The notes under the pieces are model-generated. The model was given only the letters and a program-made list of their open reading frames with translations. It did no database searches and had not been told where the DNA came from. Position numbers and translations under genes: made by a program. Below, one piece after another: positions 1 to 64,000 of a stretch of DNA of 64,000 nucleotides. The DNA is taken from NCBI GenBank assembly GCA_003550725.1, contig PUKZ01000097.1:1-64000 (forward strand). The letters run 5' to 3'. The stretch's first letter is position 1, and every line of letters begins with the position of its first letter. Source of the stretch: Bacteroidales bacterium. GTDB taxonomy: Bacteria; Bacteroidota; Bacteroidia; Bacteroidales; UBA7960.

Positions 1-274
1 CCAGTTTTGCCATATCCGGCTTGCCTTTTTCCATTATTTGTACACCTTCTTCAACACTTATCATCTTTTCTTTTCCCCTTGGGGTTTCTAAAAATGTTTC
101 ATTGTAACCATTTAGCGAGAATTGTACCCGGGATTCCTCAATGTTGCTTTGAACAAGGTTTATATCTGCCGGAACCGGCCCGGATTGATTAATTCCCACC
201 CAATTGCCTGATGAATTAACCGGGAAAATCATTCCCACCATTAAAAAAATAATTAAATAAATACTTCGCTTCAT
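1..274 (-). CDS. Secreted protein, N-terminus only; C25-propeptide-like
   Basis: This is the first 91 codons of a gene that runs off the left edge. The start MKRSIYLIIFLMVGMIFPVN is a signal peptide with a basic N-terminus, a hydrophobic core and small residues near the likely cleavage site. The mature part reads NWVGINQSGPVPADI, then alternating beta-type sequence with ETPRGKEKMISV and EKGKPDMAKL. This pattern resembles the N-terminal propeptide of Bacteroidota gingipain-type (C25) peptidases and related type IX-secreted proteins; that match is from memory of the family. The catalytic part is outside the window, so the peptidase assignment is an inference. A non-peptidase secreted protein with the same N-terminal domain is possible. 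Confidence 0.6.
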   Translation of the reverse strand, partial: MKRSIYLIIFLMVGMIFPVNSSGNWVGINQSGPVPADINLVQSNIEESRVQFSLNGYNETFLETPRGKEKMISVEEGVQIMEKGKPDMAKL

Positions 275-995
275 AAATAAAATTTTTTGATTAATAACTA
301 GCCTTTTTATTATAAGTTTCTATTGTTTTTAAAAAGTCATGACCAATTTTATGACTTAAAAAAATTAATTACAAAAGTAATATTTCTTTAACCAAAAAAA
401 TAAAAAAAATTAACAGTTAGTTTTTTAATTATATGTTTTTTTTTAAGTGTAATTATTATAAGATATTTGATATTAGAAAATAACAAAAACAAGATGCAAA
501 TATGGAAAAGGAATTTGAGTAAAACTATGAACAATAAAAGTGTTAATAATTCTTATTAAATATTGTTGATTTGATGATATTTTTTTAGAAAAACAATTTA
601 TCCTACAGGGCAGGGACTCTAAGTTTGTATTGAGCGAAGTGAAATAACCCAAAGGCCTGATTTTCGGCACGTTACTCTTTGTGTTTCTTTGAGTTTTTGT
701 GTCATTTCGACAAGCTCAGTGCATTTTTTGTGGCAAGATTAATTTTAACCGAATACTATTGAGTTCAGATTTTAAATAACGTATATTGTTTATATTTGAT
801 TTTAGCTTTTAATTTTTTACATGCCGGAGGCCATTCAGGGTTATACATATTCTATTATTTATTCCTGGTTAGTGAGGGTTTTATATGATTAGACAGGAAA
901 TAATTGCATCATTTTTTAAACTATTAAAAAAGATTTGTTTTTATTAAGTATACATTTACTAAATTCGCAAGTTAAATAAACAAAAATTACCTGAT
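275..995. other. Intergenic, 721 bp, no gene seen
   Basis: This very AT-rich stretch separates the divergent secreted-protein gene and leuS. No convincing coding sequence was found on either strand. It contains a degenerate repeat at 594-758 related to the element at 24590-24875, including a REP-like word at 701-722 (catttcgacaagctcagtgc). It also holds a short word at 862-884 that resembles sequence at 26380-26400 on the opposite strand. Confidence 0.6.
594..758. repeat. Degenerate copy of dispersed intergenic repeat
   Basis: The stretch opens with caatttatcc, then agggcagggactc, and closes with gtggcaagattaatt followed by ttaaccg. The same words occur in the same order at 24751-24872. The two copies differ by insertions: this one carries an extra segment at about 622-670 and a 24-bp insert at 700-724. 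Both copies contain ctttgtgtttcttt in the middle. The terminal cggacactagtg of the other copy has decayed here to cgaatacta. Confidence 0.6.
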
Positions 996-3758
996 ATGGA
1001 GTACAATTTCACTGATATTGAAAGAAAGTGGCAACAGTATTGGAAAGAAAATAAGATATACAAGACACAAATAGATCATGATAAGCCAAAACAATACGTT
1101 TTGGATATGTTTCCATATCCTTCGGGTGCCGGTTTACATGTGGGGCATCCTTTGGGTTATATAGCTTCGGATATATATGCCAGGTTTTTGCGGCAAAAAG
1201 GGTTTAATGTTCTTCATCCTATGGGTTATGATGCTTTTGGATTACCTGCCGAACAATATGCCATACAAACCGGTCAGCATCCTGCCATAACTACAGAAAA
1301 CAATATTAACAGGTATCGTGAACAACTTGACAAAATTGGGTTTTCATATGATTGGGACAGGGAGGTGCGTACTTGTGACCCTGAGTATTATAAATGGACA
1401 CAATGGACTTTTATTCAACTTTACAAGCATTACTACAACAACAAAACACAAAAAGCCGAGCCGATAACCGAACTTATATCCAAATTTGAAAGGTCCGGCA
1501 ATCTTGATTTAGATGCTTCTTCAGATTCGATAGAAGATTTTACGGCTGTTGGTTGGAGAAAGATGAATGAAAAGGAGAAGCAACAGACCTTAATGAAATA
1601 TCGACTGGCATATTTGTCTGAGACAATGGTAAATTGGTGTCCGAAACTTGGTACAGTTTTAGCCAATGATGAAGTAAAGGAAGGTTATTCTGTCAGAGGT
1701 GGTTTTCCGGTAGAAAAAAAGAAAATGAATCAGTGGTCTTTAAGAGTTACTGCTTATGCACAAAGGTTACTTGATGGGTTAGAAAAGATTGACTGGCCGG
1801 ATAGTTTGAAAGAGATACAACGCAACTGGATAGGAAAAAGTGAAGGGGCTACCATTTTCTTCAAAGTAAAAGGCTTTGATGATCAAATTGAAGTTTTTAC
1901 AACACGTCCCGACACAATCTTTGGTTCAACATATATGGTTTTAGCACCCGAGCATGAACTTGTCAAAAAAATAACTACTCAACAATATTCATCAAAAGTA
2001 GAAAAATATATTGAAGAGAGTTTCAAACGAACTGAGCTGGAGCGTATGTCTGAAACAAAATCTGTTACCGGGCAGTTTACGGGCACTTATTGTGAGCATC
2101 CTTTTACGGGAGATCTATTGCCTGTTTATGTTGCAGATTATGTATTGGCAGGATATGGAACAGGGGCAATTATGGCTGTACCGGCTCATGATAGCCGCGA
2201 TTATTCCTTTGCCAAAAAATTTAAACTTCCAATAAAAGAAGTTGTTACGGGTGGAAATATTGAAAAAGGCTCATACGACGCTAAAGAAGGCACTTTGGTA
2301 GATAGCGACTTTATAAGTGGAATGTGTGTACCTGATGCTATAAAAGCGGTTGTTAAAAAGCTTGAAAGCAATGGAACAGGAAAAGGAACTGTAAATTTCC
2401 GTATACGTGATGCTATTTTTAGCAGGCAAAGATATTGGGGTGAACCATTTCCGGTATATTACAAAGATGGGATTCCTTATGTTCTTGATGAGGACGAACT
2501 ACCCCTGGAGTTACCTGAAGTTGACAAATATTTGCCAACAGAAGCAGGTGAGCCTCCACTGGCCAGGGCAAAAAACTGGAAAACCAAAGAAGGATATCAG
2601 CTTGATTGGAATACAATGCCGGGATTTGCCGGATCGAGTGCCTATTACATACGCTTCATGGATCCCCGCAACGATAATGAACTTGTTTCAAAAGAAGCTG
2701 TTGAATACTGGCGAAACGTCGATATGTATGTCGGAGGTGCCGAACATGCAACTGGCCACCTGGTATATTCAAGATTCTGGAATAAATTTCTTTACGATAT
2801 TGGCGTAGTTGTTGAACCAGAGCCTTTCAAAAAACTAATAAACCAGGGAATGCTTCAAGGACGCTCCAATTTTGTATACAGGGTTAAGGGTACTAATAAA
2901 TTTGTGTCATATAATCTCAAAGAAAATTATGATACAATGCCTATACATGTTGATGTAAATATCGTTGACAATGATATTCTCGATATAGAAGCTTTTAAAA
3001 AATGGAATCCTGAATATGAAAATGCTGAATTTGTGCTTGAAAACGGTAAATACGTATGTGGATGGGATGTGGAAAAAATGTCAAAATCATATCATAATGT
3101 TGTTAATCCCGATGACCTTATAGAAAAATATGGTGCTGATACCCTTAGGTTGTATGAGATGTTTCTTGGGCCAATAGAACAATCTAAACCGTGGGATCCC
3201 AAGGGGTTTGAAGGTGCATTTAGATTTATTAAAAGATTTTGGAGATTATTTCATGATGACAAAGGAAATTTAAACGTTACACAACAATCACCAACAAAAG
3301 AAGAACTAAAAGCACTGCACAAAGCAATAAAAAAAGCAAATGAGGATATTGAACGATTTGCCTTTAATACGGCTATAAGTGCTTTTATGACTTTTTTGAA
3401 CAAACTTTATGAGTATAAATGCAATAAAAAAGAAATATTAGAGCCATTTTTAATAATATTATCTCCTTTTGCCCCGCACATTACTGAAGAGTTATGGCAT
3501 AAACTTGGCAACCGGCAAAGTATCTTTTTTTCAGAATATCCAGAATACGATGAAAGCTATATAACAGAAGATATGATAACATACCCGGTTTCTTTTAATG
3601 GTAAAACCCGCTTTAAGATTGAGATTAGTGCAGACAAGGATGCTGAAGAGATCGAGAAAAAAGTTCTGGAAGCCGAAGAATCTCAAAAATGGATTAAGGA
3701 TAAAAAAGTAAAAAAGGTTATAGTTGTTCCGGGAAAAATTGTTAATGTGGTGGTATGA
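996..3758 (+). CDS. leuS: Leucyl-tRNA synthetase
   Basis: This class Ia aminoacyl-tRNA synthetase charges tRNA-Leu in the cytoplasm. The HIGH-type signature is HVGHPLGY at about residues 49-56 and the KMSKS loop is EKMSKS at about residue 694. The CP1 editing domain is present with TTRPDTIFG near residue 307 and [16 protein letters not shown] near residue 390. At 920 residues it is about 60 longer than the E. coli enzyme. Extra sequence lies before the first zinc-region helix (about 155-185) and just upstream of KMSKS, as I recall for Bacteroidota LeuRS. The ATG at 996 gives the expected start [16 protein letters not shown]. It stands alone, convergent with the transporter gene downstream. 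Confidence 0.97.
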
Positions 3759-3926
3759 AATTATTATACAAAAATATGACTTCTTGCTAATTATTGATAA
3801 TTATATGCTATACACATCGGGCAAACGACTTTTTTAAGCATATTGAAAACAAATATAATCTTTCGAAATTTTTTTGACTCAATAATATAATATTATTTAC
3901 AACTCTGACAGGCTTTTCTGACCGGG

Positions 3927-5540
3927 TTAAAATCCACTTAAGTCCATAGTAACAGTAGGTATAAGAAGCAAAAATCCCAGGAGTACTAAGATCGCTATTA
4001 AAGGCCATATCCATTTAACCCATTTATGAAAAGGAATACGGGCAACACCTAATACAGCAATTAATACTCCTGATGTTGGGGTTATCATATTTGTAAATCC
4101 ATCACCAAACTGAAATGCCATAACAGTGGCCTGGCGTGATATGCCTATCAAATCACTGAATGGAGCCATAATAGGCATAGTAATGGCTGCTTTTGCCGAC
4201 CCTGATGGTATAACTATATTAATAATTGTTTGTATAACATACATTGTTCCAACGGAAGCTACATCTCCAAATTGGCCTAATGACCTTGAAAGCCCATAAA
4301 GAATAGTATCAATTATACCGCCATCCTCAAGAATAACAATTATACCGCCGGCAAGGCCAACAATAACAGCAGCAGTCATAATATCTTTTACACCCTCCAA
4401 AAATGAATCAGCAATATCATTAGCCGATTTGTTAACAGATATTCCTGCTGCAATACCCATTCCCAAAAACAGGGTCGCTATTTCCATAACATACCAATCA
4501 TAGCCCATAACACCTACTATTAAAAATAAGATGGTATAACCCAGCAAAAGCAGAATGAAATAATGAACTGTCTTTTTTAGCGTAAAATAACCCAGTAAAG
4601 CAAAAAGCACGGCTGAAACAGGCAATATTATAACAGAAATCGATGCATGGCCTATCTCCAGGGTAGATACCGGATGTAACACTGAAAAAACCGTTAATAC
4701 AACTAACACTAACCCATATACTAACCATGCTATTTTTGGAGTGTAATATGTTATATCTTTTACATCACCGGCTTTACGCTCACGCCAATAACTGTCATCA
4801 TCGTACATAATTGATGCTTTGGGGTTCTTGCGAATTTTTGCAACATAACGTAAAACAAAAGTAATTCCTACAATGTTAACTATTATCCAGCAAAAAAAGC
4901 GGTATTCCAGGCCGGAAAATAATGGAATATCAGCCAGGCCCTGGGCAATACCAATAGTAAAAGGATTAAGCATTGCACCGGCAAAGCCCAATTGCGCGGC
5001 TATGAAAACCATACAAACACCGGTTATAGAATCGTAACCCATTGATATTGCTAATGGAACAAGTATTATTATGAAAGCAATGGTTTCTTCTGCCATCCCA
5101 AAAATAGCTCCAAAAAAACTAAACATCATCATTATCAAAACTATAATGATGTTATCAATACCTATTCGCTTCATAAAACGATTATTCTCAAACCTCCTTG
5201 TATGCCGCAAAAAAGCAAATATACCTACATCAATGGCTTTACTTTGGTTCATTATCCAAAAAGCACCGCCTATCATTAATATAAAAACAATAATGTTGGC
5301 TTGTTTAACAAAACCATTAAATAACGAAGAAAAAACCTGCCACGTTTGAACCTGGCTTTCAAATTCATGTTCTTCCGGAAGCTCATCTTCATAATAAAAT
5401 ATCATTTGTGTTTGCTTCTTACCATCTATAACAGTCTCTTCCTCTACATATTTGCCCGGTGGTATAAACCAGGTCAAAATTGCAGCAATCACAACAATAC
5501 TGAAAACTATAACATAGGTATGTGGTACTTTTTTAAGCAT
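3927..5540 (-). CDS. YfcC/DcuC-superfamily membrane transporter
   Basis: This 537-residue integral membrane protein has about twelve hydrophobic segments. It begins with VPHTYVIVFSIVVIAAILTW and the WFIPPGKY motif after the first segment, a hallmark of the YfcC family (anaerobic C4-dicarboxylate carrier superfamily, which includes arginine/ornithine antiporter-like members). Characteristic internal sequences are GMAEETIAF and, near the C-terminus, PSGSAKAAITMPIM and FGDGFTNMITPTSG. The substrate cannot be read from sequence; carboxylates or amino acids are the likely classes. It is divergent from meaB and convergent with leuS, so it appears monocistronic. Confidence 0.8.
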   Translation of the reverse strand: MLKKVPHTYVIVFSIVVIAAILTWFIPPGKYVEEETVIDGKKQTQMIFYYEDELPEEHEFESQVQTWQVFSSLFNGFVKQANIIVFILMIGGAFWIMNQSKAIDVGIFAFLRHTRRFENNRFMKRIGIDNIIIVLIMMMFSFFGAIFGMAEETIAFIIILVPLAISMGYDSITGVCMVFIAAQLGFAGAMLNPFTIGIAQGLADIPLFSGLEYRFFCWIIVNIVGITFVLRYVAKIRKNPKASIMYDDDSYWRERKAGDVKDITYYTPKIAWLVYGLVLVVLTVFSVLHPVSTLEIGHASISVIILPVSAVLFALLGYFTLKKTVHYFILLLLGYTILFLIVGVMGYDWYVMEIATLFLGMGIAAGISVNKSANDIADSFLEGVKDIMTAAVIVGLAGGIIVILEDGGIIDTILYGLSRSLGQFGDVASVGTMYVIQTIINIVIPSGSAKAAITMPIMAPFSDLIGISRQATVMAFQFGDGFTNMITPTSGVLIAVLGVARIPFHKWVKWIWPLIAILVLLGFLLLIPTVTMDLSGF

Positions 5541-5860
5541 ATATTATTGTATTTTGAAAATTGACGAATATACGATCCTATACAAAAAATAAAAATACTT
5601 TAACTATGACTCCTATATTGTAATTTATTCTATTTAAAAGATAAAATCTTAATTTTGACTTCTTAAATATTTGCAAAATTTTAAAGGGAAAGCGAAACTA
5701 ATAAAAATAGTTTTGTAATGTGAAATAATTTATTAATTTTTTTTCGCCAAGTGTTAATATTTATATTTTTATAAAATTTTATCAAAATAAAGAATTATAA
5801 CTATTTTAGTTACGTTCTATATAATTAAAGTTTTACCGGTCAACAAAATTTTTAAACAAA
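5541..5860. other. Intergenic, 320 bp, divergent promoter region
   Basis: This AT-rich spacer must hold the promoters for the transporter gene (minus) and meaB (plus). No small gene, structured RNA or clear promoter match was recognised. Confidence 0.5.
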
Positions 5861-7012
5861 ATGAATATATCTGACAGCAAAAAAGGGAAAAACATAAAAG
5901 CCGAAGAAGCCAATTCAGCTATGCATGTGAGCGAGGGCATAGAACAGCCTGATTCTGTGAATCCGGAAGCTGTTAAATCTTTTTTAAAAAAGAAACCCGG
6001 GCTTTTACCGCTTGAACAGTATGTTGATGGTATTCTTTCGGGAGATCGCATTATATTAAGTAAAGCAATAACTCTCGTTGAGAGCTCTCTTCCTCAGCAT
6101 TATGAACTTGCACAGAGGATTATAGAAAAATGCATGCCTCATTCCGGTAAATCTATTCGTGTGGGTGTTACAGGCATACCAGGTGCAGGTAAAAGTACTT
6201 TTATTGAAGCTTTGGGGAAATATCTTACTGACCGGGGCTATAAAATTGCTGTTCTTGCTGTCGATCCTTCCAGTGAAATTTCCAGGGGCTCAATTCTTGG
6301 TGATAAAACCCGTATGGAAAAGCTTTCTACAGACGATAATGCTTTTGTGAGACCATCGCCCACTGCCGGTACTTTGGGTGGTGTTGCACGTAAAACCAGG
6401 GAAATAATTATTATGTGTGAGGCAGCAGGTTTTGACAGGGTATTTGTTGAAACAGTCGGTGTTGGACAGTCAGAAATAGCTGTTCATTCAATGGTTGACT
6501 TCTTTTTGTTAATAATGCTTGCCGGTGCCGGCGATGAGCTGCAAGGCATTAAAAGGGGGGTCATAGAAATGTCTGATGGTATAATTATAAATAAAGCCGA
6601 TGGCGACAACATTCAAAAAGCTAAAAATGCAAAAAACCAGTATCAAAAAGCCCTTAAACTATTTCCTAAAACAGCTTCAAATTGGGTACCAAAAGTTTTG
6701 ACCTGCTCTGCACTTCAAAAAACAGGAATAGATAAGGTTTGGAATATGATAATGGATCATAATAAGCTAATGAAAGAAACAGGCCATTTCAGGCTAAAAC
6801 GAAATCAACAAAAAATTGACAGAATGTATGAAACCATTAACCAAAGCCTTTCAAACTATTTTTATACTAATCCTAAAGTTGAAGGAAGAATTTATGATGT
6901 TGAAAGATCATTGCTAAGCAATAGATTTTCAGCATTTCAGGCAGCACAAAAATTGCTTAATTGCTATTTTGAAGATCTTGAAAAAACAAATACCAATGAA
7001 AATAGAAGTTAA
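5861..7012 (+). CDS. meaB: MeaB/ArgK-type G3E GTPase
   Basis: MeaB GTPases protect and reload methylmalonyl-CoA mutase, controlling adenosylcobalamin entry and inactivated-cofactor release. The P-loop is GIPGAGKST at about residues 103-111, followed by VLAVDPSSE, the GDKTRM segment typical of the family, VETVGVGQSE (switch/Walker B region) and NKADGDN as guanine-specificity motif. The protein is 383 residues, with an N-terminal extension of roughly 50 residues containing polar sequence before the conserved fold. The C-terminal dimerisation arm is present. No mutase gene lies in this window, so its partner must be encoded elsewhere. It adds to the list of B12-linked genes here. Confidence 0.92.
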   Translation: MNISDSKKGKNIKAEEANSAMHVSEGIEQPDSVNPEAVKSFLKKKPGLLPLEQYVDGILSGDRIILSKAITLVESSLPQHYELAQRIIEKCMPHSGKSIRVGVTGIPGAGKSTFIEALGKYLTDRGYKIAVLAVDPSSEISRGSILGDKTRMEKLSTDDNAFVRPSPTAGTLGGVARKTREIIIMCEAAGFDRVFVETVGVGQSEIAVHSMVDFFLLIMLAGAGDELQGIKRGVIEMSDGIIINKADGDNIQKAKNAKNQYQKALKLFPKTASNWVPKVLTCSALQKTGIDKVWNMIMDHNKLMKETGHFRLKRNQQKIDRMYETINQSLSNYFYTNPKVEGRIYDVERSLLSNRFSAFQAAQKLLNCYFEDLEKTNTNENRS

Positions 7013-7084
7013 ACAATGATCGATGGGCTTTTTATGATCTTATATGCATATAGAAAAATTTGAATAACTCAACTTTAAAAAAAA

Positions 7085-7636
7085 TCACCGGCTAAGGTTG
7101 AACTTTTCAGGATGACGTGCTTTTTTATTTTTATAAAAACTTTCTATTTTTATAAAATCTTCTTCAAAGTTGCCTGATGGATATATAACAGGACCAATGC
7201 CACCGTTTTTTTTCTCATAATCCATATAGCCCAGAATAATCGGAACCCCGGCTTTTAGAGCAATAAAATAAAACCCTTTTTTCCATTTGTGATTTAGCCT
7301 GCGAGTACCCTCCGGTGTAATTATTAAGTGTAAATTGTTTCTTTTCCTAAATAGATCGGTTGCATACTTGACAGCATTATAACTTTTGTTGCGATCAACC
7401 GGTATTCCACCCATAGCCTTAAGAAAATATCCTAAAGGGAAATGAAAAGCCTCTTTTTTTATCAACAAAGAAGGCTTTATTTTTAAAGCTAATAAACCAA
7501 ACCAGCCAATAATAAAATCCCAATTACTCGTGTGCGGAGCCATTATAATAACAGACTTTTTTATTTCTTTAGGCATATTACCACAAATTCTCCAGCCTGT
7601 TAATCTTAGAACCAAATTTGCTATTAAACTCATCAA
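7085..7636 (-). CDS. 1-acyl-glycerol-3-phosphate acyltransferase family protein
   Basis: This is a short (183 residue) PlsC-superfamily acyltransferase, probably acting on membrane lipids or lysophospholipids. The catalytic HX4D motif is HTSNWD at about residues 32-37. GGIPVDRN (motif II) and TPEGTRR (motif III) follow in the expected order, and VPIILGYMDY corresponds to motif IV. The N-terminus is hydrophobic and likely membrane-associated. Small PlsC-like proteins of this type are common in Bacteroidota. The acyl acceptor cannot be told from sequence. Confidence 0.85.
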   Translation of the reverse strand: MMSLIANLVLRLTGWRICGNMPKEIKKSVIIMAPHTSNWDFIIGWFGLLALKIKPSLLIKKEAFHFPLGYFLKAMGGIPVDRNKSYNAVKYATDLFRKRNNLHLIITPEGTRRLNHKWKKGFYFIALKAGVPIILGYMDYEKKNGGIGPVIYPSGNFEEDFIKIESFYKNKKARHPEKFNLSR

Positions 7637-7941
7637 TATGTTTTTTTAACAAAGTTATAAAAAGGTACAAAATCAATTTGCAATGGGCAAAAATACAGCT
7701 ATAAAAATTTTACAACAAAAAATGATAATATTTATAACAATTTCAGTAGAAAATTATATATTCGCCCTTTGGTTTTTTTCTTCAATAAAATCTTGTATAA
7801 TATGATCTATTACTTATTCAGCTTAGCTAATTTGTTATATATCAATATAAAACGAAGAGACCCTTACCTTTTCTAACCTCATTTATTTAACACATCTAAA
7901 CTTTTTAATCAATAAATTAATATCATTATAATATAAGTATT
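7637..7941. other. Intergenic, 305 bp, upstream of tnaA
   Basis: This AT-rich region lies between divergent genes. A 24-codon open frame at 7802-7876 precedes tnaA by 65 bp but has no tryptophan codon and no resemblance to TnaC. No riboswitch or terminator was seen. Confidence 0.5.
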
Positions 7942-9318
7942 ATGGAGTTACCTTATGCAGAACCATATAAAATAAAAGTAGTTGAATCAATTAGAAAAAG
8001 TACTCGCCGAGAGCGGGAGGACTGGATTAAAAAAGCCGGGTATAATTTATTCAGGTTACCCAGCGAGCAGGTATTTATAGATCTTTTGACCGATAGTGGC
8101 ACAGGAGCGATGAGCGACAATCAATGGGCTGAAATAATGAGAGGCGATGAAAGTTATGCAGGGTCAAAATCATATTTTAAATTACATGAAGTGATTAAGG
8201 ATTTACTTGGGATGCCTTACTTTTTGCCTACTCACCAGGGTCGTGCAGCAGAAAATGTTTTATTTTCGGCACTGATAAAAAAGGATGATATTGTTCCGGG
8301 TAATTCGCACTTTGACACAACCAAAGGGCATATTGAGTTTCGCAATGCCAGTGCATTTGATTGTACTATTGATGAAGCTTTTGATACTACCGGTATTCAT
8401 CCGTTTAAGGGAAATATTGATTTGCAAAAACTGGAAGAGGTATTTAAAAAGTATCCCGAAGAAAAGATACCACTTTGTATTATTACCGTTACATGTAATA
8501 CTTCCGGTGGCCAACCCGTTTCTATGAAGAATATAAAAGAGGTATCTGCTCTTTGCAAAAAATATGGCATAAAATTAATCTTTGATGCTGCAAGGTTTGC
8601 TGAGAATGCTTATTTTATCAAAACCCGGGAAAAAGGTTATGAAAACAAGTCTATAGGTGAAATAGTAAAACAGATGTTTTCGTATGTTGATGGTGCTACA
8701 ATGAGCAGCAAAAAGGATGCTATAGTGAATATTGGTGGATTTATAGCATTACGTGATGAAGAATTGTTTAATAAAGCCAGTGTTTATAACATCATGTTTG
8801 AGGGATATCTCACTTATGGTGGCATGGCGGGCAGAGATATGGCAGCTTTGGCTGAAGGACTAATAGAAGGCACTGATTTCCAATACCTTGAGTCACGGAT
8901 AGGACAGGTTGAATATTTGGGGAAAAAGCTTAAGGAGTTTAATATACCAATTCAGGAACCTATAGGTGGTCATGCCGTGTTTGTTGATGCAAAACGGTTC
9001 ATGCTAAATCTCCCCAGGGAACATTTTCAAGCCCAGACACTCGCAGTTGAACTATATAAAGAAGGTGGTGTAAGAGGTGTAGAAATAGGTACACTTTTAG
9101 CTGACCGTGATCCCATAACCAGGAAAAATCGCTATCCTGACCTTGAATTATTGCGACTGGCTATACCCAGAAGAGTGTATACCAATAATCACATGGATTA
9201 TGTGGCAACATGCCTGGCAAACATTTATGAGAGACGAGGTGAATTAAAAACAGGATACAAAATAGTAAAAGAAGCCCCCATTATGCGGCATTTTACAGTT
9301 GAGCTTGAAAAAGTTTAA
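7942..9318 (+). CDS. tnaA: Tryptophanase (tryptophan indole-lyase)
   Basis: This PLP-dependent beta-eliminating lyase would convert tryptophan to indole, pyruvate and ammonia in the cytoplasm. It follows the Bacteroides/Porphyromonas-type enzyme over its whole 458 residues, starting MELPYAEPYKIKVVE. The PLP lysine lies in TMSSKKDA (K257/K258). THQGRAAEN and the FDAARFAENAYF segment with the PLP-pyridine aspartate are present. The related tyrosine phenol-lyase has Arg in VRSMERG; here the matching stretch is VRGVEIGT with Ile, which favours tryptophanase. No tryptophan permease gene is adjacent. A weak terminator-like hairpin follows at 9366-9383. Confidence 0.92.
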   Translation: MELPYAEPYKIKVVESIRKSTRREREDWIKKAGYNLFRLPSEQVFIDLLTDSGTGAMSDNQWAEIMRGDESYAGSKSYFKLHEVIKDLLGMPYFLPTHQGRAAENVLFSALIKKDDIVPGNSHFDTTKGHIEFRNASAFDCTIDEAFDTTGIHPFKGNIDLQKLEEVFKKYPEEKIPLCIITVTCNTSGGQPVSMKNIKEVSALCKKYGIKLIFDAARFAENAYFIKTREKGYENKSIGEIVKQMFSYVDGATMSSKKDAIVNIGGFIALRDEELFNKASVYNIMFEGYLTYGGMAGRDMAALAEGLIEGTDFQYLESRIGQVEYLGKKLKEFNIPIQEPIGGHAVFVDAKRFMLNLPREHFQAQTLAVELYKEGGVRGVEIGTLLADRDPITRKNRYPDLELLRLAIPRRVYTNNHMDYVATCLANIYERRGELKTGYKIVKEAPIMRHFTVELEKV

Positions 9319-9365
9319 TACATACATGCAAACATGTTTCAATAGCTTGAAAACAAACTGATCAG

Positions 9366-9383
9366 AACCTCGCCGGGTTTTTT
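9366..9383 (+). terminator. Weak rho-independent terminator after tnaA
   Basis: A 5-bp stem (aacct/gggtt, including one G-U pair) with a 4-base loop (cgcc) is followed directly by four T residues. It lies 48 bp beyond the tnaA stop codon. The stem is short, so its function is uncertain. Confidence 0.35.
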
Positions 9384-9521
9384 GTTAAAGATTTTTTGAA
9401 ATGATAATCCATAAGAGTATATTTGCTATACCTACAATAATGTTTGTATGTTTTTGACTTTATTGTATAAAGCTTTTTACCTTTTTCGGATCTTTATCTA
9501 ATAATCTAAATAAGACATGTT

Positions 9522-10079
9522 TTGGAATTAATAGTTATACTTATTATTTCGATTGGCTTGTCAATGGATTGCTTTGGGGTTGCAATTATTAATGGTATGG
9601 CTCCTGATACATTGCGCCCGGGGACAAAGCTTAAAGTTGCTCTTTCATTTGCTATGGCACATTATATTATGATTTTTGCCGGATTCTATTTAGGTGCTAC
9701 CGTAGACTTTATTGTAAAAGATGTTGATCATTGGCTTGCCTTTATAATTATCAGCTTCATTGGTTTGAAAATGATTGTGGCTAGTATCAAGATAAATCCG
9801 ATGACTAAAGCTTTTGATATTAATAATATAAAAGTGATTTTAGCATTATCGGTTGCAACTAGTATTGATGCCCTGATTGTAGGCGTCAGTATCTCATTTT
9901 TAAATTTTAGTGTCGGGTTATCTGCATTAATTTTAGCTGTTGTTGTTTTTCTTGTATCATTTGCAGGAATTAATACAGGGAAAAAATTCGGTTTTCGTTT
10001 TGGTAAGAGAGTAGGTATCATGGGAGGAGGACTTCTGATAGGTATAGCGGTTTTTAATCTTTTATCGTATCTGTTATAA
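9522..10079 (+). CDS. mntP: MntP-type manganese efflux pump
   Basis: This 185-residue membrane protein of the MntP (DUF204) family exports Mn2+ and protects against manganese excess. Two homologous halves each carry the expected aspartate motif: GLSMDCFGVAI near residue 12 and ATSIDALIVGVS near residue 112. Six transmembrane segments are predicted by eye. The start is a TTG at 9522; the upstream ATG at 9517 is in another frame and stops after four codons, and the next in-frame ATG would delete the first helix. I did not see a yybP-ykoY-type manganese riboswitch in the 200 bp before it. Confidence 0.85.
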   Translation: MELIVILIISIGLSMDCFGVAIINGMAPDTLRPGTKLKVALSFAMAHYIMIFAGFYLGATVDFIVKDVDHWLAFIIISFIGLKMIVASIKINPMTKAFDINNIKVILALSVATSIDALIVGVSISFLNFSVGLSALILAVVVFLVSFAGINTGKKFGFRFGKRVGIMGGGLLIGIAVFNLLSYLL

Positions 10080-10091
10080 TACGCTTGATTT

Positions 10092-11102
10092 TCAGGCAAT
10101 CATAAGGTTGCATCCACGCATTTCGCTATTATCAATTCTTCCCAATACTTCAAAAGTTGAATTTTTATTTTGTTTGCCTATATCATTGGTAGCTATGAAG
10201 GAGCATGAAAAAACATTAGCCAGGTCAATCACGTTAATGGCACCAGTTTTTCCGGGTAAAACATAGGTAAAGGGATCATTTATTTCTCTGAAAAAAACTT
10301 TCATCCATGGGGGTGTTTTAAATTTTCCGCTTTTTAGGGCATAAGCCTGTGACAATAATTCGGTCATACCGTATTCTGAAGTAATTTCAGAAATGCCAAA
10401 GGCTTTTTTAAGTTTACCATGCAGTTCTTTGCGTATTATCTCTTTTCTTTGCCCTTTCATTCCACCTGTTTCAACAATTATCACATTATTCAGTTTCAAT
10501 GGATAACTTTCAGCAAAATCAAGTAATGCATGACTTACGCCTATTAACAGCACTTTGTTTCCTGCAGCCATTAACTCTTCAAGTATTTTTTTTAGTTTGT
10601 TATGCTCGTAAAGAAAGAATCCGTTTTTTTTATGACCACTCCATTCCATTAATTTTTTAACCATATATATTAAAGAGGCATTACTTCTTTCAAGATATCC
10701 CGGCAATAATGCCAGAATGCAATATTCTGAAGGGTCTTTAAAAAACATTTTAAAACACCTTATTATGCTTTCTTTATAAAGCCTTGCATAAGCAACTATA
10801 TGCTTTGAAGGTACCGACTCGCTCGTTGCACTGCTATAAAAACGTAATTCTGCCTTTCCGGGAATGCATGTTACAGAATGATGACGAAAAAAATCAACCG
10901 GCATAAAAGGAATTTCTTCGGGTTTATTAACATTTTCGGGAGTTCGCTGCAAAATATCACAAAACCTTTTATAAATATAGCAGTTATGATATTGATAATT
11001 ATAAACAGCAAGCGACATTTTTTTAAAACTATTGTTATCATCAATACTGAATATGCTATCAATAAGTGTTGTTCTATCCATTCCTTGTATTTGCAGAGTC
11101 AT
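10092..11102 (-). CDS. LuxE-like acyl-protein synthetase/adenylate-forming protein
   Basis: This protein of about 336 residues resembles the LuxE family, relatives of phenylacetate-CoA ligase and coenzyme F390 synthetase that activate acyl groups as adenylates. Visible motifs are the Ser-rich nucleotide-binding segment FYSSATSES near residue 90, VETGGMKGQR near residue 215 and ITSEYGMTELLSQAY near residue 240, the typical adenylate-forming core. In Bacteroidota such genes often sit with surface-polysaccharide or lipid genes, but none is adjacent here. The longest frame begins with TTG at 11108; I chose the ATG at 11102, and the ATG at 11081 (MDRTTLID) is an alternative. It is convergent with mntP, with a 12-bp gap. 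Confidence 0.7.
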   Translation of the reverse strand: MTLQIQGMDRTTLIDSIFSIDDNNSFKKMSLAVYNYQYHNCYIYKRFCDILQRTPENVNKPEEIPFMPVDFFRHHSVTCIPGKAELRFYSSATSESVPSKHIVAYARLYKESIIRCFKMFFKDPSEYCILALLPGYLERSNASLIYMVKKLMEWSGHKKNGFFLYEHNKLKKILEELMAAGNKVLLIGVSHALLDFAESYPLKLNNVIIVETGGMKGQRKEIIRKELHGKLKKAFGISEITSEYGMTELLSQAYALKSGKFKTPPWMKVFFREINDPFTYVLPGKTGAINVIDLANVFSCSFIATNDIGKQNKNSTFEVLGRIDNSEMRGCNLMIA

Positions 11103-11284
11103 GATCAAATATTATTGGTTTTGACAATTACCAAGCTTTTTGTTTTATGTTAAATAAATATTTTTTATACAACTGATTTGTTAACTTTTTTTAAAATATT
11201 TATTATATATTTATGGTTCTTTTATTTTGGCTCAATACTTTTTATTTATTATTTCTTAATTTTTAACATAAACAGCTTATTATC

Positions 11285-11587
11285 ATGATTAAAATTATTC
11301 ACAAAGTTATTAAATCCATTTTAATCTGTTTGTTTGTATTGCCAACATGTTTTTATAGTGTTGCAAACACAGATTACCGGTTCAAAACCGTTGCAGGTGA
11401 TCCGATCGAGACTCATATTTATGAGCTTGAAAACGGTTTAAAAGTTTATTTAACTGTAAATGACCTGGAGCCTCGTATCCAAACAGCAATTGCTGTTCGC
11501 ATGGGTAGTAAACATGACCCGAAGGATGACACAGGCTCAGAAAATACTTACAGGCAGTTCAAGCGTTTATACAAAAAAGGATTATAG
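11285..11587 (+). pseudogene. Truncated M16 zinc peptidase fragment
   Basis: The 100-codon frame begins with a signal-peptide-like segment (IKSILICLFVLPTCFYSV). It continues YELENGLKVYLTVNDLEPRIQTAIAVRMGSKHDP, which is the start of a Bacteroidota M16 (insulinase/pitrilysin) peptidase. In intact enzymes the zinc motif HxxEH should follow within about ten residues. Here the sequence instead switches to unrelated residues (SENTYRQFKRLYKKGL) and stops. No remainder of the peptidase was found in the 140 bp before ruvB. It is best read as a deletion remnant and cannot be a functional protease. Confidence 0.75.
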
Positions 11588-11730
11588 TAAACATTTCTTA
11601 TATGAAGTCCTTATACTTTAAAGCATAACTCCCAGATAATTAACAACTTAATCTGAAAATATTCGTAAAAAATCATTTAAATAGTTTGTAAGGTTTTATT
11701 AACTTAGCAAAATAATAGAATCCTTATGCT

Positions 11731-12756
11731 ATGAATAAAAACCTTGATCCGAAAGCACAAAACCTGACTTTTGAAGAAAAAGAGTTTGAGAAATCTTTAC
11801 GACCTGATACATTTTCAAGTTTTACAGGCCAGAAACAGGTTGTTGATAATCTTCGTGTATTTGTAAAGGCTGCTTGTCAGCGTAGTGAGGCTCTTGATCA
11901 TGTTTTGTTGCATGGTCCTCCCGGTTTGGGTAAAACCACACTTGCACATATTATTGCAAAAGAAATGGGTGTTGGTATAAAACTTACATCAGGGCCGGTT
12001 CTTGATAAACCCGGTGATCTTGCAGGTTTGCTTACAAACCTGGAAAATAACGATGTGATTTTCATAGATGAAATACACCGGCTGAGTCCGGTTATTGAAG
12101 AATATCTTTACTCTGCAATGGAAGACTATCGCATAGATATAATGATTGAAAGCGGGCCAAATGCAAAAAGTGTTCAGATAAAATTAAACCCATTTACATT
12201 GATTGGTGCCACAACAAGATCAGGTTTGTTAACATCTCCTCTCAGGGCGAGGTTCGGTATAACATCAAGATTAAATTATTACAACTCTACACTATTAAAA
12301 AAAATAATTCTCAGGTCAGCATCCATATTAAAAGTTAAAATAAGTCATGAAGCTGCTGAAGAAATATCAAAGCGAAGTCGCGGCACACCAAGAATAGCTA
12401 ATGCTCTTCTTAGAAGGGTTCGTGATTTTGCCCAGGTAGAAAGTGATGGCAACATTGACCTTGAAATATCATTATATGCATTAAATGCCCTAAATGTTGA
12501 TAAGCATGGCCTTGACGAAATGGATAATAAGATACTAAAAACCATTATAGAGAAATTTAAAGGAGGGCCCGTTGGTTTAAATACTATAGCTACAGCTGTT
12601 AGCGAAGATCCGGGGACAATAGAAGAGGTTTATGAACCATTTCTTATACAGGAGGGATACATGCAAAGAACGCCGAGAGGCAGGGAAGCAACCGAAAGTG
12701 GTTATAATCACCTTGGAAAAATAAAACATAGTTCACAAAGCTCTTTATTCGACTGA
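11731..12756 (+). CDS. ruvB: Holliday junction branch migration ATPase RuvB
   Basis: RuvB is the hexameric AAA+ motor that drives branch migration with RuvA and hands junctions to RuvC. The Walker A motif is GPPGLGKTT near residue 64, Walker B is FIDEIHRL near residue 113, and sensor 1 is GATTRSGLL. The RuvB-specific C-terminal winged helix includes [10 protein letters not shown] and RTPRGREAT. At 341 residues it is of normal length. It is followed 20 bp later by queG in the same direction, so the two are probably co-transcribed. This pairing is, as I recall, common in Bacteroidota. Confidence 0.97.
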
Positions 12757-12776
12757 TCTTTGAGGATATAACCTAT

Positions 12777-13745
12777 ATGCAAACTCAAACTTCAAATCAA
12801 AAGATTATTAATTCGAAAAAAATCAAAAAGGCTGCAATTGCATCCGGATTTGATTTTTGTGGAATAGCCCGGGCCAAAAAGCTGGAAAACGAAAAACTTT
12901 ACTATGAAAAATGGCTGTCAATGGGGTGTCAGGGTAAAATGAACTATCTTGAAAAAAATTTGACGCTTCGCTTTGATCCTTCTTTATTTTTTGAAAATGC
13001 AAAATCGGTAATCTCATTAGCTATCAACTATTTGCCGGCAAAAAATCAAAATCCTGATTGCCGGTATAAAATATCCAAATATGCTTATGGAAAAGATTAT
13101 CACCCGATATTGAAAAACAAGTTAGCTGATCTGCTACAAAGTATTAGAAATGAAATTGGCAAAATAAATGGGCGTGGTTTTGTTGACTCAGCTCCTGTAA
13201 TGGAAAAAACCTGGGCACAAAAAGCAGGATTGGGATGGACAGGAAAAAATGGTTGTTTTATTATACCACGCTTTGGAAGTTACTTTTTTTTATGCGAATT
13301 AATAGTTGATATTGAGCTTAAGTATGATGAAGTCTTCGAAAAGAATTATTGCGGCAATTGCACCAAATGTATTGACGTTTGTCCAACCGGAGCTATTAAT
13401 AAAGAAGGATTTGTAGATGCAAAAAAATGTATATCATACCTTACCATTGAAATGAAAGATCATATCGACAAAAAATCAAATTTGCCAAAATACGAAAATT
13501 GGATTTTTGGTTGTGATATGTGTCAGGATATTTGCCCCTGGAATCGGTTTGCAAAGGCTGAAAATAATAATGTTTTTATGTTAAATGAAACTGTTCTGGG
13601 TTTTGACGATCAAGATTGGGAAAATCTTGACAAAGAAAATTACTTGATTTATATAAAAAAATCAGGCTCACCAATATCAAGAATTAAATATGATAAGTTG
13701 AAAAGTAATATAGAGTTCGTTAGGCAGTTAAAATCAAAAAAATGA
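12777..13745 (+). CDS. queG: Epoxyqueuosine reductase QueG
   Basis: QueG catalyses the last step of queuosine synthesis, reducing epoxyqueuosine in tRNA, and needs cobalamin and two [4Fe-4S] clusters. The clusters are marked by CGNCTKCIDVCPTGAI near residue 195 and CDMCQDICPWN near residue 245. The substrate-side motifs SAPVMEK (residues 139-145) and GWTGKNGCFI are present. It has 322 residues, normal for the family. Its B12 dependence ties it to the corrinoid theme of the window, though it is housekeeping and not part of the island. Confidence 0.95.
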   Translation: MQTQTSNQKIINSKKIKKAAIASGFDFCGIARAKKLENEKLYYEKWLSMGCQGKMNYLEKNLTLRFDPSLFFENAKSVISLAINYLPAKNQNPDCRYKISKYAYGKDYHPILKNKLADLLQSIRNEIGKINGRGFVDSAPVMEKTWAQKAGLGWTGKNGCFIIPRFGSYFFLCELIVDIELKYDEVFEKNYCGNCTKCIDVCPTGAINKEGFVDAKKCISYLTIEMKDHIDKKSNLPKYENWIFGCDMCQDICPWNRFAKAENNNVFMLNETVLGFDDQDWENLDKENYLIYIKKSGSPISRIKYDKLKSNIEFVRQLKSKK

Positions 13746-13875
13746 TTAAAAAATCAAGATTGTAATTTGCGATTTAAACAGGATTAAACAAATAAACCTA
13801 TATAGATGGTTATTTCAAAGATCATCATATTAAACAAACCAAATTTTAAATTTTTAATTCTTTAGTTAAATTTTA

Positions 13876-14553
13876 ATGGCCCGTTTTGTAATCAGTGATA
13901 TACATGGTGCATACAAGGCACTTTTGCAATGTTTTGAACGATCAGGTTTTGATCCTGATAAAGATTTGTTGATATGTTTGGGTGATGTTTGTGATGGTTA
14001 TGAGGAAGTTAAAAGTTGTTTTGATGAGTTGTTGAGTGTAAAAAACCTGATTTATATCATTGGTAACCATGACTTATGGTGCTATAAATGGGCAAAATAC
14101 GGTGAAAAACCATTTATATGGCTTGAGCAGGGAGGATATGCAACTCTTAAAAGTTATCACGGAGCTTTTGACAAAAATCACCTCGAATTGCTTGAAAACT
14201 CAAAATATTACCACATCATTGACAATATGATGTTTGTTCATGGTGGTTTTGATATTAACACAACACTTGATAAACATAGTAATGATATATTTATATGGGA
14301 TCGCCGCCTTGTTTTTGAGGCTTATTCAGAACATAAAAATAAAGAAAAAATTTCAGCCTATGATAAGGTTTTTGTTGGTCACACACCTACTATTAAATTT
14401 AATCACTTTTGTCCTGTTAAATTTTGTGAAGTTACACTTACAGACACAGGTGCCGGATGGGGACAAAAACTAAGCATTATAAATATTGATAGCGGTCAAT
14501 TTTTTCAAAGTGACCCGACAGCAAAAATATACCAAAACATGCCGGGAAGATAA
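13876..14553 (+). CDS. Calcineurin-like metallophosphoesterase
   Basis: This 225-residue protein has the full PPP-type metallophosphatase signature. DIHGAY (residues 8-13), GDVCDGYEEV (about 36-45) and GNHDLW (about 61-66) bind the metals, followed by VHGGFD and VGHTPT. It resembles bacterial PrpA/ApaH-like phosphatases. Substrates might be phosphoproteins or dinucleotides; sequence cannot decide. It is separated from queG by 130 bp and is probably a single gene. Confidence 0.85.
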   Translation: MARFVISDIHGAYKALLQCFERSGFDPDKDLLICLGDVCDGYEEVKSCFDELLSVKNLIYIIGNHDLWCYKWAKYGEKPFIWLEQGGYATLKSYHGAFDKNHLELLENSKYYHIIDNMMFVHGGFDINTTLDKHSNDIFIWDRRLVFEAYSEHKNKEKISAYDKVFVGHTPTIKFNHFCPVKFCEVTLTDTGAGWGQKLSIINIDSGQFFQSDPTAKIYQNMPGR

Positions 14554-14622
14554 AAAAATATGAATGTCTGTAATTAATATAATGAAGCAATTTTATCGGG
14601 TTTAAGTGCTTTTGTGAGTCGC

Positions 14623-15231
14623 TTATTTTAATTTCAATTCATTAATAAGTAAACGTGGAATACGTTTTTTTCGCTCGCGAATAAAAGTTTTGAAATCATT
14701 CTCAGATAAAGAAGCTTTGTCTTTTATAAGCAGTTTGATGGCAAAGGGAAAAGTTATCAGCGATAACATATCTACAAAAAAATGAGTGGTATTTGTTTTA
14801 CGGATATTTCCCTTCTTCGCTTCATCAATGAGTTGCTGAGTAAATTTTTCAGTACTGTATAAATAGCTTATGGCTTCTAATTTAATGATCTTGTCAGAAC
14901 TTCGATGAAGTATAACCAATACAAAAGAAACAAGCAAAGGGTTTTTGAGCAATATATCAATATATGCAGCAACGTATTTCTCAATCTTTTCTTCAAGACT
15001 AATATCAGAATCAAGTATCGCTATAAGTTTTTTTGAGTTTTTTTTCATTAGCCTTGAAAAAATTGTGATAAATAAATTTTCCTTACTCCGAAAATAATAA
15101 TTCAGTAGAGCCAGATTTATATTAGCTTTGTTTGCAATATCCCTTACACTTGTGCGATCAACACCCTTCTTAAGAAAAAGCTCGGTAGCGGCATTAAGTA
15201 TCTTTTGTTCAGTATTTTTGCCTTTTGTCAT
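14623..15231 (-). CDS. TetR/AcrR family transcriptional regulator
   Basis: This 202-residue regulator has an N-terminal TetR helix-turn-helix: ILNAATELFLKKG, TSVRDIANKANINLALLNYYF and SKENLF at residues 12-55. The C-terminal ligand domain is helical and not recognised, so the effector is unknown. It is divergent from lnt. A long inverted repeat sits 18-68 bp upstream of the start and may be its operator. No efflux pump gene is adjacent, so the target is unknown. Confidence 0.88.
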   Translation of the reverse strand: MTKGKNTEQKILNAATELFLKKGVDRTSVRDIANKANINLALLNYYFRSKENLFITIFSRLMKKNSKKLIAILDSDISLEEKIEKYVAAYIDILLKNPLLVSFVLVILHRSSDKIIKLEAISYLYSTEKFTQQLIDEAKKGNIRKTNTTHFFVDMLSLITFPFAIKLLIKDKASLSENDFKTFIRERKKRIPRLLINELKLK

Positions 15232-15248
15232 CAGGATTTGTTTTATTA

Positions 15249-15299
15249 TTTAAACAAAATCAAATTACTATCAAAAATACAAAAACATTTTTGTTTAAA
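15249..15299. promoter_or_regulatory. Inverted repeat upstream of tetR, possible operator
   Basis: The 11-bp arms tttaaacaaaa (15249-15259) and ttttgtttaaa (15289-15299) are perfect inverted repeats with a 29-bp spacer. They begin 18 bp upstream of the tetR start. TetR proteins often repress their own divergent promoters, so these may be half-sites, but AT-rich chance repeats are possible. Confidence 0.3.
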
Positions 15300-15519
15300 A
15301 CACAGTTTTATACATTGTTATAAATAATTTAATTAAAGTTTATAATCATTCATTTTTTTCTTTTTCTGTAATAACTGATATTAAAAGAAAAAACTATTGT
15401 TAAACTTTTAACCCAACCGTACACTAATGTGTCTTTATATTAATATATTGAATCAAAAAACTATTAAGCCGGTTTTTTGATTAAAATCCGTATTTTTGTG
15501 TCACAATAAATAACTTATT

Positions 15520-17166
15520 ATGTTTACGACTAATTTATTAAACAACTTTTCCAATCGCCGTTTTTTGATATTATCAATTCTTGCCGGAGTTTTGCTGACA
15601 TTAAGCTGGCCCGAACGAGGATTTCCGTTTATTATATTTTTCGCATTTGTACCATTATTGATAATGGAAGAAACCGTTCTAAACAATAAGAAAAATGTTT
15701 CACCTTTTAAGCTTTTACTTTTCTTATGGGTTGCTTTTATTATCTGGAATGGTTTAACGACATACTGGATAGTTTTTGCGACAGTTACAGGTGCCTTACT
15801 GGCAGTTTTTATTAACTCTTTTTTTATGTCTTTACCATTGTTTTTAAGTCACCTGATAAGGCGAAAATTACGCGGCCAAAATAGTTTAGTTTCATTTATT
15901 GTTTTGTGGCTGACATTTGAATTTCTTCATATGAATTGGGAGTTGAGTTGGAGCTGGTTGAATTTGGGCAATGCATTTGCCCGATACCCTCAGTGGATTC
16001 AGTGGTATGATATTACGGGTGCATTGGGAGGTACATTGTGGATTTTAATAATAAATTTATTAATATACTCAGTTATTAAATCTCATAGAGTATATGAATT
16101 TAAGCCTCGTTTTAGAAAAATTTTAATTTCAGCAGCCATACTGTTCTTTGTTATACCTTCTGTTGTTTCATTTATAAAATATTACACTTACAATGAAAAG
16201 CATGATCCGGTTGAAGTTACTATAGTTCAGCCAAATTTTGATCCTTATGAAAGGCCGCAAACTTATGATCAGATTACTGGAAGGATGGATTTGATGCTTA
16301 ACTTAGCAAAAAAACATACTACTTCAGAAACACGATTTGTTGTTTTTCCTGAAGGGGTTTTGCCCGAAGGAATCAATATTGATCAACTGGAAAATCATGT
16401 TTCTATACGTAAAATAAACAATTTTTTAACGGAATATGATTCTCTTTACCTCATAACCGGTTTTATGGCTCATGAGTTTTACGGACGAGACAGGGATGCT
16501 TCGCCCACTGCCCGGCCATACAGGGGCACATCAGAGTATTATGATGTTTTTAATGCTGCACTTATGACTTCAGGAGATGGTGTATACCAGTTTTATTCAA
16601 AGTCAAAACTTGTGCCCGGCGTTGAGCGAATGCCTTATTTTTGGATATTTAAACCGCTAGAAGGCCTTATAACTAAACTGGGAGGTATACCGGGAAGTAT
16701 GGGAACATGGGAAAATCAAACTCCTTTTCATACAGCCGACTCAACAAATGTTGCAGTTCCTATTTGCTACGAATCAATTTATGGCGAGTATATAAATAAG
16801 AGCATTTTACAAAACTCTGAATTTATTATTATTATTACCAATGATGGCTGGTGGCGTGATACTCCCGGGTATCGCCAGCACAATCAGTATGCGCGTATCA
16901 GGGCTGTCGAAACACGCAGATCAATTGCCCGGGCTGCAAGTACAGGTATATCATCTTTTATTAATCAAAGAGGTAATTTGATTGAAGTATCATCATGGGA
17001 TGAAACTGCTGTATTGCGAAACAGCCTGAATAAGAATGATAAATTAACCTTTTATACCAGATATGGAGATTATTTGGGAAGATTTGCCACTTTTATTTCA
17101 GCACTCATGATATTATATATGTTGGTGCAACATACTCTTTCCAAAAAGAAGAACTATTTGGCATAA
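15520..17166 (+). CDS. lnt: Apolipoprotein N-acyltransferase
   Basis: Lnt adds the third acyl chain to the N-terminal cysteine of lipoproteins at the inner membrane. The N-terminal half has several hydrophobic helices and the C-terminal half is the carbon-nitrogen hydrolase domain. The catalytic triad positions are visible: Glu in VVFPEGVLPEG (about residue 280), Lys in YSKSKLVPG (about residue 364) and Cys in VPICYESIYG (about residue 415). The length of 548 is normal. A TAttTTTG box at 15491-15498 may be the promoter -7 element, although no good -33 box is spaced correctly. Its 3' end overlaps the convergent epimerase gene by 13 bp. Confidence 0.93.
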   Translation: MFTTNLLNNFSNRRFLILSILAGVLLTLSWPERGFPFIIFFAFVPLLIMEETVLNNKKNVSPFKLLLFLWVAFIIWNGLTTYWIVFATVTGALLAVFINSFFMSLPLFLSHLIRRKLRGQNSLVSFIVLWLTFEFLHMNWELSWSWLNLGNAFARYPQWIQWYDITGALGGTLWILIINLLIYSVIKSHRVYEFKPRFRKILISAAILFFVIPSVVSFIKYYTYNEKHDPVEVTIVQPNFDPYERPQTYDQITGRMDLMLNLAKKHTTSETRFVVFPEGVLPEGINIDQLENHVSIRKINNFLTEYDSLYLITGFMAHEFYGRDRDASPTARPYRGTSEYYDVFNAALMTSGDGVYQFYSKSKLVPGVERMPYFWIFKPLEGLITKLGGIPGSMGTWENQTPFHTADSTNVAVPICYESIYGEYINKSILQNSEFIIIITNDGWWRDTPGYRQHNQYARIRAVETRRSIARAASTGISSFINQRGNLIEVSSWDETAVLRNSLNKNDKLTFYTRYGDYLGRFATFISALMILYMLVQHTLSKKKNYLA

Positions 17167-18170
17167 TATTTTTTCAGAAAACTACAGGTGTTATGTATAG
17201 CCTTATCAATTGTTCTAAACTCATAGTTTAATGCTTCCTTAATTTTTTTATTTGAATAGAATGACTGTTTATTTGCAGAGCGGGCTGTTTCTTTAGTTAT
17301 TAAAGGCTTCGATTTTACAATAATACTTCTCAGCCATTCGGCTCTCCAGGCTATTTCGCTCAAAAATTTTCCTGCATTATATTTTGGTGGGGCGATACCA
17401 TAGTTTTTTGCAATTTTGGTAAAAACGTCCTTATATGAAAGATTTTCACTGTTTACAATAAAACGCTCGTTATTAATATCACTTTCCATTAATTTTAACA
17501 TAATATCAGCAACATCTCTAACATCTACGAATCCTGTAATACCGTTGCTGTGAAACTTCAATCCGTCTATTACAGATTTAAATATCTGACCACTCGAGTT
17601 TGCCGGATTTCCCGGACCTATAATAATAGATGGGTTTATTACCACTACATTCAGACCTTCTACCGATCCTCTCCATATTTCGCGTTCAGAATTGAACTTG
17701 CTGATAGCATAATAAGAATTGCTGGCCGAAGTTTTCCAAAAAAAACTCTCATCTACTACTTCTCCGGCTTTACTTGCTCCCAGGGATGAAATACTACTGC
17801 AATGACAAATCTTTTCAACATTTTTCTGCAAAGCAGCATTTACAAGGTTTGCAGTCCCATCTACATTTATCCTTAACATTTGACCCCTTTCAGAAGGAGA
17901 ATAAGAAACCAAAGCAGCACAATGATATATCTTCTTAACGCCATAAACACATTCATCTAAACAGAAAATGTCATTTATATCACCGTCAAACCATTCTATC
18001 TTATCAAACAAAATGTGATTATCATCAGGCCTGTACCATTCAAAAATCTTTTTTACCCAATAAGTAGAGCTACTTTTTCGCTTTAAAGCCCGAACCTTAT
18101 CATTTTTTAAAACAAGGTTTAATAACAGATGCGATCCTGTAAATCCGGTACCTCCGGTTACTAATATCAT
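17154..18170 (-). CDS. NAD(P)-dependent epimerase/dehydratase family protein
   Basis: This 338-residue short-chain dehydrogenase of the extended type begins ILVTGGTGFTGSHLL, the GxxGxxG nucleotide-binding motif. SISSLG and YAISKFNSER supply the catalytic Ser and the YxxxK pair, and VINPSIIIGPGN follows. It resembles dihydroflavonol-reductase-like or nucleoside-sugar epimerase proteins that are widespread in Bacteroidota. The substrate is unknown. It is convergent with lnt with a 13-bp overlap of coding ends. Confidence 0.85.
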   Translation of the reverse strand: MILVTGGTGFTGSHLLLNLVLKNDKVRALKRKSSSTYWVKKIFEWYRPDDNHILFDKIEWFDGDINDIFCLDECVYGVKKIYHCAALVSYSPSERGQMLRINVDGTANLVNAALQKNVEKICHCSSISSLGASKAGEVVDESFFWKTSASNSYYAISKFNSEREIWRGSVEGLNVVVINPSIIIGPGNPANSSGQIFKSVIDGLKFHSNGITGFVDVRDVADIMLKLMESDINNERFIVNSENLSYKDVFTKIAKNYGIAPPKYNAGKFLSEIAWRAEWLRSIIVKSKPLITKETARSANKQSFYSNKKIKEALNYEFRTIDKAIHNTCSFLKKYYAK

Positions 18171-18564
18171 ATGACATTTTATAAATTAATTAAAACAGCC
18201 ATAAAAATACAATTTTTCGTATACTATTTACTTTAGTGAGTTAGTAAATTTATTTTATTATTTGACACTTTTTTTTATATCCCAATAATTTGAAATTTAA
18301 ATCCGTAGAGTTTTTATATAATTATAATATTTGATAATGTTTTTTGTAAACAAAATCTTTATTTATACGTTATTATTACTGTCAGATAGAAATCACAAGA
18401 TTGCTTGTTTTGCATTGGATGACAGGCATTTTGTTGTGCAGCAAGAACTTGCTGCCCCCGGTTGAGTTTTGATTATTTTTTTATTTTAACATTACTTTTA
18501 AGTACTAAATAAATATTTATATTTGATATAATTAATTAATTTTTTCATTAAACTATACTTTATT
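18171..18564. other. Intergenic, 394 bp, divergent region
   Basis: This spacer lies between the epimerase (minus) and the ferritin-like gene (plus). The only structure noticed is a perfect 18-bp palindrome at 18438-18455 (gcagcaagaacttgctgc), which sits in a small GC-richer patch. No gene was seen. Confidence 0.5.
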
Positions 18565-19068
18565 ATGGATAAAAACATTGCCGATATTTTAAAGCAAGCC
18601 ATAATCATGGAGCATCGGGGCAAATCTTTATATGAGAAGGTTGCCGAGCAAACTGACAATAAAGAAGTCAAAAAAATCTTTGATATTATGGCAGAAGAAG
18701 AGCAAACACATATAGACTTTTTGTCAAAACAACTTGCTAATTATAATAAGACTCAAAAATTTGACAAAAATGAATTTCAGTCAAAACAGCATGCAAAAGA
18801 TGTTGTAAATAATATTTTGACTCAAGAGATCACTGAAAAAATTTCTGGTGCCGGTTTTGAGTCAGCTGCTATTTCAGCTGCCATTGACATGGAAAACAAG
18901 TCGATAGAAGTTTATTCTGATCAAGCAAAGAAAGCTACAGATCCAAATGCAAAAGAACTTTTTGAGTGGCTTGCAAACTGGGAGAAAGGACATCATAAGC
19001 TTCTTATTGAGCTTGACAAACAACTTACCGAAAAGGTTTGGTATGATAACAATTTCTGGCCGTTTTAG
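18565..19068 (+). CDS. Rubrerythrin-like ferritin family protein
   Basis: This 167-residue four-helix protein has the ferritin-like diiron pattern. Glu residues occur in IIMEHRGKSLYEKVAE and AEEEQTHIDFL in the first half, and in DMENKSIEVYS and WEKGHHKLL in the second half. It lacks the C-terminal rubredoxin domain of classical rubrerythrin. It would act in peroxide or oxygen defence or iron handling in an anaerobe; this is inferred from the family. It is convergent with the YhaN-like gene. Confidence 0.8.
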   Translation: MDKNIADILKQAIIMEHRGKSLYEKVAEQTDNKEVKKIFDIMAEEEQTHIDFLSKQLANYNKTQKFDKNEFQSKQHAKDVVNNILTQEITEKISGAGFESAAISAAIDMENKSIEVYSDQAKKATDPNAKELFEWLANWEKGHHKLLIELDKQLTEKVWYDNNFWPF

Positions 19069-19086
19069 AGGAAATTGTAATTCACT

Positions 19087-22000
19087 TTAAAATTGCCCGG
19101 TTAAAACTTTATCAATAAATTTTTCAGCTTTATAAGCATCTATATCCATTGTTGACAGTAAGGCTTTCAGCTGTGTCGTAATTTCTTCCATTGGAAGAGG
19201 CTTGTTATCATCTATGTATCCGTAGTCTACAAGATAGTGTTCAAGTTCAGCAATCTTTGCCTGTCTGAATCCCGGCACCTCTGAGTTTTTAAGTGCCTGC
19301 AATAATTCAACAGGATTTCCATTATACTGGTAAAGTTTGTCAGCAACCTCATCAATAAAGCTCTCAGACACTGCTCCTGACTGCTCTAACACCTCGCGGT
19401 CAATAGGCTTCGGACGTCCAATACGGTATAACTCAACAAAGCGTTCAAGAAGCCTAACTTTTTCATTGATGAGATTAAACTCATTATCATCTATACCCTC
19501 TATATGCCCGTCATTATCAAAAAATGATTTTAACTGACCCCAGTAAACGATGTTCTTTTTAAGACAATTATACAATACTGTGCTATCCTCAAGCAAATGC
19601 CACAAATGTATCTGTTCAGGCTCATGCTGAAGAGGATCAAAAGTGTCTGCACCGATAAATTTCCCATAATCATGGTAACTTTTTCCATCCGGAGCCAGTA
19701 TCTCCAAAGCAAACTTAACAGAATCAATGCTATATCCGGTTTTATTAAAATCATAAGCAGGGTGGTCGTATTTTTGGCTTGTTAGTGTATATATTTTATA
19801 ATTAACATCCGGAATTATATCAAGGTATGTTTTCCATTTAACGACTTCGTCTTCCTGTGCTGTGAAATAAAATATCTGCCTTCCGTTTTTGCTTATTTCA
19901 ATCAATGCTTCAATGATAGCTTTAGCCCTTATATCGTCACTGTTTGCCAAAAGTTCATCAGCCAGTAACGGCAGCTTCATTAAAGGTTCAATAGTTTCAA
20001 TAAATGCAAGCCGTACAGCCAATAGAAGTTGGATCCGTGTTCCGGTTGATAATTCATCAAGAGGTTGTTCTTTATGCAACACATTGTCAAAAGCACTAAA
20101 AGCTGCATCATCACTGTCATCCAGTATTAAGTCATATCTGCCGTTTGTGATGCGGTTAAGCAGTTTTTTTGCATGGTCAAACACTTTTGGGCGATTCTTA
20201 TCGCGGGTAAAGCTTTTTAGTTTGTCAACAATAATGTTTCCTGTTATTGACGAGAGATTATTTTCATAAAGCTGATGAAGTTTATTTAAAGCTTCATCTT
20301 TTTCTTTTAAGGCATTTTCAAGATCAGCGCCTTCTTTTGCTAAATTAATATGGGCTTCAATAGCCGTTATATTTTCCTTAAGTTCATCCAATCTGTTTGC
20401 AATTTCAGTATTTTCTTTGATAAGTTTTTCGGTTTCATCATGTGTTAATGTTTCAACTTCCATGGCACGATAATCGTATAAGGAATGTGCCTTAACTGCT
20501 TTTTCCTTTTCAGCCAGACTTTTCACTGCAAAATCAAACTCCTGCTTTGATTTTTTGTAGTTGTCAAGCTGCTCTAATAAATTATTAACCTCTTCTTTTT
20601 GCCCGAAATTTATATCCAGCTTATTATAAATGTTTTCAAGCTTTTGAGTGTTTTCGCCTTTTTGAATTTCATTTTCCTTAACTTTCTGCTTCTGGCTTGT
20701 TATTTCTTTTACTGCATCCCTGCGTTTAAATTCATCTTCTTTAAGTTTTTTGAATACTGCTGAGGCTTGTGTTGCATCTTCAACAGCTTCCAGCTTATAG
20801 CCGGAAAATATAGTATTTATTCTTTGTACATTCTTCTTCCATAATTCATAATAATCATTCCTGCTTGCTTTTAAAGCTTCCGCTTCGTTATGGTTTTGTT
20901 GCCAATCGTATATATTCTTTAAAAACCAATACAACTCGCTGTAATTTTTTAGATTATCGGTGGGGAGTTCGGGCATCAGTTTTAATTTTTCCTGCCAACT
21001 GGTATATTGATTTTTGATATTATCCAGCCTGGGTTGCAATTCTTTAAGTTCATTTTCAATTATATGAATTCTGCGATTGATATCTTCCTGCGTTTTTGCT
21101 AAAATAAGTTCCTCGTTTAATTCATCCAGTCTGTTGGCAACATCTTCGGTAGTCCATTTTGCCGGTGGCCTTAAGCCGGTTTTTTCAAAATCAGTTTTTC
21201 TAAGGTCTCTTTCTTTTTTAGGTTTTGCTGCTAAAAGATAAATTGCAGGTATAGCAAATAAAGATGCTACAACCAAACCTGCAATCCATGAAAAATATGT
21301 TGCAATAGCCGTAATAATAACAGCAGCCGGTAGGGCTATCAGCCATTTTTTTGAAATATCTTTTTGCGATTTTTGTTCCTGCAGCCAATAGCTTAAGGTA
21401 GTTATTGCTTTATAAATATTGTCGCTCTCTACCTGTTTTTCAATTAACTGATCTTTTAGCTTTTCATACTCCGTATTGAGATATTTCTTTTCGCTTAAAG
21501 CCTCATGTGCATCGTAAATGAATTTGTCAAGGCCCGTAACATCATTGAGTTGAAGCCCTTTAAATTCGGATGAATCAGTTGTTTTGTCAATGCTTTTAAG
21601 AGCTTCAAGTTTTTTTGCCTCTGAATGTGAAATCTTGTTTTCGGTTTCATGCACTTCACGCTCCAGATCAGATGCTTTTTTAATCCTTTCTTCCAGTTCG
21701 GTCAATATTTCATCCTCAACACTGGTTTCCGGTATTTTAAGCGAAGAAATAGTTTCATTATTTCTTTCAATTTCCTGCTCAGCTGTTCTGATATTGTTTT
21801 TACAGCTTTCGATACTTTTTTCAAGTTCTTCAATATTATTATATTCTTCACCGGTTACTTTTTCAAGAACCGCCGGAAACTTTTCAAACTCTTCTTTTTT
21901 TAATTCGCAATCCTGGCGGGCTTTGATATATTCAGCAGTTAGTTTATAGAATTCTTTTAAACTTTGAGCCTTTTCAGCTTTTTGTTTTTCTTGCTTCAGC

Positions 22001-22560
22001 TTATCAAGTTGTTGTTCATCATTTTTAAGGTTACGCTGCTTTTGTTCTTTTTCATTATAATTCTTTTCGGCTTTTTCAAATTCTTTGAATTCACTAATTC
22101 CTTTGCGTTTAATATCACCGGAATATTCGAGGTTTTCGCGGGCTTTGTCGAGGTCAACTCCGCCAATCGATTCTTTAACTATTTTTTTGGCAAGTCCGCC
22201 TTCATCTTCTGCAAACAGCTCGTGCAATGCCAGCATGTACCGGTTTGAGTCTTCGGCAGCCGGCAGCCCGGTTAATTCATCCTTAATACCATCACGCAGT
22301 AAAGTAATATTTTTGGAGTCAATCTTAACTTCCCATCGTTCTTTATTAATATTCAACAAACTATCAGCCCGGATGCCTTGTGTTTTATTGTGCCAAATTA
22401 TTTGCTGAATAAGCCTTGCTGTGGAGCTTTTGCCTGATGCATTTGGACCTGCGATTATATTTATATTAGTCGCCAGATCTTTATATGGTTTCAATCCTTG
22501 TGGTAAACCCGGCATCTTTCGGATAGATAGTTCTTGTAGTATGAGTGGGGTTTTTTGCAT
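19087..22560 (-). CDS. YhaN/SbcC-like SMC-type ATPase
   Basis: This 1157-residue Rad50/SbcC relative pairs with the Mre11-like protein encoded just upstream. Walker A is GPNASGKSS near residue 38, the ABC signature is DELSTGTRIQ near residue 840, and Walker B is LPLLADELLAN near residue 870. Long coiled coils fill the centre. Two hydrophobic helices near residues 400-445 (WLIALPAAVIITAIATYF and a following one) resemble the membrane hairpin of YhaN proteins. A C-terminal extension of about 230 residues after the ATPase is not recognised. A DNA-repair or nucleic-acid-processing role at the membrane is inferred. It is downstream of the YhaO-like gene, interrupted by the GxxExxY unit. Confidence 0.82.
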   Translation of the reverse strand: MQKTPLILQELSIRKMPGLPQGLKPYKDLATNINIIAGPNASGKSSTARLIQQIIWHNKTQGIRADSLLNINKERWEVKIDSKNITLLRDGIKDELTGLPAAEDSNRYMLALHELFAEDEGGLAKKIVKESIGGVDLDKARENLEYSGDIKRKGISEFKEFEKAEKNYNEKEQKQRNLKNDEQQLDKLKQEKQKAEKAQSLKEFYKLTAEYIKARQDCELKKEEFEKFPAVLEKVTGEEYNNIEELEKSIESCKNNIRTAEQEIERNNETISSLKIPETSVEDEILTELEERIKKASDLEREVHETENKISHSEAKKLEALKSIDKTTDSSEFKGLQLNDVTGLDKFIYDAHEALSEKKYLNTEYEKLKDQLIEKQVESDNIYKAITTLSYWLQEQKSQKDISKKWLIALPAAVIITAIATYFSWIAGLVVASLFAIPAIYLLAAKPKKERDLRKTDFEKTGLRPPAKWTTEDVANRLDELNEELILAKTQEDINRRIHIIENELKELQPRLDNIKNQYTSWQEKLKLMPELPTDNLKNYSELYWFLKNIYDWQQNHNEAEALKASRNDYYELWKKNVQRINTIFSGYKLEAVEDATQASAVFKKLKEDEFKRRDAVKEITSQKQKVKENEIQKGENTQKLENIYNKLDINFGQKEEVNNLLEQLDNYKKSKQEFDFAVKSLAEKEKAVKAHSLYDYRAMEVETLTHDETEKLIKENTEIANRLDELKENITAIEAHINLAKEGADLENALKEKDEALNKLHQLYENNLSSITGNIIVDKLKSFTRDKNRPKVFDHAKKLLNRITNGRYDLILDDSDDAAFSAFDNVLHKEQPLDELSTGTRIQLLLAVRLAFIETIEPLMKLPLLADELLANSDDIRAKAIIEALIEISKNGRQIFYFTAQEDEVVKWKTYLDIIPDVNYKIYTLTSQKYDHPAYDFNKTGYSIDSVKFALEILAPDGKSYHDYGKFIGADTFDPLQHEPEQIHLWHLLEDSTVLYNCLKKNIVYWGQLKSFFDNDGHIEGIDDNEFNLINEKVRLLERFVELYRIGRPKPIDREVLEQSGAVSESFIDEVADKLYQYNGNPVELLQALKNSEVPGFRQAKIAELEHYLVDYGYIDDNKPLPMEEITTQLKALLSTMDIDAYKAEKFIDKVLTGQF

Positions 22561-22658
22561 TTTGAAATAAATTGTTTTAGATATTTAGATTAATAACCCT
22601 ATTCTATTGTTTTGTTTAGTTGGTCTTTTGCTTATTTTTTTCATCAATAAAAAAGCTC

Positions 22659-23124
22659 CACGCAAAAACCGCAAAATATTTAAACGCAAATTACGCAAAG
22701 CTTATAGATTATTAACTACTCTATGAACATTGTTTCTTAAAGTTTTTGAGTTAAAGTTTATTAATAAGCCTAATTTTATACCTGATAATTTTAAATATGT
22801 TAATAACTGGGCATAATGCACCGGGGCTATTATTTCAACAGCTTTTATTTCTATGATTAGCTTGTTATTAATAAGTAAGTCGATTCTGTATCCCACTTCT
22901 TGCTTTACTTTCTTGTAAATAAAAGGCATTGGAAATTGTTGTTTAACATCAAATCCCAATTCTTTCAGGTCATAAGCTAAAGCATTTTCATATGCTGACT
23001 CTAATAATCCAGGGCCAATAGTTTTATGGATATCTATTGCTGCACCAATTACTTTATAAGATATTTCATTTTCTGTCACTGTCTTTGCGTATTTTGCGTT
23101 AATTTAATTTTGCGGTTTTTGCGA
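22659..23124. mobile_element. GxxExxY unit bounded by 42-bp inverted repeats
   Basis: Near-perfect inverted arms lie at 22659-22700 and 23083-23124. Read from outside, each begins cgcaaaaaccgcaaaa and ends acgcaaag. They tightly flank the GxxExxY gene, whose GTG start lies 4 bp inside the arm. The unit is inserted between two genes that normally form a direct yhaO-yhaN pair. It has the layout of a small mobile or formerly mobile element. Confidence 0.7.
22702..23079 (-). CDS. GxxExxY family protein
   Basis: This 125-residue protein belongs to the GxxExxY family. The name motif is GPGLLESAYE at residues 22-31, followed by FKxQ-like VKQQFPMPFIYK, and a PD-(D/E)XK nuclease-like core with YRIDLLINNKLIIEIKAVE. 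The D, E and K of that core suggest a nuclease fold, though activity is unproven. The start is GTG at 23079. The gene fills the space between the two inverted arms almost exactly, so it is probably the cargo or driver of the element. Confidence 0.85.
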   Translation of the reverse strand: MTENEISYKVIGAAIDIHKTIGPGLLESAYENALAYDLKELGFDVKQQFPMPFIYKKVKQEVGYRIDLLINNKLIIEIKAVEIIAPVHYAQLLTYLKLSGIKLGLLINFNSKTLRNNVHRVVNNL

Positions 23125-23138
23125 GGAATTAAAACTAT

Positions 23139-24440
23139 CTAGCTTTCTTGTTGTTGCATCCTCAATTCTGCCAGCAACCTGTTACATTCCTTTATTATAT
23201 ACTCTTTTGCGTCTTTATCGGGTATTTTATTGAAGTTTTTAACATTGTGAAAATTGTGCAAAGGTTGGTAAGTTCCTGAACCGGATACTTTTTTAAAATT
23301 ATCTTCCCATTCTTTTTTAATTTCATTCAGAAATTCCGTATCAGTGCCATTTTGTAATGCCAATATAGTTTCTGCCAGCAAACCTTCGGGCGAGGGTTGC
23401 TTCGCAAGTTCTTCGAGATTTTCAATTGCAGGTTTTACAAAGTTTTCAACTTCCCTGACTAAAAATTTAGTTCCGATATCCAATTTCCCGTCATAATCGG
23501 TAAGTGATGCCGTCCATTTATCCAACTCTTTAATTTTGGAATGAACACCTTCCAGATATACGTCATAAACCAAAAACTCAACATTTTCCAGCTCATCAAT
23601 AATTTCATTGGCATTACCAGATAAAGCCATGGTTATTTTATCCCTTAATGTGATTTCATCATCTGCATTTATGACATTAACAACAATACTCTCATATCTA
23701 ACCGGCGATAAAGGGATTGTTTTAGTATTTATTCTGCCATTATCATCAATCTCCATCAATACAGCCCCATGAATTCCCGGTTCTTTTGCGCTAAAAGCAT
23801 GAGGGGAGCCGGGGTAAAAAATGTACGGGTTATCTTTTTTCAATATATCAGGCTTGTGGATATGACCGAGAATCCATGCATTTAAGTTTTTGTTGGCAAG
23901 ATTATTTAAATTAACCGGGGCATAAGAGCTTTTTTGGTCATAAACATCACAGTGCAAAATTCCAATAGCCGGGTAATTTGGATCAATACTGATATTGTTA
24001 AAACTAAAAAGCGGGTCTTCTTTGATATAGCTTTTAGGAAATGACCAGCCTGCCAGTTGTATATGGTTGTTGCCTTTGGAAAGCTTCTTCAATTCCCATT
24101 TTCCTCCGGCTCCGAGAAGGTTAACGTTATCATATTTTTCATTGCCGGCAATCTGTGCAAGCACATCAAAGTCGTGATTCCCTGCCACCATATATACAAA
24201 TATGTCAGCCTTTTTTAATTCCTCAAAACCTGCTTGTAAAGGCCCAATAGCCTCAAAATAGCGGTTATCACGATCCACAATATCTCCGGCAAGAATAAGC
24301 GCATCAACATTTTCATCGACGCAAAGTTTAACAAGGTTGCTCCATGTATGTTTTGATGAGCTTTGCTCAACATTTTCAGGTATACCGCGTGACTTTCTTC
24401 CAAGGTGAAGGTCTGATGTTGTAATTAGTTTTAAAGTCAT
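23139..24440 (-). CDS. YhaO/SbcD-like (Mre11-type) metallophosphoesterase
   Basis: This is a 433-residue nuclease-family protein with the Mre11/SbcD metal motifs in order: DLHLGRK (residues 10-16), GDIVDRD (about 52), GNHDFD (about 90), LHCDVY (about 164) and LGHIHKP (about 195). The C-terminal third is a helical cap with no obvious motif. It should form a DNA exonuclease/endonuclease complex with the YhaN-like ATPase encoded downstream on the same strand. In other genomes the two genes are directly adjacent; here a 466-bp repeat-bounded unit separates them, which may affect their co-expression. Confidence 0.85.
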   Translation of the reverse strand: MTLKLITTSDLHLGRKSRGIPENVEQSSSKHTWSNLVKLCVDENVDALILAGDIVDRDNRYFEAIGPLQAGFEELKKADIFVYMVAGNHDFDVLAQIAGNEKYDNVNLLGAGGKWELKKLSKGNNHIQLAGWSFPKSYIKEDPLFSFNNISIDPNYPAIGILHCDVYDQKSSYAPVNLNNLANKNLNAWILGHIHKPDILKKDNPYIFYPGSPHAFSAKEPGIHGAVLMEIDDNGRINTKTIPLSPVRYESIVVNVINADDEITLRDKITMALSGNANEIIDELENVEFLVYDVYLEGVHSKIKELDKWTASLTDYDGKLDIGTKFLVREVENFVKPAIENLEELAKQPSPEGLLAETILALQNGTDTEFLNEIKKEWEDNFKKVSGSGTYQPLHNFHNVKNFNKIPDKDAKEYIIKECNRLLAELRMQQQES

Positions 24441-24937
24441 GATTATGTCAAAAGTTTGGTATTAGCTTTTAAAATTAGCATTTTATCTTTTACAAATATA
24501 AATTATAACTACGTCAAACTATGTCATTATAGCGTTTTTTGTATAAAAAATCATCATTCATTAATCGATATTTATTAATCAAATCGCAACACTAGTGTCC
24601 GATTAAAATTAGTTTTACTGTTTGTTTCTATTTAATACCAGTCATTACAAAAGAATTTAAAATTATTTGATTATAAACTTAAATTAATTTTAGCCATTAA
24701 GACTTTAACCCTTTTGGATACATTTTTTCATTACCCCTCTGGTTTGTAAACAATTTATCCAACAGGGCAGGGACTCGAAGATTCGCAAAGAATATAGTGT
24801 CAATAAGTTACGCTTTGTGTTTCTTTGTGTTTTCGTGTCTTGGTGGCAAGATTAATTCTTAACCGGACACTAGTGGAATAACATTTTATTATAAAAAACA
24901 TATAATTTTTCAAGCATTGTTTTAAAAGGGTATAAAT
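24441..24937. other. Intergenic, 497 bp, contains MITE-like element
   Basis: This spacer between the YhaO-like gene and the deoC 3' end is mostly occupied by an element with terminal inverted repeats at 24590-24875. No gene was recognised. Confidence 0.6.
24590..24875. mobile_element. MITE-like non-autonomous element, 286 bp
   Basis: The ends are perfect 12-bp inverted repeats, cactagtgtccg (24590-24601) and cggacactagtg (24864-24875). Similarity continues inward (attaaaatta against gttaagaatta). There is no open frame of useful size inside. A decayed relative of the right part is present at 594-758, so the sequence is repeated in the genome. No clear target-site duplication was identified. 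Confidence 0.6.
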
Positions 24938-25900
24938 TTATTTGTTGTACCATAAACTTTTGTTTTTCAGATAATGATTGTGTTTACATTCTTCACACCT
25001 GTTATAAGCTTCTTCCCGTAATTGAGCTTCCTGTTTTCTATTATAAAAAAACGGGCATATTTTACATGGTATGATGCTTGTTTTCAGATGAACTTCGGGC
25101 GCTTCTAATAACCAGCTCATGGAAGTGATAATGTTCAGTGGGGAGCTGGTACCAATTCTGAAGAGGTTGGGTTTTTGCAATTTTTCATCTTTTGCACCGG
25201 CATAAAATAATCTCATTGCTGTCATAGCGTCTGATATTCCACCGGCGGCTTTAATACCATGGTTGTTGCCAATCACCTCACGCATTATACTTATGTGTTC
25301 GGGTAAAGCACCATATGTATCCTTGCCTGTAGAACTTTTTATAAAAGTTGCTTTTGACATAGCAAATATTTCGCATATTTTGTAAAGTTCTTGCACTGTT
25401 AACTCAGATGATCGTATAATAACTTTTACCTCTTCATTATCAGCAGCATCACAAACCGCATTTATTTCATGAATAGTATACTGGGGGTCTTCTTTGAAAC
25501 GACCGATATTTATAACCATATCGAGTTCAATGTTTCCTTTATCTTCACCTCTGAGGCTGCGGCTTTTTTTTATTATACGCTCTGCTTCAATAGCTTTTTT
25601 TTCAATATCAGACTCTCCAAAAGGAAAATCTATTACATAACATTCTTTTATACCTGAGCTTTTTAATGCTTGTGGTAAAATGTTGATGCCGGCAATCGGG
25701 TTAACACATACAGATGCACATTTTAATGATTTAGCCAAATCAACCATTTTTAAAATCTCTGATTTTTGTTTATTTTCTTGCAGATAGGTAGCATCGAGAA
25801 ATGAAGCTAACCTGTCAGGAGTAAAAGACTCTATTAGTTTTTGCATTTCATCTATGGGAAATGTAACTAAAGGTGTTTCAGTACCGGCAGATTTTTTCAT
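24938..25900 (-). CDS. deoC: Deoxyribose-phosphate aldolase with Cys-rich tail
   Basis: This class I aldolase cleaves deoxyribose-5-phosphate to acetaldehyde and glyceraldehyde-3-phosphate in nucleoside catabolism. The Schiff-base lysine lies in ATFIKSSTGKD near residue 189, and the proton-relay lysine in HGIKAAGGISD near residue 222. At 320 residues it is longer than the 220-260 of typical enzymes. About 55 extra residues follow the fold, with CKIC near residue 280 and CEEC near residue 304. These four Cys could bind zinc or an Fe-S cluster. The gene is alone; no other nucleoside-salvage gene is adjacent. Confidence 0.88.
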   Translation of the reverse strand: MKKSAGTETPLVTFPIDEMQKLIESFTPDRLASFLDATYLQENKQKSEILKMVDLAKSLKCASVCVNPIAGINILPQALKSSGIKECYVIDFPFGESDIEKKAIEAERIIKKSRSLRGEDKGNIELDMVINIGRFKEDPQYTIHEINAVCDAADNEEVKVIIRSSELTVQELYKICEIFAMSKATFIKSSTGKDTYGALPEHISIMREVIGNNHGIKAAGGISDAMTAMRLFYAGAKDEKLQKPNLFRIGTSSPLNIITSMSWLLEAPEVHLKTSIIPCKICPFFYNRKQEAQLREEAYNRCEECKHNHYLKNKSLWYNK

Positions 25901-26651
25901 GCTTATACTTATTATGATATTTTAATTTTTTCAGGTGAATATTTTTGTAAATCTAATAAAAAATATGTTTTGATTAGATAGTTTACATATTTTTGAAAAT
26001 ATAAATAATTCCTTGACAATTTCAGGTAATACGCCTCATGTTTTTTTAAATATCCTTTATGAATATCCAGGTGGTATAAAATTTAATTTTGTTATTGGCT
26101 AGTATTTCCTTAACTTTGTTTTTTACTCTTAAAAACAATAAATAAATAGAATATCAAATATGGTACAATGCAAATTATTTATTCAAATGTTTAATTTTTG
26201 TAGTTTAAGGAACATATTTTTATTTGCCTTTAAAAACAATATGCTACGCTGAATTTGCATTTTAACCGGATATTTTATTTAGTTTGTTTTATAATTAATG
26301 CTATTTTTCTGCTGGAGGATTCAGGACACTATAGTTTTAAAATTTCCAAAATCGTAATTATGGCTGATTAGTTTAAGTAATGAAACCCTCATTAACCAGT
26401 AATAGTAGTGTTTGTCGAGTAAAAAGTTACGAGTAGTGATTTATTTGATTTGTAGGTGTTGAATGATAAAGTACATTATAGAAGTTGATTTGATGATTTT
26501 GATGGTTCAGTTAAGTAAAACCTGTTATCGGTTACTCGTTGAGCGGCAGCGAAATTTCGATTTTCCGGGGTTGCCTGCCAATAAAAATTTAGATATCTAA
26601 ACAATATATATAAATCATTGTAAAACAGTTTAATAACCATAATTTATTCAG
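25901..26651. other. Intergenic, 751 bp, before metH
   Basis: This is a long divergent spacer between deoC and metH. I looked for cobalamin and SAM riboswitches and saw no B12 box or SAM-I core. Short dyads occur at 26545-26579 (ggcag/ctgcc enclosing cgaaatttcg), about 75 bp before metH, and the word tgaaaccctcattaacc at 26381-26396 recurs in variant form elsewhere. The function is unknown; the length suggests a regulated promoter region. Confidence 0.5.
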
Positions 26652-29600
26652 ATGAAGTTGCAGGAAACAGCAAATAAGAACATATTAATTCTGGATGGCG
26701 GCATGGGAACTATGCTTCAGATGGAAAATTTAGAAGAAGATAAATTTAGAGGAGCTAAGTTTGTTGATCATCCGGTTTCTTTAAAGGGTCTTAATGATTT
26801 ATTGGTAATTACACAACCCGGAATTGTAAAAGATATACATAAGAAATATCTTGATGCCGGGGCTGACATAATAACAGCCAACACCTTTAATGCCAACTAT
26901 TATGGTTTAAAGGATTATGGCATGGAATCTTATGTATATGAAATAAATTTCCAGGCTATTAAAATTGCTAAAGATTTAACTGCACAATACAACAAAAAAA
27001 ATCCGAATAAGCCTCGTTTTGTTGCAGCTACTTTAGGGCCTACCGGAAAAACGGCTTCCATATCACCTGATATTAATAATCCTTCATTCAGAGACGTTAC
27101 TTTTGATGATTTGGTTGAAGCTTACAGGAATCAGGTGCAGGGTATGGTAGATGCCGGGGCAGACATTCTTATGGTAGAAACTGTTTTTGATACATTGAAT
27201 GCAAAAGCTGCCTTGTATGCTATTAATAAAGTACGTTCAGGCTTATCGGTAGAAATACCGGTAATGATATCGGGAACCATTGATGAAAGTGGCCGGAATT
27301 TATCGGGTCAAACTGTTGAAGCGTTTTATAATTCGGTTTTTCCTTTTTCTTTGTTTTCTGTCGGTTTGAATTGTTCTTTCGGTGCTGATAAAATGACTCC
27401 CTATCTTGAAAGGTTAAGTGTAAAATCAGAGGTTTTGGTTAGTGCTCATCCTAATGCAGGTTTTCCCAACGAGTTGGGCGAATATGACCAATCACCAGAG
27501 GAGATGGCCGGCCTTATTGAAACTTTTTGCGAAAACGGATTTGTTAATATTGTTGGTGGATGTTGTGGAAGCATGCCTGAGCATGTTAAAGCCATTTCAA
27601 AAATGGCTTCAAAGTACAGCCCGCGTCAAATTTTTAAACACCCAATAACAACAAGAATCAGTGGTTTACAGTCTTTTGGTGTAAAAGATAGTACCGGGCT
27701 GGTTAAAATAGGAGAGAGGACCAACGTAAATGGCTCAAAAAAATTTGCCAAGCTTATTAGAAACGAAAAATATGAAGAAGCTTTTGAAATAGCCAGAAAT
27801 CAAATCAGGGATGGAGCAGAAATATTAAACATCAATTTAGATGATAGCATGATAGATTCAAAAAAAGTGATGAAAACTTTTTTGAATCAGCTTACTGTTG
27901 AACCTGATATTGTAAATATGCCCATAATGCTAGATTCTTCCGATTTTGATGTTATTGAAAATGGTTTGAAATGTATACAGGGGCGAAGTTTAGTGAACTC
28001 TATCAGTATTAAAGATGGAGAGGAAGATTTTAAGCAAAAAGCCTCCGTTATAAAAGAGTTAGGTGCTGTTGTAGTTGTAATGGCTTTTGATGAGAAAGGG
28101 CAAGCCGAAACTTTTGACAGAAAAATTGAAATTTGTCAGCGTGCATATAAGATATTAATAGAAGAAGTAGGTTTTCAACCCGAAGATATAATATTTGATC
28201 CTAATGTGTTAACTATAGGTACCGGAATAGAAGCTCATAATGATTATGCGGTCGACTTTATTAAATCCGTAAAATGGATAAAGAAGAATTTGCCGCATGC
28301 AAAAGTTAATGCCGGAGTCAGTAATGTTTCTTTTGCTTTTAGGGGGAATGATTATCTGAGAGATGTAATTAACTCTGTATTTCTTCATCATTGTGAAAAA
28401 GCAGGGTTGGATTTTGCTATTGTTAATCCGGCAAAAATTATCGATTATGATAATATTGATAATGAAGTTCGTGAACCGGTTGAAGATTTGGTGCTTAACA
28501 AACGGGCTGATGCCACAGACAGGCTTTTGGATCTAGCTTCCAAAATCATTAATAAGTCAACGCAACAGAAGCATAAGGATAAATGGAGAGAACAATCACC
28601 CGAAGAAAGGATTGTTTATTCATTGTGTAATGGTATAAATAGTTATATTAATGAGGATATTCAGGAGCTAAGGGACAATCAATACAGCTCACTGAATATC
28701 ATACAAGGCCCATTAATGGATGGTATGAACAAAGTAGGTGAGCTTTTTGCTGAGGGCGAGATGTTTTTGCCACAGGTAATAAAAAGTGCCCGAATAATGA
28801 ATAAAGCTGTAGAATTTCTTTCAGGTGATATTGAAAAGGAAGCCAAGGCTACAGCAAAATCTTTAGAACAAAAAAAGAAAGTTCTTTTGGCCACTGTAGA
28901 GGGTGATGTACATGATATTGGTAAAAATATTGTTGCATTGGTGTTAAAATGCAATAATTATGAAGTTATTGATATGGGGGTGATGGTTCCCAATAAAGAA
29001 ATTATAAAAGCAATAGATAATAAAAAACCCGATATACTTGGTTTGAGTGGTTTGATATCTCCTTCACTAGATAAGATGATAGGTATAGTTAAAAGGTTGG
29101 AAGATAAAGGTTGTAAAATACCTGTTTTATTGGGTGGTGCTGCTACTTCAGCCTTACATACCGCTGTAAAAGTTGCTCCCCTTTACAGTGGAGTTGTGGC
29201 TCACGTGCCTAACGCTATGCAAAGTGTTAGCGTGGTGGGTAAAATATTTAGTGATGATGGCAGAGCCGGTATAGAGGAAATTCGCGAGGAGCAAAATAAA
29301 TTAAGAAAAGACTTTCGTAAGAAGAAAACCGCCACAAAATTCTTATCCCTTGAAGATGCGCGTAAAAGAAAATATGTGTTAGAAAGGGAACGCCCTGTAA
29401 AGCCCAGAATGCTTGGAGTTAAGGAGTTTTATGATTTTGACCTGGGAGAATTGAGAAAATATATAGATTGGACTCCATACTTTAATGGGTGGGGATTGAA
29501 AGGTGTTTATCCTTCCATTTTTGAAAAAGAACGAGAGGGAAGGGAAGCCGAAAGATTATTTAAAGAAGCACTGGCAATGCTTGATGATATTCAGCAAAAT

Positions 29601-30317
29601 ACCCTTATTCAGCCTAAAGGTATCATAGGATTATTCCCTGCCAATTCTAAAGGTGATGATGTATTAATATTTAAAGATGAAAGCCGGAGAAAGATTGTTA
29701 TGAGAATACCTATGCTGAGGCAACAGCAATTAAAAGATAATCAAGGGTATGCTTTATCTTTAGCTGATTTTGTAGCGCCGGTTGATTCGGGTATAAAAGA
29801 TTATTTTGGTGGTTTCGCGGTCACAACAGGCCATGGTATCGATAAATACCTGAAAAGGTTTAACGAAAATGGTGATAGCTATAAGAGCATTATGTTTAGG
29901 TTGATTGCTGACAGGCTTGTAGAAGCTGCTGCTGAAGTTATGCATATGTGGGTGAGAAAAAAATACTGGGGATATGTGCCTAATGAAAACTTAAGCCTGC
30001 AAGAGTTAATAAAAGGAAAATATCAGGGTATAAGGCCTGCCGTAGGATATCCTTCATGCCCGGATCACCGGCTTAAAGGATATTTGTTTGATCTTTTAAA
30101 TGTAGAGGAAAGAATAGGAATCTCTCTTACAAGTATTTATGCCATGAAACCCGCAAGCTCAGTAGCTGGTTTTTATATGGCTCATGATGCCTCAAGGTAT
30201 TTCGGTATAGGAAAAATAGGCAAAGACCAGCTTAGTGATTATGCAAAAAGAACAAACAAGGATATAGAAAAAACCAAAGAATGGCTATATTTTGCAATTG
30301 ATAAAAAAAGCGATTAA
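26652..30317 (+). CDS. metH: Cobalamin-dependent methionine synthase
   Basis: MetH transfers the methyl of methyl-tetrahydrofolate through cobalamin to homocysteine, giving methionine. All four modules are present in 1221 residues. The homocysteine domain has zinc ligands in LNCSFG and GGCCGS near residues 238 and 303-304. The pterin domain begins at about 350 (KIGERTNVNGS). The cap and B12 domain have the axial histidine in DVHDIGKN near residue 754. The SAM-binding reactivation domain is at about 890-1221 (RPAVGYPSCPDHR). It opens the one-carbon island and is followed 108 bp later by metF. In the island it would feed methionine to MetK. Confidence 0.97.
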   Translation: MKLQETANKNILILDGGMGTMLQMENLEEDKFRGAKFVDHPVSLKGLNDLLVITQPGIVKDIHKKYLDAGADIITANTFNANYYGLKDYGMESYVYEINFQAIKIAKDLTAQYNKKNPNKPRFVAATLGPTGKTASISPDINNPSFRDVTFDDLVEAYRNQVQGMVDAGADILMVETVFDTLNAKAALYAINKVRSGLSVEIPVMISGTIDESGRNLSGQTVEAFYNSVFPFSLFSVGLNCSFGADKMTPYLERLSVKSEVLVSAHPNAGFPNELGEYDQSPEEMAGLIETFCENGFVNIVGGCCGSMPEHVKAISKMASKYSPRQIFKHPITTRISGLQSFGVKDSTGLVKIGERTNVNGSKKFAKLIRNEKYEEAFEIARNQIRDGAEILNINLDDSMIDSKKVMKTFLNQLTVEPDIVNMPIMLDSSDFDVIENGLKCIQGRSLVNSISIKDGEEDFKQKASVIKELGAVVVVMAFDEKGQAETFDRKIEICQRAYKILIEEVGFQPEDIIFDPNVLTIGTGIEAHNDYAVDFIKSVKWIKKNLPHAKVNAGVSNVSFAFRGNDYLRDVINSVFLHHCEKAGLDFAIVNPAKIIDYDNIDNEVREPVEDLVLNKRADATDRLLDLASKIINKSTQQKHKDKWREQSPEERIVYSLCNGINSYINEDIQELRDNQYSSLNIIQGPLMDGMNKVGELFAEGEMFLPQVIKSARIMNKAVEFLSGDIEKEAKATAKSLEQKKKVLLATVEGDVHDIGKNIVALVLKCNNYEVIDMGVMVPNKEIIKAIDNKKPDILGLSGLISPSLDKMIGIVKRLEDKGCKIPVLLGGAATSALHTAVKVAPLYSGVVAHVPNAMQSVSVVGKIFSDDGRAGIEEIREEQNKLRKDFRKKKTATKFLSLEDARKRKYVLERERPVKPRMLGVKEFYDFDLGELRKYIDWTPYFNGWGLKGVYPSIFEKEREGREAERLFKEALAMLDDIQQNTLIQPKGIIGLFPANSKGDDVLIFKDESRRKIVMRIPMLRQQQLKDNQGYALSLADFVAPVDSGIKDYFGGFAVTTGHGIDKYLKRFNENGDSYKSIMFRLIADRLVEAAAEVMHMWVRKKYWGYVPNENLSLQELIKGKYQGIRPAVGYPSCPDHRLKGYLFDLLNVEERIGISLTSIYAMKPASSVAGFYMAHDASRYFGIGKIGKDQLSDYAKRTNKDIEKTKEWLYFAIDKKSD

Positions 30318-30425
30318 TAAGTAGTTGATGGCTTATAAAGCCGGTATCTATAATATTATTAAAAAAACAAATATTGCAAGTCTGAATTTAAAGGACATTA
30401 AATATTTAAAAGAGAAGTAAATATT

Positions 30426-31352
30426 ATGAAGATTACAGATATTTTTAAAAAACAAAAACGAACATTTTCATTTGAATTTTTTCCGCCAAGTGATTATTTG
30501 ACTGCTGTCAAGTTTGGCATTAATGCGGGTCAGTTAATGAAGCTTTCGCCCTCTTTTGTTTCAATAACTTATGGTGCAGGTGGGTGTACTCAAACCAACA
30601 CTTTCGACCTTGTTGATTTATTTCATAATGATTTGGGTTTTACTTGTATGGCTCATTATACGTGCGTTAATGCTACCAAAGAAAAAATTGCCTACGATAT
30701 GAGAGTATTGCAGGATATGGGAGTGGAAAATGTTATGTTGCTTAGAGGCGATAAACCCAAAAATGAACCCCTTAAGTTTCCTAATCCTGATGGATTTAAT
30801 TATGCCAGCGACCTGGTAAAATTTGTAAATGAGAATTATAACTTCTGTATAGGAGGAGGAGCATATCCCGAAAAACATACAGAAGCACCATCTTATGAAA
30901 AAGATATTGAAAATTTAAAAGTTAAAGTTGATGCAGGAGTTGAATTTTTAATAACACAAATGTTTTTTTGTAACAATTATTATTGGAATTTTGTTAATAA
31001 AGTTGAGCAAAAAGGGATTAAATGCAGGATTATACCCGGTATTATTCCGATTACAAATTTTAAGCAAATCAAAAAATTTGCTGATTTAACCGGAGCCCAA
31101 TTTCCTGAAAAATTGTTGAAAAAAATTGAACCTTACCAGGATAGACCTAAAGAAGTTTACAAGATCGGACTCGATTGGGCAGTTAAACAAGTAAGTGACT
31201 TGCTGGAAAATGATGCCCCGGGTATACATTTTTATACACTAAATAAATCAATGGCAGCAATTAAATTATATGAATCGCTGTCTGAAGATTTTAAAGACGT
31301 TAAAACACTTTATGAAAAAAGCTTTAAACCCCATATTCCTAGGCCTCTTTAA
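30426..31352 (+). CDS. metF: Methylenetetrahydrofolate reductase (MetH-linked)
   Basis: This is a 308-residue FAD-dependent MetF-type reductase that makes methyl-tetrahydrofolate, the methyl donor for MetH. It starts with the typical FSFEFFPPSD and has SITYGAG, MLLRGDKP and QMFFCNNYYW at the expected positions of the TIM barrel. It is the ordinary biosynthetic enzyme, distinct from the second MetF that begins at 63718 beside MetV. The close link to metH suggests a methionine-supply unit. The C-terminus ends without the eukaryotic regulatory domain. Confidence 0.95.
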   Translation: MKITDIFKKQKRTFSFEFFPPSDYLTAVKFGINAGQLMKLSPSFVSITYGAGGCTQTNTFDLVDLFHNDLGFTCMAHYTCVNATKEKIAYDMRVLQDMGVENVMLLRGDKPKNEPLKFPNPDGFNYASDLVKFVNENYNFCIGGGAYPEKHTEAPSYEKDIENLKVKVDAGVEFLITQMFFCNNYYWNFVNKVEQKGIKCRIIPGIIPITNFKQIKKFADLTGAQFPEKLLKKIEPYQDRPKEVYKIGLDWAVKQVSDLLENDAPGIHFYTLNKSMAAIKLYESLSEDFKDVKTLYEKSFKPHIPRPL

Positions 31353-31395
31353 TGGGTTATATACTTATTTTTTTGTTTTATTTTTAAAATAAAAA

Positions 31396-31426
31396 CTTGT
31401 GTTTATAAAAGTCTTATATATCTTTG
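31396..31426 (+). promoter_or_regulatory. Bacteroidota-type promoter after metF
   Basis: The sequence is cTTG, 19 bp, then TAtcTTTG, close to the Bacteroidota vegetative sigma consensus TTTG-N19/20-TAnnTTTG. It lies 44 bp after the metF stop and more than 500 bp before the corrinoid-protein gene. Confidence 0.5.
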
Positions 31427-31561
31427 TAAAATCAAAGAAAAATTGATTTGTCATTAAACGGCATATTTTTCATAAATAATACAAAGCTGATATGTAAAAA
31501 AATATAATTTATATTTTAAAAAGCAGCATTTGATATTTAATATGAATGGCAGCCGGGGTGT

Positions 31562-31822
31562 TCAATTAGGGCTTTGTTTTAAATCTTGTAGTTTTTTTCT
31601 CAAATCTGCAAAGTGTCCACTCCCATGCATCCCACTTGTTCCTCTGAAATCATGAGGGGCAAAGCAATGTGATAAAAAGCATTAATAAAGCATAAAGCTC
31701 AAAATGCTTTGAAACATTGCTCCAAAAAAGGTATACAGCCTTCTAAACATGTCAAAAGCAATACCTGTAATTGTTAAAATTACGTGTGGCTTATTGTTAT
31801 TACAGCAGGAAATGTTTGCTGC
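31562..31822 (-). pseudogene. Possible decayed small open frame
   Basis: One minus-strand frame stays open for about 85 codons except for a single in-frame TAA at about 31682. Its C-terminal half reads HDFRGTSGMHGSGHFADL and then RKKLQDLKQSPN before a stop at 31562-31564. Its N-terminal half is hydrophobic (TGIAFDMFRRLYTFF). The composition looks coding, but I recognise no family and there is no clear start. It could be chance. Confidence 0.25.
31663..31721. repeat. Two-stem dyad in long leader
   Basis: Outer arms agcaatgt (31663-31670) and acattgct (31714-31721) enclose inner arms aaagcatt (31676-31683) and aatgcttt (31703-31710). All pairs are perfect, separated by a small internal loop. 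No T-tract follows, so a simple terminator is unlikely. The structure may act in the leader RNA or be part of a decayed element. Confidence 0.4.
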
Positions 31823-31963
31823 TTATTTGTTATGTGTTTTATTAATGAAAAATTACATTGCTTTATTAAATAAAATATAGTTAGCTGTTAATGTTTATCA
31901 ATAATGGTAAGATTATTTGGTAATTTATAAAAATATTTTTTTAACAAAATAAAATTTACATTT

Positions 31964-32602
31964 ATGGATTTAAGCAAAATTTCAGAAACTTTAATATCAG
32001 GAAAGTCTGATGAATTAAAGAAATTAGTTGAAGAAGCTGTTAACAGTGATGCCAATCCGAGTGATATACTTAATAAGGGGTTATTACCCGGGATGGATGC
32101 TGTAGGCCAGAAATGGAAAGCCGGCGACATGTTTATGCCGGAAGTACTACGTAGTGCAAAAGCTATGAGTAATGCTATGGATTATCTCAGGCCAAAGTTA
32201 AAGGATGATGATTTAGGCAATGCCGGAACAATGGTTATAGGAACTGTAGCAGGTGATTTGCATGATATTGGCAAAGACCTTGCAGCTATGATGTTTGAGG
32301 GAGCAGGTTATAAGGTGATTAATATTGGCATTGACCAGTCTAATGAAAACTTTGTTAATGCGGTAAAAGAACATAAACCCAATTTACTTGGGATGTCAGC
32401 ATTGCTTACTACAACAATGCCCCGTATGGGTGAAGTAATTAACTCTTTGAAAGAGGCAGGTATTCGAGACCAGGTTGCTGTAATTATTGGCGGAGCACCT
32501 GTTACCGAAGAATTTGCAACAGAAATCGGAGCAGATCTTTATGCTCCGAATGCAGGAACAGCTGTTGAAATTACTAAAGAATATCTACAGAAAAAATCAT
32601 AG
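31964..32602 (+). CDS. MtbC/MttC-type corrinoid protein
   Basis: This 212-residue methyl-carrier protein has the two-domain layout of MtaC/MtbC/MttC. A four-helix cap at residues 1-90 contains GLLPGMDAVGQKWKAGDMF. A Rossmann B12 domain follows, with the lower-ligand motif GDLHDIGKD; its His is near residue 99. SALLTTTMPRM and a C-terminal GGAPV segment complete the fold. It should accept a methyl group from an MttB-type enzyme and pass it to the MtrH-type methyltransferase encoded 6 kb downstream, or the reverse. It is the first gene of the methyltransfer block. Confidence 0.93.
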   Translation: MDLSKISETLISGKSDELKKLVEEAVNSDANPSDILNKGLLPGMDAVGQKWKAGDMFMPEVLRSAKAMSNAMDYLRPKLKDDDLGNAGTMVIGTVAGDLHDIGKDLAAMMFEGAGYKVINIGIDQSNENFVNAVKEHKPNLLGMSALLTTTMPRMGEVINSLKEAGIRDQVAVIIGGAPVTEEFATEIGADLYAPNAGTAVEITKEYLQKKS

Positions 32603-32931
32603 TTAAGAAGTGTAATTTTTAACAGCTTAATTACCCTCTAATCATATCATTGATCAAAAAGATGATGCAGAAGTTAAAATTACTTTTTTCTGCAAATCTG
32701 AATAACAATTGATCAAAGAGGTGAGGTGATTAAAAAAATAAAATAAACACTATAATTAAATATTGCTATGAAAACCTCATCTGCCAAAGCTTTTAAAAGA
32801 CAATTGGCTTTGTAAATAGAGGTCTCACGGCCAAAGTGGGTAATAAGCATGAGGGTTTCATTGGTCAATATCTAAAAACTTCTAAGTTAACAAATATAAT
32901 TTATTATAAGTAAGAACTTTAAATACATTTT
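32603..32931. other. Intergenic, 329 bp, between corrinoid and mttB-like genes
   Basis: No gene was seen. Inverted arms atgaaaacctcat (32768-32780) and atgagggtttcat (32849-32861) match at 12 of 13 positions and enclose 68 bp. The arms resemble short words at 26381, 62723 and (reverse) 871. The spacer is unusual inside a functional block and may hold a repeat or a regulatory RNA structure. Confidence 0.5.
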
Positions 32932-34386
32932 ATGCAAATGAAAATGAATCAGACTGTTAATAATTCTCCACGATTTCGGGTACTTTCGGAAGATCAAATC
33001 GAGCAGATATATTATTCTGCTTTAGAAGTACTTGAAAGAACAGGGGGGTGTTTTTACCATGATGAAGCCATCGAACTTTTTAAAAACAGCCATGCAGTTG
33101 TAAGGGGCAATAATGTTCGTGTGCCTGCTTATATGGTTGAAGAAGCTTTGAATTTTTATCCCAGGAAGATAACCCTTAAAGGAAGAAACGATACACGTTC
33201 TCTTCATATACAAAAAGATACTGTTGCATTTGGTACAGGTTCAGATTTACCGTTCACGTATGACCGGCAAACAGGAGAAAGGCGCAGAACTGTTTATAAG
33301 GATATAAATAATGCTGCAAAGCTTGTAGATGCTTTATCTAATTATGATTTTTTTATGTCACATGGAATTGTAAGTGATGCTCCTAATCCCCAGACGTATG
33401 ACAGGCATCAATTTATGGCTATGCTTGAACAGTGTACAAAGCCGATGGTTTTGACAAGTGTTGATGGAGAAGGGCTTGAGGATCTTTGGAAAATGGGTTG
33501 TTTGATTCAGGGAGGTGAAGAAGAATTTAAACTTAACCCTTTATTTGTAGCATATATAGAGCCTATTTCACCGCTTAAAAATGACCGAACTGCTGTAGAA
33601 AAACTTTTGTTTGCTGCCGAGAAAAAATTACCTGCAATGTATACTCCATGTCCCAGCTCAGGAGCTACTGCTCCGGCAACAATTGCCGGTATGTTGGTTC
33701 AATCACTGGCCGAAACACTATTGGCGACAGTATTATGCCACCTTAAAAATCCCGGCACACCTTTGATTATGGGAGGAGTAACTACATTGCTTGATATGAA
33801 AAAATCAACCTACTCTTACGGTGCACCCGAACTCTCACTCGCATCAGCTGCTAATACCGATATATCCAAATGGATTAATCTTCCGATGTTTTCTACCGGG
33901 GGATGTACTGATTCTAAAATTATTGATGAGCAGGCAGCAGCTGAACAAATGATGAATTTGTTTTATGCCTACCTCTCAGGTGCAAATTTGGTGCACGATG
34001 TTGGTTATATTGACCATGGAACCAATGCTTCACTTGAAAGTTTGGTGTTAAACGAAGAAATGATGGGAATGGTTAAACAATTCGGCAAAGGTATTAACAC
34101 TGACGATGATCATATGGCTCTTGACTTGATTGAAAAAGTCGGGCCGGGTGGAGAATACGTAACCTCCGACCATACCTTTGATCATTGGAGAGAATGGTTT
34201 TTACCACAACTGCAAGATAGAAGTGATTACGAGACCTGGAAAAATAGTGGCTCTAAAACAATGCTTGACCGAGTAAAAGAAAGAACTGACTATTTACTTG
34301 AAAACCACAAACCTGAGCCTATGGATGAAAAACTTGAAAAAGAATTGAAGGAAATTATCAGCAGCGCTGATAAAAGACATTCGTAA
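32932..34386 (+). CDS. MttB-family (non-pyrrolysine) corrinoid methyltransferase, copy 1
   Basis: This 484-residue member of the trimethylamine methyltransferase superfamily would move a methyl group from a methylated amine to the corrinoid protein encoded upstream. The frame has no internal TAG, so it lacks pyrrolysine. After the conserved GGCTDSK (about residue 323) the sequence reads IIDEQAA; I believe Gln occupies the position used by pyrrolysine in archaeal MttB. Related non-pyrrolysine proteins such as MtgB demethylate glycine betaine, and others act on other quaternary amines, so the substrate is not fixed. Other landmarks are GTGSDLPF, YIEPISPL and YSYGAPE. It forms a block with the next MttB-like gene. 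Confidence 0.9.
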   Translation: MQMKMNQTVNNSPRFRVLSEDQIEQIYYSALEVLERTGGCFYHDEAIELFKNSHAVVRGNNVRVPAYMVEEALNFYPRKITLKGRNDTRSLHIQKDTVAFGTGSDLPFTYDRQTGERRRTVYKDINNAAKLVDALSNYDFFMSHGIVSDAPNPQTYDRHQFMAMLEQCTKPMVLTSVDGEGLEDLWKMGCLIQGGEEEFKLNPLFVAYIEPISPLKNDRTAVEKLLFAAEKKLPAMYTPCPSSGATAPATIAGMLVQSLAETLLATVLCHLKNPGTPLIMGGVTTLLDMKKSTYSYGAPELSLASAANTDISKWINLPMFSTGGCTDSKIIDEQAAAEQMMNLFYAYLSGANLVHDVGYIDHGTNASLESLVLNEEMMGMVKQFGKGINTDDDHMALDLIEKVGPGGEYVTSDHTFDHWREWFLPQLQDRSDYETWKNSGSKTMLDRVKERTDYLLENHKPEPMDEKLEKELKEIISSADKRHS

Positions 34387-34454
34387 ACTGGCTGTAAGGG
34401 TTTTTTATAAATTGTTATTTAATAAAAAAAATTTTTGAATCTAATAACTCAAAC

Positions 34455-35933
34455 ATGATTAGCAGAACAAATTACACAATACAACAAAGTCCTCATTTTG
34501 AATTATTATCTGAAAACCAGAAGGAAAAGATATTCAACGGTATGATGCGTACCCTGCAATATACCGGAGCACATGTTCATCATGAAGGTGCAAGGGAGCT
34601 TTTTAAAAAAGCAGGATGCAAGGTTGACGGTATAACAGTTTATTTTCCGCCGGAAGTTATATTGAATGCATTATCTACTGTACCTCCGGTCACCGAAATA
34701 TTTCCATGGGATGGCGATGAATCGAAAAAAATTATTATTGAAAAGAAAAGAAGTTATTTTGGTCCGGGGCCTACCCCTCCAAATTTCATTGATACTGATA
34801 CACTTGAGCGAAGGAAGTATTTGCGAAAGGATGCATCTTTGGTAGCAAGGGTTTGTGATGCTTTACCCAATATTGGTTATGTGCAGTCGCTGGGTTCTAT
34901 TAGTGATGTTACCAATGGGTTGGCAGATATTTATGAGTTTGCTGATATGATTCGCAACACTACGACCCCGATCATGAGCTGGTCTTTTACACGTGATGGT
35001 TGTCATGATATTCACCGTGTAGGTATAGCTATGGCCGGTGGAGAAGAAGAATTTAAGCAAAGGCCAAATTACGTCTTTTATGGCGAGCCTATATCACCAC
35101 TGGTTAGCGATTTTCATGCAATTGACAAATGTATGTACTGTGCCGAACATAGAATTCCGCAAGTATACAGCCCGTGTGCTATTGGAGGAGGAACAGTGCC
35201 GGCATCTCATGCAGGGCAGATTGTTGTTGCCCTTTCTGAATCAATGGTTGGGGTTATCGCTGCTCAGCTTATTAACCCCGGAACATGTGTAATTATCGGT
35301 GGCGTACAGTCAATACTCGACATGAAATGTTCTATATATTCATACGGTGCTCCGGAACTTAGCTTGTTAAGTGCTGCTTTAACTGAAATGGTGCATTATT
35401 GCAATTTGCCCATGTATTCGACTGCCGGTTGTACCGACACAAAAAAAATGGATATCCAATCTGCTTTGGAAGCAAGTCTCTCAATAAATGCTGCAATGAT
35501 GAGTGGTGCTAACTTTGTGCATGACTGTGGCTACACTGAATCGGGTTTAACCGGTGATATCTTCCAGACAGTTATGGATGATGAAATTATTGGAATGGCT
35601 CGTATAATAGAGAAAGGTGTTGAAGTTAATGAGGAAACCCTTGCTGTCGATCAAATTGCTAATGTTGGCCCCGGTGGGCATTATCTTTATGAAGATCACA
35701 CAATGAAGCATTTTAGAAATCACTGGATGCCCACATTAATGGATAGAAACAGCTATGAAGACTGGAATCAGCAAGGAAGTAAGACCATGAAAGAAAGAAT
35801 ATTGGAAAAAACAAGAGATTTGATTGAAAACTATGAAGGGCCCCGGGAAAAAGTTCCACAGAAGGCTGATAAGGAAATAGAAAAAATTCTCGAAGAGGCT
35901 GAAAAAAGAGAAGCAAGTAAAAATGATAAATAA
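34455..35933 (+). CDS. MttB-family (non-pyrrolysine) corrinoid methyltransferase, copy 2
   Basis: This second MttB-like protein has 492 residues and begins 68 bp after the first. It shares the landmarks YGEPISPL, YSYGAPE and AGCTDTK, but the two are clearly divergent paralogues and not a recent duplication. The post-motif stretch KMDIQSALE again has Gln at the likely pyrrolysine position, and no TAG interrupts the frame. Two MttB-like proteins served by one corrinoid protein suggest either two substrates or a heteromeric enzyme; this is an inference. The C-terminal tail is rich in Lys and Glu. Confidence 0.9.
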   Translation: MISRTNYTIQQSPHFELLSENQKEKIFNGMMRTLQYTGAHVHHEGARELFKKAGCKVDGITVYFPPEVILNALSTVPPVTEIFPWDGDESKKIIIEKKRSYFGPGPTPPNFIDTDTLERRKYLRKDASLVARVCDALPNIGYVQSLGSISDVTNGLADIYEFADMIRNTTTPIMSWSFTRDGCHDIHRVGIAMAGGEEEFKQRPNYVFYGEPISPLVSDFHAIDKCMYCAEHRIPQVYSPCAIGGGTVPASHAGQIVVALSESMVGVIAAQLINPGTCVIIGGVQSILDMKCSIYSYGAPELSLLSAALTEMVHYCNLPMYSTAGCTDTKKMDIQSALEASLSINAAMMSGANFVHDCGYTESGLTGDIFQTVMDDEIIGMARIIEKGVEVNEETLAVDQIANVGPGGHYLYEDHTMKHFRNHWMPTLMDRNSYEDWNQQGSKTMKERILEKTRDLIENYEGPREKVPQKADKEIEKILEEAEKREASKNDK

Positions 35934-36023
35934 AACTAAAAGTTAAGAAAGTTAAAAGATAATAAGTTTTAAGTAAATTAATTAATCTTTCAATCTTTTT
36001 AAGGAGTTATTGAAAACCTAGTT

Positions 36024-38030
36024 ATGAACCGATACATCATAGGCATAAATACTGGTGGCACCTATACTGATGGGGTATTACTGGATTATGTTTCCAGGAA
36101 GGTTGTTTCTGCTGCTAAATCGGTTACAACGAGGCAGGATCTGAAAATTGGTGTTATAAAGGTTCTTAAAAAGCTGAATATTAAAAATAATTTCAATATA
36201 AAACTTGTGGGAATTTCCAGTACATTGGCAACAAATACTGTAGCCGAGGGCAAGGCCCGGAAAGTAGGGCTTTTGCTTATTGGTTATGATAAAGAATTGA
36301 TTGAAAAATATGATTTATCAAGTAAAATCCCTGCCGAAATCACAGGATATTTTAAGGGAGGTCATAATGCTCAGGGTGCAAAGCTTGCAGCCCTGGATAA
36401 GAAGGGTGTAAAAAAGTGGGTAATTGAAAATCAGGACAATATAGATGCTATTGCTGTATCGGGTTATTTTAGCCCATTAAATCCTGAGCATGAAGAGGCT
36501 GCTTTTAAAATTATTAAAGAAAACTCTTCTTTACCTGTAGTGATGGCGCATCAGTTGTCAACAAAGCTTGATTCGATTAAAAGGGCTTCAACAGCCTCCA
36601 TTAATGCATCTTTGGTAGCAGTAATGCAGGATTTCATTCAAGCCGTGAGCTTCTCATTGTCAGAGTTGAATGTTAAAGCGCCCCTGATGATTGTGCGTGG
36701 TGATGGAACATTAATGCCCTCTTCAGAGGCTGAAAGTAAACCTGTTGAAACAGTATTATCAGGCCCTGCTGCAAGTGCTATTGGCGGAAGATTTCTTTCC
36801 GGTAACGGAAATGTTCTTGTTGTAGATATAGGAAGTACTACTACCGATATGGCATTGGTAAATAATTCAAGGGTAGTGGTCACAGAAGATGGTGCCAGGG
36901 TGGGAAAGTGTGAAACTGCTGTTGAAGCTGCAAAAATTAGAACTATTAGCCTGGGATGTGACAGCAGGATTCATTATAACGAAAAAAATGAACTGAAGCT
37001 TGGACCTGACAGGGTAAGGCCATTATCACATATTGCATTACATCACGACAATGTGTTGAACGATTTTCATAAGATGCAAAAATCAACCACCCTGGGGCGA
37101 GATCCTAACGATATTGAGTATTGGTATATGCATGACCCCCTCGATGAAAATACTTATGAGTCTTTAACCGATAAGCAGAAAAAAGTTATTGATCTTATTC
37201 AAAAACCTAAAAGGCTTTCCGGGCTGTTAAAGAGAGTAGGGGTGTATCATGTCGGGCATCTAAATTTAGATGATCTGATAAGCCAGGGAAAAATTGAATG
37301 TGCTGCTCTTACCCCGACAGATTTATTACATGTCGAACGAAGCTTAAACCTTTGGGACAGGGAAGTAGCAAAAATTGCCCTCGATTATTATTGCAGAATA
37401 TATGGCAAAACACCAAGAAATTTTATTGATGAGGTATTTAGTAAAATTATTAATATTTTGGTAGAAGAGATAATTATTTTTCTTGCATGTCAAAATATTG
37501 ATCCCAAGGAAATGCCTGTTTCGGTTGATGGTGAATGGGGTAAGTGGATGTTGCAGCAAATATTGCATAGCGATAATCACTTTTTATCAATTGATGCAGA
37601 TAGCCGTTACCCTGTTGTTGGAGCCGGATCACCGGCTAAACATTTTCTTAAAAGAGCAGCAAGGATTGTGAATGCAAAATTTATTTTACCCGAATTTTTT
37701 GACGTGGCTAACGCCGTGGGAGCTGTATCAGGCTCAATTTCAGAAATCAGAGAGGCTATCGTATTTGTCCGCGACAGTAAAGGGCAATATTCATATATAG
37801 CCAAGCATGAAGGCCGAATCAAAGCTTTTAAAGAGTATGAGGATTGTTGTGAATATGCTGAACAAACAGCTAGAAAACTTGCAAGAGAGGCTGCAATTAA
37901 ATCGGGAGCTACTGATTGTTTTGTTGAAGTTGAAAGAAGGGTGGAAGGATCACTTTTAAGATTTATTGCTCGAGCTATTGGTAATCCAAAATTATCAGAA
38001 AGAGATAAAAATGATAAAGTTAAGATTTAA
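36024..38030 (+). CDS. Hydantoinase/oxoprolinase-family ASKHA protein
   Basis: This 668-residue protein of the HyuA/oxoprolinase family has an ASKHA ATPase fold. The first phosphate loop is INTGGTYTDG at residues 9-18 and the second is VDIGSTTTDMALV near residue 268. ISSTLATNTVAEG is the family hallmark. Oxoprolinases hydrolyse cyclic amides with ATP, but in methyltransfer clusters ASKHA proteins such as RamA reductively activate corrinoids. This protein lacks RamA's ferredoxin-type cysteine motifs, so it is not RamA. Its place between MttB-like and MtrH-like genes suggests a role in substrate processing or corrinoid activation, which is unproven. Confidence 0.8.
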   Translation: MNRYIIGINTGGTYTDGVLLDYVSRKVVSAAKSVTTRQDLKIGVIKVLKKLNIKNNFNIKLVGISSTLATNTVAEGKARKVGLLLIGYDKELIEKYDLSSKIPAEITGYFKGGHNAQGAKLAALDKKGVKKWVIENQDNIDAIAVSGYFSPLNPEHEEAAFKIIKENSSLPVVMAHQLSTKLDSIKRASTASINASLVAVMQDFIQAVSFSLSELNVKAPLMIVRGDGTLMPSSEAESKPVETVLSGPAASAIGGRFLSGNGNVLVVDIGSTTTDMALVNNSRVVVTEDGARVGKCETAVEAAKIRTISLGCDSRIHYNEKNELKLGPDRVRPLSHIALHHDNVLNDFHKMQKSTTLGRDPNDIEYWYMHDPLDENTYESLTDKQKKVIDLIQKPKRLSGLLKRVGVYHVGHLNLDDLISQGKIECAALTPTDLLHVERSLNLWDREVAKIALDYYCRIYGKTPRNFIDEVFSKIINILVEEIIIFLACQNIDPKEMPVSVDGEWGKWMLQQILHSDNHFLSIDADSRYPVVGAGSPAKHFLKRAARIVNAKFILPEFFDVANAVGAVSGSISEIREAIVFVRDSKGQYSYIAKHEGRIKAFKEYEDCCEYAEQTARKLAREAAIKSGATDCFVEVERRVEGSLLRFIARAIGNPKLSERDKNDKVKI

Positions 38031-38105
38031 AAAATAAAACCGAATTAATATTTTTTTACAGACTCTTTTGTAAAAGAGCCTAATATATATTTGCGTTAAT
38101 AAATA

Positions 38106-38768
38106 ATGAATACAATAATTGCTTGTGAAAGTATAAAGCCTGAACTTGAACATGTTAAAGGTAATACAAAGGATGTGAAAATAAAATATCTTTCACAAAA
38201 TTATCATCGTAACCCCGGAAAGCTAAAAAAAGCTCTCCAGGCTGCTATTGATAAAATAAAACCCGGTGATGGCAAACTGATCCTTGGGTTCGGTTTATGT
38301 TCTAATGCTGTTGTTGATATAAAGGCTCCTACACAGGGATTATATGTTCCATGTGTTCATGATTGTATTACCTTATACCTGGGAAGTCGTGATAAATACA
38401 AGCAATTATTTATGAAGTATCCGGGTACTTATTATTTAACAAAGAGCTGGATAGGTAATAAAAAAGATCCACTCGGAACCATGAGAAATGAATACACAAA
38501 AAGGGTTGGCAGGAAGATGGCTGAAGAAACTATGCAGCGGGAGATCAAAAATTATAAATATATAAGCTTTATCAATACTGCGGGAAAAGATGAAAAGAAA
38601 TGTTTGCAAAGAGCTAAAGAAAATGCTCTCTATTTCAATAAAGAATTTATAGAATATAAAGCTAATGATGATTATTTTAGGAAAATAGTGTTTGGACCTC
38701 ATAAAGAGCCGGATTTTATTTATATTAAACCCAACGAAAAAATTACACAAAAAGAATTTTTTAAATAG
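38106..38768 (+). CDS. DUF1638 family protein
   Basis: This 220-residue protein matches DUF1638 by its opening IIACESIKPEL, the internal GFGLCSNAVV and the CVHDCITLYLGSR segment. Its cysteines (about residues 6, 63, 78 and 82) could bind a metal or cluster. As I recall, DUF1638 genes recur beside corrinoid methyltransferase genes in methanogens and anaerobic bacteria, but their function is unknown. It ends 12 bp before the MtrH-like gene, implying translational coupling or at least a shared transcript. A chaperone or accessory role in methyl transfer is a guess. Confidence 0.75.
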   Translation: MNTIIACESIKPELEHVKGNTKDVKIKYLSQNYHRNPGKLKKALQAAIDKIKPGDGKLILGFGLCSNAVVDIKAPTQGLYVPCVHDCITLYLGSRDKYKQLFMKYPGTYYLTKSWIGNKKDPLGTMRNEYTKRVGRKMAEETMQREIKNYKYISFINTAGKDEKKCLQRAKENALYFNKEFIEYKANDDYFRKIVFGPHKEPDFIYIKPNEKITQKEFFK

Positions 38769-38780
38769 GAGGAATAAATT
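38767..38780 (+). promoter_or_regulatory. Strong Shine-Dalgarno before the MtrH-like gene
   Basis: The motif aggagga lies at 38767-38773, eight bases before the ATG at 38781. Such strong sites are rare in Bacteroidota, and most genes in this window lack one. Confidence 0.7.
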
Positions 38781-39581
38781 ATGCAAATTGTTGGTGAATT
38801 GATTAACGCCAGTAGAAAAAAAGTTAGGGAAGACATTAAGGAAAAGAACAAAGAAAAGATTGCTGACCTTGCAAAAGAGCAACACGAAGCCGGAGCCGAT
38901 TTTATAGATGTTAATGCCGGAACCTTTGTTGGCAAAGAAGAAGAATATGTAAAATGGTTGGTGCAAACAGTGCAGGAAAAAGTTGATACACCCTGCTGTA
39001 TTGACTCACCCGATCCTAAAGTTGTTGAAGAAGCGGTGAAAGTACACAAAGGTGTACCTATGGTAAACTCCATATCACTCGAATCAGATCGTTATAACAA
39101 CCTGATACCTGTTATCAGAGGCACTGACATGAAAATTATCGCTCTTTGCATGAGCGATGAAGGTATGCCATATACTAAAGATGATAGAATGAAAATTGCC
39201 GATAAGCTTGTTAATGGATTGTTAAGCAATAATATAGATATTAAAAATATATATGTCGATCCATTAGTACAACCTATAGGTTCGGGAGATAACCTTGGTA
39301 TGGAATTTTTGAATTCAATTGAAGCCATACATAAAGAATTTGAAGGTATAAATACTATATGTGGTCTTTCCAATATATCTTTCGGAATACCGAAAAGAAA
39401 ATTTGCCAATCAAACTTTCATGATAATGGCAATTACTAAAGGTTTAAATTCTGCAATATTAAACCCACTCGATAAAAAGATGATGGCTAATATTGTTGCA
39501 GCAGAAATGCTTGCCGGAAAAGACCAGTTTTGCGGTAAATATATGGATGCATATAGAAATGGGTTGTTTGAAGTAGAATAA
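38781..39581 (+). CDS. Methyl-tetrahydrofolate:corrinoid methyltransferase (MtrH/AcsE/MtgA type)
   Basis: This 266-residue TIM-barrel pterin-binding protein is close in length to AcsE (about 262). The fold begins IVGELINASRKKV, has GADFIDVNAGTF near residue 40, the pterin-site Asp in CCIDSPDPK near residue 75, NSISLES near residue 96, the DPLVQPIG loop near residue 155, and ICGLSNISFGIPKR near residue 193. Enzymes of this family move a methyl between tetrahydrofolate and a corrinoid protein. With the corrinoid and MttB-like proteins it completes a three-component methyltransferase, comparable to the MtgABC glycine-betaine system of Desulfitobacterium. The direction cannot be read from sequence. 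Confidence 0.9.
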   Translation: MQIVGELINASRKKVREDIKEKNKEKIADLAKEQHEAGADFIDVNAGTFVGKEEEYVKWLVQTVQEKVDTPCCIDSPDPKVVEEAVKVHKGVPMVNSISLESDRYNNLIPVIRGTDMKIIALCMSDEGMPYTKDDRMKIADKLVNGLLSNNIDIKNIYVDPLVQPIGSGDNLGMEFLNSIEAIHKEFEGINTICGLSNISFGIPKRKFANQTFMIMAITKGLNSAILNPLDKKMMANIVAAEMLAGKDQFCGKYMDAYRNGLFEVE

Positions 39582-39700
39582 AACAGAGAAAATTATTTTG
39601 CGAAATAAAGTTAAATAAATTAGTCAACCAATATTTTTTAAGCCTATTAATGTATTGGCTTATAGTGATAAGTTGAGTTTTTTATTAATGTAAATATTTA

Positions 39701-39712
39701 AGAGGAGGTTTT
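39701..39712 (+). promoter_or_regulatory. Strong Shine-Dalgarno before the SDMT-like gene
   Basis: The motif agaggagg (39701-39708) is followed by four bases and the ATG at 39713. It is an unusually strong ribosome-binding site for this genome. Confidence 0.65.
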
Positions 39713-40546
39713 ATGAGCAAAAAATATTCAAATGATATAGAAGTTGCAAGGAATTATTATAACAGTTCTGATGCCCACACTTTTTATTATATGATATGGG
39801 GAGGGGAAGACCTTCATCTGGGCATTTATAATTCGGAAGATGAAGACATATACCGGGCTAGCCGCAGAGCTGTTGATCGTATAGCTTCTTATTTTGAAAA
39901 AATTGATCAAAACACAAAAATTATCGATTTTGGTGGTGGATTTGCTGGTTCAGCCAGGCATCTTGCAAAAAAATATGGTTGTCATGTTACTGTAATTAAC
40001 CTAAGCGAAACCGAAAACAAACGTGGCCGGAAAATGAATGAAGAACAAGGCCTTAGCCATTTAATTGATATTATTGATGGTAGTTATGATGATGTGCCTT
40101 TTGAAGATGAAACTTTTGATATTGTATTCTCCGAAGATGCTATACTACACAGTAATAATAAAGAAAAAGTTATTAGTGAAGCCTATCGGCTACTTAAACC
40201 TAATGGAGATTTTGTTTTTTCCGACCCAATGCAAACCGATAATTGCGACGAAAAGGTTTTAAAACCCATTTATGAAAGAATAAACCTTTCATCATTGGGA
40301 TCACCTGCATTTTATAAGGAAAAATGCAAACAGGCCGGGTTTAAAGAAATCAATTTTGAAGAGTTGGATAAACATTTGGCAATTCATTATTCACGAATTC
40401 TTGCGGAAACAGAGAAAAAGCAGAAAGAACTTGAAAAATATGTTTCAAAAGAATATATAGAGAATATGAAAAAAGGATTGAGACACTGGATAAAAGGAGG
40501 TGAAGAAAATAATTTGACCTGGGGGATTTTTCATTTTAAAAAATAG
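39713..40546 (+). CDS. Sarcosine/dimethylglycine N-methyltransferase-like (betaine synthesis)
   Basis: This 277-residue class I SAM methyltransferase closely follows the dimethylglycine/sarcosine N-methyltransferases of halophilic bacteria and cyanobacteria. Landmarks recalled from those enzymes are YMIWGGEDLHLGIYN, IYRASRRAV, the SAM site DFGGGFAGSARHLAKKYG near residue 67, SEDAILHSN near residue 140, FSDPMQTDNC near residue 167 and HYSRILAE near residue 225. Such enzymes methylate sarcosine and dimethylglycine to glycine betaine. In this island it would be a SAM consumer linked to the SAM-recycling genes next door. The partner glycine-methylating enzyme is not in the window. Confidence 0.82.
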   Translation: MSKKYSNDIEVARNYYNSSDAHTFYYMIWGGEDLHLGIYNSEDEDIYRASRRAVDRIASYFEKIDQNTKIIDFGGGFAGSARHLAKKYGCHVTVINLSETENKRGRKMNEEQGLSHLIDIIDGSYDDVPFEDETFDIVFSEDAILHSNNKEKVISEAYRLLKPNGDFVFSDPMQTDNCDEKVLKPIYERINLSSLGSPAFYKEKCKQAGFKEINFEELDKHLAIHYSRILAETEKKQKELEKYVSKEYIENMKKGLRHWIKGGEENNLTWGIFHFKK

Positions 40547-40725
40547 CAGTTAATTTTTTATATGGATGTTTTTCAAAATGGTTTATTTGGAAGTTTTGAA
40601 AATTTGTTTTTAATTGTCTGTTTTTGATATTAAGTTTTTTTTATCAGTATATAATATATCGAGATTAACTTTAAAAATTATAAATAACTATTTATTAAAA
40701 TAATAACATAAAATTATATAATATC

Positions 40726-42150
40726 ATGAATAATTTAGAAAAGATTGATGAGAATATTAATTATCGGGTAAAAGATATTAATCTTGCCGAGTTAGGCCGA
40801 AATGACATACGTTTGGCCGAACATGAGATGCCCGGATTGGTTGAATTAAGAAAGAGGTATGGTAAGGAGCAGCCGTTAAAGGGAGCTCGAATAATGGGGT
40901 CATTGCATATGACTACCCAAACTGCTGTGCTTATTGAAACATTGACGGCTCTTGGTGCTGATGTTCGTTGGGCAAGTTGTAATATTTTTTCAACACAAGA
41001 TGAAGCAGCAGCAGCAATTGCCAAAACCGGTGTTCCTGTTTTTGCATGGAAGGGGGAAACTCTTGATGAATACTGGTGGTGTACTGCACAGGCTTTAACT
41101 TTTCCCGGTGGTAAAGGACCCGATTTGATTGTTGATGATGGTGGAGATGCTACTTTGATGGTCCTACTTGGTCATCAGGCTGAAAAAGATCCTTCAATTC
41201 TTGAAAAAAACGCCGAAGCATGGGATGAAATAGCATTGCTAAAAAGACTAAAGTCTCTGCAACAACAGGATAAAGATAAGTGGCACAGGATGGTAGAAGA
41301 CATTCAGGGTGTATCGGAAGAAACAACTACCGGTGTGCACAGGCTTTATCAAAGAGAAAAGGAAGGAACTCTTCCATTTCCCGCTATTAATGTTAATGAC
41401 TCTGTTACGAAATCAAAGTTTGATAATAACTATGGAAACAGGGAGTCGTTGATTGACGGTATAAAAAGAGCTACTGATGTGATGATAGCAGGAAAAACAG
41501 CTGTAGTATGTGGTTATGGCGGTGTTGGCAAAGGATGTGCACAAGGTTTAGCCGGTTTTGGAGCTAAAGTTATCATTACAGAAGTAGATCCTATATGTGC
41601 TCTGCAAGCCGCTATGGAAGGATATGAAGTGAGAACCGTAGAAGAAATTCTCGATAGAGGCGATATTTACGTTACAGCTACAGGTAATAAAGATGTTATT
41701 ACTGTGGATCATATGAGTAAAATGAAAGATAAAGCCATAGTGTGCAATATCGTGCATTTTGATAATGAGATACAACTTGAAAAACTTGAAGAAAGAAAAG
41801 ACGTCAAAAAAATAAATATTAAACCACAGGTTGACGAATATGTATTTCCGGATGGACATTCAATAATAATGCTTGCAGAAGGAAGATTAGTGAACCTGGG
41901 TTGTGCTACAGGACATTCTTCATTTGTGATGAGTAATTCATTTGCAAACCAGGTGCTTGCACAAATAGATCTTTGGAAAACCGACCGTAAACCCGGTGTT
42001 TACATGTTGCCAAAAAAACTTGATGAAGAAGTTGCCCTGGCTCACTTGAAACATCTTAATATTAGTCTTTCCAAAATGACTAAAGAACAAGCCGATTACC
42101 TGGGTGTGCCTGTAGATGGACCGTATAAAACTGAACATTACAGGTATTAA
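40726..42150 (+). CDS. ahcY: S-adenosylhomocysteinase
   Basis: This 474-residue NAD-dependent enzyme splits S-adenosylhomocysteine into adenosine and homocysteine, removing the product inhibitor of SAM methyltransferases. [17 protein letters not shown] near residue 58 is the substrate site. The Rossmann NAD motif is [13 protein letters not shown] near residue 263. [10 protein letters not shown] and the C-terminal KTEHYRY are family hallmarks. It lies between the SDMT-like gene and metK in the same direction, so the local genes encode use, hydrolysis and resynthesis of SAM. Confidence 0.97.
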
Positions 42151-42346
42151 AAATAATATTTTTTAATGCATGTTTGCTTATAATATTTAAGTATTTGTTT
42201 TTAGATTTCAAATATTTGAAAGCTAAAATTGTTTTAGACCTTTTAAATATTGTCAAACCTTTCTTAAAACATTTATATTATTGGCAGACATTATAAAATA
42301 ATAAACATAAGAAAATCATAAATTATAAATTATAAAATAATAAATT

Positions 42347-43618
42347 ATGCCTTATTTATTTACTTCAGAATCAGTATCGGAAGGACATCCCGATAAAATT
42401 GCTGATCAAATATCAGATGCTGTATTGGATGAATTGTTAAAGGATGATCCTGACGCTAAATGTGCAGCCGAAACTTTTGTAACTACCGGACTTTGCCTGG
42501 TAGGAGGAGAAATTAGAACCACTACTTATGTGGAAGTGCAGGATCTTGCACGTGAAGTTATAAGAAGAATTGGTTATACCAAGCCTGATTATCGTTTTGA
42601 TGCCGATTCCTGCGGTGTTCTTACAGCTATCCACGAACAATCTCCTGATATATTCAAAGGTGTGGATAGAGAAATACAGGAGGAGCAAGGAGCCGGCGAC
42701 CAGGGAATGATGTTCGGCTTCGCTACAAACCAAACAGAAAACTATATGCCCTTGCCCCTGGATATCTCTCACCGCATATTAAAAGAACTGGCTTCAATAC
42801 GAAAAGTTGGAGGTGATATGCCATATCTCAGACCCGACTCTAAAGCACAGGTTACTTTTAAATATGATGATGACGACACGCCAATAGGTATTGATACAAT
42901 AGTTGTTTCAACACAACATGATGATTTCATTAAGCCCACTGGAGTGGGAGAAAAAGCCCAGGATAAGGCCGACAGGGATATGCTTGGTAAAATTGAAACT
43001 GATGTTGAAAACATACTCATCCCCAGGGTAAAAGCAACTTATCCGGCTGAAATTCAAAAGTTTTTTGATGTAAAGTATAAGTTGTTTGTTAACCCTACAG
43101 GTAAATTCGTTGTTGGAGGTCCTCATGGTGATACCGGATTAACCGGAAGAAAAATTATCGTCGATACTTATGGTGGATTTGGCCGTCATGGTGGTGGTGC
43201 TTTTTCCGGAAAAGATGCATCAAAAGTTGACCGCTCAGCAGCCTATGCAGCAAGACATATTGCTAAAAATATGGTTGCAGCCGGCATAGCCGATGAAGTT
43301 GAAATACAGCTAGCCTACGCCATTGGAGTTGCTGACCCTGTAGGCTTATTCGTTTCTACTAAAAGACCAAAAGTAAAACTAACAAACGAAGAAATAGCCG
43401 AAAAGATAAATAAATTGTTTGATCTTCGTCCAAGTGCTATTATAAAAAGATTTGGCTTAAAAAATCCAATTTTTCAGGAAACAGCTGCTTACGGACATAT
43501 GGGCAGGAAACCGGGTAAAAAAGTTGTATATGTTAATGGTAATAAAAAAGAAGTAGAAACATTTACCTGGGAAAAGCTGGATTATGTTGATAAAATAAAG
43601 CAAGAGTTTAATTTGTAA
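42347..43618 (+). CDS. metK: S-adenosylmethionine synthetase
   Basis: MetK makes SAM from methionine and ATP. At 423 residues it is slightly longer than the E. coli enzyme (384). Conserved motifs are [21 protein letters not shown] (ATP site, residues 4-24), [12 protein letters not shown] near residue 115, [13 protein letters not shown] near residue 258 and [18 protein letters not shown] near residue 275. It follows ahcY by 196 bp. No SAM riboswitch was recognised in that gap. Confidence 0.97.
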
Positions 43619-43638
43619 ATTAATAACGGGTGAATTAC

Positions 43639-43670
43639 TAACGGGTAACGAGTTTACACGTTACCCGTTA
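43639..43670. repeat. Perfect 12-bp hairpin between metK and the kinase gene
   Basis: Arms taacgggtaacg (43639-43650) and cgttacccgtta (43659-43670) enclose an 8-base loop. The downstream tract is cccaaaat and not a T-run, so it is not a canonical terminator. It may stabilise an mRNA end or attenuate the operon. Confidence 0.6.
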
Positions 43671-43691
43671 TCCCAAAATAATTATTAATAT

Positions 43692-44660
43692 ATGGATAAA
43701 GTATTAGGTATAGGTAATGCACTTATTGATACTATGGTGCGTCTTGATAATGATGATTTTCTCAAAGAGGTAAATCTGCCAAAGGGAAGTATGCAATTGG
43801 TTGATAGCGACGAGAGTAAAAAAATTGCAAAAAAGTGTGAAGGTTTTAAAAAATCAAAATCAAGCGGAGGTTCTGCCGCTAATACGATTCATGGGCTTGC
43901 CAGGCTTGGTGTTAGTGTAGGGTATATTGGTAAAGTTGGAAAAGATGAACTGGGTGATTTTTTCATTAATGATCTTAAAAAAAGCCGGATAAGGCCTAAT
44001 ATATTATATGGAAATAGTAATAGCGGCCATGCTTTGGCTCTTATATCACCTGACTCCGAAAGGACTTTTGCTACTCATTTAGGTGCAGCCCTTGAACTAA
44101 GCGCTGATGATCTTAAAAATGAATTTTTTGAAGATTACGATTTTTTGCATATAGAAGGGTATCTTCTTCAAAATCATAGCCTTATGCAAAAAGCCCTTGA
44201 AATGGCCAAAAATAATGGCCTGAAAATATCACTTGACCTTGCCAGCTTTAACGTTGTTGAAGATAATCTTGATGTATTAACTGAATGGGTTGAAAATTAT
44301 GTTGATATATTATTTGCTAATGAAGAAGAAGCAAAGGCTTTTACAGGTAAAGAACCTGAAGAAGCACTTCATGAATTAGCTGAAAAATCTGAAATAGCTG
44401 TTGTAAAAATAGGTAAGCATGGTTCATTGATAAAAAAAGGTGAAGATGTATTTAAAATAGAACCTATAAAAGTGAATGCTACAGACACAACCGGTGCAGG
44501 CGATGCATATGCAGCCGGCTTCCTGTTTGGGCTGGTAAAAGGCTATAACCTTGAAAAATGTGGTGAAATTGCTTCCATATTGGCAGGAAAGGTTATTGAA
44601 GGTACGGGAGCCAAGATGAATGAAGAAAAGTGGAAAGAGGTTTATGAGATTATTGGTTGA
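43692..44660 (+). CDS. PfkB-family carbohydrate kinase, probable adenosine kinase
   Basis: This 322-residue PfkB-type kinase has the N-terminal GNALIDTMVR, the GGSAANT segment near residue 59 and the C-terminal ATP/anion-hole motif DTTGAGDAYAAGF with the catalytic Asp near residue 260. Sequence alone allows adenosine, ribose or fructokinase activity. The position right after ahcY and metK supports adenosine kinase, which would convert the adenosine released from SAH to AMP and pull that reaction forward. Confidence 0.75.
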   Translation: MDKVLGIGNALIDTMVRLDNDDFLKEVNLPKGSMQLVDSDESKKIAKKCEGFKKSKSSGGSAANTIHGLARLGVSVGYIGKVGKDELGDFFINDLKKSRIRPNILYGNSNSGHALALISPDSERTFATHLGAALELSADDLKNEFFEDYDFLHIEGYLLQNHSLMQKALEMAKNNGLKISLDLASFNVVEDNLDVLTEWVENYVDILFANEEEAKAFTGKEPEEALHELAEKSEIAVVKIGKHGSLIKKGEDVFKIEPIKVNATDTTGAGDAYAAGFLFGLVKGYNLEKCGEIASILAGKVIEGTGAKMNEEKWKEVYEIIG

Positions 44661-44751
44661 GTCTAAATTGAATTAGTCAAGTTCAAACATATAAGGCGGA
44701 GAATATTTAATTAATTTTAGTGATTGGAAAAATTGTAATTAGTTAAAGTAA

Positions 44752-45564
44752 ATGAACTTTCGTATATACTTAGCTTTTTTCTTATTATTTATTACAACTT
44801 CCGGTTATACCACCAAAAATATCAATGTTGTATCCCTGTCTCCATCACTTACCAAAATGATATATTTGCTTGAAAGCCAGGATAATCTTGTGGGTTGTAC
44901 TGAGTTTTGCGATATACCCGAAGAGGATGAAAAAAATATCGTGGCTTCACAAATGAATGTTAACGTAGAAAAAATCCTTTCCATTTCACCCGATTTAGTT
45001 ATTACAACTAAATTAACCTCTGCCCGGTATATTGAGACCTTAAAGAAAACCGGTGTAAATACCAGAGTTTTAGGTACTCCCGAATCTTTTGTAGAACTGT
45101 GTGACCAATTTATTAAAATAGGCAAGCTTATCGGGAAAGAAGATTTAGCCGTTTCTATAATAGAACAGCAAAAATCCAGACTGGCAAGGCTGCAACAAAA
45201 AATTCCGGATAACGATAATCCTGAGATATTTATGCAGCTTGGTGTTAAGCCTTTGTTTACTGTTATTCCGGGTACTTTTATGAATGATTATATAAATCTT
45301 TCTGGTGGAGTTAATATTGCCTCCGACTTGACAAAGGGTACAATAACCCGTGAAACGGTTTTAACCAGAGACCCTGATGTTATAATTATAGTCTTGATGG
45401 GCATGGTTGGTGAAGAAGAAAAACAAAACTGGAAAAGTTATTCCGGCCTTAGAGCTGCTGAAAAAGATAAAATATTCATGATCGATGAGGATAAAGCCTG
45501 TAGCCCAACACCTGTGACTTTCGTTGATACTGTGGAGGAGATAATTGACCTTATGTATAATTAG
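44752..45564 (+). CDS. btuF: Periplasmic substrate-binding protein of a B12/metal-chelate ABC importer
   Basis: This 270-residue protein starts with a signal peptide (residues 1-20) with no lipobox cysteine. It continues VVSLSPSLTKMIYLLESQDNLVGCTEFCDIP, typical of BtuF/FecB-type binding proteins. The Glu-rich ends that dock on the permease are present. It is followed by permease and ATPase genes in one direction. The ligand could be cobalamin or a siderophore. The location inside a B12-dependent island makes cobalamin the better guess. No cobalamin riboswitch was seen in the 91-bp gap upstream. Confidence 0.72.
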   Translation: MNFRIYLAFFLLFITTSGYTTKNINVVSLSPSLTKMIYLLESQDNLVGCTEFCDIPEEDEKNIVASQMNVNVEKILSISPDLVITTKLTSARYIETLKKTGVNTRVLGTPESFVELCDQFIKIGKLIGKEDLAVSIIEQQKSRLARLQQKIPDNDNPEIFMQLGVKPLFTVIPGTFMNDYINLSGGVNIASDLTKGTITRETVLTRDPDVIIIVLMGMVGEEEKQNWKSYSGLRAAEKDKIFMIDEDKACSPTPVTFVDTVEEIIDLMYN

Positions 45565-45659
45565 TGAAAAGTTATGAGATTATTCTATAATTTCGTAAAT
45601 AATTTTATACCACAGAATTTCAAAGAGATTTTATAAAACAATAAAACCGGCCAAAAGGG

Positions 45660-46673
45660 ATGCACAAAAAATTTATAAGGTGGATTACTTTTATTTCAAC
45701 TCTAATATTGCTTTTAATTATTACCTTTTTGGTTGGTTTATCAACCGGTGAAATTGATATTTCCATTTTTGAAATCCCGAAAATACTTATTGGTAAAGAA
45801 GGTATAGAATACACAATAATAAGCCAGATAAGGTTGCCGAGATTATTGTTGGGAATTGCAGTAGGCGGTGGGTTAAGTTTGTCAGGCGCAATTTTGCAGG
45901 GCATATACCGAAATCCTTTGGTAGAGCCTTATACACTCGGAATTTCAGGTGGTGCTGCTTTTGGTGTTGCAATAGCTATTGTTTTTGCCCTTCCTCTGGC
46001 GTTTGGTTCATTTATCTTACCTGTTGCAGGATTTTTAGGGGCTTTTATAACTATTTTTTTAGTATATTTTTTGGGATTAAGGCAGGGGGAGATTAATGTA
46101 AATAATATGTTGCTTATCGGTGTTATGATAAGCTTTGTATCATCGGCGGCAATGATGCTGTTAATGGCAGTTACAACTTCCGAAAACCTCCATAGCATAA
46201 TTTTTTGGATGATGGGGTCTCTGGATGAACCTAAAATGTCTTTAATAGCATTAACATTAACAATATCTGTAATAACGTTTATTTTATCCTTGTTTTTTTC
46301 AAGACCATTAAATGCTTTGCGAATAGGAGAAACAAATGCAAAACATTTGGGTATTAATACTGTCGCTTCTATACGCATTCTGTTTATCATAGCCTCGCTT
46401 TTAGCAGGTGCATGTGTTGCTGCTGCCGGTGTTATAGGGTTTGTAGGATTGGTAATCCCGCACCTTATAAGAATAATTGCGGGGTCTGACTACAGAATAC
46501 TTCTGCCCGGATCATTTTTGGGAGGTGGAATATTTTTGATAATATGCGATACAATTGCCCGAACGATTATTTCGCCCAATGAACTGCCTATTGGTGTGAT
46601 TACCGGAATTGCCGGGGGAATAATGTTTATTGTCATACTCAGCAGGTCAAAATCAAATTTTAAAATGAGCTAA
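45660..46673 (+). CDS. btuC: FecCD/BtuC-family ABC permease
   Basis: This 337-residue membrane protein of the FecCD family has about ten transmembrane segments. Landmarks are QIRLPRLLLGIAVGGGLSLSGAILQG (early coupling region), NPLVEPYTLGISGGAAFG and GVIGFVGLVIPHLIRI. It forms the importer with the binding protein and the ATPase, whose start lies 3 bp after its stop codon. The substrate is assigned by context (corrinoid enzymes on the upstream side). Confidence 0.82.
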   Translation: MHKKFIRWITFISTLILLLIITFLVGLSTGEIDISIFEIPKILIGKEGIEYTIISQIRLPRLLLGIAVGGGLSLSGAILQGIYRNPLVEPYTLGISGGAAFGVAIAIVFALPLAFGSFILPVAGFLGAFITIFLVYFLGLRQGEINVNNMLLIGVMISFVSSAAMMLLMAVTTSENLHSIIFWMMGSLDEPKMSLIALTLTISVITFILSLFFSRPLNALRIGETNAKHLGINTVASIRILFIIASLLAGACVAAAGVIGFVGLVIPHLIRIIAGSDYRILLPGSFLGGGIFLIICDTIARTIISPNELPIGVITGIAGGIMFIVILSRSKSNFKMS

Positions 46674-46676
46674 ACT

Positions 46677-47483
46677 ATGCCGGCTTTCTTAAAAATAGAC
46701 GATTTTTCATGTGGCTACGAAAAGTTTGTTCTGAAACACATTAACTTTAAAATGGAACGTGGCGAGCTTACAGGTATAGTTGGACCTAATGGCTCAGGTA
46801 AAACCACACTTTTCAGAGGGATAACCGGAGAGCTGGAAGCTAAAGAAGGATCGGTTTCTCTTAATGAAAAGACCTTGCAATCAATGAGTTTCAAAGAAAA
46901 AGCAAAACACCTTGCCGTGGTTTCGCAGCATATAACCGCCACAGATATTAAGGTAGAGGACTATGTGTTGATGGGCCGTTTGCCACACAGAAAGAAATTT
47001 CAGTTTTTCGAAACTCCTCACGATTACCGCATTGCATATGAATATATGAAGCTTACCAATGTATATCATTTGAAAGACAAATTCATGTCAAAAATAAGCG
47101 GAGGTGAGCAGCAACTTGCCAATATTGCCAGAGCACTAACTCAGCAACCCGAACTGCTTCTCCTTGATGAGCCCACATCACATCTTGATATTACCCACCA
47201 GGTGCAAATCTTGAATCTTATTCAAAAACTCAACCAGGAAATGCAACTTTCGGTATTGATGATTATTCATGACCTCAATCTTGCAGGCGAATATTGTGAT
47301 TATTTGATCATGCTTAATGACGGTAAAATACACAGAAAAGGGCTGCCGGAAGAAGTTCTGAATTACAAAGACATAGAAGATGTTTATAAAACAGTAGTGG
47401 TAGTCAAAGAAAATCCGGTCTCAAAAAAACCCGCCGTTTTTCTTGTGTCAGAAAAAATCTTGAGTAACGAAAAAAGTTCATAG
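46677..47483 (+). CDS. btuD: ABC transporter ATPase of the B12/metal-chelate importer
   Basis: This is a 268-residue ABC ATPase with Walker A GPNGSGKTT (residues 37-45), the signature SGGEQQ near residue 140 and Walker B LLLLDEPTSHLD near residue 160. It matches the FepC/BtuD type and closes the three-gene importer. The C-terminal tail of about 30 residues is not conserved. Confidence 0.85.
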   Translation: MPAFLKIDDFSCGYEKFVLKHINFKMERGELTGIVGPNGSGKTTLFRGITGELEAKEGSVSLNEKTLQSMSFKEKAKHLAVVSQHITATDIKVEDYVLMGRLPHRKKFQFFETPHDYRIAYEYMKLTNVYHLKDKFMSKISGGEQQLANIARALTQQPELLLLDEPTSHLDITHQVQILNLIQKLNQEMQLSVLMIIHDLNLAGEYCDYLIMLNDGKIHRKGLPEEVLNYKDIEDVYKTVVVVKENPVSKKPAVFLVSEKILSNEKSS

Positions 47484-47791
47484 AATCTAAAGGACAATAA
47501 TACAAAAATTTATTTGTGCTAAAAGACAAATGATACTGATAAAAAGGATAATATATGCTTAAATTATTCAAATAGTTTTATTTTTGAAAATATTTTGCTT
47601 GGGTTTAAATCGCTAATATAATAAAGAAGTAGTTTGTATTGATTTTTAAACTAACCTGTTTTATTATTGAGTTTTAAAACTACCGCAAGATATAATTTGG
47701 ATAATAGAATAATTATCAGAATACAATTATTTTTTCGTATAACGAATTATTTTGCTAAACAAATTTGATCACTAAAATAAACTAATAAAAC
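47484..47791. other. Intergenic, 308 bp, end of the island
   Basis: This AT-rich stretch separates the transporter operon from the serine hydrolase gene. No gene, hairpin terminator or repeat was recognised in it. Confidence 0.5.
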
Positions 47792-49504
47792 ATGAAAACT
47801 ATATTAATAAGATATTTTTCTTTTTTAGCAGCTATTCTTTGCGTAAGTGTATTTCAGCTGTATTCTTATACTTATGATGGTGACAAAAAGACGGCTTTGA
47901 AAGAAGAACAAATAGACAGTCTTTTTTCTGAATGGGATACAATTAAAAAACCGGGTGCTGCTGTGGCAGTGGTAAAAGATGGCAAAATGATTTATTCTGC
48001 CGGATATGGTTCTGCCAACCTCGAGTATGACATTCTTAATACCCCATCTACCGTATATCATATAGCTTCAGTTTCAAAGCAGTTTACGGTATTTGCAATC
48101 ATGCTTTTGGAAAAAGATGGTAAATTATCGCTGGATGATGATATCAGGAAGTATATACCTGAGGTTCCTGATTTTGGTGAAACCATTACAATCCGGCACC
48201 TTGCGAACCATACCAGTGGCCTGAGAGACCAGTGGAGCTTGCTTACAATGGCGGGCTGGCGCATGGATGATGTTATTACAACAGATCATGTTCTTAATCT
48301 TGTCAAAAAACAGAAGGAGTTAAATTTTAAACCCGGCGAAGAATATTTGTATTCGAATACGGGATTTACCTTACTTTCGGAGGTAGTATCGAGAGTTTCA
48401 GGGAAGTCGTTTGCCGAATTTACTGAAGAGAATATTTTTGAGCCATTAGGTATGTCAAATACATTATTCTATGATGATCACGAAAAAATTGTAAAAAACA
48501 GGGCATATTCATACTACTCTGATGATAATGTTTACAAAAAACGGGTGTTGAACTATGCAACTGCTGGGGCAACAAGCCTTTTTACGACTGTTGAGGATTT
48601 GAGTAAGTGGGCTTTAAACTTTGAAAATTTTAAGGTAGGCAGTGAGGATATATTTGATTTGATGAGCACTAAAGACACACTGAATAACGGTGAAACTTTT
48701 GGAGGTGCATTAGGCCAGTTTGTTGGTAAACACAGAGGATTAAAACAAATTCATCATGGAGGAGCGGACGCAGGCTACAGAACGTATTTTGGCAGATTCC
48801 CTGAACAAAGATTTGCAGTAATAGTGTTTAGTAATTATGCTGCATTTAATCCCCGCCAAAAAGCTCTAAAAATAACCGACCTGTACCTGGAAGAATATTA
48901 TACCGAAGATAAGCCGGTACCATTAAATGAAAAATACAAAAAAATAAGCCTTGATGCCGTACAACTTGAAAAATTCAGTGGCTATTACTGGAATGATGAA
49001 AGAATACGTTCAATAAGAGTTAATATGAAAGATGATACTCTAAGATATTTTTTTAACGAAAACAGGTCAAGACCGTTAATGCCTGTCGGTGATAGCACCT
49101 TCCTTTTATCATACAGGGATGATTATCATAAGGTTGAATTTACCAATACTGCAGATGTAAAAACTATGGTAGTTACCGATAAAAGCGGTGATTCGGTAGT
49201 TTTTGGCTATTATGAGCCTGCAAAATATTCTGAAGCAGAATTAAAAGATTTTGCCGGGCTTTACTACAGCAAAGAACTGGAGACATACTATGATTTTGAA
49301 CCGGATGATGGTAACCTGACAGCAAACCATTTTAAAACGGGCGATGTAGTATTAAGACCCGTTAAAGACTCAATATTCAAAGGAGATAAGCATTACCTGA
49401 GGAAAATAGAGTTTGTTAATGAAAATGATAAAATCATTGGTTTTAAAGCTTCTACCGGAAGAGTAAGAAACTTGTTTTTTAAAAAGCTTTCTTCTTCAGA
49501 CTAA
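47792..49504 (+). CDS. Class C beta-lactamase-related serine hydrolase
   Basis: This 570-residue secreted protein has a signal-like N-terminus (residues 1-26) and a penicillin-binding-protein-like hydrolase domain. The nucleophile lies in the SxxK motif SVSKQFT near residue 94, YxN is YSNTG near residue 188, and the HxG motif is HHGGADAG near residue 329. A C-terminal portion (about 385-570) of beta strands follows. Proteins of this type include D-aminopeptidases and esterases; a role in beta-lactam resistance is not implied. Confidence 0.85.
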   Translation: MKTILIRYFSFLAAILCVSVFQLYSYTYDGDKKTALKEEQIDSLFSEWDTIKKPGAAVAVVKDGKMIYSAGYGSANLEYDILNTPSTVYHIASVSKQFTVFAIMLLEKDGKLSLDDDIRKYIPEVPDFGETITIRHLANHTSGLRDQWSLLTMAGWRMDDVITTDHVLNLVKKQKELNFKPGEEYLYSNTGFTLLSEVVSRVSGKSFAEFTEENIFEPLGMSNTLFYDDHEKIVKNRAYSYYSDDNVYKKRVLNYATAGATSLFTTVEDLSKWALNFENFKVGSEDIFDLMSTKDTLNNGETFGGALGQFVGKHRGLKQIHHGGADAGYRTYFGRFPEQRFAVIVFSNYAAFNPRQKALKITDLYLEEYYTEDKPVPLNEKYKKISLDAVQLEKFSGYYWNDERIRSIRVNMKDDTLRYFFNENRSRPLMPVGDSTFLLSYRDDYHKVEFTNTADVKTMVVTDKSGDSVVFGYYEPAKYSEAELKDFAGLYYSKELETYYDFEPDDGNLTANHFKTGDVVLRPVKDSIFKGDKHYLRKIEFVNENDKIIGFKASTGRVRNLFFKKLSSSD

Positions 49505-49553
49505 TAATTCTGGCGATTATGAACCATGGAAACAAAAGTTGATTTAAAAATTT

Positions 49554-49759
49554 ATGGTTAATATGGATGCTCAGAATGCTACGGATGAAAACGTAAAACT
49601 AATTTTGGAAAAGATTGCAAACAATGGCGACACAATTGTCAAATCCTTAATGATAATTTCGATACAGATGAAATAATAGAGGATAGAGCAATAAACAAAC
49701 TTTTGTTTATCAGGAAAAAAAATGTTGTAGAAAAATTTGTTATTTCTCTTCGCTTTTGA
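49554..49759 (+). pseudogene. Possible frameshifted small gene
   Basis: A frame starting with ATG at 49554 encodes MVNMDAQNATDENVKL and then ILEKIANNGDTIVK. At about 49640 it loses coding character, while the next frame takes up NDNFDTDEIIEDRAINKLLF and continues to a TGA at 49757. Joining the two by a single-base shift gives one polar protein of about 68 residues. It could be a decayed gene or a sequencing error. I recognise no family. Confidence 0.35.
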
Positions 49760-49783
49760 GTGTTTTAATAGTAAAAAATATTT

Positions 49784-50587
49784 ATGCACGAAGATGTCAG
49801 AAAATATTATAACAATCATGTAAAAGAAGAAGATAATCGTTTAAGTGATCATCCTTTTGAGGTTCCTGTTCTTCTTCATTTTATTGAAAGGTATTTGGTG
49901 CCGGGCCGGTATTTGTTTGATGTTGCTTGTGGTACCGGCCGCATTGCCCAATTGTTGTTAAATCAGGGATATTACTTAGGATTAAACGACCTTTCGGATA
50001 AAAATATTGATCTTGTCAATCAGCGTCTTGAAAATCATCGTGGCCTTCTTTTTACTGAACGGGCAGATGCACTGAAGAGTAAAGGATGGAGTAAAAAAAT
50101 GTGGGATGGTATTCTCATACTGGGTCCTTTATATCATATGTTAAGCAAAAGAAATCGTCTCAGATTACTTTCTTTGGCTTATGAACACCTGAAGCCCGGT
50201 GGATATGTGTTTTCTTCTTTTATGACGCGGGCTGGCGCATTGGTATACGGTATAAAAAATAACCCACGTGGAATATTATATCCCGATGGAGTTGAAAAAC
50301 TTTGGAATACAGGTTCAGACAAAAGCTTTGTCGAAGCTACCAAATGGTTTACCCATGCTTATTTTGCTCATCCCGAAGAGGTTACTCCACTGGTTAAGCA
50401 AGCCGGTCTAAAACCGTTGCATCTGGCCGGTGCAGAAGGAGTTTTTGGAGAAAGATTTGAATTGTATCATCAATTAGATGAAGAGCTAAAAGAGCCCTGG
50501 ATGGACTTTATTATTCGTAACTGTGAAGATCCCCACATGGTTCAGCAATCAAAGCACCTTCTCAGTGTTGCACAAAAACCTTTATAA
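49784..50587 (+). CDS. Class I SAM-dependent methyltransferase
   Basis: This 267-residue methyltransferase has the SAM-binding motif FDVACGTGRIAQLL near residue 45, GLNDLSDKNI (acidic loop) near residue 68 and ILGPLYHM near residue 110, a sequence typical of small-molecule UbiE-like methyltransferases. The substrate is unknown. It is not closely similar to the SDMT-like enzyme. It stands alone, and linkage to the island is not supported. Confidence 0.8.
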   Translation: MHEDVRKYYNNHVKEEDNRLSDHPFEVPVLLHFIERYLVPGRYLFDVACGTGRIAQLLLNQGYYLGLNDLSDKNIDLVNQRLENHRGLLFTERADALKSKGWSKKMWDGILILGPLYHMLSKRNRLRLLSLAYEHLKPGGYVFSSFMTRAGALVYGIKNNPRGILYPDGVEKLWNTGSDKSFVEATKWFTHAYFAHPEEVTPLVKQAGLKPLHLAGAEGVFGERFELYHQLDEELKEPWMDFIIRNCEDPHMVQQSKHLLSVAQKPL

Positions 50588-50712
50588 AAGTGCTGCAAAT
50601 AATGGTTTTGTATTTTGCTTTTTGGGTTTGAAATCAAAAAATTGGGGCAGCTCAGCTTATAATTGAATACAGCTGGAATTAACCCGGGGTTCACAGGTGT
50701 TTTTTGTAAGTT

Positions 50713-51444
50713 TTAAAAGTTTAAAATAAGCCCGATATTAGCAACATTTATCAGCGTAAAATTATATACCTCTTCAACATCAGCCCCGCCTTCTAAAAAC
50801 CTGTATGCACCTTTTACGGTCAAATAATCAGTCAGGGGCACTTTGCATCCTGCAGAAAAATCAAAAGCCCTGCCAGGACCACCTGCCAATCCATCTCCTT
50901 CAAAGTAGGCAGTTAAACCGTTTATATTATATGCTGCAAAAATGTTTAATAAAGGAACAAAACCAAGGTCGTCTTTTTTATCACTTAAATCATCAGTGCT
51001 TAGCTTAATCCTGGCATCCCTTATTTTTGCAGTAAAACCAACACCTAAAGTCCATCTTTCAGTAAGCAGCAAATCCCTCCTGTATGTCAAACGGTAACTG
51101 TTGAATTTGTATAACCCTTCAATATAACTGCCCTCGGAAAAAACAGTGTTCTGAAAATTAATATCGTATGGTGCCGGCCCTTCATAATTAATGGTTAAAG
51201 GAGCATATAATAAAAATAAATGGTTCTTTTCTGCAAAGTTGTAACCGGCCCTTAAACTAACAGGAATTACCGGACCCTCTATTTCAAAATCTTTATTGAA
51301 GTCAAACTTTGTGCCCGTTTCGCTTGGTATCCTTACGTCATTATAGCCCTGAAAAGCAAACCCGGCAGTTAAATCCAAACTCCATTGAGAATAAACCTGC
51401 GTGAAAGGAATAAAAAAAATTAATAATAAAATGTGTTTTAACAT
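50713..51444 (-). CDS. Small outer-membrane beta-barrel protein
   Basis: The 243-residue protein has a signal peptide (MLKHILLLIFFIPFTQVYSQ) and then amphipathic strands such as SLRAGYNFAEKNHLFLLYAP. It ends in a terminal aromatic (IGLILNF), the usual outer-membrane insertion signal. It fits an outer-membrane barrel of about 8-10 strands. No specific function was recognised. A TonB box and plug domain are absent. Confidence 0.75.
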   Translation of the reverse strand: MLKHILLLIFFIPFTQVYSQWSLDLTAGFAFQGYNDVRIPSETGTKFDFNKDFEIEGPVIPVSLRAGYNFAEKNHLFLLYAPLTINYEGPAPYDINFQNTVFSEGSYIEGLYKFNSYRLTYRRDLLLTERWTLGVGFTAKIRDARIKLSTDDLSDKKDDLGFVPLLNIFAAYNINGLTAYFEGDGLAGGPGRAFDFSAGCKVPLTDYLTVKGAYRFLEGGADVEEVYNFTLINVANIGLILNF

Positions 51445-51990
51445 AGTCCTGACTTTTTAAATAAAAATGGAAAATTACTGCTAACTTTTTGTTGAGTTAT
51501 TTAATTACTGATTATTTCAAGCCATTCATTATACATATATTGCTAATACATCAGCCAAATTTAATAAAAAATTAAGATAGTAAAAGACTTATTTTAAAAT
51601 AAGATATATTATCTAAAAATATTAAATTCTTTATCAATTTTTGTCAAATAAGACATGAAGTTTAATTTTTAATCTGAAAGTAGTGATATAATTTGGTTAT
51701 AAAAATTTTTATGCGGGAATAAAATCATAATAACTTGACTTCAGGGTTTGGTTTGTTTAAATTTGATGTTAATTTAATCAAAATTCAAATTATCAGCTTT
51801 AAAATTTATCCTAACTTTTTTGGCTTGTCGGGCAATTTCGGGCAATTAAAAAAAATATTTCTGCAATTTCCGGGATTTCTTGATTGTTTCAATTGTCAGA
51901 AAAGTATATAAGTATATGTGTCTTAAACCACAAAAAATATTTTGTAATCAGAAAAGCCTTATGAGTGGGGTAATTAAATAGAAAAAGTTT
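51445..51990. other. Intergenic, 546 bp, divergent region
   Basis: This AT-rich spacer lies between the barrel gene (minus) and the subtilisin gene (plus). A direct near-repeat cgggcaatt(t/a) occurs at 51829-51846. No gene or structured RNA was recognised. Confidence 0.5.
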
Positions 51991-53193
51991 ATGGAACAGA
52001 AAAAGCCAACCAGGTATTTGGTCACATACAGAAAGCAAAAAGTTGATTTGACTAAGGCAAGCAGTATTTTGGGCGTAGCAAGGAGCAGATGCAAGCATGG
52101 TGTTTCTTTTATGGGAAAAGAAGCCACTCCAAAGAAAGATGATGTTATTCATTTCGAAAATCTTGTTATCACTTCGATAGAATTAAATGAAGAGGAACGT
52201 TTGTTACTGGCCGGGAAAAAAGAAGTTTTGGCAATAGAAGAAGATATTGATGTTAATGTTCTTTTGCCGACTGCTCCTCATCATAATAAGAATAAACCTG
52301 TTCAATCAACTACTTCGCCGCCAAATAAAAATTATCCATGGAATATGAATATGGTTAAGGTACCTGAAGCCTGGGAAAGGGGTTTTAAAGGCAAAAATGT
52401 TAAAGTGGCGGTATTGGATACAGGAATAGCCAATCACCATGGTCTTGTTGTATCAGGTGGTGCATCTTTTGTTGATGGGGTAAGCAGTTATGATGACGGG
52501 CATAGTCATGGCACTCATGTTGCGGGAATTATTGGTGCTCGTGGCGACAATATTGATGCTGTTGGTGTAGCTCCTATGTCTGATTTATATGCCGTAAAGG
52601 TTCTACGTGATACAGGAAGCGGGTTAATGTCGTGGGTTATTGCAGGTTTAGAGTGGTGTATTAATAATAAGATACATATTGCAAACCTTAGTCTTGGCTC
52701 TCCTGTGAGGCCCAGAATAGCTTATGCTTCTGCCATCGAAAAATGTCAGGATAATGGTATCACCATAATTGCCGCTGCAGGTAATTCAGGAAACTCAGCA
52801 TTCCCTTACGTTGGATCACCTGCAAACTCATATTTGCGTTCATCATCCAAAGCCAGCCCTATTGCAGTAGGTTCGGTTGACCAAAACAGCTATATTGACT
52901 CATCTTCTTCAAGAGGGTCTGAACATAATGAGTGGAATGTTGTAACTGTTGTTGCACCGGGAGTTAGGATACGATCAACAGTTTTAAATAATGAATATGC
53001 ACTAAATTCAGGAACAAGCATGGCATGCCCACATGTATCAGGCCTGGCGGCTTTGATTTATGAAAAATACCCGGGAATAAGCCCGATAAATGTTGCACGT
53101 ATGATTACTATTACGGCAACCTACATGGGAAATGGGGCATACCAGTCAGCATTCGGATCCGGCTTAATAAATTGTGATAAGGCTACACTGTAA
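51991..53193 (+). CDS. S8 subtilisin-like serine peptidase
   Basis: This 400-residue peptidase has all three catalytic motifs: Asp in VAVLDTGIANHHG near residue 143, His in GHSHGTHVAGIIGA near residue 173 and Ser in GTSMACPHVSGLAAL near residue 343. The oxyanion Asn is in AAAGNSGNSAFP. The first 110 residues form an I9-like propeptide ending before NYPWNMNMVKVPEAW. There is no obvious signal peptide at the N-terminus, which is odd for a subtilase with a propeptide. A small I9-like protein is encoded 37 bp downstream. Confidence 0.9.
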   Translation: MEQKKPTRYLVTYRKQKVDLTKASSILGVARSRCKHGVSFMGKEATPKKDDVIHFENLVITSIELNEEERLLLAGKKEVLAIEEDIDVNVLLPTAPHHNKNKPVQSTTSPPNKNYPWNMNMVKVPEAWERGFKGKNVKVAVLDTGIANHHGLVVSGGASFVDGVSSYDDGHSHGTHVAGIIGARGDNIDAVGVAPMSDLYAVKVLRDTGSGLMSWVIAGLEWCINNKIHIANLSLGSPVRPRIAYASAIEKCQDNGITIIAAAGNSGNSAFPYVGSPANSYLRSSSKASPIAVGSVDQNSYIDSSSSRGSEHNEWNVVTVVAPGVRIRSTVLNNEYALNSGTSMACPHVSGLAALIYEKYPGISPINVARMITITATYMGNGAYQSAFGSGLINCDKATL

Positions 53194-53230
53194 ATATAGA
53201 AACAGCAAAAATAAAAAACAAATTAAACAT

Positions 53231-53470
53231 ATGAAGGAGAAAATATCAAAAGATCTGCTTGAATCTGCCAGAAAAAAGCCCAAAGCAACATTCAAAATAA
53301 TTGTGTTTGTAAATAAAGACGAGGATGTTAGTAAACTGCCCCTGAAAGATTTTAAAACATATATGGGCAACCTTTTGTCGGCAAATGCCAGCGGTGAAGA
53401 GATTACAAAACTTGCCTGTATTGATTCTGTTAAATCTATTGAAATAGACGAGGAAGTTAGTACACTTTAG
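53231..53470 (+). CDS. Small I9-like protein, candidate subtilisin partner
   Basis: The 79-residue protein starts at the ATG at 53231; a longer frame begins at 53174 inside the peptidase coding region and is less likely. It reads ATFKIIVFVNKDED, then LACIDSVKSIEIDEEVSTL. The pattern of a beta strand, helices and a final strand 'SVKSIEIDEEV' resembles peptidase inhibitor I9 domains and the end of the upstream peptidase's own propeptide (EVLAIEEDIDV). It could be a cytoplasmic inhibitor or folding chaperone of that peptidase. The assignment is by pattern only. Confidence 0.6.
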   Translation: MKEKISKDLLESARKKPKATFKIIVFVNKDEDVSKLPLKDFKTYMGNLLSANASGEEITKLACIDSVKSIEIDEEVSTL

Positions 53471-53523
53471 TTGAACAAAATGAGTTTTTAATACCCTTGA
53501 AAAAAGTCAAACAAATATTGCAT

Positions 53524-54789
53524 TTATCCAAATAAAAAGTGTTCAGCATTATTATTGGCTAATTTTTTATAATACAGGTCCTTTTGTGTATTACAGGAAA
53601 AGTCAGTATATACATTATTGATTCCTTTTTGTATATGGTTTATGATTGTTTTTTTCCAGTTTTTATTGCCTGAGCCAAAATGAGCAAAATTTATTTTTAA
53701 ACCGGGGTATTTAGCCAAAACTTCTGACCATTGTTTAGCAGGATTTGAAAACTCTTTGTAGCTGTTTTCAACCAGGAACCCCCCTGTGCTGCAATGCACA
53801 ATTATTGGGATGTTTTTATTAACAGATATTTCATAAAGCAATTCCACTTTTTTGCGTTCATCATATTCTGTTGGCCAAGGTTCAAAACCTAAGGGCGGAT
53901 AAAGTTTGATGCCGGCAAATATGTTTTTACATTCATTATAATCATCAAGATCATAATTAAATTCACCCATTTTATTGTAGAGCATGGTTTTTCTCTTTAT
54001 TGCCAAATCTTCTTTATCAAAATCGCCAAAATACTTTAATAGAAGCGTTTCTACTTCTTTAAGCGTGTAATTCTTAGTGTTTATACCCATAAAAGGATAT
54101 ATTTCAAATAATTTTGCTTCTTTGCCTTCACTATTTTCGGTTATTTTAAATTTGTTTATACCATGCTCATTTTTGATTGAAATAGTTTTGCTGAAATATG
54201 TTCTTATAGCAATTAACAAATCAATGGTTTGAAGTTTAATGGGTTTTTCCGGAGGAATGTTATAGAAAATATTGCCGCTTTTCAAGTTTTTATAACCAAA
54301 ATCCATTATTAGTGGGCAAAGTACAATTTTATTAAATTTGGTGTTTCCGATTGTAAATGTATTATCACTTGCTACTATTTTGGGGTTTCTGTTTTTTAGA
54401 AAATATTCGGTTATCAAAAAGTCATACTTTGTTGAACTTTCCATAAAAGAAAGCAGGTTTCTGATTTTGTTTGTACTGTCAATAAACCTGCCCGGAATAA
54501 TTTTATTTTTTATAAAATCATATAATGACTTTGTCAAACGGGAATTAGGAAAACTGACCGAAATAATTAATATAACAGTAGTTACTAAAATAATGAGGGG
54601 TAGTAAAATAAGTAACAATACAGGTAATAAAAATAAAGTTATTATTTTTTTAAAAATTGTTAGCCCGGCCAGTTTATTTTTAATAATATTTGCTAATCCT
54701 TCTTTTATAAACCTGTTAATAAATGCTGTGATGTTTGCATGGCTTAGATCCATGGCATGGAAGTGGATATCATAAAGTTTTTTTGACAT
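53524..54789 (-). CDS. Amidohydrolase-like protein, C-terminally truncated
   Basis: This 421-residue protein opens with the metal motif DIHFHAMD at residues 8-15 and has IPIIVHCSTGG near residue 330 and INFAHFGSG near residue 368, the metal histidines of an amidohydrolase TIM barrel. Two hydrophobic helices (about residues 48-82) are inserted near the N-terminus. The protein stops at EHFLFG, exactly where the family normally continues with SD, the last metal-binding Asp. It is therefore likely truncated or inactive. The longest frame begins with GTG at 54792; the ATG at 54789 is preferred. Confidence 0.65.
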   Translation of the reverse strand: MSKKLYDIHFHAMDLSHANITAFINRFIKEGLANIIKNKLAGLTIFKKIITLFLLPVLLLILLPLIILVTTVILIISVSFPNSRLTKSLYDFIKNKIIPGRFIDSTNKIRNLLSFMESSTKYDFLITEYFLKNRNPKIVASDNTFTIGNTKFNKIVLCPLIMDFGYKNLKSGNIFYNIPPEKPIKLQTIDLLIAIRTYFSKTISIKNEHGINKFKITENSEGKEAKLFEIYPFMGINTKNYTLKEVETLLLKYFGDFDKEDLAIKRKTMLYNKMGEFNYDLDDYNECKNIFAGIKLYPPLGFEPWPTEYDERKKVELLYEISVNKNIPIIVHCSTGGFLVENSYKEFSNPAKQWSEVLAKYPGLKINFAHFGSGNKNWKKTIINHIQKGINNVYTDFSCNTQKDLYYKKLANNNAEHFLFG

Positions 54790-54903
54790 CACCGGTGTAT
54801 TTACAGTTTAATTTATTAGTTTTCTTTTGTTCGGCCACCCCCGCCATAGTGTCATTATGTTATTTTTTTAAATGGCGAGGGTTTATATAGTTTCCGGGTC
54901 GAA

Positions 54904-55842
54904 CTATTTTTCTGCTTTTTCAATAATCTTATTATCCGCCTCTACCTTTAGAGGATCTATATCACTACCCCAATAAATAGTAGTATGAGGGAATGGTATT
55001 TCTATATTGTTTTTATCAAAAGCTATCTTTAATCTTTTTCTGTATTCCCTGCCGGTACTCCATTGATATATTGGCTTTGTTTTAATACGAGCTTTTATTA
55101 CTAAAGCACTGTTTGCAAATTCATTTAATCCAAAAATCTCTATAGGCTCAATTATTTCATTTTTAAACTCAGGATCATTTTGGAGTTCATCACCTACATG
55201 TTTCATTATATCCATTACCTTTTGAGTATCTTCTTTGTAAGCTACTCCAATATCCAATACAATTGCAGACCAGTCTTTTGTCATATTTGAAACGCTGTTT
55301 ATTTTACCATTCTGGAAAATATGCACTGTACCAGCAAGGTCGCGAAGTGTAATGGTTCTGAGTTCAATCTTTTCTACTAATCCGGCTGTACCGTTAATTA
55401 CGGCAATATCTCCGGCACGTATCTGGTCTTCAAGAAGGATGAAAAGCCCTGAAATATAGTCTCTGACCAGCTCCTGGGCACCAAATCCAATAGCTAAACC
55501 AATAACACCGGCACTGGCCAATACTGGAGCTATGCTGATGCCAAACCTTGGCATTATCATAATTATAAATACAGTCCATAATACAACCTTTAATAATCCA
55601 TGAGCAATACTCGTTAAAGTTACAATCCTTTTGATTGACTCATCCGGATCTTCATTTTTAAATAATTTATTAACACGCTTTATCAGTTTATTTTTAAGCT
55701 TACGAATTAAAAATTTTAATACAATTAATGCTATAATAAATAGCACTATAGTAACTATTAATCCCGGCAGTTCGTAAATAACCCAGTTTCTTATAACATT
55801 AAAAATGTCGTTGTAAAATTTGTGGTTTATAATGTTTTCCAT
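54904..55842 (-). CDS. MscS-family mechanosensitive channel
   Basis: This is a 312-residue small-conductance mechanosensitive channel. Three hydrophobic helices precede the pore helix ASAGVIGLAIGFGAQELVRDYISGLFIL (about residues 108-135). The beta domain follows with EDQIRAGDIAVING and VEKIELRTITLRD. The C-terminal domain ends in IPFPHTTIYW. It protects the cell against osmotic downshift, which would fit with an osmolyte-producing island nearby, but it is in a separate operon. Confidence 0.9.
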   Translation of the reverse strand: MENIINHKFYNDIFNVIRNWVIYELPGLIVTIVLFIIALIVLKFLIRKLKNKLIKRVNKLFKNEDPDESIKRIVTLTSIAHGLLKVVLWTVFIIMIMPRFGISIAPVLASAGVIGLAIGFGAQELVRDYISGLFILLEDQIRAGDIAVINGTAGLVEKIELRTITLRDLAGTVHIFQNGKINSVSNMTKDWSAIVLDIGVAYKEDTQKVMDIMKHVGDELQNDPEFKNEIIEPIEIFGLNEFANSALVIKARIKTKPIYQWSTGREYRKRLKIAFDKNNIEIPFPHTTIYWGSDIDPLKVEADNKIIEKAEK

Positions 55843-56234
55843 AACAAGTAGTTTTTAATATTTGTTTTCAGACATTTTTTTAATTTCAAAATCAATAATT
55901 AAACTTTATTTCTACCCGGTTGTTATTCCTGGCATAAATGTAATATTTTATTAAATATTTATATGCATAATATTTAATAATTTGAATTTTTTTTTGCTGA
56001 CTTTCTGGTTATTCTAAACATTTTTGTCTGTTAAAGAGCCGACTTAAATTTTATAGATCAGTTGATTATGTTGGCTTATTATTTTTTTGGGTTTTGTTTA
56101 TTGTTTGATGTATTTTTCAATGTATTGATAATATGATAGCTATAGGTTTAATTTGCTTTATTTTCAATAGTTTTTGAATATTATAAGTAATTCCTTTACC
56201 TTTGTAGTTTAAATAAATTTGCATAAAATTATTT
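55843..56234. other. Intergenic, 392 bp, upstream of hdr operon
   Basis: This AT-rich divergent spacer contains a strong promoter match at 56173-56204 for the operon on the plus strand. No gene was recognised. Confidence 0.55.
56173..56204 (+). promoter_or_regulatory. Bacteroidota-type promoter of the hdr-met operon
   Basis: TTTG at 56173-56176, a 20-bp spacer and TAccTTTG at 56197-56204 match the Bacteroidota vegetative promoter consensus. Transcription would begin at about 56211, some 24 bases before hdrC. Confidence 0.65.
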
Positions 56235-56756
56235 ATGGAATTCAACGAACTAGAGAAGAAAAAGATTTTATACAAGGAGACTACTCTTTGCTATCAATGT
56301 GGTAAGTGTTCAAGTGGATGCCCGTTAGTTGAAGAAATGGATATGTTTCCTCATATAGTTATTCATTTAGCATCTCTTGGTTTGGAGGAAAAAGTATTGA
56401 ATACCGATACTATATGGATTTGTGCCAGCTGTTATGCATGCGCTGTTAAATGTCCCAATGATATTGAAATTCCCGGTATAATGAACCAGCTTAAGCAGAT
56501 GGCTGTCGAAAAAGGTCTTAAACCTAAAAGGAATGAGATATACAAATTTCATAAGACTTTTACGGGTGATATTTTAAGAAGGGGAAAAGTGCATGAATTT
56601 AGAATCATGTTGGAATATAATTTACGTTTAGGTAAGCCTTTCAAAAATGCTATGTTAGGTCCAAAGATGCTTTTCAAGAACAAACTGCATTTTACTCCCC
56701 CGAAAGAGGTCAAGGGTTTTCGCAAGTGGCTGGAAAAAGCTAATCGTAAGGGTTGA
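56235..56756 (+). CDS. hdrC: Heterodisulfide reductase subunit C-like
   Basis: This 173-residue iron-sulfur protein carries two [4Fe-4S] motifs, CYQCGKCSSGCP near residue 20 and CASCYACAVKCP near residue 60, the HdrC pattern. It passes electrons between HdrA and the catalytic HdrB. The gene opens the hdrCBA-mvhD-metVF set. A promoter match lies directly upstream. Confidence 0.92.
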   Translation: MEFNELEKKKILYKETTLCYQCGKCSSGCPLVEEMDMFPHIVIHLASLGLEEKVLNTDTIWICASCYACAVKCPNDIEIPGIMNQLKQMAVEKGLKPKRNEIYKFHKTFTGDILRRGKVHEFRIMLEYNLRLGKPFKNAMLGPKMLFKNKLHFTPPKEVKGFRKWLEKANRKG

Positions 56757-56817
56757 CCGGGTGGAGATAGTTTTATCTTTGTGAAAAAAGCTTTTTTTTC
56801 GGAATAAATGATTTGCT

Positions 56818-57699
56818 ATGGATAAAGATAGTATTGTTTTGTATCCTGGTTGTAGTTTGGAAACCAGTTCGTCTCATTACCTTCAAAGTTTAAAAACGGT
56901 ATTTGGTGTGTTGGATATACCGTTTAGGATTTTGGACAACTGGAATTGTTGTGGAGCTACATCCGTTAAATCAATAGATGAACATTTAAATTTATTGCTA
57001 AGTTTTAAAAACCTGGCTTTAGCTGAAAATCAAGGTTTTAGGGAACTTGTCGTGCCATGTGCATCTTGTTATTTCAGATTGTTAGGAGCTGAATATGAGC
57101 TTAATAAAGATAATAAGCTGTGCGAGGATTTAAACAAAAAAAGTGATCTTCCTTATAAAGGTAAAGTTAAAGTCAGAAATATACTTGACTTTTTTGTAAA
57201 TGTAGCCGGCCTTGATCTTATTTCTGAACATGTTAAAATGCCGCTTAAAGGGCTTACTATAGCTTGTTATTACGGGTGTCTTAACACTCGCGTACCGGTG
57301 GAAAAAGCTTTTGATGTACGTGAATACCCCAAAACCATGGATAATATTGTGAGGACACTGGGGGCAAATGTGGTTGACTGGTCTTATAAAACCGATTGCT
57401 GTGGAGCAAGTTTGTTTATTACTGTAAATTCAATTGCAGAAAAGCTGGTGGGGAAAGTGTTGAAGGATGCCAGCTTAAGGAAGGTTGATTGTGTTACTGT
57501 TTCCTGCCCTATGTGTCAAACCAATTTGGATACCAAACAAAGTATAATACGGAAAAAATATTCTATAGAACATCCAATACCTGTGCCTTTTATCACCCAG
57601 TTGATGGGTTTGGCCTTCGGATGTACCCCTAAAGAATTGGGACTGAAGAAAAATTTTGTTCCAATTGAATCAATTCTAGAAAAAAGTTCGGTAAACTAA
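56818..57699 (+). CDS. hdrB: Heterodisulfide reductase subunit B-like
   Basis: HdrB carries two CCG domains that bind noncubane [4Fe-4S] clusters in methanogens. Both are complete here: YPGCSLE (C12), CCGATS (about 47-52) and CASCYF near residue 82; then CYYGCLN near residue 158, CCGAS near residue 197 and CPMCQTN near residue 227. It has 293 residues, normal length. In methanogens the substrate is CoM-S-S-CoB. In the Moorella-type reductase complex its partner is not established, and no heterodisulfide-forming enzyme is in this window. Confidence 0.92.
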   Translation: MDKDSIVLYPGCSLETSSSHYLQSLKTVFGVLDIPFRILDNWNCCGATSVKSIDEHLNLLLSFKNLALAENQGFRELVVPCASCYFRLLGAEYELNKDNKLCEDLNKKSDLPYKGKVKVRNILDFFVNVAGLDLISEHVKMPLKGLTIACYYGCLNTRVPVEKAFDVREYPKTMDNIVRTLGANVVDWSYKTDCCGASLFITVNSIAEKLVGKVLKDASLRKVDCVTVSCPMCQTNLDTKQSIIRKKYSIEHPIPVPFITQLMGLAFGCTPKELGLKKNFVPIESILEKSSVN

Positions 57700-57726
57700 T
57701 TTAAGACCAAAATTTTTAAAAATAAA

Positions 57727-57742
57727 AAGGAGCTTTATTATA
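57727..57742 (+). promoter_or_regulatory. Shine-Dalgarno before hdrA
   Basis: The motif aaggag at 57727-57732 lies ten bases before the ATG at 57743. It is one of few good ribosome-binding sites in the window. Confidence 0.5.
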
Positions 57743-60700
57743 ATGCATAATAAGCAAATAGGTTCAGTATTAGTTATAGGAGGAGGTATTGCGGGAATGC
57801 AGGCTGCAATTGACAGTGCCGAAATGGGCTATAAGGTTTACCTGCTCGAAAACAAGCCTTCTATTGGTGGTAACATGGCTAAACTCGACAAGACATTTCC
57901 TACCAATGATTGCGCTATGTGTATGATATCTCCCAAGCTTGTTGAGGTAGGACGTCACTTAAATATTGAAATTATATCTTACTCAGAGCTTAAAAAGCTG
58001 GAAGGAGAAGCAGGAAATTTCACAGCTATAATTAATAAAAAAGCCCGTTATGTTGATGAAAATGAGTGTAATGGTTGCGGTGAATGTGAGTTGGAGTGTC
58101 CTGTAGTTAGAAAAGATGAATTTAACGGAGAGTTATCAGACCGGAAAGCAATTTACCGTTTGTATCCCCAGGCAATACCTAATGTATATACCATCGACAA
58201 GTCAACACCTCTGCCACCATGCAAAACAACCTGCCCTGCCGGGGTTAATGTGCAGGGATATACCGCACTTATTGCCAAGGGTAAATTTTTGGAGGCAGCT
58301 GATCTTATCAGGGAGAAAATGCCTTTTGTTGGTATTTGTGGCAGGATATGCCATCATCCATGTGAGTATAATTGCAACAGGAAAGAAATTGACGAATCTT
58401 TATCTGTACGTAATTTAAAGCGCTTCGTTGCTGATTATGAAAGAAAGCGCCTGGAAGCAGGGGATTTGCCAGACAGGCATAATCAAGCTAAAAAAGATGA
58501 TATTAATGGTTGTAATGAAAAAGTTGCTGTTGTAGGTGGGGGGCCTTCAGGTTTAACCTGTGCTTATGACCTGTTGAAAAAAGGATATAAAGTTACCGTA
58601 TTTGAAGGCAGCGATAAGCTGGGAGGAATGATGCGTACAGGTATCCCTGATTACAGGCTGCCCAAAGACTATCTCGACTATGAGATCGGGTTAATGCTTG
58701 ATGAGGGTATAGAAGTTCAATATGGGCAAGTACTGGGAAAAGATTTCACCATTCAACAGCTTAAAAAGCAAGGATACAGGTCAGTGTATATTTCGCTGGG
58801 AGCTCAAAACGCAAAACAAATACCGCTTGATACAACCGGTGGTAAAGGAGTGATTTATGGTATTCCCTTTCTTAAGCAAATCAGTGAAGGTAAAAAGCCT
58901 TCAGTGGGTTCGAAAGTTGCTGTTATCGGGGGAGGTAATGTTGCTGTTGATGTAGCTCGTTCGGTTGTTCGTATGGGCTCTGAAGTTACTATCGTTTATA
59001 GGCGCAGCAAAGAAGAGATGCCTGCACATTCGTGGGAAATAGATGAAGCCATTGAGGAAGGCGTTCAAATAGAAAACTCATGGTCGCCTAAAAAAGTCAT
59101 ATTTGAAGATGGAAAGGTTATTGGACTGGAGGTTGAAAAATGTGTTACTATATATAAAAGCAACGGAAAACGTTCGTTGAAGACCGACCCAGATCAAACG
59201 AAAATTATTGCCGCAAATACTGTTATACCTGCTACAGGTCAGGAATGTGATCTTTCAGGACTTGATTCTTCGATAAATACAGATAAAGGTTGGATATGTG
59301 TTGACCCCTTAACCCTTGAATGTTCTGAAGAAGGGGTGTTTGCAGGGGGAGATATGGTTACCGGGCCTTCATCTCTGGTGGAGTCAGTAGCCCAGGGACA
59401 CCGCGCTGCAGAATCTATCCATCGTTACGTTAATAACAGGGATTTAAGATCGGGCAGAAAAGAGCCGGCCGGCGATAATGATGTTGCAGGTATTCCTGAC
59501 AGGGCAGATAGAAATATTGCACAACGAGTAAGGCCATTATCTGTAAAAGCTGAAGTCAGAAATAAGAATTTTGAGGAGATAGAAAGTACTTTTACAGAGG
59601 AAGAAGCTGTAAAAGAAGCCCAAAGATGTTTACAGTGTGCAAGTTGTGCTGAGTGCATGGAGTGTGTGCGCATATGCAAAGCTGAATGTGTTATACATGA
59701 TCAAAAAGATGAAATAACTCAAATTAATGTTGGCACGGTTATAGCTACCGGTGGGTTTGTACCGTTTGATGCAAAACAAAAACCCGAATATGGATTTGGT
59801 ATATATCCCAATGTGGTTACCAGTATACAGTTTGAACGTATATTAAGTGCTTCCGGGCCCTATGAAGGTCATATAACAAGACCCTCTGACGGCAAAGCAC
59901 CAAAAAAAATAGCCTGGATACAATGTGTCGGTTCAAGAGATGTGACTCCTACAGGTAATGATTATTGTTCTTCTGTATGTTGCATGTATGCTCTTAAAGA
60001 GGCTATGGTTGCCAAAGAGCATGATCCCGAAATTCAACCCTATATTTTTTATATTGATATAAGGGCTTTTGGTAAAGGTTTTGAAAGTTTCTACAAGCAA
60101 GCCCGATATGAGTCAGGAGTTAAGTTTGTGCGTAGTCAAATATCTTCTGTTAAAGAGAACCCGCTCAATAAAAGCCTTCGGCTTACTTATATTGAAGACA
60201 GAATATTTAAAGAAGAAGAGTTTGATATGGTAGTGCTTTCGGTTGGTTTATTATCCAATCCTGACAACATAAGTATTAGTGATATACTAAACATCGAACA
60301 AAACCAATTTGGATTTTTTAAAGAGGAATCATTGAAACCACTTATTTCTACGCGCAAAGGGATTTATCTGTGCGGAGCAGGCAATGGCCCAAGCGATATC
60401 CCGGAATCGGTTACACAGGGAAGCTCCGCTGCTTCATTAGGTAGCGAACTTCTCAGGGATGTTAGAAATACAGAAATATCTGCAAAAAAATATCCTATCG
60501 AGAAGAATGTGGAAAAAGAGAAAGCGAGAATAGGAGTATTTATCTGCCATTGTGGTATAAATATCGCTTCAGTGGTTGATGTTGAAGCCGTTGCCAAATA
60601 TGCCAGAAACTTACCGGGAGTTGTTTACGCCGAACATACAATTTATAATTGTTCGCAGGATACACAAAAGCGAATGAAAGAAATTATTGCCGAACAAAAC

Positions 60701-62188
60701 CTCAACAGGGTTGTTGTAGCATCCTGTACCCCGCGTACTCACGAAGGTTTGTTTCAGGAAACCCTTAGAGAAGCCGGACTGAATAAATATCTTTTTGAAA
60801 TGACCGATATACGCGAACAATGTTCGTGGGTACATCAAAAAGAGCCCAAATTAGCAACAGAAAAAGCTAAAGCATTAGTTAGGGGAAGTGTTGGAAAAGC
60901 AAGATATCTTGAACCCCTGCAACTGAAAACAATATCCGTAAATAAAAACGCTATGGTTGTGGGAGGTGGTATAACTGGTATGACTGCTGCACTATCTTTG
61001 GCAAGACAAGGTTTTAGAGTTTATCTTATTGAAAAGGAGAATGAATTGGGCGGTAACCTGGTCTTTTTGAATAAAGAGCTGTATGGAGAAGACTGGCAGA
61101 TGTTTTTGAAAAATAAAATCAGGGAAGTGAATGAAAATGAATTAATAGAAATACATCTGAACAGTAATATAAAATCTGTCAACGGATCAATAGGAAATTT
61201 TACGACTACCTTGGATGATGGTAAAACTGAGATCCATCACGGCATAATTATCATTGCTACAGGTGCAAAAGAATATGAAACCAAAAACTTCCTGTATGGA
61301 AAAAATAAAAATGTTATTACACAAAGAAATTTTGAGTTTGAACTGGATAAAAAAGAAAAATTCGGAACGGTTGTAATGATACAATGCGTTGGTAGCAGGG
61401 ATGACGAAAATAATTATTGTTCAAGGGTATGTTGTAGTGAAGCTATTAAAAATGCTATCAATATAAGGGAGAAAGACCCCGGATCTAATGTATATATTCT
61501 TTACAGAGATATCAGAACATATACGATTCGTGAAATTTTTTACCGCAAAGCAAGAGAATTAGGGGTAAAATTCATCCATTTTCCTGATAAACAATATCCG
61601 GAAGTTAAAGAAAAAGGAGATAAACTACTTATCACCCTAAAAGACACGGTGTTAAATGAGGAGGTATCAATAAATTGTGATCTGCTTTTGTTAAGTGCAG
61701 GTATTCAGGCAACAAAAGAGTCAAATAGTCAACTGGCTGAATTGATGAAGCTTCCTATGGATGAACATGGCAATTTTATGGAAGCACATGCTAAACTTCG
61801 CCCTGTTGATTGTGCCAATGAGGGGATGTTTATATGCGGATTGGCTCATTCTCCCAAAAATACGGAAGAGAACATTATGCAGGGGGTTGCTGCAGCAGGC
61901 AGGGCAGCAACTATATTATCAAAAGATACCCTTGAAGTAGGAGGGGTGGTATCGGTGATTGAAGAAGAAAAATGTGCATCATGTCTTACATGCATCAGGG
62001 AGTGTATATTTAATTCACCATTTATTAATGAAAACGGGAAAGCTGAAATTGACCCGGCTAAATGCCAGGGATGTGGTAATTGTGCCGCTGCCTGTCCAGC
62101 TAATGCCATACAATTGCTGACTTTTACCGATGAACAGGAAAACGCCCTGTTTAAAAATATTTTGTCAAAAGATGAAACCTTTATCTAA
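57743..62188 (+). CDS. hdrA: HdrA-GltD/NfnB-HdrA fusion flavoprotein
   Basis: This 1481-residue protein has three flavin modules. Residues 1-150 begin an HdrA FAD domain (VIGGGIAGMQ near 12) with CNGCGECELEC at 109-119. Residues 155-590 are an NfnB/GltD-like insert: a Cys-rich helical domain (CKTTCPAGV, ICHHPCEYNC), FAD motif VVGGGPSGLT near 264 and NAD(P)H motif VIGGGNVAVDVA near 396. Residues 600-915 resume HdrA (CASCAECMECVRIC; IQCVGSRD). Residues 929-1481 are a second HdrA (FICHCGIN; VVGGGITGM near 1072; IQCVGSRDD) ending in two [4Fe-4S] motifs near 1411 and 1440. It would be the electron-bifurcating or confurcating core, using NAD(P)H at the insert. Confidence 0.9.
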   Translation: MHNKQIGSVLVIGGGIAGMQAAIDSAEMGYKVYLLENKPSIGGNMAKLDKTFPTNDCAMCMISPKLVEVGRHLNIEIISYSELKKLEGEAGNFTAIINKKARYVDENECNGCGECELECPVVRKDEFNGELSDRKAIYRLYPQAIPNVYTIDKSTPLPPCKTTCPAGVNVQGYTALIAKGKFLEAADLIREKMPFVGICGRICHHPCEYNCNRKEIDESLSVRNLKRFVADYERKRLEAGDLPDRHNQAKKDDINGCNEKVAVVGGGPSGLTCAYDLLKKGYKVTVFEGSDKLGGMMRTGIPDYRLPKDYLDYEIGLMLDEGIEVQYGQVLGKDFTIQQLKKQGYRSVYISLGAQNAKQIPLDTTGGKGVIYGIPFLKQISEGKKPSVGSKVAVIGGGNVAVDVARSVVRMGSEVTIVYRRSKEEMPAHSWEIDEAIEEGVQIENSWSPKKVIFEDGKVIGLEVEKCVTIYKSNGKRSLKTDPDQTKIIAANTVIPATGQECDLSGLDSSINTDKGWICVDPLTLECSEEGVFAGGDMVTGPSSLVESVAQGHRAAESIHRYVNNRDLRSGRKEPAGDNDVAGIPDRADRNIAQRVRPLSVKAEVRNKNFEEIESTFTEEEAVKEAQRCLQCASCAECMECVRICKAECVIHDQKDEITQINVGTVIATGGFVPFDAKQKPEYGFGIYPNVVTSIQFERILSASGPYEGHITRPSDGKAPKKIAWIQCVGSRDVTPTGNDYCSSVCCMYALKEAMVAKEHDPEIQPYIFYIDIRAFGKGFESFYKQARYESGVKFVRSQISSVKENPLNKSLRLTYIEDRIFKEEEFDMVVLSVGLLSNPDNISISDILNIEQNQFGFFKEESLKPLISTRKGIYLCGAGNGPSDIPESVTQGSSAASLGSELLRDVRNTEISAKKYPIEKNVEKEKARIGVFICHCGINIASVVDVEAVAKYARNLPGVVYAEHTIYNCSQDTQKRMKEIIAEQNLNRVVVASCTPRTHEGLFQETLREAGLNKYLFEMTDIREQCSWVHQKEPKLATEKAKALVRGSVGKARYLEPLQLKTISVNKNAMVVGGGITGMTAALSLARQGFRVYLIEKENELGGNLVFLNKELYGEDWQMFLKNKIREVNENELIEIHLNSNIKSVNGSIGNFTTTLDDGKTEIHHGIIIIATGAKEYETKNFLYGKNKNVITQRNFEFELDKKEKFGTVVMIQCVGSRDDENNYCSRVCCSEAIKNAINIREKDPGSNVYILYRDIRTYTIREIFYRKARELGVKFIHFPDKQYPEVKEKGDKLLITLKDTVLNEEVSINCDLLLLSAGIQATKESNSQLAELMKLPMDEHGNFMEAHAKLRPVDCANEGMFICGLAHSPKNTEENIMQGVAAAGRAATILSKDTLEVGGVVSVIEEEKCASCLTCIRECIFNSPFINENGKAEIDPAKCQGCGNCAAACPANAIQLLTFTDEQENALFKNILSKDETFI

Positions 62189-62294
62189 CATAGGTGAACC
62201 AAAGAGAATAAAACTTAACATAAGCGATTTAACAACCGGAGTGAGTAAATAATAGAGGGTATTAAATAACATATTGAAGCAAAAATATAAGTAG

Positions 62295-62726
62295 ATGGAA
62301 GGAAAAGAACCAAAAATAATAGCTTTTTGTTGTCATTATTGTGCATTTACGGCAGCCGACCTGGCCGGAACCATGCGTCAGCAATATCCTACCAACATTC
62401 ATATTGTGCGTTTGCCATGCACGGGAAAAGTGCATGTGAATATGTTGTTGCAGGCATTTGTCGATCAAGCTGATGGTGTTATAGTAGCAGGCTGCGAAAT
62501 TGGTAGCTGCCATTTTCTTGAAGGAAATACCAGGGCAAGAAAAAGAGTAGCCCTTGCGAAACAGAAACTTGAAGAAGCAGGCGTTGACCCGGAAAAACTT
62601 GATATGTACTACATCCCTGCATCTGAAGGACAGCTTTTTGCTAAAACGGCACATGAGTTTACAGAAAGGATTAAACGCCTAAATGAAAACAAAAAAGAAC
62701 AACCCGGAATAACAAATAGCAAATGA
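62295..62726 (+). CDS. mvhD: MvhD-like iron-sulfur subunit
   Basis: This 143-residue protein matches the F420-nonreducing hydrogenase delta subunit MvhD, which carries a [2Fe-2S] cluster and connects an electron donor to HdrA. Cys residues lie in FCCHYCAFTAAD (residues 11-22), LPCTGKV near 41 and AGCEIGSCHFLEGN near 65. No MvhA/G hydrogenase genes are in the window, so it probably joins HdrA to the MetVF module, as described for the Moorella complex. The gap from hdrA is 106 bp and that to metV 199 bp. Confidence 0.92.
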   Translation: MEGKEPKIIAFCCHYCAFTAADLAGTMRQQYPTNIHIVRLPCTGKVHVNMLLQAFVDQADGVIVAGCEIGSCHFLEGNTRARKRVALAKQKLEEAGVDPEKLDMYYIPASEGQLFAKTAHEFTERIKRLNENKKEQPGITNSK

Positions 62727-62911
62727 AACCTTCATTAACCTGTGATAGGTTAATTAAGTAAAAGCCATTAATAGTTATCCGTAATTAAGTTTTTAAATAT
62801 CAAAGTTTTAATACATTTTATTCAAAATATAAAAATAAATAAACCCGGTTGGAGATTTAAGATGTTTGGTTATTCACATAAACATTAGTAATAGATAATT
62901 TGACTAATATG

Positions 62912-62925
62912 AAGGAGGAAAAAAT
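62912..62925 (+). promoter_or_regulatory. Strong Shine-Dalgarno before metV
   Basis: The motif aaggagga (62912-62919) ends six bases before the ATG at 62926. It is strong for this genome. Confidence 0.65.
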
Positions 62926-63609
62926 ATGATTGTTGCCGAACAAAAGCCTTTTGAGCAAATATTTAATTCAGTAAAAAATTATGAGAACATCATGGTTTTG
63001 GGTTGTGGCACTTGTGTGACAGTTTGTATGGCCGGTGGCGAACATGAGGTTGGTGTTCTTACAAAACAATTAATACTTGCTGCCAAACAAAATAATGTCA
63101 ATCTGAATGTTGAAGAGTTGACAATTACCCGCCAATGCGACAAGGAATTTTTTGATGAAAATACGACTAATAAGATAAAAGAGGCTGATGCCGTACTTTC
63201 ATTGGGATGCGGTGTTGGTGTTCAATATATTGTTGAATTATTTCCGGATATGATCGTTAAGCCGGGTGTAAACACTAAGTTTTTAGGAGCTAATATTTCC
63301 CAGGGGTTATGGTCAGAACGCTGCGGGGGTTGTGGTGAATGTGTGTTGGATGAATATGAAGGCATTTGTCCTGTTGCCAGGTGTGCCAAAAGTTTGATGA
63401 ACGGCCCTTGCGGAGGTTCTTCAAATGGTATGTGTGAAGTTGACCCGGAAAATATTGAATGTGCCGGACAGCTCATATACGACCGGTTTAAGCGGCTTAA
63501 TAAACTTGAAACATTACTGGAATTTAAACCGGCCAAGAATTGGTCTTTAAGTCGTGACGGAGGCCCGCGAAGAGTGGCAAGAGAAGAGATGATGTTTGAT
63601 GATGAATAA
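62926..63609 (+). CDS. metV: MetV-type methylene-tetrahydrofolate reductase C-terminal subunit
   Basis: This 227-residue zinc/iron-sulfur protein belongs to the MetV family that accompanies bacterial and archaeal MetF in acetogens. Cys motifs are GCGTCVTVCMAGGEHEV near residue 26, CGGCGECVLDEYEG near residue 129, and CPVARC and GPCGGSSNGMC near residues 145-167. It would move electrons from the HdrA/MvhD side to the MetF flavin. It is followed 108 bp later by metF. It is the best single marker that the operon encodes a methylene-THF reductase and not a heterodisulfide reductase. Confidence 0.92.
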   Translation: MIVAEQKPFEQIFNSVKNYENIMVLGCGTCVTVCMAGGEHEVGVLTKQLILAAKQNNVNLNVEELTITRQCDKEFFDENTTNKIKEADAVLSLGCGVGVQYIVELFPDMIVKPGVNTKFLGANISQGLWSERCGGCGECVLDEYEGICPVARCAKSLMNGPCGGSSNGMCEVDPENIECAGQLIYDRFKRLNKLETLLEFKPAKNWSLSRDGGPRRVAREEMMFDDE

Positions 63610-63717
63610 ATTATTTTTAAGCCTTTAAAATATTAAAGGTTTTTGCAGATCATTATCTGTTACTCTTTAACCACTGGCCGTCAATCATAAATTAGTAAAT
63701 ATAAAAACATAATATTC

Positions 63718-64000
63718 ATGGACAAAAACAAAACAAGCTCAGATAGTCATTTAGAACAGGTTTTGTACTCAGGTGAGTTTACTTTAACCGGCGAATTGGG
63801 CCCGCCAAAAAGCGCCGACAAGAATGATATTATTGAAAAGGCAAAGTCTTTGAAAGGATATGTTGATGCATCTAATATCACTGATAACCAAACTGCTATT
63901 GCGCGCATGTCTTCAATAGCATCGGGGGTTATTTCTCTTGAACAAGGACTGGAGCCTGTTATACAAATTACCACACGAGACAGAAACAGGCTGGCTATCC
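63718..64000 (+). CDS. metF: Methylenetetrahydrofolate reductase (MetV-linked), N-terminal part
   Basis: The last 94 codons of the window encode the start of a second MetF. It reads LTGELGPPKSAD near residue 23, GYVDASNITDNQTAIARMSS near residue 47 and GLEPVIQITTRDRNRLAI near residue 77, the signature of the acetogen/archaeal MetF that pairs with MetV. It differs clearly from the MetH-linked enzyme at 30426, which has the E. coli-type FSFEFFPP start. The gene continues past the right edge. Confidence 0.9.
   Translation, partial: MDKNKTSSDSHLEQVLYSGEFTLTGELGPPKSADKNDIIEKAKSLKGYVDASNITDNQTAIARMSSIASGVISLEQGLEPVIQITTRDRNRLAI

Follow-up and report, generated by a model that had tools for sequence, protein, structure and literature searches.

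The window analyzed here, a 64,000-nt stretch of Bacteroidota DNA, contains a block of 15 genes on the + strand in which genes for B12-dependent demethylation surround an open reading frame (ORF) coding for an ASKHA protein. The features of this region are as follows.

26652..30317, + strand: MetH, full-length B12-dependent methionine synthase, including the activation domain PF02965
30426..31352, + strand: methylene-tetrahydrofolate reductase (MTHFR)
31964..32602, + strand: stand-alone corrinoid protein, MtgC-like, 212 aa
32932..34386, + strand: MttB1, MttB family, no in-frame amber codon
34455..35933, + strand: MttB2, second MttB family protein, no in-frame amber codon
36024..38030, + strand: ASKHA protein, HyuA/oxoprolinase fold, 668 aa, no HyuB partner
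38106..38768, + strand: DUF1638 protein, 220 aa, invariant cysteines C7, C65, and C87
38781..39581, + strand: MeTr, methyl-tetrahydrofolate:corrinoid protein methyltransferase (PRK07535)
39713..40546, + strand: sarcosine/dimethylglycine N-methyltransferase-like protein (betaine-type)
40726..42150, + strand: S-adenosylhomocysteine hydrolase (SAHH)
42347..43618, + strand: S-adenosylmethionine (SAM) synthetase MetK
43692..44660, + strand: PfkB-family kinase, putatively an adenosine/nucleoside kinase
44752-45564, 45660-46673, and 46677-47483, + strand: BtuF-BtuC-BtuD-like ABC transporter (B12-type)

The block holds an MtgBCA set, that is, a pyrrolysine-free MttB, an MtgC-like corrinoid protein (232.9 bits against the MtgC model NF047996, below its cutoff of 370), and a methyl-tetrahydrofolate methyltransferase. 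The nearest solved chain to MttB1 was 9yce, a glycine betaine methyltransferase, tied with 2qne; these two were the best solved relatives of MttB1 and MttB2, which is a lead only as to glycine betaine being the substrate. There was no riboswitch among the two Rfam matches (E value up to 1) in the region from 20000 to 56000.

The original prediction had placed an oxoprolinase-family ASKHA ATPase in the middle of the block, and the ORF does run exactly from 36024 to 38030, with the neighbors that this implied. The protein carries both Pfam domains of the HyuA (hydantoinase/oxoprolinase alpha) type above cutoff, Hydant_A_N (4.4e-28, residues 6 to 166) and Hydantoinase_A (4.9e-29, residues 187 to 331, covering only positions 1 to 147 of the 291 in the profile). 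The ASKHA motifs are also readable, namely, phosphate-1 (GINTGGTYTD), phosphate-2 (DIGSTTTD), and an adenosine-type motif (GAGSPAKHFL...VANAVGAV). In Pfam searches, no ferredoxin family (Fer2/Fer4) was matched by the window protein or the members scanned, the window protein had no match to PF17651, and RACo_C_ter (PF14574) was found in none of the eight members scanned (E value up to 1). BcrAD_BadFG (PF01869) gave matches in three of the eight (best E value, 0.0023).

Three cysteines of the ASKHA protein (C312, C426, and C609) are invariant throughout its Bacteroidota clade. Activators of the HgdC/BcrAD type have two cluster cysteines. C312 and C426 might correspond to those of HgdC; the profile-profile alignment was anchored solely at the phosphate-1 and adenosine regions and could not place the cysteines. 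Since the AlphaFold2 model was poor (mean pLDDT, 58), we claim no cysteine geometry. Its PDB matches (best, 6yra; Z, 15.1; rmsd, 19.8; 363 aligned) fit only a HyuA-type architecture, and the 50 matches listed included neither RamA/RACo nor HgdC. No relative of the protein was found on viral contigs. Three full-length homologues (32 to 33% identity) examined on alphaproteobacterial plasmids lack the three cysteines, and no corrinoid gene is annotated within 10 kb of them. At the MttB neighborhoods of the Halomicrococcus and Alisedimentitalea plasmids, no hydantoinase, DUF1638, or RamA was annotated.

The order MttB-ASKHA-DUF1638 was kept in 12 of the 12 genomes in which both sides could be read. 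MttB2 lay directly upstream, and DUF1638 directly downstream, in 13/13 genomes with a contig reaching that far on the respective side, and the arrangement was seen again in relatives whose ASKHA proteins are 50 to 74% identical, a recurrence far beyond chance. The ASKHA and DUF1638 reading frames overlap in 7 of 13 cases, with an ATG start. Along similar lines, among 247 sampled genomes of the order, the full-length ASKHA protein was present in 7 and DUF1638 in 15, with all 7 of the former having both (Fisher P value of 6e-10, which ignores the relatedness of the genomes); the ASKHA count leaves out six other genomes, in which the HyuA-type matches were partial and generic. The co-occurrence with DUF1638 and MttB genes that the original prediction had proposed to examine was observed.

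The three cysteines of DUF1638 were conserved in 26 of 26 sequences. Its structure model was good (pLDDT, 86.8), with no clear structural relative (best match: Z, 7.1; rmsd, 3.0; 105 aligned); no sequence match was found in the PDB (best E value, 0.24) or, for the window protein, on plasmids. In a tree of the 26 sequences, 13 ASKHA-linked and 2 RamA-linked ones share one side of the starred branch (97/94), and the remaining 11 lie on the opposite side. The latter two are the DUF1638 proteins of genomes G014 (gene order: corrinoid protein, homocysteine methyltransferase, DUF1638, RamA) and G409 (corrinoid protein, MtaB, RamA, DUF1638); both are long branches, and that of G014 adjoins the ASKHA-linked group (95/88). 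Because the ASKHA-linked DUF1638 proteins group with the two RamA-linked ones examined, the tree suggests that the ASKHA protein occupies the slot of RamA beside DUF1638. DUF1638 adjoins either of two different ASKHA ATPase families, the HyuA-fold protein and RamA. Elsewhere, it adjoins histidine kinases with neither an ASKHA nor a RamA neighbor. According to the available text of PMC5764234, its genetic link to B12-dependent methionine synthesis dates from 2018 and comes without a mechanism, and in Phaeobacter inhibens methionine rescues mutants of the RamA-like gene as well as of DUF1638.

The original prediction saw no RamA-like protein with ferredoxin cysteines in the window, and the RamA C-terminal domain (PF14574) was likewise not found anywhere in the assembly to which the window belongs (3.02 Mb, 89% complete). 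The domain is missing from 12/14 ASKHA genomes; in the other two (G518 and G399), RamA is encoded on other contigs. RamA was, however, not found in 232 of the 247 genomes of the order and was not depleted among ASKHA genomes (P = 0.36), so its absence alone is weak evidence, and we rejected it as proof. DUF1638 is missing from 13 of the 15 genomes of the order that have RamA, and the two genes are not associated there (P = 0.23), so DUF1638 is not an obligate partner of RamA. The RamA proteins of L093 and L085 carry ferredoxin-type domains (Fer2 and Fer4, respectively). In G531, an MtgC-like corrinoid protein (44% identical) and a MeTr are encoded ca. 4 kb away from RamA. Two Bacteroidota genomes that are 99% complete (G172 and G267) encode MttB and an MtgC-like corrinoid protein and have no RamA, DUF1638, or full-length ASKHA protein (the sole HyuA-type match in G267 is a partial one of 83.8 bits). 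Together with the scarcity of RamA in the order and the presence of the MetH-type activation domain (PF02965) in 13 of the 14 ASKHA genomes, they leave the idea of an activator gap that must be filled unsupported as stated. The proposal of a substitute activator is partly supported, having in its favor the failure to find PF14574 in the assembly, the co-occurrence with DUF1638, the MttB gene directly upstream, and the position beside DUF1638 that RamA has in G014 and G409.

The activation domain PF02965 works with SAM and flavodoxin. Its wide presence in ASKHA genomes and the location of MetK within the block fit an explanation that we nevertheless consider improbable, in which this domain activates the corrinoid protein in trans and the ASKHA and DUF1638 proteins do other work, e.g., assembly or regulation. 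Two MetH proteins (L079 and L081; 695 and 712 aa) consist of only the homocysteine methyltransferase and activation domains, and at L008 a stand-alone activation-domain protein is encoded upstream of the corrinoid protein; having no B12 domain, these forms can act only on a separate corrinoid protein. Moreover, the short MetH is the sole PF02965 protein found in G550, and in G402, to which L008 belongs, PF02965 occurs in just two frames (361 and 346 aa). On the other hand, 7 of the 14 genomes (G000, G395, G397, G399, G400, G453, and G518) have a PF02965 frame of full MetH size (>1,200 aa), where the activation domain would serve its own B12 domain, and the strict ASKHA-DUF1638-MttB linkage stays unexplained. 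Sinorhizobium meliloti, as described in the available text of PMC5764234, has a MetH with the domain yet keeps RamA-like and DUF1638 proteins. We find it similarly unlikely that the ASKHA protein is a cofactor-exchange reactivase, in which case ATP would serve to release damaged corrinoid, the BtuFCD-like transporter would import the fresh corrinoid that binds in its place, and no electrons would be moved. DdrA, EutA, and GlmL are ASKHA reactivases of other B12 enzymes, and MutL (PF13941), to which the B12-mutase accessory protein GlmL belongs, was the weak third Pfam match in 8/8 members (E value up to 1; best, 1.4e-6). The lack of any Fe-S family match in the ASKHA protein also fits cofactor exchange, as do the BtuF/C/D-like genes that follow in the window, L003, and L008 (BtuF in L007 too). 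The first Asp of the phosphate-1 motif is replaced by Asn in 5 of 13 full sequences, a change that would be more in keeping with a slow nucleotide switch than with a metabolic kinase. However, the MutL match of the window protein (25.6 bits) is a local stretch below the curated cutoff of 27, and no EutA or diol dehydratase reactivase appeared among the 14 families listed up to an E value of 1 for the eight members. The tie to RamA-linked DUF1638 points instead to redox reactivation.

Least probable, in our opinion, is that the ASKHA protein processes a substrate, phosphorylating or hydrolyzing an amide, lactam, or hydantoin precursor to yield the methylated amine. The N-terminal half does have the sequence and fold of a hydantoinase/oxoprolinase alpha subunit, but the Hydantoinase_A profile is matched only over its first half, as given above, and the gene sits between methyltransferase genes and DUF1638. 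Hydrolysis by the HyuA family needs the HyuB partner domain (PF02538), fused or separate. HyuB was found in none of the 14 ASKHA genomes, nor among the block genes scanned, versus 6 of 14 control genomes in the same search. Its absence from all 14 disfavors the amide or hydantoin hydrolysis that had been the second proposal of the original prediction and weakens the hydrolase/kinase reading.

We give an even chance to the reading that the ASKHA and DUF1638 proteins act together as an ATP-driven unit that maintains the operon's stand-alone corrinoid protein; the conserved arrangement hints at another means by which B12 enzymes of this kind stay active. MttB1 and MttB2 would load the corrinoid protein with methyl groups from betaine-type substrates, and MeTr would pass these on to tetrahydrofolate; homocysteine is probably a further acceptor in relatives with a MetH devoid of its B12 domain. 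The cobalt of the corrinoid protein would occasionally be oxidized to Co(II), whereupon the ASKHA protein, in contact with the corrinoid protein, may bind and hydrolyze ATP and thereby open or remodel it. The three strictly conserved cysteines of DUF1638 could provide a thiol or metal-cluster electron site that stands in for the ferredoxin domain that RamA/RACo has in its own chain. Tentatively, and with more doubt than confidence, the pair might represent a second class of ATP-driven corrinoid reductive activase that evolved separately, with a HyuA-fold ASKHA protein and the electron site (three invariant cysteines, possibly a metal cluster) in DUF1638 rather than in a fused ferredoxin. A single corrinoid protein would thereby stay active for betaine demethylation and, in relatives whose MetH lost the B12 domain, for methionine synthesis too. 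Speaking for a maintenance unit are the conserved gene order and co-occurrence, the DUF1638 tree, the RamA genes beside DUF1638 in G014 and G409, the methionine-rescued Phaeobacter mutants, the lack of PF14574 in 12 and of HyuB in all of the 14 ASKHA genomes, and the induced 668-aa protein of strain DCMF described below. Several observations count against it: the ASKHA protein has no ferredoxin-type match, G172 and G267 do without the pair, most RamA genomes have no DUF1638, the plasmid homologues have no corrinoid genes nearby, DUF1638 also lies beside histidine kinases, and G518 and G399 have both the ASKHA protein and RamA. PF02965, in some genomes on a protein without its own B12 domain, could do the job, and the available text of PMC9768040 credits the bacterial strain DCMF with homologues of the putative reactivation pair mecG/mecH.

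The finding bears on how stand-alone corrinoid proteins stay as Co(I) in organisms without RamA, and it would provide a marker gene for the turnover of betaine by Bacteroidota. Since DUF1638 lies beside either of two ASKHA families, its role is directly testable. In the literature searched, we found no function for the hydantoinase-like gene.

Among known systems, the HyuA-type subunits (caprolactamase alpha [6yra], N-methylhydantoinase, and acetone/acetophenone carboxylase) resemble the window ASKHA protein in the sequence of residues 3 to 329 and in fold, while the latter differs in having no genomic HyuB, a divergent C-terminal half, and a corrinoid methyltransferase context. RamA/RACo (AcsV) is likewise an ASKHA ATPase and adjoins DUF1638 and a corrinoid protein in G014 and G409, but the window protein belongs to a different ASKHA family (no PF14574 or PF17651 match) and has no ferredoxin domain. 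A putative counterpart of equal length comes from the glycine betaine cluster of “Candidatus Formimonas warabiya” DCMF, which, in the available text of PMC9768040, includes a 668-aa protein of unknown function, up by 7.2 log2 units on glycine betaine. Assigned by elimination within the cluster, it is the hydantoinase-like Ga0180325_114738, flanked by MtgB (488 aa) and MtgA (265 aa), while MtgC and MtgB are encoded upstream of it; syntenic clusters are reported in Sporomusa ovata and “Candidatus Frackibacter.” Judged by the length, name, and matching slot given in that paper, the two proteins may be homologous; the nine-gene cluster described there, unlike the window, has a second MtgC and no DUF1638, MetH, SAHH, or MetK. 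This Bacillota protein, published and induced yet listed as unknown, would gain a candidate function. In Methanosarcina acetivorans (PMC11619418, available text), the predicted hydantoinases MA4395/MA4396 are also found near corrinoid methyltransferase genes (mtaCB2), a likeness in gene context, but there are two such genes and the system is one for methanol. Finally, the MtgBCDE, RamA, and DUF1638 proteins of Ruegeria pomeroyi and Phaeobacter inhibens, as presented in the available texts of PMC12478193 and PMC5764234, share with the window DUF1638 and a corrinoid hub joining betaine demethylation, tetrahydrofolate, and methionine synthesis; where they have RamA, the window has the HyuA-fold ASKHA protein, along with SAM cycle and N-methyltransferase genes.

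We analyzed a block of 15 named genes at 26652-47483, all on the plus strand, in the order MetH, MTHFR, an MtgC-like corrinoid protein, two MttB-family methyltransferases (MttB1 and MttB2), a protein of the HyuA/oxoprolinase fold (ASKHA), a DUF1638 protein, and a methyl-THF:corrinoid protein methyltransferase (MeTr), continuing with the 3' part listed here.

31964-32602, plus strand: stand-alone MtgC-like corrinoid protein
36024-38030, plus strand: ASKHA, 668 aa, Hydant_A_N and Hydantoinase_A domains
38106-38768, plus strand: DUF1638 protein
39713-44660, plus strand: sarcosine/dimethylglycine (betaine-type) N-methyltransferase-like protein, SAH hydrolase, MetK, PfkB-family kinase
3' of these, plus strand: BtuF/BtuC/BtuD-like transporter genes

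For both MttB1 and MttB2 the nearest solved chains were 9yce, a glycine betaine methyltransferase, and 2qne, and neither gene contained an in-frame amber codon. The PYLIS_3 model (mttB pyrrolysine insertion) reached 35.9 bits in amber-free MttB1 (33904-34003), with a gathering score of 38. The betaine-type N-methyltransferase, SAH hydrolase, MetK, and PfkB genes share the block with two MttB genes resembling betaine demethylases, an arrangement that could transfer methyl groups between osmolytes or let them cycle as salinity changes. Outside the block, this genome has a third MttB gene (G000:C17:103018-104406), and no ASKHA, DUF1638, or corrinoid-protein match was found within about 10 kb of it.

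ASKHA is a HyuA-fold ASKHA protein outside the RamA/RACo family. A PDB profile search retrieved six sequences, all HyuA-type and all within residues 3-330 (the first half), and six HyuA-type chains ranked first in the comparison with its poor structural model (pLDDT 58; 6yra, Z 15.1, rmsd 19.8, 363 aligned). The top NCBIfam match, caprolactamase subunit alpha, scored 80.4 bits, far below the cutoff of 1000. The RamA C-terminal domain (PF14574) had no match in any of the eight ASKHA members scanned. C312, C426, and C609 were invariant in 14/14 sequences of the Bacteroidota type, 13 of them full and one a fragment. At the first Asp position of the phosphate-1 motif, 5 of the 13 full sequences have Asn (window, L001, L002, L003, and L008) and 8 have Asp. 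Profile alignment with HgdC-type activators anchored the phosphate-1 and adenosine regions only, leaving C312 and C426 unplaced against the cluster cysteines. A plasmid search gave 632 records with any match, 20 of them with one place covering at least 80% of the query; three alphaproteobacterial homologues from those 20 (L023, L024, and L025) were solitary full-length relatives (32-33% identity) lacking the three cysteines, located beside selenium, biotin, or unrelated genes, with no annotated corrinoid gene in their 10-kb surroundings.

A genome-contig scan yielded eight further loci (L001 to L008; G395 to G402). Among 247 genomes of the order, 13 matched ASKHA, 7 of them at full length including the window's own; the 6 partial matches (≤91.7 bits) were excluded from the count. 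One of the six other full-length genomes, G442, has the same ASKHA as L006 over the first 600 residues, so that contig scan and order sample together gave 14 ASKHA genomes (G000, G395 to G402, G530, G518, G550, G453, and G560). In a phylum sample of 395 genomes, 64 matched the profile, the sole full-length match being the window's own (1316.7 bits) and the other 63 being partial (≤131.5 bits). MttB2 was directly upstream of ASKHA in 13/13 genomes (the L007 contig is cut), DUF1638 directly downstream in 13/13 (the G560 contig is cut), and both neighbors were present in 12/12. The reading frames of ASKHA and DUF1638 overlapped in 7/13 (ATG starts) and those of MttB2 and ASKHA in 2/13. Identities to the window proteins were lower for ASKHA (50-74%) and DUF1638 (46-69%) than for MttB1/MttB2 (75-92%), showing faster evolution of ASKHA and DUF1638 than of the catalytic components. 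The same operon occurred in a MAG labeled Balneolales (L008), whose DUF1638 nests within Bacteroidales sequences, by either horizontal transfer or binning error.

The original prediction, that ASKHA may substitute for a RamA-type activator, had proposed a RamA search of the genome and a test of co-occurrence with MttB and DUF1638. PF14574 had no match in the 89% complete assembly of the window's own genome, and the co-occurrence was borne out by the gene order and, for DUF1638, across the 247 genomes of the order (full-length ASKHA in 7, DUF1638 in 15, RamA in 15; P values ignore relatedness), where ASKHA and DUF1638 were found together in 7 (P = 6e-10), ASKHA and RamA in 1 (P = 0.36), and DUF1638 and RamA in 2 (P = 0.23), 13 of the 15 RamA genomes having no DUF1638. 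These counts make the tie between ASKHA and DUF1638 strong and the absence of RamA uninformative by itself. Two of the 14 ASKHA genomes had PF14574, on contigs other than that of ASKHA; the RamA contig of G399 also held a homocysteine methyltransferase-like ORF, and no other block gene was found near RamA in G518. RamA stood directly beside DUF1638 in G014 and G409 (the RamA slot): the genes ran corrinoid protein (46% identity to that of the window), homocysteine methyltransferase, DUF1638, RamA in G014 and corrinoid protein, MtaB, RamA, DUF1638 in G409. G531 has no DUF1638, and the distance from its RamA to an MtgC-like corrinoid protein and a MeTr was about 4 kb.

In a tree of 26 DUF1638 sequences, a starred branch (97/94) separated 13 ASKHA-linked and 2 RamA-linked rows from 11 others. 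The ASKHA group was single (86/92) and the G014 RamA-linked row closest to it (95/88), the exact place of both RamA-linked rows being unsure because of their long branches. Cysteines C7, C65, and C87 were kept in 26/26 rows; an AlphaFold2 model (pLDDT 86.8) places C7 at the end of strand 2-7, C65 four residues past strand 58-61, and C87 at the start of helix 87-92. Seven of the 11 other rows were labeled histidine kinase linked; Pfam confirmed the adjoining kinase in five of these (G564, G566, G596, the second locus of G014, and G243) and additionally in unlabeled G490, with G419 (where the contig ends) and G630 outside the scan. This second Bacteroidota context (L087, L089, L090, L091, L094, and L095; kinase in all six) had a corrinoid-domain match nearby in five loci (not L090) and a confirmed URO-D protein in L089; neither RamA nor window-type ASKHA adjoined DUF1638 in any of the six, which look like corrinoid-linked sensor operons. 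In Phaeobacter inhibens (PMC5764234), mutants of DUF1638 and of a RamA-like gene were both rescued by methionine.

The most likely reading, at about an even chance, is that ASKHA uses ATP to activate or maintain the corrinoid protein, with DUF1638 as its partner; a strictly reductive version, in which DUF1638 would carry the electron site, is rather doubtful. That ASKHA is instead a cofactor-exchange reactivase seems unlikely. A metabolite kinase or hydrolase is the least probable reading. The original prediction had offered hydrolysis of an amide or hydantoin precursor as its alternative; hydrolysis requires HyuB, and HyuB (PF02538) was absent from 14/14 ASKHA genomes versus a match by the same search in 6/14 control genomes, which speaks against it.

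The MetH activation domain (PF02965) could itself be the true activator, a reading we consider improbable. Its presence in 13/14 ASKHA genomes weighs against an activator role of ASKHA. The window's MetH is full length, activation domain included. The MetH proteins of L079 (2959-5046, plus strand; 695 aa) and L081 (13372-15510, minus strand; 712 aa) consisted of homocysteine methyltransferase and PF02965 only, without THF- and B12-binding domains; the short MetH was the only PF02965 protein found in G550 (L081), and G530 (L079) had a second one (983 aa). In L008, a stand-alone activation-domain protein lies 5' of the corrinoid protein, preceded by a 441-aa ORF that matched no Pfam family. Proteins of this kind depend on a separate corrinoid protein, the operon's own being the simplest candidate. 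In some ASKHA genomes, therefore, this corrinoid protein probably has a double role in demethylation and methionine synthesis, as described for Ruegeria pomeroyi MtgC (PMC12478193), with an activator other than ASKHA present. Also weighing against an activator role, two 99% complete genomes of the phylum sample (G172 and G267) carried MttB and an MtgC-like corrinoid protein (43-45% identical), G172 also homocysteine methyltransferase, with no DUF1638, RamA, or full-length ASKHA. MttB was searched for in 28 genomes: 14 with RamA and 7 with DUF1638 from the order, 4 from the phylum, and 3 from the same family. The 3 that had it were all RamA positive, and in none was MttB surrounded by a block like that of the window.

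The association of a hydantoinase-like protein with a glycine betaine cluster is already published for "Candidatus Formimonas warabiya" DCMF (PMC9768040), and no function for this gene was found in the literature searched; new here are the pairing with DUF1638, the evidence on the RamA slot, the search for HyuB, and the connection with MetH without a B12 domain. Table 2 of that source places between MtgB (488 aa) and MtgA (265 aa) a protein of 668 aa, listed with unknown function and by elimination the hydantoinase-like member; its abundance on glycine betaine exceeded that on dichloromethane by 7.2 log2 units. Syntenic clusters are stated for Sporomusa ovata and "Candidatus Frackibacter," and DCMF has and expresses mecG/mecH homologues described as likely reactivation proteins. 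The gene order of the DCMF cluster matches that of the window apart from a second MtgC in DCMF and DUF1638 in the window, the two proteins being likened by length, name, and gene order.
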